From Lucinisca nassula (taxonomy: Eukaryota; Mollusca; Bivalvia; Lucinida; Lucinidae), in NCBI GenBank assembly GCA_963580285.1, contig OY757011.1, forward strand, positions 202,695,644-202,759,643: 64,000 nucleotides of DNA, written 5' to 3'. The notes beneath the pieces were generated by a model, which ran no database searches, was not told the DNA's origin, and saw only the letters and a list, made by a program, of their open reading frames with translations. A program made the translations under genes and the position numbers. How positions within the stretch are numbered: the first letter of the stretch is position 1; each line of letters starts with the position of its first letter. Positions 1-64,000 of this stretch are shown here, piece by piece.

Positions 1-14
1 CTTCAAAATAGACA

Positions 15-227
15 TTAACACTTATCTTGGTGAATATTCATTTAAGCCACACCCATTTCTGTCTGTCAACCAATCAACTTACTTGATGTAATTAATTGCT
101 ACAAATTCATAAACTAAATGCAAAACAGTGTAGATCCTGATCAGATGGCTTCTTCAGAAGCCATCTGATCTGGATCTACACTGTTTGCAAAGATAAGGGT
201 TGTCGTGAACAGCAAGATAAGGGTTAA
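15..227. mobile_element. piggyBac-like MITE, copy A
   Basis: Starts and ends with TTAA (15-18 and 224-227) followed by inverted ends TTAACACTTATCTTG / TTAACCCTTATCTTG. The core (123-186) is a long hairpin whose arms begin AAACAGTGTAGATC. TTAA target plus short inverted ends is the hallmark of piggyBac-superfamily non-autonomous elements. Relatives in this window are at 16,855, 31,907 and 33,462. No coding capacity. Confidence 0.75.
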
Positions 228-310
228 TCCATGTGTGCCTAACTTCGCGGGCAAACGTGTCGTTTGCTTACTCCTCCGACAAAAGTGATCTGCAGCACAA
301 CGCGTAATCT

Positions 311-758
311 TGTTTGTTTGTTTGAAATGAAGTGTTACGTCCCCGTCAACACTAGTTAGGTCATCTTGGGACAGGCCTACGTGGCCTAGTGGATAAGAGA
401 GCTAATCATTAGGTCTTGCATCGCTGTTTGCGCCAAGCTCGGGCCACATGCGAGATGTTAAGTTCTGCAATGAGGTCAGAACATTTTTCCCCGGGTTGTC
501 GGTCTGATTGACGATCAGGTCGATATAAGTGAAATAATTTTGAAAGGGCCGTAAAACCAAAAGAGAAATAGGTCATCTTAGAGACTTTAATTACAATTTT
601 TTGGGACTTTTACCGACATTGAGATGAAATGACATTGCAAGCCCTACGCTCTACCCCCGAAAAATATAGTTTATATGCAGGGATGGCCTGACCCGCACCA
701 TTTTTCCTTCTAAGTGGTTTACAAGTACTCATGTGCGGAAGGTTACAGCTCTGAGTGG
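311..758 (-). repeat. SINE-B copy, split by a SINE-A insertion
   Basis: One of many copies of a ~300 bp interspersed repeat that I name SINE-B for this window. Its sense strand starts near GGCCCCGCCCATCGGGGC, includes ATGCTTCCACGCAGAGCTG, and ends GTTGACGGGGACGTTAAAC plus a (CAAA)n tail. The tail makes it look like a retroposed SINE; its head class is not identified. This copy is interrupted at 368-568. Confidence 0.65.
368..568 (+). mobile_element. tRNA-derived SINE (SINE-A), inserted in SINE-B
   Basis: The head has a tRNA-like A box region (GTGGCCTAGTGGATAAGAG) and the body ends GAAAGGGCCGTAAAACCAAAA. Flanked by an 11-bp direct repeat TAGGTCATCTT (357-367 and 569-579), which is the target site duplication inside the SINE-B copy. 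A second full copy is at 8,411-8,645. Confidence 0.75.
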
Positions 759-809
759 AACCTGAACGAGACCTTAAATCAGAAAAAGCAATGGATGACA
801 GACTCAAAA

Positions 810-930
810 CCCCTTTGGTTTCAATTGGAGGCAGGACTTGAGATGTCATTTCACCGCAATGTCGGGCAAAACTCCAATACAAATAAGAAGCTGCGTCTCC
901 AAAATGGCATAGGCTATATATAGTGTCGAG
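810..930 (+). repeat. SINE-B fragment
   Basis: Opposite-orientation fragment matching the middle of SINE-B (CTTGAGATGTCATTTCA ... GTCTCCAAAATGGC). It lies next to the end of the 311-758 copy, so the two form an inverted pair. 931-1,373 holds no recognisable gene; 940-1,000 resembles the palindromic repeat at 28,697. Confidence 0.55.
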
Positions 931-1373
931 GGAGACATTGAACCGGCAACATCGTATCGCTGCCAGCCCGCTGTCGGCTAGCTGGGCTTTTGATATATAT
1001 ACTTACATGTAGGAAGGTCTGCATAGTACAATACCAGTGGTATGCATTGCCATCTGTAAATAGTCTTGTATCTTTTTTTTTTTAAATTCGGATAAGACCA
1101 ATAAAACCATTGAATCACCCGGAGACAGACGATTTTGTTTCACATCTTGAAATTATTATTTATCGAATTCCAATGTTTTCTTGAGTAATCATATTACAAT
1201 GCGGCCATTTTAATGTTTCAGTAATTGTTATCAGACGATAATAACAGTTTTAAAGCGCTCGAATAGTTATTTTATTACATAATGATAATAATAATAGAAA
1301 TAACCAAATCAAATCGCTGCATTCGGATGACATGCGTATTCAGCGATCTATTCCCATCTTCCATGGATCTAAG

Positions 1374-1653
1374 CATCACGAAAACATGCCTATATAGGTT
1401 TGACCCCCTCGAACCCCACTTTTATATAGTAAAACTGAGGTTTGCAGGTGTAAAACTTATTTTTCTTATTTCTGCTCTAAAATATAGATTGTGGGTACTC
1501 GTTAGAACCGCCTCGATAAGGCGGTTCTAACGAGTATCCATAGTCTATATTTTGAGCAGAAATAAGGAAAATATCGTAATTTTTCATCTTAAAATCTTCA
1601 TTTTTTCGGCGAAAAAGGTGGCAGTGTATTTGTATAGGCGTGTTTTCGTAATG
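1374..1653. mobile_element. PAL-MITE type A
   Basis: Short palindromic transposon. Ends are CATCACGAAAACATGCC and the inverted ...GGCGTGTTTTCGTAATG. The centre is a near-perfect hairpin containing GTGGGTACTCGTTAGAACCG and its complement. Flanking modules carry a second short stem (ACCCCACTTT / AAACTGAGGT) and TTTTTCTTATTTCTGCTC near the hairpin. Non-coding; open frames across it are palindrome artefacts. Confidence 0.8.
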
Positions 1654-2360
1654 GTATGACAGTTTTTTTTCTCGATGATCAGTCGTCATGCAGGGGACTT
1701 TCGTTATCACGACAATATTTGTTCCCTGAGATTTTGTCTTTAAATAGAAACAGTTGTTATAAAGAATTTGCCTCTTTAAAGACTTCCAAAAAGGAGCAAT
1801 AGTACGGCCATACTAAATATGTTTATAGTTATACAGATTGCATAACTGACCAGTTTAACTGGTCCGACCTTATAATTCTAGTTGTGTCGCTCGCTTTGTA
1901 GCCCAAGAGTCTTGGGTTAAATCCCCGGTCGGGGAAATCGACTGGAATTTTATTTACAGAATTCTGTAGGTAATAATATAGCTTGCACCATTATTAGTCC
2001 AACAAAGAAATGTTGTATATATTTATACAATTGCCTCCGAGAAATAAACTGAGGCGATTCTAAAAATCTTTCTTGGGCAATGTGTGAATATTTGTTAAAA
2101 TCGCCTCACTTAGTCTATTCTAACAAATATCCATAACACTTCTTTCTTGGGCTGCTACATATTGTAATAGCCTTCATTAATCGGTCTCACACTGTTTCAT
2201 TAAAAATGCCCGTTAACTCGAATGTCGCATGAGGGATGACTTCGTGTGTTTATTTGGTTTTGTGGTTTTAATACAGCAATTTTACTGTACTTCTAGCCGT
2301 CATGTCTACATTTCAGCCAGACGATGATGTACTTGTGTGCTAATATTCTGGCTCAAATAC
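1654..2360. other. No gene; tRNA-like fragment and short hairpin
   Basis: Nothing codes convincingly here. A tRNA-like stretch is listed separately. 2,040-2,160 contains a degenerate inverted repeat with GAGGCGATT / AATCGCCTC, probably an old PAL-MITE relative. Confidence 0.5.
1875..1942 (+). repeat. tRNA-derived fragment
   Basis: CGCTCGCTTTGTAGCCCAAG and GGGTTAAATCCCCGGTCGGG resemble the anticodon and T-arm half of a tRNA, with a B box GGTTAAATCC. No complete D-arm or clean acceptor stem, so a decayed tRNA pseudogene or SINE head, not a tRNA gene. Confidence 0.4.
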
Positions 2361-2639
2361 ATTATGATAACACATCCGTGTGATATAGTGCACTTTTTAA
2401 TAACTCAAAAAAGGTAACTTTTCTCATGAACAGTTGTGATATTTTTCTTATTTATATTCAGAACATAGGTTTTGGGTGCTCGTTAGAACCGCCTCATTGA
2501 GGCGGTCCTAACGAGTACCCACAACCTATGTCTTGGAGCATAAATAAGAAAAATAATGTATACCCCCTTAAACCCCAGTTTTCTCTATATAAAGTGGGGT
2601 TTAAGGGGGTGTTCATTTCACGGACTTGTTCACGTGATG
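2361..2639. mobile_element. PAL-MITE type B
   Basis: Subtype with ends TAACACATCCGTG and CGGACTTGTTCACGTGATG. Central hairpin GGGTGCTCGTTAGAACCG and inverted copy. Shares the ACCCCAGTTTTCTCTATATA / AAAGTGGGGT side stem with type A. Confidence 0.78.
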
Positions 2640-2861
2640 ACATAGTAGTCAGCATGCACAAGTGCATGTACTAATTTTAATCTTCGCTAGACGTGTATGC
2701 CAGCATGTAGATTTTGCTATCATTGCATTAACCCTCGTCCTGCTCAATAAAATAATTTTGCCCCACCAAATACTGACTCTGATCCAATCCAACTACATGT
2801 GTTAATGTATTCGTTAATTTCACAGACTGAATGCTAACAGTGTGGGTCCTGATCAGATGAC

Positions 2862-3170
2862 GGCCCCGCCCGGAGGGGCTTGAAGGATTATGAGGGCTGC
2901 ATAATGATTCCACTCAGAGCTGAAACCGACCCGGACACGACTACTGACAAACCGCTTACAGGATCTAAGCCTGTCCAGATAAAGCGGTGCGAGTCTGCCG
3001 GTCCATGCTTATGAACCCTGCTGGTTTCATTGGGCGACAGGTCTTGTGATGTCATTTCATCTCAGTGTCGGGTAAAAGTCCCACAAAATTGGAAGCAACG
3101 TCTCCAAAATGACCTTTACAGTGTTGACGGAGACGTTAAACCTCAAATCAAACAAATAAAACAAACAAAA
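2862..3170 (+). repeat. SINE-B copy
   Basis: Nearly full-length: GGCCCCGCCCGGAGGGGC head, CCACTCAGAGCTGAAACCG, and a tail AAATCAAACAAATAAAACAA. Non-coding. Confidence 0.7.
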
Positions 3171-3259
3171 TCATGATCAGATGGCATTTGTTCTGGATCT
3201 ACTCTGTTTGCAAATGCAGGATAGTCGTGATCAGCATAACAATGTTTCACACTCATTAC

Positions 3260-3533
3260 CATCACGTGAACAAGTCCGTGAAATGAACACCCCCTTACAC
3301 CCCACTTTGTTTAGAGAAAACTGGGGTTTACGGGGGTAAACATTATTTTTCTTATTTTTACTCCAAGACATTGGTTTTGGATACTCGTTAGAACCGCCTC
3401 AATGAGGCGGTTCTAACGAGTACCCACAACCTATGTTTGCAGTAGAAATAAGAAAAATATGGATTTTCATCTGAAAAGTAGCCATTTTGGAGATGTGAAA
3501 AAATGCACTATGTCGCACGGATGTGTTAGCGTA
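3260..3533. mobile_element. PAL-MITE type B
   Basis: CATCACGTGAACAAGTCCGTG at the left and CGCACGGATGTGTTAGCG at the right, around a hairpin GATACTCGTTAGAACCG. Its right end abuts a type A copy with no visible spacer. Confidence 0.78.
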
Positions 3534-3795
3534 ATACGAAAACACGCCCATTCAAATATTTTGAAAAAGGAAAGTTTTCCGACAAAACAATTCGATATTT
3601 TTTCATATTTTTTCTCTAAACATAGATTGTGTTTACTCGTTATAACCACCTCGGCGAGGCGGTTCTAACGAGTACCCACAATCTATATTTTGACCAGAAA
3701 TAAGAAAAATAATGTTTACCCCTGCAAACCCCAGTTTTAATATTTAAAATGGGGTTTTTGGGTGGTCAAGGTTATATAGGCGTGTTTTCCCGATG
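3534..3795. mobile_element. PAL-MITE type A
   Basis: Left end ACGAAAACACGCCC, right end ATAGGCGTGTTTTCCCGATG; central hairpin is slightly decayed (ATAACCACCTCG versus GAACCGCCTCG). It touches the preceding type B copy, so one element inserted at the edge of the other. 3,796-4,152 has nothing recognisable except a CTACACTGTTTG half-hairpin near 4,090. Confidence 0.72.
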
Positions 3796-4152
3796 TCTTG
3801 GCTGTCAATACAGGTTATTTCTGAACAGGAACTGAAACCTGAGAATTCAGGTGCTGCACAGAAAGTAATTGGTTATTATAATAAATACAACATAAAGCTG
3901 TCAGTTGTCCGTCGACTAAATATGATTCTATTTCTCTAATGGGAAACATAATACTTATAGGTCACCGTAAAGGAAACGCGAAAAGTAATGCAATATAGTC
4001 GTAATTAAATAATACGTGTAGTACTATTAGTTCTTTTGTAGCACACAATACAGACACTGACCAGGCGTTGCGTTCTGTCGCCTCGGGGTCTACACTGTTT
4101 GACAATATCCCCTCTTCGACTCTTAGGCATAATATATAGATTAAATATATCA

Positions 4153-4680
4153 TTTAAACATCGCCCATCGGGGATTGAAAAAAAAGATGTGCTGCATGAT
4201 GCTTCCACGCAGAGCTGAAACCGACCGCACACAAGTAATGGTAAACAGCTTGGAGAATCAAAGCCAAGGCAAAGCGGTGCGAGTCGGACCGTCCACGCTT
4301 ATCAACTCTATTGGTTTAATTGGGCGACAGGGCTTGAGAAGTCATTTCATCCCATTGTCGGATAAAAGTCCCACAAAATTGGAATCAACGTCTCCAAAAT
4401 GACCTGGAGCCAGTTGTTCAAAACTAACGACGTCGTTAGTTAACGTATCGTTAAAACTTTGATCATTAAATAAGGCAAATATGCTAATATTTTTTGCTGA
4501 AAAAATGTGAGCAGCTTTTGCGGATGCAAAAGGTGCTCACATTTTTTCAGCAAAAATACCAAAATTTTAGATATTAAACTTGCTAGAGCAGTTAACAATA
4601 TGACCACTAACGAGTTCGTTAAGCTAACGATGCTTTGAACAACTGGCCCCTGGGACTTTAAAACTCAAATCAGTCAATCA
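4153..4680 (+). repeat. SINE-B copy split by a MITE
   Basis: Head CGCCCATCGGGG at about 4,161 through CTCCAAAATGACCT at 4,405; the last part (ACTTTAAAACTCAAATC) resumes after the MITE at 4,406-4,650. Confidence 0.65.
4406..4650. mobile_element. MITE with CCAGTTGTTCAAA inverted ends
   Basis: Inverted ends GGAGCCAGTTGTTCAAA / TTTGAACAACTGGCCCC enclose a second inner palindrome (GCTGAAAAAATGTGAGCAGC with its complement). A second copy is at 25,851-26,096. Both lie within or directly beside a SINE-B copy. Confidence 0.8.
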
Positions 4681-4793
4681 ACATCTTTTTGAGCATAAAC
4701 TTAGCATACGAACCCAGTCCAGGTTTTTCAGGTAGCTCCTTTGTACTGCGACGTCAAAGCTATGAATAATAGCAATACACGTACAGTAAAACT

Positions 4794-5139
4794 TCGATGG
4801 CTCGAACTCCGATGGCTCGTTTACTATGGATGAGTCGAACCCGTTCTTGAGTCCGCAGGGAGTTCCTCCAAATACGATATAGGGGTAATTTAGGAAGATT
4901 TTCTTCATTTATCTTGCAAAGGTATGCTGTGTGTACTCATTAGAATCGCCTCGATGAGGCGATTCTAATGAGTACACACAACGTACATTTATAATACAGA
5001 ACACCGAAAAGATATCCACAATTATCTCCATTATTCCTTCTGGTATGGCACTAATAGTATCCCTCTGTGGCTCGAACTACCGCTGTCTCGAACAAATTTT
5101 CATGGTCTCAAAGTGGTTCAAGCCATCGAAGTTCGACTG
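4794..5139. mobile_element. pogo/Tigger-like MITE
   Basis: Ends CAGTAAAACTTCGATGGC and the inverted CGAAGTTCGACTG, each next to TA (4,792-93; 5,140-41). CAGT...ACTG ends with a TA duplication fit the pogo branch of Tc1/mariner. Near its middle it carries the same hairpin module as PAL-MITEs, here with both arms changed together (ACTCATTAGAATCGCC / GGCGATTCTAATGAGT). Confidence 0.65.
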
Positions 5140-5206
5140 TAGTCTACGCTAAGCACACATTAATTATTGCAGTAGGCCCTACTAAAATGACAGAACTACC
5201 ATACGT

Positions 5207-5395
5207 ATGTTGTTTTGTTTTGTTTGTTTGTTTAATTTTAGGTTTAACGTCCCCGTCAACACTGTATAGGTCATTTTGGAGACGTTGTTTCCAATTTTGT
5301 GGAATTTTTACCAGACATTTATATGAAATGACATCTCAAGCACAGCCGCCCAATGAAACCAATAGGGTTTTTAAGCATGGACGGTCCGATTAAAA
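5207..5395 (-). repeat. SINE-B fragment
   Basis: (TTTG)n, then TTTAACGTCCCCGTCAACAC through AAGCATGGACGGTCC; the head half is missing. 5,396-5,864 has no recognisable gene. Confidence 0.65.
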
Positions 5396-5864
5396 GCTTC
5401 CGTAGCAACAAAAGTTATCCTTAAGAGTGGGCGTAGACAACAACTCGGATTCAATCGTAAGTTTTGGCCAGTTTACAAACAAATGACCTAACAAAACCAT
5501 GTCGGTTGGTCCAAAAGCCGTATCCTAGCTATCACAATTTACCGTAATGATCCTAAGTATTCAGACAGAAATGAAGAATGGAGTCTCATTCCAATGAAAT
5601 CTTCTGTTGCCCACACCTGTGATCTACAGGCTGTCCACGCGTACTTAAGTAAGAAAATAAACTTACGAGCTTGAGTGCTTGTGGTATATATGATACCGCT
5701 GAACATCTCCCAACTGAAGTCCATTGCCATTATGGCAATTCGGGAGTTCATTGTGATAATAATAATAGTAGGTCTGTTATTACTGACAATGACCAATCTA
5801 AATCACCTACCTTAAATGTTACTGTCTGTGTTCTGATATGGCTGTTGAGATCACTGTCTATTGC

Positions 5865-6140
5865 CATTACGAAAACACGCCTATACAAATACATTGACAA
5901 CTTTTTGGCCAAAATTAGAAATTTTAAGATGAAAAATTGTGAATTTTTTCTTATTTCTGCTCAAAACACAGATTGTGGGGACTCGATAGAACCGCCTCGA
6001 CGAGGCGGTTCTATCGAGTACCCAAAATCTATGTTTTTGAGCAGAAATAAGAAAAAAATGTATACCCCCTTACACCCCAGTTTTGATATATAAAAGTGGG
6101 GTATGGGGGGTCAAAATTATATAGGCGTGTTCTCGTAATG
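5865..6140. mobile_element. PAL-MITE type A with co-varied hairpin
   Basis: CATTACGAAAACACGCC ... GGCGTGTTCTCGTAATG. The hairpin arms read ACTCGATAGAACC / GGTTCTATCGAGT where the usual form is ACTCGTTAGAACC / GGTTCTAACGAGT, so both arms changed in a pairing-preserving way. Confidence 0.8.
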
Positions 6141-6296
6141 AGATAGAGCAACGGAGGTTACATGTTGGCAATGCCTGAACTCTGGCTTTGTTCTGTGTAT
6201 GTTTCTGTTCGGCTTCGCTGATTCATTTTGTCTCATATTCACTAGCACTCTTCTAATGACGCCTCGTCAAATTGCTCGTTCCTTTGTAATTTGTTC

Positions 6297-7930
6297 CTAC
6301 GCCTCTGTTGGGATGATGAACTCCTTGAGGGAGGCTTTGAGGCTGTCCTTGTATCGCTTCTTCTGATCGCAATGGCAGCGTTTGCATATTTCTAGTTCTC
6401 CACAGAGAATTCGCTTTGTAAAACTTTCCTCAGATATTCTGGTAACATGGCCTGTCCATCTTAACTGCGCAAGTTTCAGAAGAATATGTACACTGCATCC
6501 CTGAACCTTGTAGGACTTCTGTTGTGTTTTTTTTTGTTGTTGTTTGTCTTTGAGTAAGTTTATAGCTGATATTATTTTGTTTTGGATAGCCAATTGGCCA
6601 TTTTGAGGGAAAGTAACTGGCTTTCCACTGTTGATCTTTCCATTAAGGTCTGGTTATTTCACGTTTGTATTTCTTTCCCTTTGGTATCTCTGATGGGAGC
6701 TGTGGGTTAATTGTACCGATTCCTGATCATTGCCTTCACTTCTATTCTGTGTCTGGAACCATGTCTTTCCACTCAATCTTTAAACGTTTTCTAAGACAGC
6801 TTGTATGAAAGTGGTTCCAGTCTTTTGGCATGCCGTTTGTAAACTATCCGCGTTCCATATACTTATGGGCCCCGTCAAGCGATTTTGGTACTTATCGCCT
6901 ATGCGAGCAGCGAAGGTTCAGGCGAGCCTGCGCATCCGCGCAGTCTCACCAGAACCTTCGCTGCTCGCTCATACAAGCAGTGAATCAAGAGGAACCTTCA
7001 GACAGAAAGCCATATCCCTGGTCCCTCTGAATGGCTGGGCATGCGCAGTTAAAATTTGTCATGACGGAATGCTCGAAGTCAACAATTCGCTTGGCGGGGC
7101 TCATATAATAGTGTTGGTAGCGCCACAGTTCTGTAGACGTTCAGCTTTTTGTCAAGCTTGATTCAACTTCGATCCCAGACACTACCACGTAGTCGGACAA
7201 ATTATGTACTAGCTTTGACAATCCTGGCATTGACTACATCATCAATGTGTGCGGCTTTTGGCAGTGTATTTACAAGGTAGGTGAACTTGTCTGCCACGTG
7301 CAATCTTTGACCTTTCATTGTGATGGTGGCCTCCTCGTAAGGCTTCCCATGTGCTGGTTGATAAACTACCTTTTCTTTTTAATGCTGATTGTGAGGTCAT
7401 AGCTGTCTCAGGAGTCAGATACTTGATCTACACCTTTTTGCAGCTTCTTATTTGTTGGCGCACCCTTTGTCATATTATAAGCAAAGTGAAACTCGTCTAG
7501 CACCTCTGTCTTGCATCTTTTGAGATTGGAAAGCCTCCCATCAAAGCGACACCTAATAGGTATGCGATTGTCACCATCCTGGAAAACGTCTGTAGCATGG
7601 TAGGAAACGTCATGCTGAATATTGCGGGGCTAGTACACAGCCTGGTTTGAGTCCGTTTGTCATAAGGAATTGATCAGAAATCCACCGTCATTTTGGACCA
7701 TTGCAAGCAGACCAACGTGGAACCGTCCCACCATTGCCATGAACTTGGTTGGACATCCAAATGTCACCATGATTTTTCAAAGACCCTCATGACTGACTGT
7801 GCTTTGGGGAGGTCGACAAAGGTCGTGTAGTGGTTCATGTTCTGTTCCTGGCATTTCTCTTGAAGCTGCCTGGCTGTAAACATAATGTCAATTATTCCTC
7901 TGTCCTTGCTGATGGTTTCATACTTCATGG
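6297..7930 (-). pseudogene. LINE (non-LTR retrotransposon) pol remnant
   Basis: Reverse-strand remnant of a LINE ORF2. A reverse transcriptase segment near 7,770-7,920 shows KDRGIIDIMFTARQLQEKC and TTFVDLPKA, the fingers region with the first catalytic-block context of LINE RTs. Further downstream frames resemble NGLKPGCVLAP (palm). A C-terminal segment at 6,297-6,480 has LKLAQLRWTGHVTRIS and KKRYKDSLKASLKEF, typical after the RT domain in one large animal LINE group; I do not assign a clade. Several frameshifts and stops, no endonuclease seen, and a MITE (6,866-7,101) interrupts it. Certainly dead; identity as LINE is secure. Confidence 0.8.
6866..7101. mobile_element. MITE with GCCCCGTCAAGCGA ends
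   Basis: Inverted ends GGCCCCGTCAAGCGA and TCGCTTGGCGGGGCTC; internal hairpin AGCAGCGAAGGTTC ... GAACCTTCGCTGCTCG. A second, inverted copy is at 26,273-26,505. It splits the LINE remnant, so it arrived later. Confidence 0.75.
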
Positions 7931-8410
7931 AACATACACCATATCTTGTTTTCAGCGTACTTTGTATACTGTACGCCTCCATCCCATGTGTTACTTGGGC
8001 CTGAGAATAATAGAGATACTGATCTGTTCTATTCTGACAATACGTTTGACAGACGCGCAAAACAAACGTCAAGCGGCGTGTAAATGCTTCTGCTTCTGCG
8101 AGAGTCATCGTCTCCAGAAAAGTCCAAGTTGGTAATAAATGTTCGTACGGCTTACACAACGTTCGGAACACATGTGTTGTAACTAGGGTGGGCTTGCAGG
8201 TAAGAACGTATGTGGACACAGTTTATCTGCCGTCTACAGAGTGGTTTACTTGCAAAACATGAGTGAACGACAGCAACGACTGCTATAGTCTGATGGGGAC
8301 TAACGATCACCCACAATACATGTACAATGTATATGACACAAATTTCCATCTAATACATGCATGTTATTTCTGACACCTTCATTAACATGGTCTTACATGG
8401 GCATGTTATC

Positions 8411-8645
8411 ACGGTCCTCAGTGGCCTAGTTGTTAAGAGCGCTGACTCTTGATCATTAAAAGTCTCTCACCGCTGTGGTTCGAGCCTCGCTCGGGTCATA
8501 TGTGAGACACTAAGTTCTGCAACGGAAGGTCAGGTGGTTTTTCTCCGGGTACTCCGGTTTTCGCCCACCTCTGATTAACGATCGGCTCGATATGAGTGAA
8601 ATAATATTGAAAGGGCCGTAAAACCAAAACCAAAACCCAAAAAAA
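8411..8645 (+). mobile_element. tRNA-derived SINE (SINE-A), full copy
   Basis: A box region TGGCCTAGTTGTTAAGAGCG, B box GGTTCGAGCC about 45 bases later, then a body ending GAAAGGGCCGTAAAACC and a (CCAAAA)n tail: internal RNA polymerase III promoter plus A-rich tail. Same family as 368-568. 7,931-8,410 has no other feature. Confidence 0.8.
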
Positions 8646-8679
8646 CTAGACATGTGTCCAAAGTACACAGATGCCCCCG

Positions 8680-10240
8680 CCATATATCTTTGTCGATATG
8701 GCGTGTACCCATTCTCTAGAATGGCACGGGGGTGTCCGGAAGGACCCGGAGCTGTCCACAGTGACCCAAGGTCTGTGTCGGTGAATGCATCTTATCATAA
8801 GGAACAATAATATATATGGTTAAGGGGTGGGGATATGGATAGTTTCTGAGATATAAAGCCTTTAATGAAGCAAAGGGGGCGGGGCATGGCCCAGGGCTGA
8901 CTGTAGGGACCCAAAGTTTGTGTCATGGAATGTGTCATATCATAAGGAACAATAATATATATGGTTTAGGTGTTCGAATCTGATTAATTTTCCAGATAAT
9001 TAGACATTTTGACAGTTTTGCATACAAATTCCTATATGACAATTTTGATCTGTTACGCAATCTGACCATTTGGCCCATCCAGGGGCATGACCCTGGGTCA
9101 ACTTGAACATGAACTGATAGGTCTTGGTCTGAGTAGATGTCATACCAAATTTCAACTTTGTAATATGGATAGTTTCTGAGATATAAAGACTTTAATGAAG
9201 CAAAGGGGGCGGGGCATGGCCCAGGGGTGACCGTAGGGATCCAAAGTCTGTGTCATGGAATGTGTCATATCATAAGGAACAATAATATATATGGTTTAGG
9301 GGTTCGACGAATCCGATTAATTTTCAAGACAGTTAGACATTTTGACAGTTTTGCATACAAATTTCTATATAACGGGGGGGGGGGGGGGGGGGGGCAGTTT
9401 TGCATGCAAATTCCTATATGACAATATTGACCTGTTACGCAATCTGACCCCTAGGCCCACCCAGGGGCACGACTTTGGGTCAACTTGAACATGAACTGAT
9501 AGGTCTTGGTCTGAGAAGATGTCATACCAAATTTCAACTTTGTAGCACAACAGGTAAAAAAATTATGAGCTCTAATGCGAGTCCGAGGTTTCAGCTCGAC
9601 ATTTCAGCTCGACATTTCAGCCCGAGGTGGTTACGAACGTGACATACGCACGAACGCACGTACGCACGTACGGACGTAACAACACGGCGAAACGCTATAT
9701 GCCCCACTCCTGCCAAGGCAGGCGGGGGCATAAAAATGGGCATGTTATACAGCTGGCTCACCGACAATGTAATTCTGTTTTTGTTTTTTTTATCTATTTA
9801 TTTATTTGCGAAAACAGTTTTGCATGCAAATTCCTATATGACAATATTGACCTGTTACGCAATCTGACCCCTAGGCCCACCCAGGGGCACGACTTTGGGT
9901 CAACTTGAACATGAACTGATAGGTCTTGGTCTGAGAAGATGTCATACCAAATTTCAACTTTGTAGCACAACAGGTAAAAAAATTATGAGCTCTAATGCGA
10001 GTCCGAGGTTTCAGCTCGACATTTCAGCTCGACATTTCAGCCCGAGGTGGTTACGAACGTGACATACGCACGAACGCACGTACGCACGTACGGACGTAAC
10101 AACACGGCGAAACGCTATATGCCCCACTCCTGCCAAGGCAGGCGGGGGCATAAAAATGGGCATGTTATACAGCTGGCTCACCGACAATGTAATTCTGTTT
10201 TTTTTTTTTTTTTATCTATTTATTTATTTGCGAAAACAAT
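8680..10240 (+). repeat. Core-repeat array with terminal hairpins (pearl-like)
   Basis: Degenerate tandem units share GTGTCATATCATAAGGAACA, ATATATATGGTT and AGTTTCTGAGATATAAAG. Each complete end shows a GCACGTACGCACGTACGGAC microsatellite and a hairpin GCCCCACTCCTGCC / GGCAGGCGGGGGC. A G tract sits at 9,374-9,394. Related units in reverse orientation are at 12,250-13,000. This is the design of bivalve pearl/Helitron-like elements. Confidence 0.6.
9395..10240 (+). repeat. 420-bp tandem duplication
   Basis: The segment starting CAGTTTTGCATGCAAATTCC occurs at 9,395 and again at 9,815, near identical apart from the length of a T tract. It contains the array end with the microsatellite and hairpin. 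A recent duplication or an assembly artefact. 10,241-10,495 holds nothing recognisable. Confidence 0.85.
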
Positions 10241-10495
10241 CTTATCAGGAAATCTTCCGTTCTCAATTTCTTAACATATAAGCATGTTAAGTAATTTTCG
10301 ATATATCTTTGTTTATTATATCCTTACAAAATACTCGTAGAAGAGGAATCGATACACCTACCCAAAACCTCACATAAGAAATACCAATGGAAAAGAAGCA
10401 CGAACATGAAATAACTAAACCCTAATGAAACGATCACAAGCGGAAAGCCAAAAGGACAGTTACCTTCCCACAAAAATGGCCAAAAGGCTATCAAA

Positions 10496-10539
<44 letters not shown>

Positions 10540-10555
10540 TAATAATAATAATAAA
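10496..10555. repeat. (TAA)n microsatellite
   Basis: About 60 bases of TAA/AAT repeat with one interruption. Confidence 0.95.
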
Positions 10556-10564
10556 ATGAATAAA

Positions 10565-10868
10565 TGAAAGATTTTGATTTGTCTGACGTCCCGGTCAACA
10601 CTGTAAAGGTCATTTTGGAGATGTTGCTTCCAATTTTGTGGGGCTTTTACCCGACATTGAGATGAAATGACATCTCAAGCCCTGTCGCCCAACGAAACCA
10701 ACAGGGTTTATAAGCATGGACGGTCCGACGCTCACACCGCTTTGCCTGGACAGGCTTAGATCCTCCAAGTGGTTTACCAGTACTCGTGTGTGGGTCGGAT
10801 TCAGCTCTGCGTGGAAGCATCATGCAACCAATATATTACTTCAAGCCCTGATGGGCGGGGGCCGTAAA
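10565..10868 (-). repeat. SINE-B copy
   Basis: From GACGTCCCGGTCAACAC to TGATGGGCGGGGGCCGT; full-length apart from its tail. Confidence 0.7.
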
Positions 10869-11060
10869 TGAAAGATTTAAGCTGCATGCAAAGACAAACT
10901 ATAACAAAAATAAGCCGCGACAGAAGAACCTATTTAGAGAAAACGAGGATTTGGAAGGGTATACGATGTGTTATTAATATAGGTTGTGGGTAGCACCTAA
11001 CTGAAGCGCGTCTAAAAGTAACCAGCACCAAAATCTGTCTTTGGGGCATGAACAACAAGC

Positions 11061-11338
11061 CATCACGAAAGCACGCCTATTTAATTTTGACCCCCTTGAA
11101 CATCACTTTTATATAGCAGAAGTGGGGTTTACAGGGGAGACCTTATTTTTTCTTATTTCTGCTCCAAAATATAGATTGTGGGTACTCGTTAGAACCGCCT
11201 CGATGAGGCGATTCTAACGTGTACCCACAATCTATATTTTGAGCAGAATTAAGAAAAATATTACAATTTTTCATCATAAAATCTTCATTTTTGGCTAAAA
11301 AATATTGCTGTGTATTTGTATAGGCGTGTTTTCGTAAT
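11061..11338. mobile_element. PAL-MITE type A
   Basis: CATCACGAAAGCACGCC ... GGCGTGTTTTCGTAATT. Central hairpin GTGGGTACTCGTTAGAACC with two mismatches. A weak older fragment precedes it at 10,940-11,000. Confidence 0.78.
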
Positions 11339-11370
11339 TATACTTGTAATACAAATTCTCTTTTGATGAT

Positions 11371-11648
11371 ATTACGCAAACACGCGTATACAAATACATT
11401 GCCACCTTTATCGCCGACAAAATGAAAATTTTATGATGAAAAATTGTGATATTTTTCTTATTTCTGCTCCAAATATAGATTGTGGGCACTCGTTAGAACC
11501 GCCTCGATGAGGCGGTTCTAACGAGTGCCCATAATCTATATTTGGAGCAGAAATAAGAAAAATAAGGTATACCCCCAGAAACCCCTGTTTTACTATATAA
11601 AACTGGGGTTCAAGGGGGTCAAAATTATATAGGCGTGTTTTCGTGATG
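11371..11648. mobile_element. PAL-MITE type A
   Basis: ATTACGCAAACACGCG ... GGCGTGTTTTCGTGATG, 32 bp from the preceding copy and in opposite module order. Hairpin arms GTGGGCACTCGTTAG / CTAACGAGTGCCCAT again differ from the family form on both sides. Confidence 0.78.
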
Positions 11649-12249
11649 AATTTCATTTCTGACCGTGACAAGACACACAAGTCGACAATTCTATTTGATA
11701 TAGACTTTTAAATGCAAGGTCAGGTCTCAGTTCAATATTATGCGGAATTTCATTTTATCATATTATCATCTAGTTGGGCTAATTACATGTACATTGTATT
11801 ATATATATGTAGGAATGAAAAAATAGCAGTAAATCAGATATGATTTCTAAAATTACTAGTTAATTTCAACAACAGGAATCTAGTATTTTCCGTCGACTAA
11901 TTGCAGGTACCGTAGAAACCAATCGTTGCACAAGGTGGTATTTGTATTTTTTTTATTTATTTAGTTAGTTATATTTGGGAAAAAAGTTGGTTATACTATC
12001 TGTCACGGTCCTTGAACTGGTGTTTTGTCTAGTAAACACTTCCTTATCATCCCGTGCAACATAGAGTATTTTTTCACATCTCGAAAATGGCTTATTTTCT
12101 GATGAAAACCCGTGATGTTTTAGCTCCCCAGAGCCGAAGCTTATAGGATAGGCAGTTGTCCGTCGACGTCGTCTGACGTCAACACTTTAAAACGACATCT
12201 CTAAAACCACGAGGCCGATTCAGCTAAAATGTCATCTGTAGCTTCCTTG
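11649..12249. other. No recognisable gene
   Basis: AT-rich unique sequence. 12,050-12,125 resembles a decayed PAL-MITE type B end (TTTTTTCACATCTCG, AAAATGGC). Nothing else is supported. Confidence 0.5.
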
Positions 12250-13000
12250 GACTGGGGGCACAAACAGTTTTCAGGGTATCCAAAGACTTATAATGTAGAA
12301 AATTAAAAAAAGGCATTTACTGTCAAGTAATTCCAGATATGTTGACAAAACTTTTATAAAAATGTTTCTGGAATAAACTTTACTCAGCCATATGCTTTTA
12401 TCCCAACATTGTTCCTGATCATAAGACGATTTCGGTGGCACCAACCTGATGGTCCCCCAGGATGCGCCGGGGCTATTCCCTAACCCCCTCCACTTCATAA
12501 ATGGCCTAATATCTCGGAAACCTTACAGATCCCCGCCGTTAAACCATACGTATTCTTGTTCGTTATAATAAGACACATTCAGTGACACCAACCTAGGGGT
12601 CTGCCGGGTTGCGCAGCGTCAGACCCTACCCCTTAACTTCACAAAAGGCCATATATCTGAGGAACTGTTTAGAGCCCCGCCCTAAATCATATCTATTCTT
12701 GTTCCTTATAAGACACATTCAGTGACAGCAACCTAGGGGTCTCACACGGTGCACCGGGCCATGCCCCACCCCTTCACTTCACAAAAGGCCAAATATCTAA
12801 GAAACTGTTCAGAGCCCCACCCCTCAACCATAATATTCATATTCCTTATGATAAGACACATTCAGTGACACCAATCTGGAGGTTCCGCTTGCTGCCCCTA
12901 TCCTCCACTTCATATAAAGCCAAATATATCAGAAACCGTTCAGATCCCTACACCTAAACTATATACATTCTTGCTCCGTATGGTAAGGTTAATTCAGTCA
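12250..13000 (-). repeat. Tandem array, ~130-bp units
   Basis: Four to five degenerate units share ATAAGACACATTCAGTGACA, CCAACCTAGGGGTC and TTCACAAAAGGCC. Reverse-oriented relatives of the 8,680-10,240 array. Confidence 0.65.
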
Positions 13001-13019
13001 CACTTCGCCCCCGCGTTCT

Positions 13020-13095
13020 GCGGCGTCTGATCTGGGCCTGCACTGTTTGCCAGGGTACCCGTTTTGGGGTTTCTGGTACAAAATTGGTTAAACGG
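13020..13095. repeat. Half of the CAAACAGTG hairpin repeat
   Basis: CGCGTTCTGCGGCGTCTGAT, CTGCACTGTTTGCC and GTACAAAATTGGTTAA match the right half and flank of the full hairpin at 18,246-18,321. Confidence 0.6.
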
Positions 13096-13166
13096 TTCTA
13101 ATAAGCATCTATAATTTCAATAACGCGGATGTAACTACAGTGTAGTATCTAAATGAGGCGGTTGTG

Positions 13167-13320
13167 AGTGTTTGAGTTTCACGTCCCACCAACAGCTAAG
13201 GTCATATGGAGACGGGACCTCGGTTTAAAGACTCATCCGAAAGTCTGCAGAAGCCCGGGATCGATCCTGCGACCCCTGGTTTACAAGGCGAGTAGCGTAA
13301 CCACTGCACCACGGAGGCTT
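13167..13320 (-). mobile_element. tRNA-derived SINE (SINE-C)
   Basis: On the minus strand: GCCTCCGTGGTGCAGTGGTT (A box region), B box GGATCGATCC, then a body ending CCTTAGCTGTTGGTGGGACG. Another copy is at 31,499-31,650. Confidence 0.7.
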
Positions 13321-13756
13321 CTATGAGGCGGTTGTAGGTAGAACAACAATCTATGTCTAAATAAGGCGGCTCTTACTAGTACCCACAATTTCTGTTCTAA
13401 CTAGTACCCATAATCTATATCTACATGAGGTGGTTCTGACGATCACCCACAGTCTACAGGTATGTCTCACAGAAACATTAGGCGTCTTAGTTTCCCACGC
13501 TCTGACTCAACTCTGCAAAATATTCATTTGCAGTTTTACGGTCGCCAATATTGCACTAGACGTAGCATGAAAATACACTCCAATACAGTGTGAGGCCACC
13601 GTCGGTTATGACTAGCCTACCCAAAACGTACGGGCTGATCAGTTAAGGCTGATCAGAAAATTCCTTGTTATCATTGTTCAGGTATTCCATATCATGTCAG
13701 TACCGCAGAGTTGGTGGCGCGCGTCACATTTTGATCTAACAGTATACATGTAGCCC

Positions 13757-13975
13757 GTCACATACATAAATTTGTGTTACTTATGCTGCAAACATAGATT
13801 TTGGGTGCACGTTAGGAGACGGTTCCAAGGACCACCCACAGACTATGTTTTCAAATGAAGAAGTGAAGCAGGAATAAAGTAAATAATCCATGCATACCCT
13901 ATAATACCCCACATTTCCCTATATAAAGTTGGGTTAACAAGGGTGTTCATAGCATGGACTTGTTAACGTCGTTAC
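13757..13975. mobile_element. PAL-MITE type B, decayed
   Basis: Recognisable by CAAACATAGATTTTGGGTGC, TTTCCCTATATAAAGTTGGG and the end GGACTTGTTAACGTCG; the hairpin is largely lost. Confidence 0.6.
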
Positions 13976-14461
13976 TATACCGTTAACATATACATTCGAT
14001 ATTGACTAAGAAACCGGCGTCTGATTCAGATCAGCTGTTTGCTTATAAAGAAGATTTTTCTGAAACTTACAACAGATTAAATATGCAAATCATCCTCTAA
14101 ACTGAAAATGAACATTCCTGCTTTACCATTAGAGGGTCAATGTTCCAGTCTTAGAATTTCTGGCACTCAAAACAGTAACGCATTTTAATAACATTTTTGA
14201 AATATCAAAACTAGGTTGCATTTTTCAGAACTTCCTGAAAATACGGAGATATAAAATATCTCTCATTGCATCTACATTGAGATGCCTATGTGATAAGCCT
14301 GCGGTGATACCCTGGTGTATATTTTAGGTAAACACGAACTTCTCTAAATTCTTATTGGCACATTTTGACATCATTTTATTTCATGAAGAAACACTGATGT
14401 TCTTCAAAAAAGCGTCTATTAGATCGCCGCCTAATCAGAGCATCATTGTCACAGATTGTTC
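13976..14461. other. No recognisable gene
   Basis: Unique AT-rich sequence with frequent stops in all frames; no repeat, RNA or motif that I can support. Confidence 0.5.
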
Positions 14462-14702
14462 ATTACGACAACAGATCCAGTGATGAACATTTGTGATATT
14501 TTTCTTATTGGTGCTGAAAAACTTAGTTTGTGGGTACTCGTTAGAACCGCCTCATGGAGGCGGTTCGAACGAGTACGCACAACCTATGTCTTGGCGCAAA
14601 ACAAGAAAATGTTATATACCCCCATAAAACCCAGTTTTCTCTGTATATATTTAGGTTTAAAGGGGCATTCCGGCATTTCGTTGACTTGTTACCGTAAGGA
14701 TG
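14462..14702. mobile_element. PAL-MITE type B
   Basis: Hairpin GTGGGTACTCGTTAGAACC with CCGCCTCATGGAGGCGG at the tip; right end TTGACTTGTTACCGTAAGG. Confidence 0.7.
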
Positions 14703-14867
14703 ATCATTGCAGTAGGGCTGGAGTAGAAAGAAAAGGTTTCTTAGAGAAAGTCACGAAAATAATAGCATCCAACTAAGCCCCGAAAGAAGAGAAGAGAATC
14801 ACATACTGACAGAAATGCGAGTATAAAACACAATAAATAAATAATTAAAAAATTAAATAAATAAATA

Positions 14868-14915
<48 letters not shown>

Positions 14916-14917
14916 AA
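14868..14917. repeat. (AAAG)n microsatellite
   Basis: About 50 bases of pure GAAA repeat after ATAAATAAAT; it generates the Phe/Leu-rich open frame on the minus strand, which is not a gene. Confidence 0.95.
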
Positions 14918-15127
14918 AAACAAGATACAGTATACAAGAATTTATTGCGCATTTTTGGCCCACGTAGGATCACATAAAGAGGAACAATATAATAATGGAT
15001 AAACCAAGTAGACAATCAAGGAAAGAATTCCAAACGACAGAGGCATGCAACAAAGAACAAAAAAAAAAAAAAAAAAAAACTGGAATACCCAGTTTAAATG
15101 ATATCTGGGTGATATCATCAGGATCCT

Positions 15128-15405
15128 CATTACGGTAACACACCCGTGCGACAGTGCATTTTTTCACATCTCCAAAATGGCTACTTTTCGGACGAAAATC
15201 CGTGATATATTTCTTATTTATACTGCAAACATAGGCTGTGGGTGCTCGTTAGAACCGCCTCATCGAGGCGGTTCTAACGAGTACCCACAACCTATGTCTT
15301 GGAGTAAAAATAAGATAAATAATGTTTACCCCCGTAAACCCCAGTTTTCTCTATACAAAGTGGGGTGTAAGGGGGTGTTCATTTTACGGACTTGTTCACG
15401 TGATG
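15128..15405. mobile_element. PAL-MITE type B, well preserved
   Basis: CATTACGGTAACACACCCGTG ends left and CGGACTTGTTCACGTGATG right, with an almost perfect hairpin GTGGGTGCTCGTTAGAACCG. Best type B reference copy in the window. 15,406-15,845 is featureless. Confidence 0.82.
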
Positions 15406-15845
15406 TAAGACCTCAGCTAAATTAACACACGAAGCCCGTCCGGAGAAATGCTGTCTTCGGGGAAAGATGGCTGAAACCGTCACAAAATCACATCTATGTT
15501 TTTGAGCAGAAATATGCAAAATATCAGAATTTTATCTGCAATTTTTCATTTATTTTCAATGGGTTTTCGTAATGATTTTTCCCCATGACGAATCTCCTGT
15601 TATAATTTTGAAACTGCAATGAAACGACCTCCTCAGGACTAACAGAAGAATCATAATGATGCATATACACTACTTCAATACATGTAACAAAAACCCCGGC
15701 GGCTCATTTATCAGGAGTTGAAAATGAACGACAGGGTGATTGGAAGTGTAGAAACAGAAATATATACCCCCTCTTCCCTTATCTGCTGCTTCTTTATCTG
15801 CTGCAAAGGAGCAGTTGACAGTTTAGTGAAAATCATTAACATGAT

Positions 15846-16132
15846 TTAGCCCCGCCCATCGGGGCTTGAAGAAAAAGATGGGCTGCATGGTGCTTCCACG
15901 CAGAGCTGAAACCACCCGCACACGAGTACTGGTAAACCGCCTGGAGGATCTAAGCCTGCCCAGGCAATGCGGTGCGCGTCGGCCCGTCCATGCTTAAAAA
16001 CACTATTGGTTTGAGATGTCATTTCATCTCAATGTCGGGTAAAAGTCCCACAAAATTGGAAGCAACGTGTCCAAAATGACCTTTACAGTGTTGACGGGGG
16101 CGTTATACTTCAAATCAAACAAACAAACATTA
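15846..16132 (+). repeat. SINE-B copy
   Basis: AGCCCCGCCCATCGGGGC to CAAATCAAACAAACAAACA; clear head and (CAAA)n tail. Confidence 0.75.
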
Positions 16133-16214
16133 AACATGGTGACAAACAGTGTATATCTTGACGAGACTCTCCCCAGGACCTACAATGTTTGCTCATATTT
16201 GGGTACCTATCTAC

Positions 16215-16297
16215 ACGATTGAACTGTGTAGATGGTGGGGTGGTGGTGGTTGTGTGTGTGTGTGTGTGTGGTGGGGTGGGGGGGGGTGGGGTAACCG
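16215..16297. repeat. G/T-rich simple repeat
   Basis: GGTGG runs, then (TG)n, then a G9 tract; G-quadruplex-prone low-complexity DNA. The Pro/His-rich and Gly-rich open frames over it are not genes. Confidence 0.85.
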
Positions 16298-16666
16298 TGA
16301 AGAACATGGGGTATTCACTATTGTCTACATGAACCGGATGAAGCGGAAATGTAATTTCTCATATTTGCACACGGCGAAGACTCAAGCACAACCTACATGT
16401 ACCGTAATTACCGGCAACCAGACTGTCAAACTGCTCCTGGAGGAGGAGCAGTCTGATCAGGGTTTACACTGTTTGCCATTCCGTCTGCACTATATATGAG
16501 GACTCTTTACTGGATCGTGAAACTTTGTCAAAATTTTAGGTTGTCCGATTATTAGGAGTTTTACGGTACATGAAGAATCTTTTGTTAAAGGTCTAAAAAA
16601 AATAAAAAAATAAAAAAAACAAATGTACGTATTCGCCAGTCGTTTGCCGTGACTCTTTTCTTTTCT

Positions 16667-16770
16667 TCGCGGCCCTGTGAACGTTATTTCACTTATTTCG
16701 AGATGTGTGAAAACCGGAGTACCCGGGGAAAAGCTACTTGACTTTCCGTTGCAGCAATCGACGTTTCAGA
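16667..16770 (-). repeat. SINE-A 3' fragment
   Basis: Minus strand reads GTACTCCGGTTTTCACACAT and a tail-proximal GGGCCGC, matching the 3' body of SINE-A. 16,430-16,480 holds a short hairpin CTGCTCCTGG / GGAGGAGCAG next to CACTGTTTGCC. Confidence 0.5.
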
Positions 16771-16854
16771 TCTGATCCAAACTCAAGTCTGTAGCGTTAT
16801 TCATTTTTGAGAAAACAGAAATTGTGTGCACTAATGCGTTTCACTTTAACGTTA

Positions 16855-17054
16855 TTAACACTTATCCTTCTGTTCACGACAAGCCCTACTTTTTCAAACA
16901 GTGTAGATCCAGATCAGATGGCTTCTGATCAGGATATACACTGTTTGACATTCAGTTCGTGAATTTGTAGAAATACATAACATGAAGTAATCTGATTTGC
17001 TCAAACTTAGAAATGGGTGTGGCCAAATTAATAATTCAGCGGGATAAGGTTTAA
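16855..17054. mobile_element. piggyBac-like MITE, copy B
   Basis: TTAA at 16,855 and 17,051; ends TTAACACTTATCC / TTAAACCTTATCC; central hairpin AAACAGTGTAGATCC ... ATACACTGTTT. Opposite orientation to copy A. Confidence 0.72.
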
Positions 17055-17088
17055 TCCCGTGGACATGTGCAGCTATGCAAACAGTGTT

Positions 17089-17373
17089 ATTACGCAAACA
17101 CGCCTATACAAATACATTGTCACCTTTATCGCCGAAAAAAAAAAAAGAAAATTTTATGCTGAAAATTGTGATATTTTTCTTATTTCTGCTCAAAATTTAG
17201 ATTGTGGGCACTCGTTAGAACCGCCTCATTGAGGCGGTTCAAACGAGTACCCACAATCTATATTTCAGAGACGAAATAAGAAAAATAGGTATACCCCGAA
17301 ACCCCAGTTTTACTATATAAAAGTGGGGTTCAAGGGGGGGGGGTCAAAATTATATAGGCGTGTTTTAGTGATG
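17089..17373. mobile_element. PAL-MITE type A
   Basis: ATTACGCAAACACGCC ... GGCGTGTTTTAGTGATG with the usual hairpin; 34 bp after the TTAA MITE copy B. Confidence 0.8.
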
Positions 17374-17579
17374 TGGATCCAGATGACATGGCCAATCGTT
17401 ATCGGTTTCTGCATAGTAGTGTGCTATTTGCCATCATGTCAATGGTATTTCCTAAATCCCCCATTTAAAGAATGGATGAGTCTGAATTCATGTACATGCA
17501 TGTAAAAGTTCACTTTAGAAAGGGGGTGAACTTACGAGTGCAAAACTGTGAATGCAGTTTATTTGACGTTCCCTGAAGT

Positions 17580-17665
17580 ATGAACATCGGGTCACGAGGA
17601 AAATAAGTGAACGGGAGTCACTGAACGGGGTTCACTTATTTTCCTCGTGACCCGATATTGTTCAT
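17580..17665. repeat. Perfect ~33-bp palindrome
   Basis: Arms ATCGGGTCACGAGG ... AATAAGTGAAC and their complement, separated by about 17 bases. Able to form a stable stem-loop or cruciform. Not the same sequence as the other hairpin families. Confidence 0.85.
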
Positions 17666-17792
17666 AATTTAATATTTACATTTCCAGTGTAAAGTCTAAT
17701 GCAAACCTATATAAAACAATGTAGTTCAAGTGACGTCATACTAATCGATGGTTCTCTACGCACGTTGGTGACGTCAATGCTGTTCCGCTCTC

Positions 17793-17795
<3 letters not shown>

Positions 17796-17823
<28 letters not shown>

Positions 17824-17911
17824 GGGGGGGGGGTGGTTACTGCCCTTTCTAGATTGTTTCGCTCATACCGAGCCGATCGTTAAAACAAAAAAAAAAAAAA
17901 AAAAAAAAAAA
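17796..17911. repeat. Poly-T / poly-A inverted pair
   Basis: A T tract of about 26, then G9, a ~60-base spacer, then an A tract of about 28. Two opposing homopolymer tracts could be retroposon tails or a fold-back. 17,912-18,245 is otherwise featureless. Confidence 0.8.
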
Positions 17912-18245
17912 ATCCAGCTCGAAGGCTGAAATTGAAAGAAGATTGCAGGCAGTTACGGAAGAGCGTCGCTGACGTCATAGAGTCGCCATCGTCCGATCAT
18001 ATTGGAGGAACCATGATTTAATTTTGACGTCACTTAAAGATGATGTGACGTATGTGATTCAGACTGCATTTTTGTGTTAATACACTGAGAATGTAATTAT
18101 TTAGCCGAAATAATGACATGAACACTCGATTAACACTTTTTGTACCAAATGGAATCTACCTCAAATATATCCAGAGTCCATTTCAAAATATAGGCTTATC
18201 AGGCTGTATTTTCTTCAAAATTTAGTTGGAACATGGCTGAACTTG

Positions 18246-18321
18246 GCCTTTTGCAAACAGTGAAGGCCCGGATCAGACGCCGCGTTCTGCGGCGTCTGAT
18301 CTGGGCCTGCACTGTTTGCCA
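18246..18321. repeat. CAAACAGTG hairpin repeat, full palindrome
   Basis: CAAACAGTGAAGGCCC, GATCAGACGCCGCG, then the complement ending CACTGTTTG, followed by the shared flank GTACAAAATTGGTTAA. The same hairpin module forms the core of the TTAA MITEs. Confidence 0.8.
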
Positions 18322-18519
18322 ACTACAAGTTTGGGGGTTTCTGGTACAAAATTGGTTAATATCACACCGTTACTGGCTCTTAACGTCATGACGCCACGTC
18401 ATGACGCCTTCCGTGAAAACCCTTTGCTTTGAAATGAAATTTTTCTGCACCGTGACTTCTTCGGCAAGAAAATCCGATTCAAAGTCGTTAATCATCAGGA
18501 AAATAGGCCTATACATACC

Positions 18520-18637
18520 CACAATCTTAATTTTAGAGCAGAAATAAGAAAGATAAGGGTTAACCCCGTAAACCCGTTTTCCTATATAGAAGTGGGATTC
18601 AAGGGGGTCAACATTATATAGGCGTGTTTTCGTGATG
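18520..18637. mobile_element. PAL-MITE type A, right half only
   Basis: TACCCACAATCTTAATTTTA, then side stem and end GGCGTGTTTTCGTGATG; the left half is missing. Confidence 0.65.
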
Positions 18638-18741
18638 AGTGATAAACAGACTCTTACATGTACGTACACTTGTCAGTTCATATATAATTTATTAAACTCA
18701 CCATGCAGAAGCTCGTGTCACATAACTTTCCTATGATTTTG

Positions 18742-19003
18742 TTTGGTTTTAGGTTTAAAGTCCCTGTCAACACTATTTAGGTCATTTTGGAGACGTTGGT
18801 TTCAATTTTGTGTGAATTTTATCCGGCATTGAGATTAAATGACATCTCAAGCCCTGCCGCCTAATGAAACCAAAAGGGTTTGTTAGCACGGACGGTTCAG
18901 CTGGCACCCTTTTACCTGGGCAGGCTTAGACCTTCTAAGCCAGTACTCATTTACCAGTCTACCAGTACTCATGTGTGGTTAGTTTCAGCTCTGCGTGGAA
19001 GCA
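18742..19003 (-). repeat. SINE-B copy
   Basis: TTTAGGTTTAAAGTCCCTGTC to CTGCGTGGAAGCAT. Confidence 0.7.
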
Positions 19004-19242
19004 TTTATAATTTTTATTATTTATTTATTTTATCATATGACGTCGCGTCTAAGAGTGTAATAAAGCCATGTAATATTTTCGATAATCCACTGGTGGATTA
19101 AATATGCAAATTAGCTAGATACGTCCCGTAACGTTACATGTTCGACGTCCTTAACGACGTCGCGTTTTCTTATGGCGGAATATTGACATTTTTGTGAAAC
19201 AATCGTGAATAAAATGCGTTTTAAATGTCATATGATGAATAG

Positions 19243-19386
19243 AATCTTGCATTCGTGTTCATGTATTATTGAATTTATTAAACTCGTTGAGGAAAAAGGG
19301 TAAAATGCTCGGCAAAGCCTCGCATTTTATCCCTTTTCCTCAACTCGTTTAATAAATTCAATAATACATGAACACTCATGTAAGAT
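19243..19386. repeat. Large palindrome, ~62-bp arms
   Basis: Arms run from ATCTTGCATTCGTGTTCATG to AAAATGC, with a complement ending CATGTAAGAT; spacer about 13 bases. Likely the core of an unclassified fold-back element. 19,387-19,980 contains no recognisable gene. Confidence 0.85.
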
Positions 19387-20136
19387 CCTCTATATAATTA
19401 TCTCAAACAAATAAGCTTACCTCTGGAATAGGATTTCCAAGAAATAAATCAATTAAATTCATGAAACTCAACAAAATAAATATCCGTTGTTTTGTCAAAT
19501 AAAAGTTTAAAGTTTTCAGACTCATATTGGTGCACACAGTAATAAATACCCGTAACATTAAATATAGTTTTTCCTCTCTCAAATCACATTGTTACGGCTT
19601 CGGTGTCTGTAGACTTGTTGGTCAGGTCCAACAAATAAACGAAAGCAATTAATTACTTATTTATACCTAACGCTGAAGCGCAGTGTTGTTCAATAAAATA
19701 AATGTTCTTTTAGTATGAAACAGGAGTCTGCTGTTCTCTCAAGGTAACAAATCCTTCTTAATCCGATTTCGTCAACCAGATCTCTTGCAGAGTAAGCGGT
19801 TTGGTATAAGAAGGATAAATATTTATAACTAGATATTATCACAAAAGATGAGACCGTGTGACAGCATCCACTAGATGGGCGAACGAGGGGAACCAAATAT
19901 TTTAGACTAACGCGCCTCCGCAGAAACTGCTGTCATAGCGAGTTCATCAAATTTCTAACAAAACTAGTGTTTCAAGTGTTTTACGCACCGCACTCGTATA
20001 CGCCCATCATTGTTTCATATCCCCCAAACGGATATGCACAACTTATGTCTTGCAGCAGATAATACTCAGTTAACCCCAGTTTTATGTATACAAAATGTGG
20101 TGGGGTATGAGAGGTGTTCATCACATGGACGGAGGC

Positions 20137-20467
20137 CATTACGCAAACACGCCTATAAAAATACATTGCCACCTTTATCGCCGAATAAATGAAAATTTTA
20201 TGATGAAAAATTGTGATATTTTTCTTATTTCTGCTCAAAATATAGATTGTGGGCACTCGTTAGAACCGCCTCATCGAGGCGGTGCGGTTCTAATGGGTAC
20301 CCACAATCTATGCTCAAAATATAGATTGTGGGCACTCAATGAGTACCCACAATCTATATTTTAGAGCAGAAATAACAAAAATAAGGTATACCCCCGGAAA
20401 CCCCAGTTTTACTATATAAAAGTGGGGTTCAAGGGGGTCAAAATTATATAGGCGTGATTTCGTGATG
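20137..20467. mobile_element. PAL-MITE type A with inner duplication
   Basis: CATTACGCAAACACGCC ... GGCGTGATTTCGTGATG. The central hairpin half GCTCAAAATATAGATTGTGG occurs twice. A type B fragment (GGTGTTCATCACATGGACGG) lies immediately to the left at 20,020-20,133. Confidence 0.75.
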
Positions 20468-20825
20468 GTTATTTTATCGGAAGCATTGATACTACAAGTA
20501 GAAAGGATAAATGAGGCCTTACATAAAGCTGTTATTCTCGGCATATACCAGCCAACATCAAACAGATTCTCTAAGAATTAAAAATAGCCATCAGAAGAGG
20601 TGGCATTTTCGTGGACCCAAAGCCAAATTGGCATTCGAAAGATAATACACTCAGAGGGTGCTCGAGAAAAAAACAATGTTCAAGTACATGCTGTAATTGT
20701 ATCAGCGAGGAATTTCAAGATGTTATAAAAATATCTTTTATCAGGGTTTTCCATGACCAAATGATATTAAAAGACCTCCTTATCAACATGACGGATACAA
20801 AGTACTGATCTACTGAAAAGTATAG

Positions 20826-21104
20826 CATCACGAAGACATGCCTTTATAATTTTGACCCCCTCGAACCCCACTTTTATACAGTGAAACTGGGGTTTACAGG
20901 GGTAAACCTTATTTTTCTTATTTCTGCTCTAAAATATAGAGTGTGGGTACTCGTTAGAACCGCCTCAATGAGGCGGTTCTAGCGAGTACCCACACTCTAT
21001 ATTTTGAGCAGAAATAAGAAAATAACCACAATTTTTCATCTTAAAAATTTCAATTTTCGGCGATAAAGGTTACAATGTATTGGTATAGGTGTGTTTTCGT
21101 AATG
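20826..21104. mobile_element. PAL-MITE type A
   Basis: CATCACGAAGACATGCC ... GTGTGTTTTCGTAATG; hairpin GTGTGGGTACTCGTTAG with one unpaired change in the right arm. 20,468-20,825 is unremarkable. Confidence 0.8.
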
Positions 21105-21149
21105 GAGATTATTGCAATCGAGTGTTAGCTGTATGCGTAGTATAATTAC

Positions 21150-22035
21150 CCGCTTTTTTATCCAGGCCCCTATTCTTCTTTCAACCTTGGGTGTCCAACC
21201 CTACGAAGTACTATCAATATATCTCGACAGGTTTTGCAGTTATGGAGATCACAATCTTGCACATGACATACAATGTGCATGTATCTTCCGAACCTGGTGG
21301 ATAATTGTACCAAATACCATAACTATATCTCAAAGGGTGTAAGAGTTAAAGCGATCACAATGTTAATTGAAAGGGGTGATAACTCAAATATCATGGCACT
21401 CATCTTGCAGATGCCGCGCCTTCTTGCCAAGTATCCTCAATATATCTCAAAGTGTGCCAGAGTTAAGGCGATCGCAAATTTGTATTGTTAGATAACTCAA
21501 ATACCATGACAACCAGAATTGTGGATCCTATTTGTGACGCACCTCCTTAACTTCCAAGTACCATCAGTATATCTCAAATGGTGTTGGAGTTATTATGTCC
21601 ACAAGGATACATTTTCAGGTGCGATAACTCAAATACCACGATAGAGCTGTGGTTCTCTTCTCAACCTCTAGTACATTTGTACCAAGTACCATCAATATCT
21701 CCGCCCTCGCCCATCGGGGCTTGAAGAAATAGATGGGCTGCATGATGCTTCCACGCAGAGCTGAAACCGACCCGCACACGAGTACTGGTAAACCACTTAC
21801 TGGATCTAAACCTGCCCATGCTTATAAACCCTATTTGTTTCATTGGACGACAGGGCTTGAGATGTCATTTCATCTCAATGTCGGATAAAAGTCCAGCAAC
21901 GTCTCCAAAATGACCTTATATAGTGTTTACGGGAACGCTAAACCTCAAATCAAACAAACCATCAATATATCTTAAGGAATATTGGAGTTATGCCGATTTA
22001 AAGCTTGTGTCTACGGACGAACGAACGGACTGACA
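21150..22035 (+). repeat. Core-repeat array, split by SINE-B
   Basis: Units share CAAGTACCATCAATATATCTC, GGAGTTA and GATAACTCAAATA; the end has ACGGACGAACGAACGGAC. A SINE-B copy is inserted at about 21,700-21,960. Confidence 0.6.
21700..21960 (+). repeat. SINE-B copy inside an array
   Basis: CGCCCATCGGGGCTTG to CCTCAAATCAAACAAAC; flanked on both sides by ATCAATAT(AT)CTC-type array sequence, so a clean insertion. Confidence 0.7.
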
Positions 22036-22305
22036 GATGCGCTGCATGATGCTTTCACGCAGAGCTGGAATCGATCGCACACGAGTACTGGTAAACCGCT
22101 TAGAGGATCTAAGCCTGCACAGGCAAAGTAGTGCGAGTCGGACCGCCCAATCTTATAAACCCTATTCGTTTCATTGGGTGACAGGGCTTGAGATGTCATT
22201 TCATCACAATGTCGGGTAAACGTCCTACAAAATTGGAAGCAACGTCTCCAAAATGACCTATACAGTGTTGACGGCGATGTTAATTCTCATTCAAACATAC
22301 AACCA
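22033..22305 (+). repeat. SINE-B copy
   Basis: Begins ACAGATGCGCTGCATGATGC and ends TTAATTCTCATTCAAACATAC; directly follows the array end. Confidence 0.68.
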
Positions 22306-22579
22306 AGACAGAAGACGCCAGGTCAATCCAAGGCCATTGTTAAAAGACAGGTAGGGGTATGTAATAGATTAGCCATAGCATGTCGGGCGCCCTAAACCTT
22401 CAGCATGCAGCTGCTGTAGCATCCCTGGTAGTAGAGGTTTCCTAAATAGATGCATTGGGCGGGTTCGAGCAATTCTAACTAAAACACTTGAAATTATTGA
22501 TGTGTGTGCCAACTACACTAGTATGTTTTTTTTTTTTTAAGTTTAATTATTACATACGCGGGCATACCTGTAGAAACTA

Positions 22580-24530
22580 GAAATTGTTTTTCTACAAAAA
22601 CACAGATGTCTCCCCCTTTTTGATCTCTAAGTATGACCTTGACATTGAAGGTACTGACCTGGGTCTTGTGTGCAACACGTCATCTGATGAAGGTGAACAT
22701 TTCTGCAAAGTAACTTTAAAAAGTCCATCAAGAAATAAGAAAGTTATTGACCGTACACGAAAAAAAGCCCTTTTTTACCTTTGACCTCTAAGTTTGACCT
22801 TGACCTTTGAGGTCTCTTGGATCTTGGGCTTAACACATCGACTCATGATGGTTAACATTTCTGCCAAGTATTTTCATAATCCATCAAAGAATAAGAGTTA
22901 TTGACCTTACACGAAAAAAGAGCCCCTTTTTTACCTTTGACCTCTAAGTATGTTTGCTTATTTGATTTGAGGTTTAACGTCCCCGTCAACAATGTAAAGG
23001 TCATTTTGGAGACGTTGCTTCCAATTTTGTGGGACTTTTACCCGAAATTGAGATGAAATGACATGTCAAGCCCTGCCGCCCAATGAAACCAATGGGGTTT
23101 ATAAGCACGGACGAGCCGACTCGCACCGCTTTGCCTGGGCAAGCTTAGATCCTCTAAGTATGACCTTGACATTGGACGTACGGACCTTGGTCTTGCACAC
23201 GACACATCGTCTAATGAAGATGAGCACTTCTTTAAGGTGACTTTAAAAAGTCCATCCAGAAATAAAAATGTTATTGACAGGACACGAAAAAAGACCCTGT
23301 TTTGACCTTGACCTTTAAGTTTGACCTTGACCTTGGAGGTACAAACCTGGGTCATGCGCGCGCCAAATTGTCTTATGGTTGTTAACATTTCTGTCAAGTA
23401 TTTTCAAATTCCATCAAAAAATAAGAAAGTAATTGGCCGAACACGATAAAAGGCCCTTTTTTACCTTTGTTCAAAGTATGACCTTGACATTGGACATACG
23501 GACCTTGGTCTTGCACACGACACGTCGTCTAATGACGATGAAAATTGCAAGGTTACTTCAAAAGTCTATCCAGAAATAAAAAAGTTATTAACTGGACACC
23601 AAAAAAGACCCTTTTTTGACGTTTGACATTTAAGTTTGACCAACCTGGTTATTGGCCGAACACGAAAAAGGACACTTTTTTGTCAGTTGACCTCTAAGTT
23701 TGCCATTGACCTTTGAGGAAACAACGTGGGTCATGAGCGCGGCAGATCGTCTCATGGTGGTTAACATTTCTATAAGTAATTTCAAAATCTATCTAAAAAG
23801 TTTTGGACCGAACAGTAAAAAGGCCCCTTTTTACCTTTGACCTCTAAGTATGCATTTGACCTTCGCGGTACCAACCTGGGTCATGCTCTTGACACATCGT
23901 CTCTTGGTGGTTAGCATTTGCCAACTAATTTCAAAATCCATCTAAAAAATAAGAAATCTAATGACCAAACACGAAAAAGGTCCTTACATTTGACCTCTAA
24001 GTATGATTTTGACAATTAAGGTACCAACCTGGATCAGGCGCGTGACACATTGTCTTATGTTCGTTAACATTTCTGCCAACGAATTTCAAAATCCATCTAA
24101 AAATAAGAAAGTTATTGACCAAAAACGATAAAAATGCCCTTTTTTACCTTAGACCTCTAGGTATGACCTTGACCATTGAGTTACCGACCTGGGTCAAGAG
24201 CGCGACCGTTCGTCTCATTGTGGTTAACATTTCTGCCAAGTAATTTGAAAATCCATCTAAAAATAATAAAGTTATTGGCCGGGCACGATTTGCCCATATA
24301 TATATGCACGATTTTGTGACCGGTCACAAACTTCAAAGGGTAATAGCACAAAAAGTATAAAAGCTAGAGTTATGGTTCTTGCGCTCAGCACGTCCTCTTA
24401 TGGTGATTTATAGTTATATGAAGTTTCGTGGAGGAGGCTTGAATGGTTTTTAAGTTATAGAGCGGACACGATTTTGTAACAGACAGACGACCCGGGAAAA
24501 AAATGTAACCCCGAAAAGGGGGGAGACATA
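22580..24530 (+). repeat. ~160-bp core-repeat array with tail hairpin (pearl-like)
   Basis: About ten units share TTTGACCTCTAAGTATGACC, GTTAACATTTCTGCCAAGTA, AAAATCCATC and AAGTTATTGACC. The end at 24,475-24,530 has ACAGACAGACGACCCGGG and a hairpin ACCCCGAAAAGGGG. Dense in TGACCT half-sites. The same family occurs at 41,460-45,032. Confidence 0.75.
22950..23160 (-). repeat. SINE-B fragment inside the array
   Basis: TTTGATTTGAGGTTTAACGTC to GCTTAGATCCTCTAAGTATG; the array continues on both sides. Confidence 0.7.
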
Positions 24531-24914
24531 GATCCTTTTCGCAGGTCCGTTTCGTTGACCTGTTTTGTTCCGCCGTATATATAGCAGGAGTTTAGAGGTA
24601 TAAAAGGAGTATAGAGGTATATATATCGGGTTGTGTTATCTTTGAATTTATTTGGAAAACGGCTTAACATTTTGCCAACTGTGTAGGCCCTTATCAGACT
24701 TCGCGTCTGTGCCTGCTCTGTTTGACAGTGTCCCGCTGACCCCTAACAAACTGGGTTAAACTGTCGCTGCTATATGTGGACAAAAATAAATTATGACGGT
24801 TCCTCTCATTTCAAGAAAATTTTAACCCTTGTTCTCCAAAATAAATTAGTTTCTGCACGATCGGCCAATGACATTACTTGATTTAAAGTATTCATTCCAA
24901 CTGGCAAACAGAAT

Positions 24915-25217
24915 GTTTGTTTGTTTGATTTGATGTTTAACGTCCCCGTAAACACTGTATAGGTCATTTTGGAGACGTTGCTTCCAATTTTGTGGGACTT
25001 TTACCCGACATTGAGATGAAATGACATCTCAAGACCTGTCGCCCAATGAAACCAATAGGGTTTATAAGCATGGACGGACCAACATACATCGCTTTGCCTG
25101 GGCAGGCATAGATCTTCTAAGCAGTTAACCAGTACTCGTGCGCGGGTCGGTTTAAGCTGTGCGTGGAAGCATCATGCAGCCCATCTATTTCTTCAAGCCC
25201 CGATGGGCGGGGGCCGT
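24915..25217 (-). repeat. SINE-B copy, full length
   Basis: (TTTG)n, TGATGTTTAACGTCCCCG to CCCCGATGGGCGGGGGCCGT; a good reference copy. 24,640-24,770 carries a half CAAACAGTG-type hairpin flank. Confidence 0.75.
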
Positions 25218-25850
25218 GCAAACAGAATGACATTGCTGATCCTGATCAGATGGCTTTTCAGGCTGTTTGGAAAGGAGTTACCGTGTTCATCGGGATATGG
25301 ATTAATGGATCGATGAGCATTTATCTAGAGTGTGAAAGTATACAATTCAAATCATCGGTTTCGATGTACGTTTTTTTCCGACCATCGATTCCGTTTTGTG
25401 TCGGGCATCACGTTAGACTTCGTGTTTTAACATCCTTCTAAACCACACTACATATTGAGAAAAATCGTGTGTACAAGGATAGTCACTATTTTCCCTTTTT
25501 GTCCCCCAAAACCTGGTTTAGGGGTACATGTACTTGTTCGAACCGCCTCAGTGTGGTCGTTCTTCAGCTATGAAGACATGTACTATGTCACACAGGTTTG
25601 ATACTTCTTGATCCGCCTATTCCTGAAACTTTTTCCAAAATGTCAGTTTCTTTTACATCTATCTGATTAATTGCCTACAACAATTTGTGTGGGCAACGGT
25701 AAATGAGCCACGACAATACAAAACATATTTTCGGGATCATTATGTGCATGTCTTCTTCTACCGCACACGTCTCCCCCGCACCATCCACCTACCCCACAAA
25801 TAGATACAATACAATAAACCATAATGAAATGTGCGCTTCCCTGCACATCA
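25218..25850. other. No recognisable gene
   Basis: Faint PAL-MITE remnants (TCGAACCGCCTCAGTG near 25,540). Open frames are short and without domain features. Confidence 0.45.
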
Positions 25851-26096
25851 GGGGCCAGTTGTTCAAAGCATCGTTAGCTTAACGAGCTCGTAAGTGGTCA
25901 ATTTGTTAACTCTTCTAGTAAGTACAATATCGTAAATTTTGGCATTTTTGCTGAAAAAATGTGAGCAGCTTTTGCGGACGCAAAAGCTGCTCACATTTGT
26001 TTTCAGCAAAACTTTCAGCATATTTGCCATATTTAATGATCAAAGTTTTAACGATACGTTAACTAACGACATCGTTAGTTTTGAACAACTGGCCCC
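25851..26096. mobile_element. MITE with CCAGTTGTTCAAA ends, second copy
   Basis: GGGGCCAGTTGTTCAAAGC ... TTTTGAACAACTGGCCCC; inner palindrome AAAATGTGAGCAGCTTTTGC and complement. Inverted relative to 4,406-4,650. Confidence 0.82.
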
Positions 26097-26600
26097 GGGG
26101 CTTTACGAAATAGACTGGGCTGCATGGTGTTTCTGCGCATAGTTGAAACCGACCGAACTTGAGTTCTAGTGAACCGCTTAGGTCTAAGCCTGTCCAGGCT
26201 AAGTGATACGAGTCGGAACGTCCCAAGTTATGAAACCTAGTGGTGTCTGTTGGTGGCAGGGCTTGAGATATGAGCCCCGCCAAGCGAATTTGTGTCTTCG
26301 AGCATTCCGTCATGACAAATTTTAACTGCGCAAGCCCAGCCATTCAGAGGGGCCAGGGATATGGCTTTCTGTCTGAGGGTTCCTCTTGATTCACTGCTTG
26401 TATGAGCGAGCAGCGAAGGTTCTGGCGAGACTGCGCGGATGCGCAGGCTCGCCTGAACCTTCGCTGCTCGCATAGGCGATAAGTACCAAAATCGCTTGAC
26501 GCGGCACATATCATTTCATCTGAAGGTCATGTAAAAATCCCACAAAATCAGAAGCAGCAATAGTGTTGACGGGGACGTAAAACCTCAACTCATACAAACA
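26097..26600 (+). repeat. SINE-B copy split by a MITE
   Basis: Left part GACTGGGCTGCATGGTG to GGCAGGGCTTGAGAT; right part TCATTTCATCTGAAGG to the tail CTCAACTCATACAAACA. The gap holds the element at 26,273-26,505. Confidence 0.65.
26273..26505. mobile_element. MITE with GCCCCGCCAAGCGA ends, second copy
   Basis: AGCCCCGCCAAGCGAA ... TCGCTTGACGCGGC, with the AGCAGCGAAGGTTC hairpin. Inverted relative to 6,866-7,101 and sitting inside a SINE-B copy. Confidence 0.78.
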
Positions 26601-27053
26601 TAAACAATACAATACCTAACAATATAATGTAATACAATGCGCACGTGCACATGCACGTAAACATGCATACACGTACTTACATACATTAACGCACAAAACT
26701 GGGAGGTGACTGGTACCGGAAAAGATATTGCTTGAGTTGTGGTTCCGAATATGCAGCACTTGCCAACCTCAAATCGGTGAACAGTCTAACATGAATAGAT
26801 TGTATTTAACTATCTTTGACACGGCGTGTACATAATTCATATCACCAACAATTAGTTCCAAAACAAGTCATGGGTTCTATTTTCTACAAAGGTTGTGTAT
26901 GAAGGTGTCGCTAGGAAGTCATAATCAGAGTTGACTATGTCTTCAAAGCTGGTTTTAGAATGGATCGGATTTGTAATCTTTGCACCCCACCCGGAACACT
27001 GCTGGGTTTGATGATCGTTCCATCAAGGACATGCTTGAATAAAAATCAAAAAT
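26601..27053. other. No recognisable gene
   Basis: Simple ACAT/GCAC-rich stretch near 26,620-26,690, then unique sequence leading into the 383-bp duplication. Confidence 0.45.
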
Positions 27054-27819
27054 GAGTTCCTTTAAGAGCAATGAAAACATTCATAAGAAAGAAGATGGGT
27101 CATACTACGTAGTTTCGGCTAATAAAGCCTCATCAGTGACCCTGATATGATCCGGCAAAGAAAGCCAGAGGAAGCATACTGCAATTTTGCGAATTTCGAA
27201 TAGGCAGTCGATTCAAAGACTGATATAAATCAAAATGGGGTCCAAATAATTAAAAACCTGTCTAGAATATGAGTCTAAACCAACAATTTATTTCCGATTT
27301 CTCAGAATATTCACGCTGATCTCAAAGGAACAAAAGTAAAATATAAACTGCACTATGGTTGATGTACGGGGAGACGTTTTACGGCCGCCACACGGCACAA
27401 CACCAGCTGCAGTGAAGGCAAATAAAAATCAAAAATGAGTTCCTTTAAGAGCAATGAAAACATTCATAAGAAAGAAGATGGGTCATACTACGTAGTTTCG
27501 GCTAATAAAGCCTCATCAGTGACCCTGATATGATCCGGCAAAGAAAGCCAGAGGAAGCATACTGCAATTTTGCGAATTTCGAATAGGCAGTCGATTCAAA
27601 GACTGATATAAATCAAAATGGGGTCCAAATAATTAAAAACCTGTCTAGAATATGAGTCTAAACCAACAATTTATTTCCGATTTCTCAGAATATTCACGCT
27701 GATCTCAAAGGAACAAAAGTAAAATATAAACTGCACTATGGTTGATGTACGGGGAGACGTTTTACGGCCGCCACACGGCACAACACCAGCTGCAGTGAAG
27801 GCAAATAAAAATCAAAAAT
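27054..27819. repeat. 383-bp perfect tandem duplication
   Basis: Two apparently identical 383-bp units (27,054-27,436; 27,437-27,819), each starting GAGTTCCTTTAAGAGCAATG, with the beginning of a third (AATAAAAATCAAAAATGAG). No open frame of note and no hairpin tail. Confidence 0.92.
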
Positions 27820-28469
27820 GAGTCTTGTACTACAGAGAAAACAAAGAAAACAACTGACAAACAAATCATTGCTATGTAAGTTAAGCTGCAGATACACACT
27901 GCATAAGCATGAATTCAAGGCAATCGCGGCATAGTGGGGACAATGCAAAAGTTCGATCCGTCTCCATGTATACCCACTATCTACTGTGTGGAGAATGGCT
28001 GTCACAGACAGGTCACTATAAGCAGGACAGCTACTGGCCAAAACGATTTATGGCAGTTGTTGACCAAAAATACGTATGGAGAATCAAGGGTATATTTTGA
28101 AAGAAAACTGTCCTGTATTTGGGCAGAAATAGATTTGGTGATATTAAACAAAAAAAACAATGATTTGATACATACATGTAGGTATTTTCTGCAAATTTCT
28201 ACTTGTTCTGTGGACGGGTTTGAAAGCTGTGGCTCACAAAAAGGACATGTATTTTTTAAATCCATTTATTTCTGCGGGATTAGGGGTGACCAGCTTCAGA
28301 ACACGGTAACTACATGTGGATGCTTGTCAACATGGCATTTCTTTATTTTTGATTGACACATCGAAGTCCAAACTATAATTCTAGTTTAAATATTTGGGTC
28401 AACGAGAGTTGTGTCAGAATTTCAGGAAAGGCTATAATGGAAGTTTATGTAAAACATTTGCGAGTGCGG
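27820..28469. other. No supported gene
   Basis: Open frames of up to 140 codons exist (for example 27,934-28,356 plus) but without a recognisable domain, with Cys/Phe-rich composition and overlapping frames on the other strand. I treat them as chance. Confidence 0.4.
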
Positions 28470-28551
28470 GACCATGATGCATGAAGATCATCTATCAGTC
28501 CGAATACCGTGACCATGATGCATGAAGATCATCTATCAGTCCGAATACCGT
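28470..28551. repeat. 41-bp direct tandem repeat (x2)
   Basis: ACCATGATGCATGAAGATC through GTCCGAATACCGTG repeated exactly with a 41-bp period. Confidence 0.92.
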
Positions 28552-28696
28552 GCAGATGTACGATTAAGTAAATGACATACACCTCTGCAAATCCACCTAT
28601 CTTTGCCTGAAGTGGCATGTTCATAATATGGACCTACCGTATTTGACCAAATAATCGAACAATGTGCCTAGACATTTATTTTCTTATCATAAACAT

Positions 28697-28803
28697 CCCA
28701 GCCAGCAACGAAGACGGGCCAACGTCGGGCCGACAGCGATACGACGTGGCAACGTCGTATCGCTGTCGGCCTGACGTTGGCCCGCTGAGGCGTGCTAGCT
28801 GGG
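28697..28803. mobile_element. Fold-back element with CCCAGC(T)AGC ends
   Basis: CCCAGCCAGC ... GCTAGCTGGGG enclosing the inverted ACGGGCCAACGTCGGGCCG / CGGCCTGACGTTGGCCCG and GATACGACGT / ACGTCGTATC. A decayed relative is at 940-1,000. Confidence 0.75.
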
Positions 28804-29974
28804 GTAAGCCTTAGAGTAGGACTGACTAATCAGACCGGAAAATATAATCTACTATATAAGTCCTGTCATTGTGATTAATCACTGAAACTTTGGTCATAAT
28901 TTTACCTTTCTGGCTTTCTGCTAAAGCATGTCTCTTACCATATGTAACACTTTATTGTATGTATTCGGACAGACAGACCTGAACAAACAGTGCAGACTCA
29001 GACTCATCAGGATCCTCACTGCTTGCCACTCATCAAGCTATTTAGACACAACATTGGCTAGAGAATTGTTCTTATCAGCTAATCGATTACTAGCAAATCA
29101 GAAACGAGAATCATTTATGTGGCATTTATCAATCGATTAATTCGCGATAGTCCGATCAGGGAGTGATTTTATTAAGCACACGGCCAGGTACAATTGTATG
29201 TTCTCTATGCCTTCTTTAGACATTTTTGGTTGAAGTCCAATCCAACATGTTCATAGTTGGCATCAGGGGCATGTATATAAAAAATAAACAAGAGGCAGAT
29301 ATGTATATTTCTTTATCGCAAAAGCACAGTAAATTTTATGTGAGAGTGATTTTTGCAACTGCAAATGGCCGAAAAACTTTGAGCACATCTGGAGAGCACA
29401 TTAGAGCACGTGTGCAAATAAGAGCGAATACGGTATTAACGCGATATGATTCAAAGGTCATTTACCAGGTAAATAATAACTATTCATTTGGTAAAATAAC
29501 TTCCTTAAACACGAAAAATACTTCCGCCTTTCCATTAAGCTGTATTGACAAACAATATTTTATTTATGAAACCAAACGCTAGCCAAGGAAATGAATAAAA
29601 GATCTACGAATTGAATTGAATACACCACTCGCCCACCAACAATCCTGATGTGAAGTTTACGAGCAATTTTATCCCATATATGTCTAGCGTCTCATGCAAA
29701 CTATGTGTACCCAGTCCAGAGGCCACAGAACGCGGCGCCTGATCTGGGTATACTCTTTGCTAAAAATATATGCATTTTTCACAACTTACTTCAAAGCAAA
29801 CCCACCTGACACCACTATAATTGAAAATGGACCACTCCAAACTAGCCACATGGAGGAATCTATTGTCATATATGGGTTGATTAATGAAGCACAGAAAATG
29901 CGAAATCGAAAATCTTATAAGCAATTGCTGATGTTGAGTTCACATGTACAGAATTTCTCAATCGACATGTGCTA
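28804..29974. other. No supported gene
   Basis: The longest frame (29,226-29,582 plus, 118 codons) has no domain or signal that I recognise. 29,720-29,760 carries CACAGAACGCGGCGCCTGAT, part of the CAAACAGTG hairpin family. Confidence 0.4.
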
Positions 29975-30262
29975 AAGGCTTGGAGAAATAGACTGAGCTG
30001 CATGATGCTTCTACGCACAGCTGCAACTGACCGCACATGAGTACTGGTAAATTGCTGAGAGAGTCTAAGCCTGTCAGGCAAAGTGGTGCGAGTCGGACCG
30101 TCCCTACATAGAAACTCTTTTGGTTCGTTTACAGGACGACGGGGCTTAAGATGTCATTTCATCTCAAAACCGGGTATAAACCCCATAAAATGGGAAGCAA
30201 TGTCTCCTAAACGACCCCAAACGTGTTTGAGGCGTAAAGCCTCAATTCAAACAAAACAAATG
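29975..30262 (+). repeat. SINE-B copy
   Basis: GACTGAGCTGCATGATGCTTC to TCAATTCAAACAAAAC; diverged. Confidence 0.65.
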
Positions 30263-30603
30263 AAGACGTGTGCAAAAGTGGTCAGCATAAGTGAAAGGTT
30301 GAGTCAGTGCGAAGGTGCTGTACATCGATATGGCTTCAGTAAGACAATGACCTACTGATCTTGCAGCAGCCTGGGAGAGGGATGGGGTGGTGGAGGCTGC
30401 TTTGATTTCTTCTATATTTTGTCTGTCTTGTTCCTGAAGCCCCATTTATTTTGTGAGGCGGTTTTAGATGGACGATTGCCTGAGGCATTGGCCGTTAACC
30501 AACCGGCTGTTGTCAGATACTGCCGGGTGTGTTTGTCGGGGGGGGGGGGGGGGTCTGGTTAACACAATAGAGGGTCCAAAAACAGTTAAGGTAACTGACC
30601 CAT

Positions 30604-30725
30604 CTCACTGTTGTGGTTCTAACGAGAAACCAGGACCTATGTTACGGCGCAGAAAAGAAAAATATTGTATTCCCCCTGTACATTTCCCAGTTTTCTCTTT
30701 AAAAAGTGGGATTTACAAGGTATTC
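30604..30725. mobile_element. PAL-MITE type B, right half
   Basis: GGTTCTAACGAGAAACCAGG, CCAGTTTTCTCTTTAAAAAG and GTGGGATTTACAAGG. A G tract precedes it at 30,539-30,553. Confidence 0.55.
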
Positions 30726-31498
30726 GATTATATCTCGTGTGTAGCATACATGTCATACCAACGGCTAGTATATTAAGCAGGCGCCGAGGTTATAAAACAT
30801 TCATCATGCTTAACTCAGCTGAGCATTGGATTTGTAATGCTCATAATAAAACACAAACAAATCAGGCACTATTCTTGCTCAGATCAGCGCAAAATGTCAT
30901 TTATCCTTCTCATAGTGTTTAGAATGCCAACAAAATTTATGGGCAGGATACATTTCTTGCTCAAGTGAGTTGAGAATGATAAAAAAAGTTTTTTAATCTC
31001 GGGGCCTGTCTTGGTTCAACGGCTCTTTCAACAATGCGTTCATTCATGGTAGCGGATTACATGGATATCCCTTGAAAACTAACGGAATTCATAAAACTGA
31101 ATTTAACCTTTATCGCAAGTGGATTTGAACATTTAGTGCAAAAGAAATTGTCGAGACAATTACAGTGTAGACTCATAGAAATGGTGAGAATCAATAGATG
31201 TCCCCATTTGTTATTAACCCATATATGGCAATGGAATCTTCCGTCTACTAAGTTTGGCGTTGTACATTTCCAGTAACAGGTTTGTCAGATTTGTTTTAGT
31301 TGTGGTTATTGTACAAAAATGTATATTCTCAGTAAACAGTTTAGCCCAAGATCAGACGCCGCTTTCTGCTCCGGGTCTACACTGTTTGGCTAGGCATATA
31401 TGGGTTCGGCAACGTGATGTATATAATTTCTATTCATCACTGAAACAATTATTTCTAATACGTGTGAAACAGCTCGCACTAATAATACTGGTGCAAGA
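30726..31498. other. No supported gene
   Basis: Unique sequence; 31,345-31,390 has a CAAACAGTG-family flank (GATCAGACGCCG, CTACACTGTTTGG). Confidence 0.4.
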
Positions 31499-31650
31499 GT
31501 TTACGGCCCACTAACAACTAAGGTCAAACGGATACGGGACTTCGTCGGATTACAAGACTCATCCGAAAGTCTGGAGAAGCCCGGAATCGAACCCAAGACC
31601 CTAGTGCGTGAGGTGGGTACCCTCACCACCACACCGCGGAGGCTTCTAAA
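31499..31650 (-). mobile_element. tRNA-derived SINE (SINE-C)
   Basis: Minus strand: GCCTCCGCGGTGTGGTGGTG (A box region), B box GGGTTCGATTCC, then a body ending CTTAGTTGTTAGTGGGCCG. Better preserved tRNA head than 13,167-13,320. Confidence 0.72.
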
Positions 31651-31734
31651 TAATAATACTGGTAGACAATTTTTCGATTTCTTTTTTTTTTTCTTTTCAA
31701 TGGAAAAAAAGAAAAAAGAAGGACAGATTAGACG

Positions 31735-31906
31735 ACAGTAAACTCTCAATATCCAGAACACCTATAACTCGTTAACCATGGCTGATTCAAACTCAATTTA
31801 AAGTCCCTATGGAATTTTCCCAACAACTCCCGAAATAAATATACAGTAAAACTTCTATAACTCCAACATGAATAACTCATTAACCATGGCTTATCCGAAC
31901 TCGCTC
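31735..31906. mobile_element. pogo-like MITE fragments
   Basis: CAGTAAACTCTC and CAGTAAAACTTCTATAAC, each followed by ATAACTC(G/A)TTAACCATGG, resemble pogo/Tigger ends and duplicate each other. A TTAA MITE is inserted at their right. Confidence 0.45.
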
Positions 31907-32119
31907 TTAACCCTTGTTCTGCTGAGCCCGGATATGCCTTTTCTTTGAAACAATGTAGATCCAGATCAGATGGCTTCTGAAGAAGCCATCTGATCAGGAT
32001 CTACATTGTTTGTCATTCAGATTGTGAATTTGTTGCAATAATTTGCATCAAGTAATCTGATTGGTTGATAATCGGTAGTGGGTGTGGCATATATGAATTT
32101 TCAGCAGGACAAGGGTTAA
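31907..32119. mobile_element. piggyBac-like MITE, copy C
   Basis: TTAACCCTTGTTCTGCTG ... GACAAGGGTTAA with TTAA at 31,907 and 32,116; central hairpin AATGTAGATCCAGATCAG and complement. Confidence 0.78.
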
Positions 32120-32367
32120 GGGGAATGGATATACCTGGCAAATTAGGACAACTTTCGGGACGTCCTAGTCACAGTTCTATTGGAAAAGAGGTCAACGCTT
32201 AAGGGAAAGAATTTGCTCCTGCAAATTCTTTCTTTTAAGAGTTGACCCCTATTGCCGTGGAAGACAAAAATACTTTCGCAGGAGTTGCCACCTCTGAGTA
32301 TATCAATCAATTCCCCTTAATTGCCTGTGCCAGACCCGGGTAGAAGAACAAGAATTCCGCCGAAGGC

Positions 32368-32373
32368 TATGCC
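32368..32373. repeat. Polinton target site duplication, left
   Basis: TATGCC directly before the AG terminus. The partner TATGTC is at 49,061-49,066: five of six bases match. Polintons typically make 6-bp duplications. Confidence 0.75.
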
Positions 32374-32857
32374 AGTAGTAATAGTATGTGCTCTACGAGC
32401 CCCGAAATTTCCGATGCTCATGATGATTTACGTTGCTTGATGCTGGCTCACGCTGATTAACGATGCTTGTGATATTTACGACCTCAAACCTTCGATAAAT
32501 CGATCCTCGCTTGTCATCAGTTTGACACGTCAGGTACTAAGCTTTAGTGTTGACGAGGCTCAACTACGCGAGCCTCTTCGAACTCCCACTTGTCAAAGTG
32601 GTAGAAGACTCGCCTAAAAAATGCCACATCTGTTAGAGGAAGCAGCACGAACGTTTTGTCCTGATCACTCTAGATGTCAAAACAAACTTGTATGATCACT
32701 GGAAATGATCGTAGGCTTCATTACCGCAAATTGTGGGAATCGAACCCGCAGCCCAATCTTTCGAAAGGACTTTCCAGTATATGCTTTATTGGTTCAGCTT
32801 TATTGATCAAACCAGTTTACATACCAAATTACAAACAACAAGCTCATTGAAAGGCAA
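32374..32857. repeat. Polinton left terminal segment
   Basis: Inverse complement of 48,606-49,060. Contains the end of the left protease (stop at 32,807-32,809), AATAAA signals on the minus strand (32,799-804; 32,785-790) and a tRNA T-arm-like GCGGGTTCGATTCCCAC at 32,733-32,749 (minus). The outermost ~400 bp are non-coding. Confidence 0.85.
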
Positions 32858-33237
32858 TTCTAATGCACTTACGTATGTAACGCGACGCCTGATTGGATAA
32901 CGTCAAAAATTTGCGACAGTATATTCTGCGATATACTGTCGGAAACCCGACGACATCATGTAACGTCGCTTTTCATTGGCTGGCATTTGGTTTTACGCAG
33001 CTCACTGCGCTTGCCGCCTTGTGTAAAATAGTACAATTGTTAGCTTAACAACCGAAAATGTGCATTAGAATGGGGATAACTGTACTGAAAATTGTCATTT
33101 GGGGAGGTAAATCGTCGGTTTTACGGTCGCAAATTACGTTTTACGGCTCCGCTAGCGCGTCGCCGTAAAACGAAATTTCCGACCGTAAAACCTCCGATTT
33201 ACCTCCCCAAATGACAAATTTCAGTACAGTTATCCCC
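32858..33237. mobile_element. Fold-back insertion in the Polinton left arm
   Basis: Two adjoining palindromic units. 32,858-33,070: ATTCTAATGCAC ... GTGCATTAGAAT with an inner GCGACAGTATA / TATACTGTCGG. 33,072-33,237: GGGGATAACTGTACTGAAA ... TTTCAGTACAGTTATCCCC with ~74-bp near-perfect arms and a CGCTAGCG-containing tip. The right arm lacks all of it (joins AAGGCAA to GTTATTGACAT on the matching strand), so it is a later insertion. Confidence 0.8.
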
Positions 33238-33347
33238 TAAGTTATTGACATTTAGCTTGTTCAGGATGCTCTTCATGCTGTCTCCTCTTAGTCCTCGAAG
33301 CCCGTAATAAACGCTAAAATATGTTGTAATCCTGATACCTGAAAATA

Positions 33348-33674
33348 TTAACCCTTCACTTGCTGAATATTCATTTTAGCATTTAACATGTGAGTACAGA
33401 GATATGAGCTGCCAAAAAGGTTTAATTCCCCATTATAAGTTTGTGGGAATTCTAACTTGCATTAACCATTATCTTGATGAATATTCAATTTAGCCACACC
33501 CATTTCTGACTTTGAACCACTCAGATTACTCGATGTAATTTATTCCTACAAATTCATAAACTAAATGTCAAACAGTGTAGATCCTGATCAGATGGCTTCT
33601 TCAGAAGCCATCTGATCTGGATCTACACTGTTTGCAAAGATAGGGGTTGTCGTGAACAGCAAGATAAGGGTTAA
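33348..33674. mobile_element. piggyBac-like MITE, copy D, in the protease
   Basis: Bounded by TTAA at 33,348 and 33,671 with CCCTT ends; an inner TTAACCATTATCTTG (33,462) starts the unit most like copy A, so the left ~110 bp may be a duplicated end. The right arm has an uninterrupted GTTAAC at this place, proving insertion at TTAA. Confidence 0.82.
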
Positions 33675-33930
33675 ATACATAGCCCCTCCCAGATGATATC
33701 AGCCAGGTGCGACAATAACTTCGATGGTATTCAGGTCTTCGATCTAGCGGGTCGAAGAATTCTATGGGGCCCCCTGATCGGAACGAACATTGCTACCCAA
33801 TGGGACCCGCGTTCACCACTCTCGTCCGCATTAAGAACAATAAGTTTACGCGTGTCGTATCCAAACCAACAAATGGAATCGGCTGGATGTGCCACACCGA
33901 CTGCTCGCGATATTTATGAATCTACAGAAT

Positions 33931-34400
33931 TCATCTAACTCGTACTTCCCTCGACGCATCAGTGCTCACCAAGCCCAGGAAATGCGCGTAGCACACAAAG
34001 GTTATGGCTCCTGGAAGAGGTTTAGCAAATTTGATTTCCAACCGAGTGTGACCTTTTTTTAGACAAAGGTAAATAATGTTGCTCGGCGTACGGAGTTACA
34101 CAGACAGCGTAGAAAGTATAACCCGAGTTGAAATCTTAATTAAGCAGTTAGGTTTGTGGTCAAGGTCCAGACTTCGATAGCTGCTAACGAATTGTTTGTT
34201 TTCGTTATTGGGTTTGTAAGTTACCGACGAAAATGGCCTTCCATCAACGTATAGAGCTATGAAATTGCAGCCATAGTGTGCAAAGTTATAAGGGTTCCTG
34301 GTGTAGCTCGGAATAAAAGCCTCCGAGGAACCAAGTCAACCACCAGTTTATCCAGGATTTCGCCCTGAAATGTATCAATACTTACGCTTGTATCGTTTTC
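33931..34400 (-). pseudogene. Polinton capsid protein, C-terminal part, left arm
   Basis: C-terminal portion of the protein family often annotated in animal genomes as 'F54H12.2-like', which I take as the Polinton major (double jelly-roll) capsid protein. Visible in successive frames: TFQGEILDKLVV, LYVDGRPFSS, RLEIKFAKPLP and TDASREVRVR before the stop. At least two frameshifts. The N-terminal half is absent: upstream sequence goes straight into polymerase sequence at about 34,390-34,410, and this joint is open in frame. The stop overlaps the protease start. Not functional. Confidence 0.72.
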
Positions 34401-35204
34401 GATTTCGTTCGAGTTATTCGAGTCATCATCAATGGAAACGCTTTGCTCTAACTTCGATAGGAGCCTGCTTAATTCTTGTGAAATGTACTTCCATTTTGTT
34501 TAGCTAGATTATAAGCCTTTGTTTGAATTTGGCTCATGTATTGTAACATGTCGTGAACCAGAATGTGTGAATCAGAATTGACAAAGCATTTTGATATATC
34601 AAAAGAAGGGACGTTGATACACACAGATACACTTACGGGAAAATGTTTAGTTTGCTAGTGCACATTCTGACCAGCGGATCAGAACCGCTTCTGCATCATA
34701 CACCCGGAACCAGGGATAGCAACCGTTTTCTGTCCAAATGCCAGCCTCGCGAAGAAAGCAAAACACAGATTTCTTTGTTGTGTGAAACCCCGCAGGATAT
34801 GCAAAATCTGTCTAGTCTTTGCACGTATTTTGATGACGCTTGCACGAAAAAGCGCCTGGTCAGATTTTGTGACAGACTATGAACTGAAATTTTCCAGAGT
34901 ATTGATCGAAATTGTGAATAAAGATAATGTTGTTTCCGCAAAAATTTGATCGCATTGTCTCTTTGTTTAACCCACTAGAACGGTTAACCTTCATCGTCAA
35001 GCGAAAAAAAAAACCCTGTACATTAACCTTGAAGAAAGACTCAAATTCATGCATGTCTTCTTGCAACATAATACCTTGTGACGGCTCTTCTGTTTGATTC
35101 TTTTCCATCCATTCTTTTAAGAACGGTTTGCAGTTTTTTCCAAATTAGTGAATTACCCATATGAAGCAGCGAAAAGCGCAAAGATTATCTTGATATATAT
35201 GACC

Positions 35205-35270
<66 letters not shown>

Positions 35271-36600
35271 ATTGTTATTATTATTTTTCTTTTGTTTGTT
35301 ACTGACAAGCGAATAAATGGCTTTGTGTTTTTAATGTATTAAGCACAGATTGCCAAAGGTTTCCTAACAAAGATCTAGTTTTGTAAACTGTAAAACACAC
35401 ATTTGTCAAAAGTTCAACTAACCATTTAGTATCAGGACGTTGCTGCATTAATTCTTCAATGAGATCAATACTTCTAAATGTAATCAGCAGACTTTTTAAG
35501 TCTGACTGCCGCGAAATATGAATCGGGTTTTGGAAAATTCCCTGATTTTCTAAGGGGCGAAACTGTCTTAGTTCGTTACTTTCTGTGTGTCTCAAATTCA
35601 AATTCAGTTTAAAGGCGAAAGTTTGGCGGTTATAAACCTGATTTTCAAAGTTCATAAGTTGATCTATACTGACATTGTTGCTCAACGGAAAATTCACATT
35701 CTATTTGACCCTCTCTGTATCTTTCAAGGATTATGGGTCTGTTTATCCGATAAATGGTTCGGAGGGCTTCATCTACATGCACCTGCCCATGTCTTATCCA
35801 CGGTCCCTGTTCGTCAATATAAACATCTTCATGCAAGCCACCCTCTCCTATTTCGGGATGTGTTCGAGTTTTTGGGCAGCCATAAGGGGATCTGTTCGGA
35901 AATTGACTTTGACAAATCCTGCAATTATAAACGCAAGATCTTGAAGGGCGTTGCTGACTACTGTTTGCGGGGTTTTCTTCATTATCATCAGGGATGGTGT
36001 GATTCTCAGGAGGGTGTTCGGGAATATCTAGGAGATGATGTTTGAGTTTATGAGCAGCCAAAAGGGGGTTGTTCGGAAACTGATTTTGACAAGTCATGCA
36101 CGTATAAACGTTGGAATTTGAATGAAGGACGTTGTCGACTTCTGCTTGTGAGGTTTTCTGCATTTTCATTAGGGAGGGGCTGATTGATAGGTGGATGTTC
36201 GGGTTCATCTAGTCATTTTCTGCAAACTGTTTTATGTTGATACAATTCCCTCCTATCTCCTACTGTAGTTTTGCAAATCTGAAAAGTAATTTTGTTTGAA
36301 TTGTTCTTATGGTGAGGAGAGGAGATTTTTTTAGCCCCGCAGACGATGAAAATGCTTTGCCGCAGTCATGGCAAGCATATCCATTTTTGAAGACCCCATA
36401 CACCCCACCATGTGTCTCGTGAGATTAGATGGGGTACTGAAGATCTTTCCGCATTCGCACGCATATCTCACGTTTTCTTGTATGGACTTATTGTGTCGTG
36501 AAAGGTCGCTTTTAAAAGCAAACGTGGCACTGCATTTTTCGCAAGTATACCTCGCTTTTTAACTTTTTTCTCCCGCACCTGTCATTGAGTGCGATTGGGT
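34400..36600 (-). pseudogene. Polinton protein-primed DNA polymerase B, N-terminal part, left arm
   Basis: N-terminal third of a Polinton pPolB. From 36,600 leftwards: C2H2-type fingers (YTCEKCSATF; YACECGKIFS; CMTCQNQF with HKLKHH; CRICQSQF), a linker with ELMQQRPDTKWLVELLTN, DNLCAFRC, LQEDMHEFESFFKVNV, the FIHNFDQYSGKFQ and CHKI zinc-ribbon-like block, then remnants of the exonuclease I region and KWKYISQELSRLLSKLEQ before the joint with capsid sequence. Polymerase palm motifs are missing. A (GT)n tract at 35,204-35,270 interrupts the frame; several frameshifts. In intact elements this enzyme copies the linear genome from a protein primer. Confidence 0.75.
35204..35270. repeat. (GT)n microsatellite inside the polymerase remnant
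   Basis: About 33 GT units; the right-arm copy lacks it at the same codon position (39,205-39,235). Confidence 0.95.
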
Positions 36601-36636
36601 TTGAGTGGGGTTTAACTGACCTATACCGAGCGATTC

Positions 36637-36864
36637 CTAATAATTATTTTGAGGCTCAACAATGCCAATATCGCATGCAACAGCCAAACTTTCTGCTTCA
36701 CCATCACATGCTGAGTGGCGTTGTGGCGTTTCGCCCACTGCACAATGGCATGCAAATCCCTTAAGTTTTCGATTATCAAATTCGCCTAGTGTAGCAAGTT
36801 TTGCGCGAATGCGTGCATCTCCCATCATGTCAAATTCGTTAGCCCAAGTTTTCAATTCGGTCAA
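36637..36864 (-). pseudogene. Unrecognised 75-codon frame in the Polinton loop
   Basis: ATG-to-stop frame beginning MTELKTWANEFDMMGDARIR and including FACHC and a later His. It lies between zinc-finger blocks of the left-arm polymerase gene and beside the reverse transcriptase fragment. May be a further finger segment or chance; function unknown. Confidence 0.3.
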
Positions 36865-37620
36865 ATGCTGATGTCATAAAGATGCTGGAAAATCTAATTG
36901 ACAATATTTTCGTGGAGTTCGATGGCTTAGTGTTTCAACAAGCGGTTGGCATGCCGGTGGGTGCTGGTTGTGCATCGTTGCTAGCCGGGTTTTTCTTGTG
37001 CTCGAATCGTGCGGAGTTTGTACAAAGTCTCCTTACAGCAACCTCCTCCCCATTCTTGGATTGTTGTCTCTGTATTGGCAACGGGAGGCTTGCTACTAGG
37101 CTGTACGATAAACGAGATGACTTCAATTTTCCCATTGTTAACTTTCCCTTCCTGAGTAGTAATATCCCGTCTGCACCAGCATATGGAGTTTACGTTTCAC
37201 AGTTAATCCGTTATGCTAGAGCCTGTTCCAAGTATCAGGACTTGGAACGTGTGAAGGTGCTCACTGCCAGGTTGTTATGCCAGAGGTATCAAAAAACCAA
37301 ACTGGCATCAACACTAAAGAAGTTCTATGGGAGGCACCATGATCTTCTTGATCCGTACAATGTGGCCATTTCAAGAATTATTTCTGATGTGTTTGCCAAT
37401 AGAAAGACATAGGAAGACTTCCAAAATCTCGGACATACCCTTTTCGGCATTTACTCCCTTTCTTCGTTCAGGTCGATAGGCATGGTGGGCGAAGCTTGCT
37501 TACCTAGTAACGCTTACTGTTTGTTCTAGGACGCCTGATTACACTCTTCTGGAGTCCATGTCTGTTGGTCTGAACATTGATATTTGCTATTTGTCTACGG
37601 ATTAATGATTTTGGATTAAC
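36864..37620 (+). pseudogene. Reverse transcriptase fragment (Penelope-like type)
   Basis: Open frame 36,882-37,412 (176 codons) after an in-frame SNADVIKMLE. LIDNIFVEFDGLVFQQAVGM, PVGAGCASLLAG (RT palm-block context with the P-x-G turn), then NGRLATRLYDKRDDFNF, NFPFLSSNIPSAPAYGVYVS and LIRYARACSKYQ. This set is common in mollusc and other animal RTs that I place, tentatively, with Penelope-like elements. The block that should hold the catalytic Y-x-DD lies between VQSLL and LDCCLCIG and is deleted, so no activity. It interrupts the acidic/zinc-finger end of the Polinton left-arm gene. The Ala for Thr/Asn changes in PVGAGCA are also atypical. Confidence 0.65.
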
Positions 37621-37649
37621 GCTTATATACTACGACCTTAATCACTCAA

Positions 37650-38221
37650 ATCCTTCAAATGCTCTAAAGCAAACTTCACAGTGTTTCTCTGAGGGGTTGG
37701 GACTGATCTTGAGAAGAATGGGTTTGTGAGCCTAAACAAAACAGGCTTAAAATGCATAGGTCTGGGTCAAAGAGGCTTGACGCTATTTGCGCCATCACAT
37801 TTTCATGGATATTCATGCTCCACATGGTCATCTTGATAGAGTATAAGGAACATTTTCCGTCGTGAGAACCGTGTTGCGCGTTATTAGGTCGCTGGGAGAT
37901 GTTAGAATGAGGAGAACCGCTGCACGCATCTTGTAGAGGAGCTGGCGAATTAGATGGGCCATCAGAGGTTTACTTCGGGATGTTTTCAGTGGCGTGTTGT
38001 AGAAAAAGTTGGGTTTCAGCATGCATGAGTACGCTATCGCCGTCGTCATCAAAATCCTGATCGACGTGCATGGAGGTGTCAACATTATCATTGTCTATGT
38101 CCATTGCGAGTTCCCCATCATCATAATCATTGGAGAAAGAGGGGGAGGGGTTTGAACTCGGGTCGTGATCTATCATCATCGTGTCTGCATGAAGCGAAAC
38201 TTCATCGTCGCTATCCGACAT
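37650..38221 (-). pseudogene. Acidic N-terminus and zinc-finger remnant of the Polinton polymerase gene
   Basis: Starts MSDSDDEVSLHADTMM at 38,221; the 83-codon frame is strongly Asp-rich (DYDDGELAMDIDNDN) and ends in IPK. About 200 bases further, HCEVCFRAFEGFE resembles a C2H2 half. Same strand as the left polymerase remnant and directly upstream once the RT fragment is removed, so probably the true beginning of that gene. The right arm has no counterpart. Confidence 0.5.
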
Positions 38222-38365
38222 AATGAGGCCGGCATCAGCGTCAGATAATTGTTTCGTCAGATAATCTATTTGTTACAAGAGGGTGATTGGGAAGGCTGTT
38301 GCGTTCAGCCCAGCTTTTGAACCTCCTAGCTGGTTGAAAGAGAGCGGAACTGAGTGATATTCAGT

Positions 38366-39293
38366 ACCTCATCTAATCTCTCGGTACACAGGGTGGGGTG
38401 TATGGGGTCTTCAGAAAATGGGTATGCTTGCCATGACTGCGGCAATGTATTTTCATCGACGGCAGGGCTAAAAAGCACTCATCTTCTCACCATAAGAACA
38501 ATTAAAACAAAATTACTTGTCATATTTGCAAAACTACAGTAGGAAATAGGAGGGAATTGTATCAACATGAAAAACGTTTGCAGAAAATGACTAGATGAAC
38601 CCTGGCACCCACCTATCAATCAGTCCCTCCCTAATTGAAAATGCAGAAAACCTCGCAAGCAGTAGTTGACAACGTCCTTCAAATTCCAACGTTTATACGT
38701 GCATGACTTGTCAATTTCCGAACAGGCTCCTTTTGGCTGTTCATACCGAACCGTTTATCGGGTCAACAGACCCATAATCCTTTAAAGATACAGAGAGGGT
38801 CAAACAGAAACAGTTTATAATTTTCCGATAAGCAACAATGTCAGTATAGATCAACATTTTAACTTTGTATATCAAGTTTATAACCGCCAAACTTCTGCCT
38901 TTAAACGGAATTTGAATGTAGGATATATTTTCAGATACCGAGAAACGAACTGAGACACTTTCGCCCCTTTGAAAATCAGGGAATATTCCAAAACCCGATT
39001 TACAGTTCGCGGCGGTCAGACCTCAAAAGACGGCTGATTAAACTTAGAAGTATTGATCTCATTGAAGAATTAATGCAGCAACGTCCTGATACTTTTGAAG
39101 AATGTGCATTTTACAGTTAACAAAACTAGATTTTTGTTAGGAAACCCTGACCAGACTGTACCGGAATACATTAAAAAACACAAGCCATTTATTCGCCTAT
39201 CAGTAACAAAAAAGCAGGTCATATATATAAAGATAATCTTTGCGCTTTTCGCTGCCTTGAGCTTCACAGAGGTTATTCACTAACAGATTTAGA
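38366..39293 (+). pseudogene. Polinton polymerase N-terminal part, right arm (proximal)
   Basis: Mirror copy of 35,170-36,435. YACHDCGNVFSSTAGL finger, CMTCQF block, LMQQRPDTF, then FIRLSVTK and DNLCAFRCLELHRGYSLTD. Broken by frameshifts; it stops where the 6.2 kb repeat block is inserted (about 39,293). Compared with the left arm, it lacks the (GT)n tract, so parts of the DNLCAFRC frame are better preserved here. Confidence 0.72.
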
Positions 39294-39498
39294 TCAAAGC
39301 ACTGAGACAGTAATGATGGGGCGTAGCTTTGATAATTTGATAACGTTAGGCAAATTTAGCGTTTGATTGGTATTTTAAATCAGGCTCATATAGATCCAAT
39401 GAACATATCTGTTTGAAGCTGTTCTGGGCCAGAAGTCGTGTTAAAGCAACAAGACATATATTGAAAATAACTCACGCTAAGGTGTAGACCCGCAACAA

Positions 39499-39757
39499 CC
39501 ATCACGAAAACACGCCTGTACAAATGCATTGTCAATTTTCCGGCAAAAATGGAAATTTTAAGATACAAAACTTGGTATTTTTTAATCTCTGCTCAAAACA
39601 TTGATTGCGGGGACTTGATTGATTCGCCTGGACGAGGCAGTTTTATAAAGTACCCACAATCAATGTTTTTGCGCAATATAGCAACCATGCAGTTCTACAG
39701 TTTATTATACCCCCACAAATGAAATTTTGGGGGGGGGGGGGGGGGTATATAGGAGTG
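39499..39757. mobile_element. PAL-MITE type A, decayed
   Basis: CATCACGAAAACACGCC at left; hairpin GCGGGGACTTGATTG degenerate; the right end merges into a TATACCCCC ... GGGGGTATA hairpin at 39,709-39,753 that starts the next array. Confidence 0.6.
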
Positions 39758-41010
39758 AGCTTGTCGGTCTGTCGGTCGGTCGGTCTGTTGACTTGGTTTC
39801 CAGATGATAACTCAAAAAGCGCTTCACCGATTTTTATAATTTTTGATACACTGATGTAACATCATAAAATACAGGTCAAGTTCGATTTCCACTACAATTC
39901 GTCAATTTTCGACATAGTTATGGCCCCTTTCAAGTGAAAAAATTGCAAAATGCCGCTGTTGTACTATCAAGGCAGTTTTTGTGGGGGTATTCATCACCTT
40001 TAGTGATAGCTCTAGTTTGAAGATTTCTGCTGAGCTATAGTTCGTGCAATAACTGTGGCTTGCGCAATTGTTGGGCGGCTTTAAAGTTATTTTAAGTAAT
40101 CAAGTTTTGAAAAATTACCTCGGTGAGGTTATTTATCTTGCATTAGACATTCTCCTTGGTTACGTCTTGATGATGTTTATCTTCATGTGAAAAAGTATCA
40201 TTATTTTCCCAGCAGTTTATAAGTTATACATCCGTAATCAGTCTTTAAAATTGCCTCGGTGAGGCTGTTTATAAAGCTATCTGGCATTAGACAATATCAT
40301 TAGCTTGATCTTGTCAATTTACATCTTCATGCAAAACATTTTAAAAATATACCTGTCGGTTTGAAAGTTATACGACCGTGTCAGTGGGTGAATTTTTTAC
40401 CTTGCCGAGGCTAAAATAAAGAAATTGGGCATTCAGGAATCTCGTTGGTTAGATCTGTACATTATCTATCTACATGCTAACAGTTGTCAAAATATTCCAA
40501 GTAGATTAGAAGTTACACTTCGAAATAATTTTTCAAACAATTCGGCTAGGCGAGGCCGTTTGTAAATTAATTTGGCATAAGGCAATTTCGCGGGTTCAAA
40601 GCCGGGTTTAGATGTTAAACTACGTATTCATTTTTTTATATTATTTTGCCTCGGCGAGGCCATTCATAGAGTAATCTTGCATAAAACAGCCTCATGGGTT
40701 AGATATTGTCAATATCAATCCGAATGCCCAAAATGATCGGAATATTCAGAGAGGTTTGAACATTATACTCTGTTAACATTTTTCTAAATATATATTGCAT
40801 CGGCGAGGCCATTAATGAAGTTATCTTGCATAGTACGACAGTTTCTTGGGTTAGTTATTGTCAATATCAATCCATAGGAATATTTGAAGAGGTTTAGACA
40901 TTATACTCCGTTATCATTATATAAAAATAAATTACCTCGACGAGACCATTTATGAAATGATCTGGCATTAAGGCAATTTCTTTGGTGAGGTTTTGTCAAT
41001 AAAGCACAGT
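39720..41010 (-). repeat. Core-repeat array with leading hairpin and GTCGGTCT tract
   Basis: Reverse-oriented relative of the pearl-like arrays: hairpin with a G tract, then GTCGGTCTGTCGGTCGGTCG, then ~125-130-bp units with CCTCGGCGAGGC, TTATCTTGCAT and GTCAATAT. A similar GACAGACAGAC plus TATACCCCC hairpin is at 62,540-62,613. Confidence 0.6.
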
Positions 41011-42383
41011 GCACAGTCTTTTACCGGAAACCAACAACTGCCCTTCTTGAAAAAGCGAAAGGGATAGAATCACTGTGGAACAGATTTCATGATCAATCTC
41101 CTGGAAAGAATGTTGCCGATCCCGGCAGGTATCGAACTTGAGTATGAGCTGATAATTTGCTTTCTTTATGGTCACAGGCCTAGGATGCAGACATGTCGCA
41201 TTAAACAAAGTAACATTGTCCCCACCCCCCAACCCCATTCACGCATACTCTGAGTATATGTCTAGCAGCCCTTTTAGGGGACAAACATAGCAGACCCAGA
41301 TCAGATGCTACAAAAATTGCCGTCTCATCTGTGTTTAAACTGCAAAATTTACTGCTTACAATATAAGCCGTGTTCCTTAAAATTTGACGTGCACCTGTCC
41401 AAACTCATTGACTCGATGATTCCAACTGTCTTATTTTGGTAAATGAAACAAAGAACTAGAATTTGTTTTTTCTACAAAAACACAGATGTCTCCCCCGTTT
41501 TTGACCTCTAAGTATGACCTTGACATTGGAGGTATTGAGCTGGGTCTTGTGTGCAACACATCATCTAATGAAGATGAACATTTCTGCAAAGTAACTTTCA
41601 AAATGTTCATAGAGAAATAAAAAAGTTATTGGCCGTACACAAAAAAGCCCTTTTTTACCTTTGACCTCTAAGTATGGCCTTGACCTTTGAGGTACAACAC
41701 ATCGTCTCATGATGGTTAACATTTCTGCCAAGTAATTTCATAATCCATCAAAGAATAAGGAAGTTATTGACTGTCCCTTTTTTCACCTTTACCTCTAGGT
41801 ATGACCTTGACATTGGAGGTATGGACCTTGGTCTTGCACATGACTCATGGTCTAATGACGGTGAACATTTCTGCCTGGTTACTTTATGAAGTCCATCCAG
41901 AAATAAAAAAAGTTATTGACTGGACACACACACAAAAAAAAACTTTTTTACTTCTGACCTCTTAGTATGACCTTGATCTTGGAGGTACCGACCACAGTCT
42001 AGCGTGCACCACATCGTATCATGATGGTTAACATATCTGCCAAGTAATTTCACAATCTATCCAGAAATAGGAGTTATTGACTGAACACTAAAAAAGGCCC
42101 CTTTTGGTCCTTTGACCTCTTAGTACGACCTTGACATTTGAAGTACCAACTTGGGTCATGCACGCAACACATTGTCTCATGGTGGTTAACATTTCTGCCA
42201 AGTAATTTCAAAATCCATCTAAAAATAAGAAAGTTATTGACAGAACACAAAAAGGCCCCTTTTTTACCTTTAACCTCTATGTATGACCTTGACCTGTCAG
42301 GTACCAAGCTGGGTCATGCGTGCAACATATCATCTCACGGTGGTTAACATTTCTGCCAAGCAATTTCAAAATCCATCTAAAAA

Positions 42384-43906
42384 CAAGAGTTGTCAGAAGA
42401 CAACATAGCTCGCCTTTGGGGGCCTATGATGGATGAGGGCAAGTTTCTAAAAAACAGCCACAGTGACCTTGACCTTCAGCCCCTGACCCGGAAACTCAAA
42501 GTCACTCAAGATATCATCATACCAAACATTTGTGTCAAGTTATATTAAAATCCATCAATAAATGAAGGTGCAAGAGCGATGACAAAGTTTTTCTAAAAAT
42601 AGCCACAGTGACCTTGACCTTCAGCCCCAGACCCTGAAAGTCGATCTCACTCGAGATATCATCATACCAAACATTTGTGTAAAGTTATATTAAAATCCAT
42701 CCATAAATGTAGGCACTAGAGCGATCACAAAGTTTTTCAAAAAATAGCCACAGTGACCTTGACCTTCAGCCCCTGACCCTGAAAGTCGAACTCCCTCGAG
42801 ATATCATCGTACCCAACATTTGTGTAAAGTTGTATTAAAATCCATCCATAAATGTAGGCACTACAGTGATCACAAAGTGTTTTTATAAAAATTGCCAAAG
42901 TGACCTTGACCTTCAGCCCAGGAACCTGAAAGTCAAAGTCACTCGAGATATCATCATACCCAATATTTGTGTGATGTTATATTAAAATCCATCCATAATT
43001 AAAGGCGCAAGAGCGATGAAAAAGATTTTCTAAAAATAGCCACAGTGACCTTGACCTTTAGCCCCAGACCCTGAAAGTCGTATCCGCTCGAGATATCATC
43101 ATACCCAAAATTCGTGTGAAGTTATATTAAAATCCATCCATAAATGTAGGCACTAGAGCGATCACAAAGTGTTTTTGAAAAATAGCCACAATGACCTTTA
43201 CCTTCAGCCCCAGACCCTGAAAGTCGAACTTGCTAGAGAAATCATCATACCCAACATTTGTGTGAAGTTATATTAAAATCCATCAATAAATTAAGGTGCA
43301 AGAGCGGTGACAATGTTTTTCTAAAAATAGCCACAGTGACCTTGACCCCGTGACCCTGAAAGTAGTTACCTTGACCTTAAGCCCCGGTCCCTGAAAGTCA
43401 AAGTCACTCGAGATACCATTATACCCAAGTTATATTAAAATCCATCAATAAATGAAGGCGCTAGAGCGATGACAATGTTTTTCTAAAAATAGCCACAGTG
43501 ACCTTGACCTTGATCCCCAGACCCGCTGTTTTTAAAAAAAAATAAAAAATAGAAAAAGAAAAGAAAGAATAAACATGCCATCCCCGGAATTTGAACTCAC
43601 GCAGCTTGCAGGTAAACTTTAACACAGGATTTCAAGGGAGGTAATACAGAGGAAAATATTAACTTCTCAAAAAGTCCAATTTAAGCAAAAAAACCCTGAA
43701 AAATGAAGTACAATGATAATGTTAAATATTTTTTTTACCAATTGTTAATTATATATTCAAAATAAACTTGTAAAACATCACATATAATAGCTTGCAGGTA
43801 AACTTTAACCAAATGCGGACGCCGACGCCGACGCTGACACCGACGCTGACGACGGACGCCCGGGGGTATGGAAATAGCTCCCCCTTACTTTCGTAAGGCG
43901 AGCTAA
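42384..43906 (+). mobile_element. Helitron-like non-autonomous insertion
   Basis: 1,523-bp insertion inside a known repeat unit: the unit normally reads ATCTAAAAATAAGAAAG; here CTAAAAA is followed by CAAGAGTTGTCAG and the unit resumes as TAAGAAAG. No bases are duplicated and the target is A|T. The 5' end has the hairpin GTTGTC/GACAAC; the 3' end has a hairpin CCTTAC / GTAAGG and terminates GCTAA before T. The body has about eight ~140-bp units (GTGACCTTGACCTTCAGCCC, GATATCATCATACC) and a GACGCCGACGC tract. Fits a rolling-circle (Helitron/HINE) insertion. Confidence 0.68.
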
Positions 43907-44149
43907 TAAGAAAGTTATTTACCAAACACGAAAAAGGCCCCTATTTGACCTTTGACCTCTATGTATGACCTTGACATTTGAGCTACCTAACTGAATCATG
44001 CATGCAACACATTGTCTCATGATAGTTAACATTTTTGCCGAGTAACTTCAAATTCTATCTAAAAATAAGCAAGTTATTGACAAAACCCGAAAAAGGCCCC
44101 TTTTTTACCTTTTTACCTCTAAGTATGACCTTGACCTTTGAGGCGAGGG

Positions 44150-44502
44150 AGCAGTTACTGTGTTTGGGCGATTCGGTTGTGTTGGCATTTACATGCTAAC
44201 TGTAGGGTTAGGACAAATGGTTTCCAGGGTCGCCTTTAGTCCTAGCCTCTCCTAGCAGGTCAATGTTGTCACAACCGCGTACCCCAACACAGTATTTAGC
44301 TCAAACATACCGTGCTTCTATTGAAATTTCATTATAATCTATAACCACATACATACATACATACATACATACATACATACATACATACATACATACATAC
44401 ATACATACCGGAGACCGAATATAATGTATATAAATTACACGGTATGTAAAAAAAGATGGGGTCGGATAGGGGAGGAGGCGCCGACCAAAAAAAAAAAAAA
44501 CC
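44150..44502 (+). mobile_element. Insertion with (ATAC)n and poly-A end
   Basis: Interrupts the array between CTTTGAGG and CCAACCTGGG. Contains a 60-base (ATAC)n tract (44,347-44,406) and ends in A13; possibly a retroposed sequence. No coding content or known family recognised. Confidence 0.5.
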
Positions 44503-45538
44503 AACCTGGGTCATGCATCCAACACACTGTCTTATATTGGTTAACATTTCTGCCAAGTGATTTCAAAATCCATCTTAAAGTAAGAAAGTTATTGACCAAA
44601 CACGAAAAAAGGCCCCTTTTTTGACCTTTGACCTCTAAGTATGACCTTGACCTTTGAGGTACCGACCTGCCTCATGCGCAACAAACATTTTCTCATGGTT
44701 GTTAATATTTCTGCCAAGTTATTTCAAAATCCATCTGAAAATAAGAAAGTTATTGACCATACACGATTTGCCCATACATATATACATACCGACAAACTTC
44801 CAAGGGAGATAATTCAAAAATTATAAATGCGAGAGTTATAGTTCTTGTGCACTGCACGTCGTCTAATGCTGATTAATATTTATATGAAGTTTCGTGAAGA
44901 TAGCTCGAACGATTTTCAAGTTATAGAGCGGATACGAATGTGTGACAGACGGACAGACAGACAGACGGACAGACAGACGCCCGGGGGAAAAACAATATGT
45001 CTCTCCGAAAAAACAAAATTCGGAGGAGACATAATTACATTATCGACCCACACTGCATACTTTTAACCCATTTTAAACGAATGGAATCCTCAATGGAATG
45101 AGTTCATTTTAAAATCAGGGATGTCAGGATGTGGCTTCCACGAAATATTTGGCGAAATGACTGAACATTTTGTAAGTATGCAGTGTAGGTCATAATGAGG
45201 CTCCGCGTTCTGTGGTATCTGATCTGGGTTTGTCCTATTTGCCAGTTGCCAGGTTTGGGATTTTACGGTACAAAATTGGCTGTAAACTGGGTTATATGAA
45301 CTGAAATATAAAAAGATTAGACTGCAACACAGTTCATCTATTAAAAATATTTATCTATTCCGTTTGAAATAGGTGGTCTGTGAAGCAGTCTATAAGAAGA
45401 TACGCATGGCGTAATAATCTACTTTGTTTACACGGGGCTCTATATTCTCACTGGTGATTAGGTCATACGCAGTAACTCCAAAAGTAGTGTCGAAATCACT
45501 TCTTATTTCACTGGAGCTACGCTGCAAGAGCTAAGCTC

Positions 45539-45612
45539 CAAAAAACCTGCAAAACTGTTCTTCACAGAAAGGATGTAAAAGAAACAAACAGAAGAGCCGT
45601 TTCAAGGTATTA
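45539..45612 (+). pseudogene. Polinton polymerase fragment, right arm (middle)
   Basis: Matches the left arm (35,050-35,120, minus), including AAACAAACAGAAGAGCCGT and CAAGGTATTAT. It is cut at 45,612 by the mariner TA site and continues at 46,937. Confidence 0.75.
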
Positions 45613-45614
45613 TA

Positions 45615-46934
45615 CGAGGACTGTTCAAATATGAATGCAACTAATCACATAAAAAATGATTCCGTGATAGGTTTCGATGAAAAATTTATTTTGTACCCTC
45701 AACGTATTCCCCTTTAACAGATGTACAAACTTTCAGTCTTCTGTTCAAATCATTGAATGAATTTTGGTAGTTTTTTCGAGGTATACTATGAAGGCACTGG
45801 AATATTGCAGAACCGAGGTGTTTGCGCTGTACAAATTTTCGACCAGAAAGGTATTTTTTCAGCCGCGGGAACAAAAAAAGTCACACGGGGCAAGGTCAGG
45901 GGAATACGGGGGGTGATGGAGTTCAACAACATTTTCCTGCTTCAGATAGTCTTGCACAATGAACGCCTTGTGCGATGACGCATTGTCATGTAGCAATCTG
46001 ACATTGGCCAAACCAGTTGCGGGGCTTCGTTCTTTGAAATATTTCTTCAATTTTCGAAGAACTTTATTCTTGTAAAACTTCGCATTTACAGATTTGCCTT
46101 TAGGCACAGCAACCTGAATAGCAGGGCCCTGATTTGAAAAGAATATGGCATGCATTACCTTTTTGACGCTCATGGTCCGCTTTTGCAATACTTTGTTGCC
46201 CATATTTTGTTCTGAATCTTTCGTTTTGGCTAAAAATAGTGAACCCATGTCTCGTCACCTGTAACGACATTAGCGAAAGACCGTGCATTGTAATTTGGAA
46301 ACTTTTTAAGCAACTTCTTGGCGCACTGAACGCGTGTCTTTTTCTGCTCATCTGTCAACAGATGGGGAATCCATCTAGCACAATCTTTCTCATTTTCAAA
46401 TCCCGTTTCAGAACTGTATGAGCTGCTCCTAATGAGATGCCAACCATACTAGCTATTTGCCTAGTGGTGTATGGTGCATCGGTAGCAACTATTTCTTTCA
46501 CTCTAGCAACCATCTTGGCAGATGTTGCTCTTTTCGGCCGACGATCATGTGGTGCATCGTCTAATGAGCCTAGCCCACAGCTGAATTTCTTACACCAACG
46601 AAAAACTGTCGAAAAAGACATTTCATTATGCCCATAAACCGAACATATTTTATCAAAAATGTCTTTGCAACGTATACCAAGAATACAACTATTCTTAATA
46701 TAGGACCGTATTTCAACGGCGTACTCTGACCTTCCAACCATGTTTTGTATTAGTATACAAGAGTAGACAGTGTTTATCGAACGATATACACTGCTAAAGT
46801 GCACGGATTTTAACAGGTTTGGTATCAGTGTATAGGTAAAATGTTTTTCTATGCTGTGACATTTATTTCTAGGTGATTTTCGCATTAGTGCATGAGAAAA
46901 CGTTCTACTTGCATTCATATTTGTACAGTCCTCG
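45615..46934 (-). mobile_element. mariner transposon, 1,320 bp
   Basis: Inverted ends CGAGGACTGTTCAAATATG and the inverse CATATTTGTACAGTCCTCG; TA duplicated at 45,613-14 and 46,935-36. Length and ends fit the mariner family. The Polinton left arm gives the empty site (GGTATTATGTTGCAAGAAG versus GGTATTATA[...]TATTGCAAGAAG), confirming exact boundaries. Confidence 0.92.
45686..46741 (-). pseudogene. mariner transposase (DD34D), inactive
   Basis: Cut-and-paste transposase of about 350 codons, starting MVGRSEYAVEIRSYIKN at 46,741. N-terminal helix-turn-helix region with FSTVFRWCKKF, AT-hook-like linker DRRPKRAT, second HTH RQIASMVGISLGAAH. Catalytic triad: TGDETWVH (first Asp, ~46,255), HDNASSH (second Asp), and YSPDLAPCDFF (third Asp) with exactly 34 residues between the second and third, the mariner spacing. 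Broken by frameshifts near 46,350 and 45,870 and by an in-frame TAG shortly after the first Asp (~46,230). C-terminal end KGEYVEGTK. Family assignment is secure; activity is not possible in this copy. Confidence 0.92.
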
Positions 46935-46936
46935 TA

Positions 46937-47741
46937 TTGCAAGAAGACATGCATGAATTTTTTGGCTTGACTCGAACCGTTTACCGTTCTAGAGGGTTAA
47001 AGAAAGAGACACCGCGATTAAATCTATGTGGGAACCACCTTAGCTTCATTCATAATTTCGATGAACACTCTCGAAATTTTCAGTGCATAGTCTGTCACAA
47101 AATTTGGCCAAGCGCTTTTTTCGTGCAAGCATCATCAACGACTAGACAAAATTTGTGTATCTTTGGGGGGGGGGGGGGGTGGTTCATACGCCACAGAAAT
47201 CTGTTTGACTTTCTGCGCGAGGTTGGCATTCGGTCAGAAAATGTTTGCTATCCCCGGTCTCTGGTGTATGATGTAGAAGCGGTTCAGCCCCGCTTAGAAA
47301 TTGACACAGGTCAGCTTTTTTCGTGCAAGCATCATCAACGACTAGACAAAATTTGTGTATCTTTGGGTGTGGGGGAGGGGGGGGGGGGTTCATACGCCAC
47401 AGAAATCTGTTTGACTTTCTTCGCGAGGTTGGCATTCGGTCAGAAAATGTTTGCTATCCCCGGTCTCTGGTGTATGATGTAGAAGCGGTTCAGCCCCGCT
47501 TAGAAATTGACACAGGTCAGAATTTGTCGTATCAAACTAAACATTTTCCCTTCTTTTGAAATTCCAAAATGCTTTGTTACTTCTGATTCGCACATTCTGA
47601 TCCACGACATTTTACAATACATGAGCCAAATTCAAACAAAGGCTTACAATCTAGCTAAAGAAAAACGGAAGTAGATTACACAAGAATAAAGCAGGCTCCT
47701 ATCGGAGTTAGAGCAAAGCGTTCCCTGACCCGAACGAAAAC
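46937..47741 (+). pseudogene. Polinton polymerase fragment, right arm (distal, exonuclease region)
   Basis: LQEDMHEFF, then SRGLKKETPRLNLCGNHLSF, FIHNFDEHSRNFQCIVCHK (zinc-ribbon-like), RHRNLFDFLREVGIRSENVC and LVYDVEAV. The YDVEA corresponds to the 3'-5' exonuclease I motif (D-x-E) of protein-primed PolBs. After it, PKCFVTSDSHILIHDILQYM and QTKAYNLAKEKRK complete the retained part; palm motifs are absent and the sequence passes into capsid coding at about 47,742. Contains a 200-bp tandem duplication and G tracts that shift the frame. Confidence 0.78.
47114..47520 (+). repeat. 200-bp tandem duplication over the exonuclease I segment
   Basis: GCTTTTTTCGTGCAAGCATC starts at 47,114 and again at 47,314; each copy includes the G-tract and the YDVEAV codons. 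Only in the right arm. Confidence 0.9.
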
Positions 47742-48220
47742 AAAAACGATACAAGCTGTAAGTATTGATGATATATTTCAGGGCGAAATCCCTGATAAAC
47801 TGATGGTTGGCTTGGTCTCCTCGGAGGCTTTTAGTGGGAGCTACACCAGGAACCCTCTATCTCTGCACACTATGGCTGCAATTTGATATATCTGTATGTT
47901 GATGGATAGTCATTTCCGTCGGTGCCTTACGAACCCAATAACGACAACAAACAATTTGTTAGCATCTATCGAATTCTGGGCCTTGACAACAAACCTAACT
48001 GCTGAATTGTTAAGAAAGATTTCAACTCGGGTTATACAATCTACGTGTTCAATATAACTCCGTACGTCGAGCAACATTGTTAACCTTTGTTAAAAAAAGT
48101 CACACTCTGTTGGAAATCAAATTTGCTTAACCTCTTCCAGAAGCCATAACCGTTGTGTGCAACGCGCATTTTCCAGGTCTGATGAGCATTGATGCGTCGA
48201 GGAAAGTACGAGTGAGATGA
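47742..48220 (+). pseudogene. Polinton capsid protein, C-terminal part, right arm
   Basis: Mirror of 33,931-34,400. VSIDDIFQGEIPDKLMVGLV, SSEAFSGSYTRNP, LYVDG, RLEIKFA, then PLPEAITVVCNAHFPG and SIDASRKVRVR before the stop at 48,218. One stop inside (KFA then TAA) and frameshifts near 47,870 and 47,900. Retains only the last ~150 residues of a protein normally several hundred long. The stop overlaps the protease ATG as ATGA (48,217-48,220). Confidence 0.75.
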
Positions 48221-48654
48221 ATTCTGTAGATTTTAACAGCCTTTTTCATAAATATTGCCAGCAGCGGGGTGGGGCACATCAAGCCGATTTCATTTGTTGG
48301 TTTGGATACGACACGCGTAAACACATTGTTCTTAATGCGGACGAGAGTTGTGAACGTGGGTCCCATTGGGTAGCAGTGTTCGTTCCGATCAGGGGTGGGG
48401 GGGGGGGGGGCATATACCCGCTAGTTCGAAAGCCTGAATACTATCGAAGTTATTTCCAGACCTGGACGGGGCTATGTAGTTAACTTTTCAGATATCAAGA
48501 TTACAATTCCTCAACAAGCGGACATTTTTGCGTTTATTACGGGCTTCGACAACTACGAGAAGACAGCATGAACAAAATCCTGAACCGGCTAGATGTCAAT
48601 AACTTGCCTTACAATGAGCTTGTTGTTTGTAACTTTGTATGTAAACTGGTTTGA
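48217..48654 (+). pseudogene. Polinton adenain-like cysteine protease, right arm
   Basis: Best copy of the protease. MNSVDFNSLFHKYC start, FGYDTRKHIVLNADES, ERGSHWVAVFVPIRG (His of the catalytic triad), a G-tract that shifts the frame, then YVVNFSDIKI, and in the original frame SGHFCVYYGLRQL with the nucleophile Cys, followed by EDSMNKILNRLDVNNLP and CNFVCKLV to the stop at 48,652-48,654. Two AATAAA signals follow (48,657; 48,671). About 145 codons, a little short for the family, and inactive because of at least two frameshifts. Confidence 0.85.
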
Positions 48655-49060
48655 TCAATAAAGCTGAACCAATAAAGCATATACTGGCAAGTCCTTGCGA
48701 AAGCTTAGGCTGTGGGTTCGATTCCCACAATTTGCGGTAATGAAGCCTACGATCATTTCCGGTGATTATACAAGTTTGTTTTGACATCTAGAGTGCTAAG
48801 GACTAAACGTTCGTGCTGCTTCCTTAAGATGTGGAAATTTTCAGGCGAGTGTGAGTTCGTAGAGGGTCGCATAGTTGATCCTCGTCAACACTAAGGACCT
48901 GTCAAACTGATGGCAAGTGAGGATCGATTTATCGAAGGTTTGAGGTCGTAAATGTCATAAGCATCAAGCATCGTTAATCAGCGGGAGCCAGCATCAAGCA
49001 TCGTTAATCATCATGAGCATCGGAAATTTCGGGGCTCGTAGAGCACATACTATTACTACT
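48606..49060. repeat. Polinton right terminal segment
   Basis: Inverse complement of the left terminus, roughly 90% identical by eye. Includes the protease tail, polyadenylation signals and a perfect T-arm-like hairpin GTGGGTTCGATTCCCAC (48,712-48,728). Confidence 0.85.
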
Positions 49061-49066
49061 TATGTC
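49061..49066. repeat. Polinton target site duplication, right
   Basis: TATGTC immediately after the CT terminus; pairs with TATGCC at 32,368. Confidence 0.75.
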
Positions 49067-49079
49067 GCGCCTGTGGGGT

Positions 49080-50110
49080 TGCAAAGTCACTGAACCATGA
49101 ACTCTAGGTCAAGGTCACATAAAAGTTGTAACTCCTAGATGCAAGCTTGTACCAAGTACCATCAATCAAGCACTTGTAGTTCTGGTGAAATGAACTCTTG
49201 CAATAGGATGCAAGTTTGAGTGGTCGCCATAATTCACTCAGTCAGTGAACCATGAAATGTAGGTCAAGGTGAGATATTGATGTTTGCTTGAAAGTTGCTA
49301 TTCCTAGATGCAAGCTTGTACCAAGTGACATGAATTTAGCTCTTATAGTTCTCGTGAAATGGACTCTTATTATTACGGGGAAAGCTAGGGTGGTTGTCAT
49401 AATTCACGAAGTCAGTGAACCACGAAATGTAGGTCATGAAATGTAGGTCAAGGTCAGATATGGATGTTTGCATTTAAGTTGCTGTTGCTAGATGCAAGCT
49501 TGTACCAAGAAACATAAATGAAGGTCTTATTTTGTTTGATGTTTAACGTCCCCGTCAACACTATATAGGTAATTTTGGAGACGTTGCTTCCAATTTTGTG
49601 GGATTTTCACTCGGCACTGAGATAAAATGACAGCTCAAACCTCGTCGCCCCATGGAACCAAAAGGGTTTATAGCATGGACGGTCCGACTCGTACCGCTTT
49701 GCCTGTGCAGGCTTAGATCCTCTAAGCGGTTAACCAGTACCCGTGTACTGTCGGATTCAGCTCTGCGTGGAAGCATCATACAGCCCATTTATTTCGTCAA
49801 GCCCCGATGAGCTGCAGCTGAATGAAGCTCTTACACATGTAGTTCTTGAGAAATGGACTAACATCAGGGTGAAAGTTAGGGTGGTTGCAATAACTCTCGA
49901 AGTCAGTGAACCATGAAATGTAGGTCAAGGTCAGATATGGATGTTTGCATTGAAGTTGCGGTTGCAAGTAAGTATAATTAATGAAGCTCTTATAATTCTC
50001 GAGAAATTGACTCTTATATTAGGGAGAAAGTTATGGTGGTCGCAAATGTTGACGGCTTAATGAACAAATGGACGGACGAAAGGAAACCCGGACTCGAATA
50101 CTTCATACTT
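49080..50110 (+). repeat. Core-repeat array, ~180-bp units
   Basis: Units share GTCAGTGAACCATGAAATGT, AGGTCAAGGTCA, GTTTGCAT and AGATGCAAGCTTGTACCAAG; the end has AATGGACGGACGAAAGG. Interrupted by a SINE-B copy at 49,528-49,812. Confidence 0.65.
49528..49812 (-). repeat. SINE-B copy inside an array
   Basis: TTTGATGTTTAACGTCCCCG to AGCCCCGATGAGCTG; array sequence (TGAATGAAGCTCTTA-like) on both sides. Confidence 0.7.
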
Positions 50111-50169
50111 CAAGCAGGCGCGACAAAAAGCCGGACCCCACGCTCCGTGAGCAGTCAGTAAAAACCTGG

Positions 50170-50470
50170 TCAAGCTTCCACCCATCGGGTTCAGCGAAAT
50201 AGATGGGCTGCCAGATGCTTCCGCATCAGAGCTGCTACCAGACCGAACACTTGAGAGCTGGTAAACCGCTTACCAGCTCAAAGTGGTGCGAGTCGGACCA
50301 TGCCAACATATATAAACCTTATCTATTTGTGGTATGGTAAATAGTTAGTTAACTTTGCTTGGGTGTCAGTCGTCTGATGTCGGGAAAACTTTGAAAATCC
50401 CACAAGCTCGGAAGAAACGTCTCCAAAATATTGTTGACATGGGAATCAAACCTCAAATCAACCAATCAAA
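50170..50470 (+). repeat. SINE-B copy, diverged
   Basis: AAATAGATGGGCTGCCAGATG to CTCAAATCAACCAATCAAA. The 105-codon plus-strand frame starting at 50,355 overlaps it and is not a gene. Confidence 0.62.
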
Positions 50471-50911
50471 TCAGATTGCAGCTCGCGTACAGTCAGAATA
50501 CAGCATTGCTTGGAGACATGAAGAAATTTTCGGTCAGAACGCAGCCATATCAGCATGCAGCGAGACACAGGTCACAGTGCGCAATCGGAGTCATATATGC
50601 AGTCTGGTCTGGGCCTTCACTGGGTACAGATGTCCTAACACAGATTTTCATATCACTTGGCTCATTTTGTAAGTCATGGTTTCTTATTTGCACTCTGTTA
50701 ATTTAACAGATTGCGGTAGCCCTTTATGGGCAATTCTAACGAGTTACCCACGATCTGTTGTAAGCAGAAATGAGATCGTAAGCCTTGTTTTTGGTTACAA
50801 TGATATAATGGTAGCCGCCTGTTGATATTTGTTGGAAAACGGTCCCCATGCCAGTACAATGCAATGCAAAGGCACAACCCAAATACACATACGCATATCA
50901 ACGTGGTCTCA

Positions 50912-50952
<41 letters not shown>

Positions 50953-51479
50953 AGAGAGAAATGCAATGACGCTGGCAGGTACGCACTTTTAAGATAATCC
51001 TACACGCCATGTAAACCATTTGTACCGATCTATAGTCGATACTTTAACGTTTGTAACTGAAGAGTAGTTACTCCGTCTCCCTATCCACTAGTATCTTCAA
51101 GAGTTGTTGGACTTTATTTCAACTGAGGCAACGACATCCACCCGCCCTATGGGCTTATTTTGTAAGTCACCTGTAAAGACTCATATAAGACTAAACGCGG
51201 GTTGATCTTGTCCTTCATCGGTTGGTTGCAAAGATCTTGTGTAATGCTGACTTGCCAGTGGTCATTTCTCAAAAGCACGAGACCTGTAGGAGATCAGATT
51301 GTGCATCAAGCCAATCTGACCAGTGCATTCTCTCTTTTGAATAGTGCATAATCTATAAAGCACATAATCTATAAAATGTTCTTGCCAAAAGAGACGAATA
51401 ATCAGACAGTGCAGAAGCACAGGCTGATCTAAGCCTTTGCTCCTCGCTCTGGGATATTAGTAGATTTTGCTCTAAAATA
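50471..51479. other. No supported gene; (CA)n microsatellite
   Basis: A (CA)n tract lies at 50,916-50,950. 50,700-50,790 has a decayed PAL-MITE half (CAATTCTAACGAGTTACCCA). The rest is unique. Confidence 0.5.
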
Positions 51480-53900
51480 TTAATTCACTAGAGAAAGTGC
51501 CCAGTTGGGCACGTATAACCCCGGCCAGTGCCCTCCCCTTTTAGTGGAAATGAAAATTTGTCTGTAGCATTGAACCTTTCCATATAAACTTTCCATTTAG
51601 TCCACTGAGAATAACTATTACATTTCAATAACAAGGAGTATAATGAAAGCAGTTAACACAAAACTTGGACGTAATTAAAATTCCTAAGTCTTAATTATTG
51701 ACCTCCAGCCCCACCCAGGGGATTGACCCAGGAGGTTTGATATTTCATATGAAAGTTAATACTATAGCTATATTCTGTACCACATATGAAGAGAATCTAA
51801 CATGAGGTTACAGAGATATGAGCAATCAGAAAGGTTTAATACAAAACTTTGACGTTAAAGTTGACAAATGGACGGACAGCCCACCCAGGGGCTTGACCCA
51901 GGGGCTTCGATATTGCCTAACCCTAACCCATAATCCATAGTGTAACAAGTGTGTCCTGGAGAGTGCCATTATTGGCCCCAGGACTACAATTTGCATTATC
52001 TTGAGGGAGGTCTAAAAGGTGAGCCTTCTGGTTTCAAATAAGAAAATTTTTAATGGTTTTCCATTTAATAGTCAAAATAAAACCTATGGGCCCGGGCAGG
52101 GCCATTTTTGGCCCAAGGGCTATAATTTGAACAGGCTTTAATATCAAACACCTGAGCCCTCTGGATTCAGACAAGAAGATTTTTAAAGGCTTTCCCTATA
52201 TAAGTCAATGTAAAACCAAAGGGCTTCAGGGCAGGGGCATTTTTGGTCCCAGGGCTATAATTTGAACAATCTTGGTAGAGGTCCACTAGATGAAGCTACA
52301 CACCAAATATCAAAGACCTGGGTTTGCGGTTTCAGAGGAGAAGATTTCTTAAGATTTTTTCCTATATAAGTCAATGTAAAACCAAGGGGCCACAGGCGGG
52401 GGCATGGCTCCAGGGCTATAAGCGGAACAATCTATATAGAGATCTACAAGGCCAGATATCTTACACCTGGGCCTTCTGGTTTCAGAGAAGATGATTTTTA
52501 AAGGTTTTCCCTATATAAGTCAATATAAAAGCAAAGTACCCCTGGGCGGGGATATTTTTGGCCCCAGGACTGTAATTTGAACAATCTTGGTAGAGGTCCA
52601 CTAGATGAAGCTACACACCAAATATCAAAGACCTGCACCTTGTGGTTGCAGAGGAGAAGATTTTTTAAGATTTATCCTATATGAGGCAATGTAAAACTAT
52701 TGGGACCCAGGGGCATTTTTGGCCCTAGGGCTTTAATTTGAACAATCTTGATGGAGGTCCACAAGATAAAGCTTCATACAAACTATCAAACACCTGAGCC
52801 TTCTGGTTTCAGAGAAGATGATTTTTAAAGGTTTTCCCTATATAAGTCAATGTAAAACTAAAGGGTCCCGGGGTGGGGGCATTTTTGGCCCCAGGACTAT
52901 AATTTGAACAATCTTGGTAGAGGTCTACTAGATGGAGCTACACACCTAATAACAAAGACTGGGGCCTTGCGGTTGCAGAGAAAATTTCTGTATAAGTCAA
53001 TGCCACAATGGAGATTAGTTTTGTACTAACTGTGCTACCCTCTTGAAATAAAGACTCTATTATAAAGACTAATGTAAAACCAAGGAGCCCTGGGGTGGGG
53101 GCATCTTTGGCCCTAGGGCTATAATTTGAACAATCTTGATAGAGCGCCGCAAAACAAAGCTTCATACTAAATATAAAACACCTGAACCTTCTGGTTTCAG
53201 TTAAGAAGATTTTTAAAGGTTTTCCCTATATAAGTCAATGTTAAACCAAAGGGCCCCAGAGCAGGGGCATTTTTTGCCCCAGGGCTAGAATTTGAACAAT
53301 CTTGAATTGGTAGAGGTCCACTAGATGAAGCTACACACCAAATATCAAAGACATGGTTTCAGAGGAGAAGATTTTTTAAAGATGTAAAAATAAAGGGGCC
53401 CTGGGGCAGGGGCATTTTTGGCCCCAGGGCTAGAATTTGAACAATCTTTATAGAAGTCCACAAGATGAAGCTTCATAACAAATATCACACACAAATATCA
53501 CACACCTGAGCCTTCTGGTTTCAGACAAGAAGATTTTTAAAGTTTTCCCTATTAAGTCTATGTAAAACCAAAGCATTCCGGAGCAGGGGCATTTTTGGCC
53601 CCAGGACTATAATGTGAACAATCTTGGTAGAGGTCCACTAGATGAAGCTACACTCCAAATATTGAGGGCCTGTGCCTTTTGGTTTCAGGAGAACAATTTT
53701 TAAGTTTTAATTAAAAAAATATATTTTGGGCTCCCGTGACCATGATGTGCAATGGACCAGAACCATTTGAACTACTTTGAAAGTGGCTTCAGAGGAGATG
53801 TCGTTTGAAAGTTTTGATGCCGTACAAAGGACGACATATGACACAACGGTCAACTGCTTATCCAATAAGCTCCCCTGGAGCCTTTGGCTCTGGTGGAATT
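51480..53900 (+). repeat. ~190-bp core-repeat array with terminal hairpin
   Basis: About ten units share GGGGCATTTTTGGCCCCAGG, GCTATAATTTGAACAATCTT, GTAGAGGTCCACTAGATGAA, CACCAAATATCAAAGACCTG and GGTTTTCCCTATATAAGTCA. Ends AGAGGAGATGTCGTTTGAAA, then a hairpin GGAGCCTTTGGCTC at 53,878-53,893. The element at 55,895-56,663 has the same end. Confidence 0.75.
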
Positions 53901-53904
53901 AAAA

Positions 53905-54440
53905 CTCCCAGTAAGGAGGAATAATGGGAACAATTTCTGATATATTTTCTTATCACCCCATAAAAACGTATGTTGTGGATACTTGATAGAATTGCCCCAG
54001 GCTGATGTGACCATGAGTATAATGTATTAATTATCTGTCCCCGCCCATCAGCTTGCAGAAATGGGCTGCATGTTGCTTCTATGCAGAGTTGAAATCCAAC
54101 CGCAAACAATTAAAAATCCAACCCCCCAGGCAAAGCGATGCGATTCAGACAGTCCATGCTTATAAACCCTATTGGTTTCATTAGGCGACAGGGCTTGAGA
54201 TGTCATTTCATCTCAAAGTTGGGTAAAAGTCCCACAAAACTGGAAGCAATGTCTCCAAAATGACCTATACAGTGTTAAAGGGTATTTAATCCTCAAATCA
54301 ACAGAGACAGATAATGGGTGCTCTTTAAAACTGCTTTAATGCGGCAGTTCTAACAAGTACCACAAACCATGTTTTGGAACAAAAATAAAGAAAACTAGAT
54401 TGCACAGTCGATGGTAAACCATCACAAATACCCGCTTTTT
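53905..54440. mobile_element. PAL-MITE, decayed, split by SINE-B
   Basis: Left half ACGTATGTTGTGGATACTTG, right half AATGGGTGCTCTTTAAAAC ... ACAAACCATGTTTTGG, separated by the SINE-B at 54,030-54,303. Confidence 0.5.
54030..54303 (+). repeat. SINE-B copy
   Basis: CCCCGCCCATCAGCTTG to CCTCAAATCAACAGAGAC. Confidence 0.7.
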
Positions 54441-54779
54441 CTATGAATAACACTAATGACTATGTATAGTAGTTGCAGATAAAATTGACTAGGCGGAGCT
54501 ATACAGGTATTGTCAATATATGTCAAATTCGCTGAGTCCACCAGAAGATTCGGCAGAGTGCCATTCGCATGCTTTCTTCAAGCAGACCAAATGGCCATAT
54601 ACATTGTGTTACGGCTGAATTCACACATTCGGGTGACTTGGTTTGCCTTTTTGTAAATAGAACGTTCCAAAGGCAGGTACAAACGATAGCTCCGCCTAGT
54701 CAATCTTATCTGCTACTACTATATATGCTAGCCAAAACTACATGTAAGTTAAAAAAAAAGTTGCAAAGAACATTCTAAC

Positions 54780-55620
54780 TGATAAGCAAAGAAGTGTAAC
54801 TCCAATAGTTTAGAAGAAAGGCAAAGTAATACTTTTTGACCTTTGACCTTGGGGTCAGGTTGAGATCAAGGTCACAACAAAAGTAGCCCAATTTATTCTA
54901 TTTTCCAAGTGCCATCCAATAACCAAAGTTTCAGACGTGTAGCTCCAATTGTTTAGAAGATATTGCAAAATAATACTTTTTGACCTTTGACCTTGGGGTT
55001 ATGTCGAGGTCGAGGTCACACAAAAAGTAGCCTAATATATACTATATTCCAAGGGCCAGCCAATAAGCAATGTTTCAGAAGTGTAACTCGAATAGTTTAG
55101 GAGATATGACAAAGTCATATTTTTTATATTTGACCTTGGGGTCATGTTGGGGTCAAGGTCAAAAGTAGCCCAATTTATTCTATATTCCAAGGGGCATCCA
55201 ATAAACAAAGTTTCAGAAGTGTAACTCCAATAGTTTAGAAGATACGGTAAAATCATACTTTTTGACCTTGACCTCGGGGTCATGTTGAGGTCAAGGTCAT
55301 CCCAAAAGTAGCCCAATTTATTCTATAATCCAAGGGCCATCCAATAAGGATAGTTTCAGAAGTGTAACTCGAATAGTTTAGAAGATATGGCAAAATCATA
55401 CTTTTTGACCTTTGACCTTGGGACCATGTTGGGGTAAAGGTCACAAAAAAGTAGCCCACTGCCACCTACATACCGTGTACTATCCACATGCAAAGTTTCA
55501 AAAGTGTAACTTCAGTGGTTGCAGAGGAGATCCATTTACAAGAAAAGTGACGGAGGGACAGAGAGACAGATGGACTGGTGACCACTCAACTCTGCTTCGA
55601 AAACAATATACTTGATTTTT
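54780..55620 (+). repeat. ~115-bp core-repeat array rich in receptor-like half-sites
   Basis: Six to seven units share TTTTTGACCTTTGACCTTGG, GGTCAAGGTCAC, AAAAGTAGCCCAATTTATTC and AGTGTAACTCCAATAGTTTA. The end has GACGGAGGGACAGAGAGACA. TGACCTTTGACCT and TCAAGGTCA are perfect direct-repeat-1 and extended half-site consensus motifs for nuclear receptors, but this is repeat DNA with no evidence of use. Confidence 0.75.
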
Positions 55621-55645
55621 CTTCAAAAAAGCAGGTATAATAATC

Positions 55646-55880
55646 CATTACGGTACTACTCCACATAGTACATTTTTTCACATCTTCAAAATGGCTACAT
55701 TACTGATGAAATCCGCCATTTGTTTCTTATTTATACGGCAAACATATTGACATACTGAAAACCTATGTATTGGAGCAGAAAAAAAAAACAACATGCAGCC
55801 CCGTGACATCATGCTAACAATTTTGTGTAATTAACACCCCTCTTCACCCCACTTTATAAAGAGAAAACTGAGTGAACATT
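55646..55880. mobile_element. PAL-MITE type B, hairpin lost
   Basis: CATTACGGTACTACTCCACA, ACATCTTCAAAATGGCTAC, and CACCCCACTTTATAAAGAG; the central hairpin is reduced to CATACTGAAAACCTATG. Confidence 0.6.
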
Positions 55881-55894
55881 ATAAAATAGGGACT

Positions 55895-56663
55895 CTGGCC
55901 CTACCAAGTTGGTTCAAATGATGACCTTTGGTTGACCTTGACCTGTTTATGTCAAGGTCAAATTTGGTCACTTAGACATATGTATGGAAAAAATGGCAAA
56001 GTAGTGGATATTTCTGATTGCCTGGTAGGCTGTGACATCAAAAATGATATTTGCAGTTAGCTGAGTGAAAGTTTATCAATTCCAAAGGTCAAGGTCATTA
56101 CTGACCTTTGTCTTGGATGGCCCAGATTCAGTATTTTTATCTTCTTCTCAAGTAAAAGAGCTGTGCTGATTGAAACCCAATTACACGAAAAGCCTCTATG
56201 GGGGTGAGGCAAATATATGTTATTCGTTGTATTGTCACATGACTCAGAAAAATCCACTGTTTTGCCATTTTACCATACAAATGTCTAAGTGACCAAATTT
56301 GACCTTGATGCAAAATAGGTCAAGGTCAACCAAAGGTCATCATTTTAACAAACTTGGTAGGGCCCGAGTCCCCCATGCTGCATACCAAGTTTCAAGATCA
56401 GAAGCTATTTGGTTCTATAGAAGAAGATTTTTAAAGGTTTTTACCATATATGGCATGGCGGCCATATTGGTCATGTGACCCAGTCCTCTCAAACAAACTT
56501 TCGTTTCCCCTTCCCATAGAGCCTCCACATGTAATTTGGTTTCAATTGGGCGAGTAGTTTTAGAGGAGATGTTGTTTGAAAACGTTGACGACGCAGATGA
56601 CGACGACAACGGACCAATGCCTATACTTTAAACTTCCCGGAGCCTTCGGCTCTGGTGAGCTTA
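55895..56663 (+). mobile_element. Helitron-like short element
   Basis: Inverted inner segments (GGTTGACCTTGACCTGTTTA near 55,932 and its inverse near 56,330) and the end GAGGAGATGTTGTTTGAAAA, GACGACGCAGATGACGACG, hairpin GGAGCCTTCGGCTCTGG then TGAGCTTAA. Same terminal design as 51,480-53,900. Confidence 0.55.
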
Positions 56664-56795
56664 AACCAAACAAGAAGTGCCGAAAGTTGTCTCCCTTTGA
56701 ATAATGGCTGAAAAATCTACCAGGTGTTCCCATTCCCCATAACTCATCCAAGTAAGCTAAAATCACAAGTGACAGACCTATTTTATTTTATTTTT

Positions 56796-57116
56796 TCATA
56801 ATGCATCTAGAACAGCCCTGTTTGTAGATTTTTTATTTATTTTTCTAGTGAGTACTATAGGTTTATTAAAGTCCTCCCTGCCCTCTATTTTCATTTCTTG
56901 TCTCAGAAGATCTTCCATCAGGGGCGGTAATCCAACAACAGGGTCTATTACATTTTTCACACGTGGCTGAGAGTTTTCTGCAAGCTTAATGAGTTCAGCT
57001 TCCTGATCTTTAGGTACTAGCCTCCAATCACGCCGACCACCAGAATCAATGTTCTTCTCTCCATGGTTTTCACCTCGAAATACTCGTATACCATGTGCTG
57101 TTCCTTTCTCTAATTT
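56796..57116 (-). CDS. Candidate 3'-terminal exon of an unidentified host gene
   Basis: A 106-codon open segment on the minus strand preceded by a good 3' splice site (TTGTTTTGTACATTGCAG at 57,117-57,134) and followed by a stop (56,796-98) and overlapping AATAAA signals within 20 bases. Composition is that of a soluble charged protein: GIRVFRGENHGEKNIDSGG, RRDWRLVPKDQEAELIKLAE, VGLPPLMEDLLRQEMKIEG and a basic end KKSTNRAVLDAL. No stop or frameshift, unlike everything around it. I do not recognise the family. Upstream exons would lie at higher coordinates; the LINE remnant at 57,150-58,080 would then be in the intron. Alternatively a retroposed or chance frame. Confidence 0.5.
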   Translation of the reverse strand, partial: KLEKGTAHGIRVFRGENHGEKNIDSGGRRDWRLVPKDQEAELIKLAENSQPRVKNVIDPVVGLPPLMEDLLRQEMKIEGREDFNKPIVLTRKINKKSTNRAVLDAL

Positions 57117-57149
57117 CTGCAATGTACAAAACAATAATGATAATGAAAA

Positions 57150-58080
57150 CTTCCAAGTCACTAACTGACATGTGCGAGAGGTCAGAGGAAAGGAATGAAT
57201 CCTTACATCGCGCCATATGGTCCCCCAGACCATCCATATCCGCATGTTTGTAGAGAAAAACTTTACGCAGGACTTGTCTGATTCGTTTAGCTTTTATGTC
57301 ATACTCAACAAGGACCATGTCATGATCAGCTTTGCCAAACGGGGGGCATCCCCTTAACTCGGCTTACTGGGGATGGAGAATTTATAAACAATAAATCAAG
57401 GGTCTTTTCTTGTCGGGCGGGTATGTTAACAACTTGGGCCAGGCAGTGTTCTTTGATCATGTCCAAAAGTTGTTGCTGTGACTGTCTTTTAGGCACCACA
57501 TGGGGCACCTGCATGTTGCTCCATTCAATGTCACCACAATTGAAGTCTCCCCCAATCAAAATATGGGCATTTGCATTTGACATTATCCTAGACAAAGATG
57601 AATTAAAAGCCTCAAGATATTCTGGGTCAATCTGATCTGGTGGGCGATAAAAACAACCAAGGTACAAAGTCCTACATCCAATGATGTTCAATTTACACCA
57701 CACTAGTTCACAGTTGGTGTCCAACTCTGGAGTTTCTGTACAGAGTAGGTCTCTCTTGAAAGCCACGAAGACACCTCCATGTGCATCCCCAACTCAGTCT
57801 TTCCGGATGGCCTCAAAGGATTCAGGAAAAATTTCCGAGTTTTTAATTTCTGGGGTTAACCAAGACTCATTGCCCAAAATGATATCTGGTTTCGCTGAGT
57901 GGAGTTCAGCTCTTTTATTCTTTATTGACTGACAATTTATGATCAATATTCTGAGGGGATGGTTAAGGACCGCCTTTATGGTCTTTCGTTTAGTTTCTTT
58001 CGACTGCTTCACAATGGGCGTTGAAGCTGCCGTGGGTGGGCCGATATTGTCTGGTTCAACTTTTGTCACTTTTACTGATA
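57150..58080 (-). pseudogene. LINE endonuclease (EEP) remnant
   Basis: N-terminal endonuclease of a non-LTR retrotransposon, minus strand. Starts MTKVEPDNIGPPTAAST at 58,069; catalytic landmarks in order: LRILIINCQSIKNK (Asn), LGNESWL (Glu), CFYRPP, IGGDFNCGDIEW (Asp-x-Asn), and ADHDMVLVEYD (Asp-His). One in-frame stop (57,794-57,796) and one frameshift near 57,340 break it; otherwise well preserved. It is lost after MSVSDL (~57,150), so no reverse transcriptase follows. Separate from the LINE at 6.3-7.9 kb, which retains only the other end, so relatedness cannot be judged. Confidence 0.85.
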
Positions 58081-58129
58081 TAATTTAATGGTTTTACTAA
58101 GAACATAAAAACATATTTACATTTATTTT

Positions 58130-58445
58130 AAAAAGACTCTGTGTTGTATTGATAACGCTACTCTCATAAATCAAACAGATTCTAGATGCTCGTTTGGACC
58201 GCCCCCACATTGGCGATTCTAACGAGTGTCCACAATCTATTTTTTTCAAGAACACAGAAATAATGTATATCACTGTGAACCACCCCCTATTGGTTTCATT
58301 GGGCGACATCTCGATGTCGGGTAAACGCCCCACAAAATTGGAACCGACGTCTCCAAAATGACCTATACAGTGTTGACGGGGACGTTCAACCTCAAATCAA
58401 ACAAATCTAACGAGTACCCACAATCTATGGTTTTGTGTAAGAATA
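58130..58445. mobile_element. PAL-MITE, decayed, split by SINE-B
   Basis: GATGCTCGTTTGGACCGCC / GGCGATTCTAACGAGTGTCC hairpin at 58,185-58,225; a second AACGAGTACCCACAATCTAT appears after the SINE-B piece. Confidence 0.55.
58285..58408 (+). repeat. SINE-B 3' fragment
   Basis: CCCCTATTGGTTTCATTGGG to CTCAAATCAAACAAAT; head missing, as expected for 5' truncation. A SINE-C tail-like piece follows at 58,446-58,505. Confidence 0.7.
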
Positions 58446-58686
58446 AAGTCCCGTCTCCATATGACCTCAACTATTAATTGTTAATGGGACGCAAAACTCA
58501 AACATATACTGTATCGCACTCTTATATTGTTGGGTAAGCTATTACACAATAAGCTAGCTGAAAATGCCAAGTGAGACTCGGTGAAAGATTATGGGTTTGA
58601 GCAAATGGCGATGAAACAAACGATATTATAGATATAGCACATTTTACATAGTAGCACATCAAAAGCGCAACACTGGCCGGCGCGCA

Positions 58687-58750
58687 CATAACGTCGATTT
58701 AACATCGATGCAACAGGGTTACGTTGCATCGACGTTGCCTTAACGTCATG
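58687..58750. repeat. Palindrome with ACGTCGAT arms
   Basis: CATAACGTCGATTTAACATC / GATGCAAC ... GTTGCATCGACGTTG with TAACGTCATG; imperfect arms. Similar CAACGTCGATGAAACGTC sequence occurs near 59,815. Confidence 0.6.
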
Positions 58751-60085
58751 TACCCGCTTGGAGAATTTTCATGCCATACCTATCATGAAAACCCATCCTA
58801 TACGATCATGAGCATGACATCTCTATTGAAAACAGAAAACGAAGAAATTACCTTCAGATCCCCCTTACAGAAGTTCCTGAGACGAGAGATATAGCTATCC
58901 CCCAAAGAGGGCGAAAACGTACCATGATGTATACGGACGTTGTTGTGTCTGTGTGACATGAATCAACATAAACCTTAAGCTTTATAGAATATGAATTATT
59001 TAAGTTAACAGTGCCAAAGTTATCAATGCTTTTTAATGAGCTTGGGTATTGAACATTTCCGCTTTCGGGACATGGCATGTGATACGTGTTCACCATAGTG
59101 CATGTAATTGCCTGCTAGGGCTCACTAATTAAGACCAGATGTTTGCTCCTGAGCATTGACCAGTGATATCTTTAAATCTATAAAAATTCAATAGGCTTCA
59201 TGGTGCTATTTACAAACCCCTGGTTTAATCTAGGCTTAATTTTTAAGGCCTTTGAGTGAGTATAATACAGAATCTTTCATCCAAAATTGCCTCCTCTCAC
59301 TCTTAATTTCTCTACTACCTCATATATTCATTAGATAATTAGATAAAATAATGATTATAAAGGTTCGTTCCGGTTATTCCAGGTCCGTTCCGGTTATTGG
59401 GTCCATTCCGGTTAGTAAACGTACCGGTTTACCAATAGGAGCTTTTTTTCGTGACGTACTTCCGGTTCTAAAAATAGAACGGGAAAAGCCATGGCCGTCA
59501 TCTATCGTATTGCTTCAAGGCAGTGGGACAGATAAAGTGTTAATTACAGCGTAAAACAGTGGAATTCTTTTAAACGTTTGGCGAATTATAATGTTAGATA
59601 ATGGGAGAAACACCGATATGCTGCCAGATGTGAAATTTCGAATTACGAAAACGATATATATTGCAGCGTCCTCTCTCTCTCTTAGTGCACCAACAATTAG
59701 CGAGCGTAGATAGATGTAAATTACAGTTTGTCCGTCAACCGACATGTAGCGTGCCAACAACTTCGTGTCTACATCAAACCCACATCAAAGCGATGCACTG
59801 AATTTGACATTGCAACGTCGATGAAACGTCAGAACGTTGCGTTGGCGATAATACGGCGTTGCTTAATAAAATGTATTTGCCCAGTGCTCGGACCCATCAA
59901 GACTCTGTGGGATTGGAACATTAAATCAAAACAAACGTAGAACACCCTTTCAGCGCATGAGAATGAAACAATCCTTCGCAAGTGCCAGATTTTACACTAA
60001 AATCTGGTAGATTTGTAGATTGGTTCAACCTGCACAGCCCTTACATTAACCCATTTGGTACCGGAAACCCCAAAAGGGGTAAGTG
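58751..60085. other. No supported gene
   Basis: Unique sequence. 59,360-59,440 has three loose repeats of GTTCCGGTTATT. Short open frames lack recognisable features. Confidence 0.4.
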
Positions 60086-60087
60086 GC

Positions 60088-60152
60088 AAACAGTGCAGAC
60101 TCAGATCAGACGCCACAGAACGCGGCATCTGACCAGGGCAAACACTGTTTGC
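60088..60152. repeat. CAAACAGTG hairpin repeat
   Basis: CAAACAGTGCAGACTCAGAT, GACGCCACAGAACGCGGC, ending AACACTGTTTG. Arms are imperfect. Confidence 0.7.
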
Positions 60153-60175
60153 GAAAAATTCGGCCATTTTCGATC

Positions 60176-60560
60176 GCATGACGTCGAGCCAATGTTGACT
60201 CGACGCCCTCTTTAGTTGTTTTTTCGACTGTCAGTATGTTTATTTGTCTGTTTAACTGTCCGTCCGTTCGTCGGTTAGTCAGTCATTCAGTCAGCTGGTC
60301 TGTCTGCCGTATGTCTGTCTACTGTCAGTTTGTCAGTCAGACCTCTCTTTCTCTCTCTCTCATCCCAACGGTCCTGTGACATTGAAGTGAGTTGGAGTGG
60401 GTGTCGACGGCATGACGTCGAACCAATGTTGACTGGACGTCCGTCCGTCAGTCCACTCATTAGTTTATTTCGACTGTCAGTATGTCTATTTGTCTGTCTA
60501 CCTGTCCGTCCGTTTGTCTGTAAGTCAGTCAATTTGTTTGCCTGTCCGTCTATCTGTCTG
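60176..60560. repeat. Duplicated block with GTCT/CCGT-rich tails
   Basis: GCATGACGTCGAGCCAATGTTGACTCGACG (start 60,176) and GCATGACGTCGAACC ... (start 60,410) are ~235 bp apart, each followed by TTCGACTGTCAGTATG and GTCTGT/CCGTCCGT simple sequence. Confidence 0.75.
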
Positions 60561-61269
60561 GTTTATTCATAGCACTCAAATGTTTCGTAAATCAGTTTGG
60601 TTTAGGAGATGATATTTATGAGTCTCAGACTAAATGTCAGATCGTATTTGTCAGTTCCAATATATTTAATTGTACATGGTATTTGCTAGAAATAAAATAT
60701 TGTTGAAACCAAAACAAATGTAGCCTGCCCATGGGAATCTTCAATTTATTAAAAATGCACATGTAGACAGATCGCTGGACAATTTTTTAACTGCACTTCT
60801 AGACAGATCGTTGAACATTCTTTTTTTAATTTGCACATGAAGACAGACCGTTGGACAGTTTTCTCAATAGATAGATAGATTGATAGATAGATATGTCCGT
60901 ATATGTGTTAGCTATACTTGGATAGCGAATAAAACGGAAAGTTACGTAAAAACTTATTTTGCAAGTAAGCTTTCATGAATAACAGTATCCCAAGCCATTG
61001 ACATGGGTCATTCACGAAGAGATTTTCGTCAATTAAAAACGGATTCAGGATAAATGAATTTCAGTAATAAAACAAAATATCAGGTTTCCTTCTCGAAGCA
61101 TTATTTCAATGTAAACGGGTATATTTTCTCTCCAAATGTCTGAATATTGTTAGCTTTTTAAGTTCCGCCAATACATCTGAATAGCGATGGCCATTTCAAT
61201 TGGAGGCCAGTGTTTTGCGTATGCGCAAGAATGACGTCATAAACGGAATTCCTAAAACCTCCTTTACAT
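60561..61269. other. No supported gene
   Basis: AT-rich; short repeats AGACAGATCG(C/T)TGGACA (x3, 60,760-60,860) and a GATA tract at 60,868-60,892. No coding signal. Confidence 0.5.
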
Positions 61270-61345
61270 GTGTGCAGGTTGGTTTCAACTCTGCGTGGAA
61301 GCATCATGCAGCTCATTAATTTCTTCAAGCCTTGATAGGTGGGGG
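61270..61345 (-). repeat. SINE-B head fragment
   Basis: CAACTCTGCGTGGAAGCATC to CTTGATAGGTGGGGGC, immediately before the LTR. Confidence 0.6.
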
Positions 61346-61388
61346 CACAGAACTATTGCTGGACTTGACATAATAACAACGGCCATAA

Positions 61389-61727
61389 TGTAGTGAGATT
61401 CGGTAATTAGTCACACCTATCCGGTAAACTGAGTGACCCACCGGTAAATTGGGTGACCACCCTTGAGTATAGAGGGCGCTGTTCCCGCGTGACTTGATGA
61501 CGTTTGCCTTCGTTGCTATGCTGTCTCGAGATCTCTGGGGAAAACAGTGTTGATGCTAACTCCTGATTGGTCAAGAAGTGAACGCATGGGGCCGTGTGCA
61601 GAGCGGAAAGCGACCTACTTCACTCTGATATCTGGTTGTAAAAGAAGAAGACGTAGACATTGACCGTTGTCCTAGGGACATACTTTCACTGAGTATTTTA
61701 GCTTATAGGTCCCTGGAAATCACTACA
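61389..61727 (+). mobile_element. 5' LTR of a Ty3/gypsy-type element
   Basis: 339 bp starting TGTAGTGAG and ending TCACTACA, i.e. TG...CA with 8-bp inverted ends (TGTAGTGA/TCACTACA). Directly followed by a primer-binding-like TGGTGTCAGAAGTG. No second copy is in the window, so the 3' LTR must lie beyond 64,000 or be lost. Confidence 0.65.
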
Positions 61728-61728
61728 A

Positions 61729-61744
61729 TGGTGTCAGAAGTGAT
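61729..61744 (+). promoter_or_regulatory. Primer binding site (tRNA 3' end complement)
   Basis: TGGTGTCAGAAGTGAT two bases after the LTR; TGG at the start pairs with the CCA end of a tRNA. Priming tRNA not assigned. Confidence 0.55.
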
Positions 61745-62440
61745 GCCATTTGGACTTTCACGCTGAAATTTTGAAATATTCTTGAAATTTGTACTTTCAC
61801 GACCACGAGTATGATGCCGGATTGTTCTGCGAAGTTCTAGGTACCTCGTGGCAAGGCCCGAGTTGCTTTTGAGCTCTATTTCGGCAATTTGATTGCTAAA
61901 AGTGGATTCTTATGCTAGGCATACTCCGCGACCAAAAGACTTTCGCGAATTTCATTTTTGTTCGGCTGGCTGGTCCTTGCCCTACTTTCTTGCAATGTTT
62001 CTGCGCATCCGGTCTGCGCATCCGCAATTTTGTTACAAACCGGAAATGTCTGGCCACAATTTTTAATTTACGTTTCACTGTTTTTTCTACTTTTTGAAGT
62101 AGATACAGGTACGTCCGTCACTGAAAAGTGTGGAGATGGTAACACTGACTTGCTCGAATCAGTCCATACATTACCCCGCCCTCTTTATTCCAATTTTTGC
62201 CGCAATGGAGATATTCACAGCATTTTGGCTGTTCTTAACTGTTTGTATGGAATAAAAGTATCTAACAGTGATATGCGTTGGCTTGTTTCTTTGTTATTGT
62301 TGTTTTGTCCCCTTGTGGCACGCTTCGCGGTTTGACAAATATTGATGATGGCAACTTCTGACAGAGATGATGAAATAAATCCTGATATGGCGATTCGCCG
62401 AGTAGCAATTAACTTTGCATCCTTTGATGATTTGCACAAT
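61745..62440 (+). pseudogene. Leader and gag-region remnant of the LTR element
   Basis: No clear Gag. A 125-codon frame (61,958-62,335) is hydrophobic and unrecognised. At 62,348 an ATG opens MATSDRDDEINPDMAIRRVA, a plausible Gag start, that runs only to about 62,440 before the inserted tail sequence. Confidence 0.35.
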
Positions 62441-62613
62441 ACAAGTAGTCATACTGATCATGTGTGCACAATTTCAAGTTTCTATGTGAAGCAGTTCCTG
62501 AGATATCTTTGACACAAGATAATTGTTTACGGACACAGACAGACAGACAGACAGACAGACGGAAAAGACAAAAACTATATACCCCCATTGCATACTTCGT
62601 ATGCCGGGGGTAT
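62441..62613 (+). repeat. Pearl-like array end inserted in the LTR element
   Basis: CACAATTTCAAGTTTCTATG, then GACAGACAGACAGACAGACA and a hairpin TATACCCCC ... GGGGGTATA ending at 62,613. It replaces all of gag, protease and the first half of RT. Confidence 0.65.
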
Positions 62614-63550
62614 AAATATGGCCTCTTTGAGCATGTTAAAATGGGGTTTGGCCTTTGCAATGCCCCAGCCACATATGCCCATGTAATGAACTTAGTTTTA
62701 AGAGGTCTGAACTGGAAGACTGTGCTGGCCTTCTTGGACGACATTTTGGTTCTAGGAAATAGCTTTCAAGACCACTTGTCCAACCTAGCCGAGACGTTCA
62801 CACGTTTCCGGCAGTTTGGTCTGAAGCTCAAGCCAAAAAAAATGTCTTCTGTTCCGGAAGAAGGTAGAGTTCTTAGGGAGAGAAGTGAGCCAAAACAGTC
62901 TGTCCATGTCAGAAGTGGACATAAAGACTGTATTGGATTGGCCCACTCCATGCTGCTCCAAAGTTGTTGAGAGCTTTGCAGGATTGGCTAATTACCACCG
63001 GGGGTTTGTCAAGGACTTCGCCCGGCTGGCTGAGCCACTATACAAGGTTGTGGGTAAAAACAAGTTCAAATGGGAAACTGAGCAGCAAGAAGCATTTGAC
63101 ACACTTAAATGGGTATTGACACACCCACCAGTACTGGCTCTGCCTAATCTGGAGGACGATTTCATTCTTGACACAGATGCCTTAGACTACGCCATTGGGG
63201 CGGAACTTATTCAGGTCCAGAATGGGGAGGAGAAGGTCATAGCTTACAGCAGCTACTCCTTAACCCCTGAGCAAAGGAAGTACTGTGTCACTAGAAAGGA
63301 GCTTCTGGCGGTGGTAAGGTTTACACGCCAATTCAGGCATTATTTATTGGGAAAACCATTTATGGTTCGGACTGACCATTCGAGTTTAATATCGCTTACG
63401 CATTTTCGCGAGCCACAGGGGCAGTTGGCGAGGTGGCTAGAGGAGCTCTCGCAGTATAATATGGTGCTGAGGTACCGCCCTGGTCGTAGACATGGAAACG
63501 CGGACAGTTTGTCCAGGATACCTCCTGAAGGGGGGGGGGGAGTGTGGTAA
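62614..63550 (+). pseudogene. Ty3/gypsy pol: reverse transcriptase C-terminal part and RNase H
   Basis: Begins YGLFEHVKMGFGLCNAPATY (RT block 4), then VLAFLDDILVLG with the catalytic DD (62,731-62,742) and LKPKK. A frameshift at the A8 run near 62,835 moves to frame LFRKKVEFLGREVS, thumb, FAGLANYHRGFVKDF, and connection ETEQQEAFDTLKWVL. RNase H follows: ILDTDALDYAIGAEL (Asp), YCVTRKELLAVV (Glu), VRTDHSSL (Asp) and HGNADSLSR. RNase H core residues are all present. The first RT half with its catalytic Asp and the protease are missing. The element is therefore defective, yet the remaining coding sequence is well kept. A G9 tract shifts the frame at 63,530. Confidence 0.9.
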
Positions 63551-64000
63551 AATCATGTCAGGAGTATGTCCAGGGGATTTGCCCTGTGGCGGGTGCAAGT
63601 ATTGTGTTCGGGCGCACCTGAATTTGGGCTCGTTCGCAGAGGAGGTTGCCGAGGCAGTTCCATTGGCAACAGAGGGGGGGGGGGGGGTGGGGGCACGGAT
63701 CATGTTTAAAGGGTGGCCAGCATGGATTAGGATCAAGCACGTATAGTATTAATGTGGAGACTGAGTCCGTCACGAGCCGTGGATGCGAAAATGAAGTAAG
63801 TCTGGATAACGACAGTGGCAAGACAGTTCAGGCTGTAAACATGGAACCTATAATGCCTAGCTCCCATAGTGACACGTCTGAGAGTCAAGAAGGGAATCTG
63901 TTCCATGCTGAAATCATCTTCAAAGCAGAAGGCCTTGAAGTGCTAACAGTTGGTGTGACTGGCAGTACCACGCCATGCTGCAAAGCTTCATGCTGGAGTT
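63540..64000 (+). pseudogene. Ty3/gypsy pol: linker after RNase H, running off the window
   Basis: After the G tract the frame gives ECGKIMSGVCPGDLPCGGCK and YCVRAHLNLGSFAEEV, a Cys-rich linker known between RNase H and integrase in invertebrate gypsy elements. A second G tract (63,676-63,688) shifts the frame again, after which SVTSRGCENEVSLDNDSGK and further Ser/Glu-rich sequence remain open to base 64,000. Integrase would follow outside the window. Confidence 0.65.

Follow-up and report, generated by a model that had tools for sequence, protein, structure and literature searches.

A palindromic, internally deleted Polinton in the bivalve Lucinisca nassula and its probable origin by strand snap-back

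The window analyzed here is a stretch of 64,000 nucleotides from Lucinisca nassula (GCA_963580285.1, contig OY757011.1, positions 202,695,644-202,759,643, forward strand), in which a Polinton-derived element occupies positions 32374-49060. Both ends carry the same 15-bp terminus, AGTAGTAATAGTATG, at 32374 on the plus strand and at 49060 on the minus strand, and thus form terminal inverted repeats with the AG/AGT-repeat ends of Polintons. The hexamers outside them, TATGCC and TATGTC, agree in five of six positions. An earlier note, made from the letters of this DNA, had located termini and hexamers correctly in position and sequence. Exact 6-bp target duplications flank all five other elements that were checked (C17, two on C13, C7 and C3). 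The features of the locus are collected in Table 1.

Table 1. Features of the palindromic element and its later insertions (window positions)
Feature	Position	Strand	Basis or remark
Left target-site duplication	32368..32373	.	TATGCC outside left terminus
Left arm: right Polinton end, protease, capsid C-terminal part, polymerase N-terminal part, zinc fingers	32374..36445	+	genes on minus strand
Terminal and subterminal repeat, left copy	32374..32855	+	6-8% different from right copy
Later insertion, left arm, partly hairpin repeat	32856..33238	.	arm comparison
Protease remnant, left arm	33229..33892	-	tblastn with protease-like protein of relative
Later insertion, left arm, contains dispersed repeat	33346..33669	.	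arm comparison
Major capsid protein remnant, left arm	33934..34393	-	about residues 270-426 of relative's 426-residue protein
Polymerase-capsid deletion junction, left arm	34386..34393	-	polymerase codon ~410 fused to capsid codon ~270
Polymerase remnant, left arm	34386..35655	-	residues 1-374 of C9 protein align
Zinc-finger region upstream of polymerase, left arm	36231..36558	-	runs into loop; zf-C2H2 in relative
Native loop, part 1	36446..36866	+	continues left arm towards left Polinton end
Later insertion, RT-like dispersed repeat in loop	36867..37641	+	absent from both relatives; many genomic copies
Native loop, part 2	37642..38355	+	homology to both relatives stops at 38352
Right arm, inner part	38356..39288	-	mirror of 35144-36445
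Zinc-finger region, right arm	38357..38574	+	homology to relative
Polymerase remnant, right arm, loop side of later insert	38864..39288	+	homology to relative
Later insertion(s), right arm, 6.25 kb with tandem arrays	39289..45535	.	opposite 35144 in left arm
Right arm, outer part	45536..49060	-	mirror of 32374-35144
Later insertion, mariner-type transposon, right arm	45615..46936	-	interrupts right arm
Polymerase remnant, right arm, outer side of later insert and mariner	46964..47756	+	homology to relative
Major capsid protein remnant, right arm	47749..48217	+	about residues 270-426
Polymerase-capsid deletion junction, right arm	47749..47756	+	same fusion as left arm
Protease remnant, right arm	48217..48651	+	tblastn with protease-like protein of relative
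Terminal and subterminal repeat, right copy	48606..49060	-	arm alignment
Right target-site duplication	49061..49066	.	TATGTC; 5/6 match to left copy

The genome search that the earlier note had suggested led to relatives of ordinary layout, with genes for a polymerase of family B and an integrase of retroviral type. In a full-length relative (C9:131832902-131852353; 19.45 kb with terminal repeats of about 0.2 kb), the order is left end, zinc fingers, polymerase, ATPase-like gene, integrase, capsid, protease and right end. The element in the window has the right Polinton end on both sides, its arms being mirror images of each other. Neither Pfam nor NCBIfam named a Polinton protein among the window open reading frames submitted, and the identification was therefore made through the relatives and the capsid fold. 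C-terminal remnants of the double jelly-roll major capsid protein lie in both arms, and a homologue of the relatives' capsid protein has a predicted fold that matches the capsid proteins of iridovirus, PBCV-1, Sputnik and mavirus. The name protease is putative and is drawn from weak, sub-threshold PF03290 matches of the protease-like protein (E 0.1 and 0.051) and from the position of its gene next to that of the capsid; the ATPase of the relative is likewise a tentative name, given from a weak PF13173 match (E 0.0047).

Both arms contain the N-terminal part of the polymerase alone; the stretch corresponding to residues 490-711 of the C9 homologue, where that protein matches PF03175, is missing. 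In the left arm, DNA homology to a relative extends to about codon 410. A search of the window at E 1e-4 found no retroviral-type integrase, which the relatives do have (PF00665), so the element is classed as a defective derivative and not as an autonomous Polinton. None of its genes was seen complete, and the palindrome would therefore be helper-dependent.

As the earlier note had described, the inverted homology continues inward from the ends through protease, capsid and polymerase coding sequence. Its 2,809 aligned columns contain 353 differences, a divergence of 12.6%. The native arm is estimated at about 3.3 kb, the figure that the note had given, and the left arm measures 4.07 kb today because of later insertions; most of the native element of about 7.5 kb thus consists of inverted arms. 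Chance inverted homology was dismissed, since the arms are collinear over kilobases. Palindromes are a known assembly hazard, yet the arm divergence, the insertions private to each arm and the different flanks joined by the target duplication leave next to no probability that a folded read produced the locus.

The palindrome reaches 36445 on one side and 38356 on the other, further inward than had been noted before. The true loop between these points (36446-38355) consists of about 1.1 kb of native sequence and a 0.78-kb dispersed RT-like repeat. Two relatives continue beyond position 38352, where the window element turns back, and this position marks the fold-back point. The turn is asymmetric: the single-copy loop of about 1.1 kb continues towards the left end in the same two relatives. 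Clear microhomology is absent at the turn, where about two bases are arguable at most. The 6.25-kb block in the right arm is a later insertion, since one relative runs unbroken through the insertion point (L031:7108 corresponds to 39293 as well as to 45541).

An identical fusion of polymerase to capsid is present in the two arms, at a junction where AGC is common to the two parental sequences. When the junction was used as a query against the genome, at least four matches were obtained; two are the window arms, which carry the fusion, and of the other two one covers the polymerase side only and the other the capsid side only. Because the polymerase-capsid deletion is identical in both, the arms would so appear to descend from one internally deleted genome.

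The outer flanks tell how this structure reached the chromosome. With the flanks joined as a query, 38 of the 43 matches listed cross the join (the best 40 of 3,396 candidates were scored), and four fetched copies of the surrounding dispersed repeat are gapless there and represent the empty site. The uninterrupted site reads TATGCC or TATGTC in three of four aligned paralogues and AGTGCC in the fourth; the target-site duplication is thus identified by the five-in-six match together with the empty-site copies. Because such copies of the surrounding repeat are uninterrupted, these alignments show that the whole palindrome entered a dispersed repeat as a single insertion. The earlier note had named TATG(C/T)C repeats next to unrelated copies of a single arm as grounds for abandoning its view; by the contiguous empty-site copies, the hexamers are not the marks of two separate insertions. 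Nested and neighbouring insertions are common in the window, but two Polintons inserted head to head nearby and later joined by deletion are a very improbable source of the element: the contiguity of the flanks refutes this for the outer ends, and the internal deletion is identical in both arms.

Whether the arms are sisters was addressed by several comparisons. In an unrooted split with two closer relatives over 777 columns, 16 sites unite both arms against both relatives and 0 and 1 sites favour the alternatives; the clade has 61% support in this set. When the polymerase part of the same set was rooted with a distant copy, sister arms received an AU value of 0.762 and the alternatives 0.225 and 0.307, with five deciding sites for sister arms, four and six for the others and an additional eight derived in the relatives. 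For the capsid/protease part, quartets with a distant outgroup gave AU 0.853 against 0.148 and 0.149. Three-way counts with one outsider were 38, 52 and 18 of 698 columns and 91, 73 and 66 of 1,395. The 16:0:1 split was rejected as proof of sister arms, because it is unrooted and the rooted test does not fix the root. Since sequence alone does not show the arms to be sisters, their common descent is drawn from the shared deletion, and the deletion and the unrooted split agree with one putative parent molecule for both.

At least three further elements in the assembly carry inverted arms 2.3 kb or longer, and at least four have ordinary terminal repeats of about 0.2 kb; these whole-genome counts are lower bounds, as the best candidates were scored. 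The comparison of four long-armed with four short-armed elements covers those with both ends located, which leaves out C1:74.07 and C13:8.05, where one end was placed, and the sample is biased towards palindromes, because the C3 palindrome was found with the C7 arm as query. The C7 palindrome (C7:38902569-38920460) has arms of 4.67 kb that differ in 11 of 4,673 columns, and the C17 palindrome (C17:48251580-48269905) has arms of 2.5 kb with 23 differences in 2,515 columns. The C3 palindrome (C3:47046424-47063146), part of which was fetched, has no differences in 2,346 columns and 35 gap columns. C3 and C7 share an arm sequence at 85-87%. A 3.67-kb part of the C7 arms is not Polinton sequence and is found partly at C13:123.45 and C5:89.07; the idea that it is captured host DNA was dropped, as much of it also occurs in C3, in inverted pairs.

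Inverted duplications of chromosomes by fold-back are known (PMC10622511 and PMC7467729), and a normal Polinton could have been turned palindromic after insertion by inverted duplication or gene conversion in the chromosome. Such an event would not leave exact element termini at both outer ends inside one target duplication, in a repeat that is otherwise intact, and it would have to recur in C7, C17 and C3, each with its exact duplication; this origin is improbable.

Taken as an integrated, palindromic and internally deleted Polinton, as the earlier note had proposed, the element is supported by the shared deletion junction, the fold-back point in two relatives and the empty site. It integrated in one event, and it probably arose beforehand by snap-back near the far end during protein-primed copying of a deleted genome. 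A new strand would start at the right end and be extended through the deletion until it reached beyond the zinc fingers on their upstream side. The 3' end of this strand would then re-prime in the zinc-finger region, and synthesis would return to the right end. Such a molecule would have two identical origin-bearing ends, and because of these the polymerase and integrase of intact relatives could replicate and insert it in trans.

Snap-back of this kind, also put forward in the earlier note, is the best reading; we still infer it, and the joining of truncated genomes would give the same layout. Two linear genomes with the deletion, broken near the left end at different places, could have been joined head to head before integration. 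This would account equally for the asymmetric loop and for the deletion common to both arms, and it agrees with the scant microhomology at the turn, with arms that are about as divergent from each other as from the relatives and with sequence comparisons that do not single out the arms as sisters. It needs two breaks and one join against one template switch, and long inverted arms in four elements of one genome favour a process built into replication; head-to-head joining is the less likely of the two origins.

In the outer 448 columns the arms differ by 6.9%, against 13.6% for the rest (p = 3.5e-5). C17 and C7 show this tendency too, short of significance, and C3 offers no differences to test. 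Formation followed by immediate integration would not yield this lower divergence. A palindrome that outlived its formation would fit both the outer columns and the arm sequence common to C3 and C7. Tentatively, the mirror-image forms may have been mobile, replicating for some time with helper Polintons before integrating, as a helper-dependent satellite class of animal Polintons whose symmetric genomes would be made repeatedly from either end in this genome.

Comparable molecules are found in other systems. SYREC, the symmetric adenovirus 12 recombinants, are particle-borne molecules with host DNA in the arms. They share with the present element a viral end duplicated in inverted orientation in a linear protein-primed genome; the window element sits in a chromosome, and apart from later insertions its arms are Polinton sequence. 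F1 and F2, palindromic deletion derivatives of pGKL1 of the yeast linear killer plasmids, are likewise internally truncated mirror-image derivatives of a protein-primed linear replicon, but the replicon is a cytoplasmic plasmid that is not known to carry capsid genes or to integrate. Snap-back or copy-back defective interfering genomes, best known from RNA viruses and parvoviruses, combine an internal deletion with one end duplicated as a mirror, whereas the window element is double-stranded DNA fossilised in a chromosome. Intact vertebrate Polintons of 12.7-24.6 kb have terminal repeats of 46-1,447 bp (mean 402) and an (AGT)2 motif (PMC8097293). The features in common are AGT-repeat termini, 6-bp target duplications, a putative protease beside the major capsid protein and, here in the relatives, the types of polymerase and integrase named above; the difference lies in inverted arms that make up most of the element. 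A literature search by titles and abstract openings, with most subscription journals outside its scope, found no report of palindromic Polintons.

Polinton replication has so far been argued from gene content. A mirror-image genome and three younger long-armed elements are the expected leftovers of linear, end-initiated, strand-displacing replication, and inverted long arms are a signature whose frequency can be scored from the sequence of any genome. The palindromes would be fossils, open to dating, of the defective genomes of a virus-like element. If they do replicate with helpers, Polintons would have satellites of their own, and these would document protein-primed linear replication directly, in fossil form.

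The termini and the flanking hexamers TATGCC and TATGTC that the earlier note had described for the Polinton-derived element of the window (C2:202695644-202759643 of the 2.93-Gb assembly, C numbers denoting its contigs) are present, and the inverted arms were recovered in an arm-against-arm alignment. The left arm (32374-36445) pairs with 49060-45536 and then, further inward, with 39288-38356, and 353 of 2,809 aligned columns differ (12.6%). Two insertions of 383 and 324 bp lie in the left arm; those of the right arm and the loop are listed in the table. The decayed relative at C13 128.26-128.28 Mb is uninterrupted at the place of the 6.25-kb block, 39208-39293 and 45541-45613 mapping to adjoining bases of this stretch (L031). 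The RT-like repeat of the loop, copies of which occur at many genomic places, is missing from both relatives that cover the turn. By arithmetic alone, the element minus later insertions would measure ~7.5 kb, with arms of ~3.3 kb and a loop of 1.1 kb.

Features of the window and Polinton elements with both ends located
Feature	Position	Remarks
Mariner, 1.32 kb	window 45615-46936	in right arm
Inserted block, 6.25 kb	window 39289-45535	in right arm
RT-like dispersed repeat	window 36867-37641	in loop
Related tandem arrays, ~155-160-bp units	window 41454-44766 and 22575-24488	one within the right-arm insert of the palindrome
Near-perfect tandem duplications	window 9395-10238 and 27038-27823	420-bp unit 99%, 383-bp unit 100%
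Long-armed element	C7:38902569-38920460	arms 4.67 kb, with 11 differences in 4,673 columns; carries right end and protease
Long-armed element	C17:48251580-48269905	arms 2.5 kb; 23 of 2,515 columns differ; left end of C13-like element, protease fragment, dispersed repeats
Long-armed element	C3:47046424-47063146	no differences in 2,346 columns and 35 gap columns (2.4 kb fetched); left-type end
Elements with ~0.2-kb terminal repeats	C13:89590954-89601351; C13:19658272-19708924; C9:131.8 Mb; C9:24.5 Mb	

The normal order is seen in a full-length relative of 19.45 kb with ~0.2-kb terminal repeats (C9:131832902-131852353): left end, zinc fingers, polymerase (PF03175), an ATPase-like gene (PF13173, below the cut-off), integrase (PF00665 and a chromodomain), capsid, protease and right end, the genes all pointing the same way. 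Each window arm consists of a right end, protease, capsid residues ~270-426, polymerase from codon ~410 back to 1, and zinc fingers. Residues 374-1 of the polymerase remnant align to the C9 protein, and the DNA of the C13 relative extends the homology to the deletion junction. Neither an integrase match nor the catalytic polymerase part was found in the window element. Beside the protease lies a 426-residue protein that probably represents the major capsid protein. The structure predicted for a homologue with 90% identity (pLDDT 90.5) matches the double jelly-roll proteins of Singapore grouper iridovirus, PBCV-1, Sputnik and mavirus. Among its relatives, the named capsid proteins are from Pinctada, Saccostrea, a Solemya symbiont record and Lytechinus. 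The neighbouring gene, with sub-threshold PF03290 matches and a corresponding position, is presumably the protease.

The polymerase-capsid join lies at the identical place in both arms, where AGC is common to both parental sequences. A genome search with a query across this junction yielded four places, namely both arms and a single copy each of the polymerase side and the capsid side, and a capsid/protease query yielded three, the two arms and C13:89.59. The simplest reading of these sequences is that the deletion predates the palindrome. Common descent of the arms rests on this shared junction, as their sister grouping is not settled by sequence. In 777 polymerase columns, 16 sites split both arms from both relatives and the other splits have 0 and 1, a count that is unrooted and does not fix the root. 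Compared with the distant C9 copy, 5 of the 16 sites are derived in the arms and 8 in the relatives, with 3 undecided, and the two alternative roots are favoured by 4 and 6 sites. The AU test for this part gave 0.762 for sister arms and 0.225 and 0.307 for the alternatives, with 61% support for the sister-arm clade; in the capsid/protease part this grouping is best, but not significantly so.

Another internally deleted Polinton, adjoined by a copy of the RT-like dispersed repeat, lies at C13:8.05 Mb, where ATPase-like sequence is closely followed by the last capsid residues and a full-length protease match (3529-6182 of the fetched stretch L036).

The two relatives at the turn, at C13 128.26 Mb and within the long element C13:19658272-19708924, contain one polymerase-region copy each. 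Both track the loop as far as 38352, where homology to the window ends, and at 38356 the window folds back into the zinc fingers. With the relatives 11-22% diverged at this point, no more than ~2 bases of microhomology are arguable.

When the joined flanks with one hexamer were used as query, 38 of the 43 listed matches spanned the join (best 40 of 3,396 candidates scored); of the remaining five, two are the flanks in the window itself and three are confined to a single side of the join. Four spanning copies were fetched, all gapless through the insertion site, and three carry TATGCC or TATGTC there. These copies show that the palindrome was inserted in one event. Exact 6-bp duplications flank all five other elements checked.

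Divergence between the window arms is 6.9% in the outermost 448 columns and 13.6% in the remainder (p = 3.5e-5). Relative to C13:89.59, the terminal 184 columns contain 16 differences common to both arms and 10 private ones, and the 698 capsid/protease columns 18 and 90, respectively. A lower terminal divergence is also a non-significant trend in the C17 and C7 elements; the C3 element has zero substitutions. The pattern in the window element could mean that the palindrome, once formed, went on replicating for some time, its ends being kept alike. Alternatively, two parents may have contributed arms that already differed, the ends may be under different constraint, or conversion may have taken place between them.

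Both ends were located for eight elements, four with long inverted arms, including the window element, and four with ~0.2-kb terminal repeats, a count that is no frequency because the C3 element was found using the C7 arm as query. PMC8097293 gives terminal repeats of 46-1,447 bp for intact vertebrate Mavericks. The C7, C17 and C3 arms may owe their length to other causes. A stretch of ~3 kb with short tandem units is common to the C7 (1382-4310 of the fetched stretch L017) and C3 (L037) arms, with partial copies at C13:123449584-123453162 and C5:89071641-89073494. The C9:24.52 Mb copy (L019, 1444-6537) holds its capsid-protease segment in tandem, in nearly identical units, with two full and one partial stretch of each gene. 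The 50-kb C13:19658272-19708924 element (L015, L016) has Polinton ends, an exact 6-bp duplication, ATPase-like sequence 0.4-1.0 kb from one end and inverted internal units of ~0.65-0.69 kb, some of them containing RT-like sequence.

Protein-primed, strand-displacing replication begins at the ends of linear genomes, as established for adenovirus and phi29-type systems. A strand re-primed on itself would yield a mirror-image genome whose ends are identical and can both serve as origins, and the anatomy of the window element is that expected of such a genome. The main rival is head-to-head joining of two truncated genomes. The absent integrase match and the absent catalytic polymerase part suggest that helper Polintons would have replicated and integrated the window element. 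Adenovirus 12 and yeast linear plasmids are known to form mirror-image derivatives; our literature search found none reported for Polintons.
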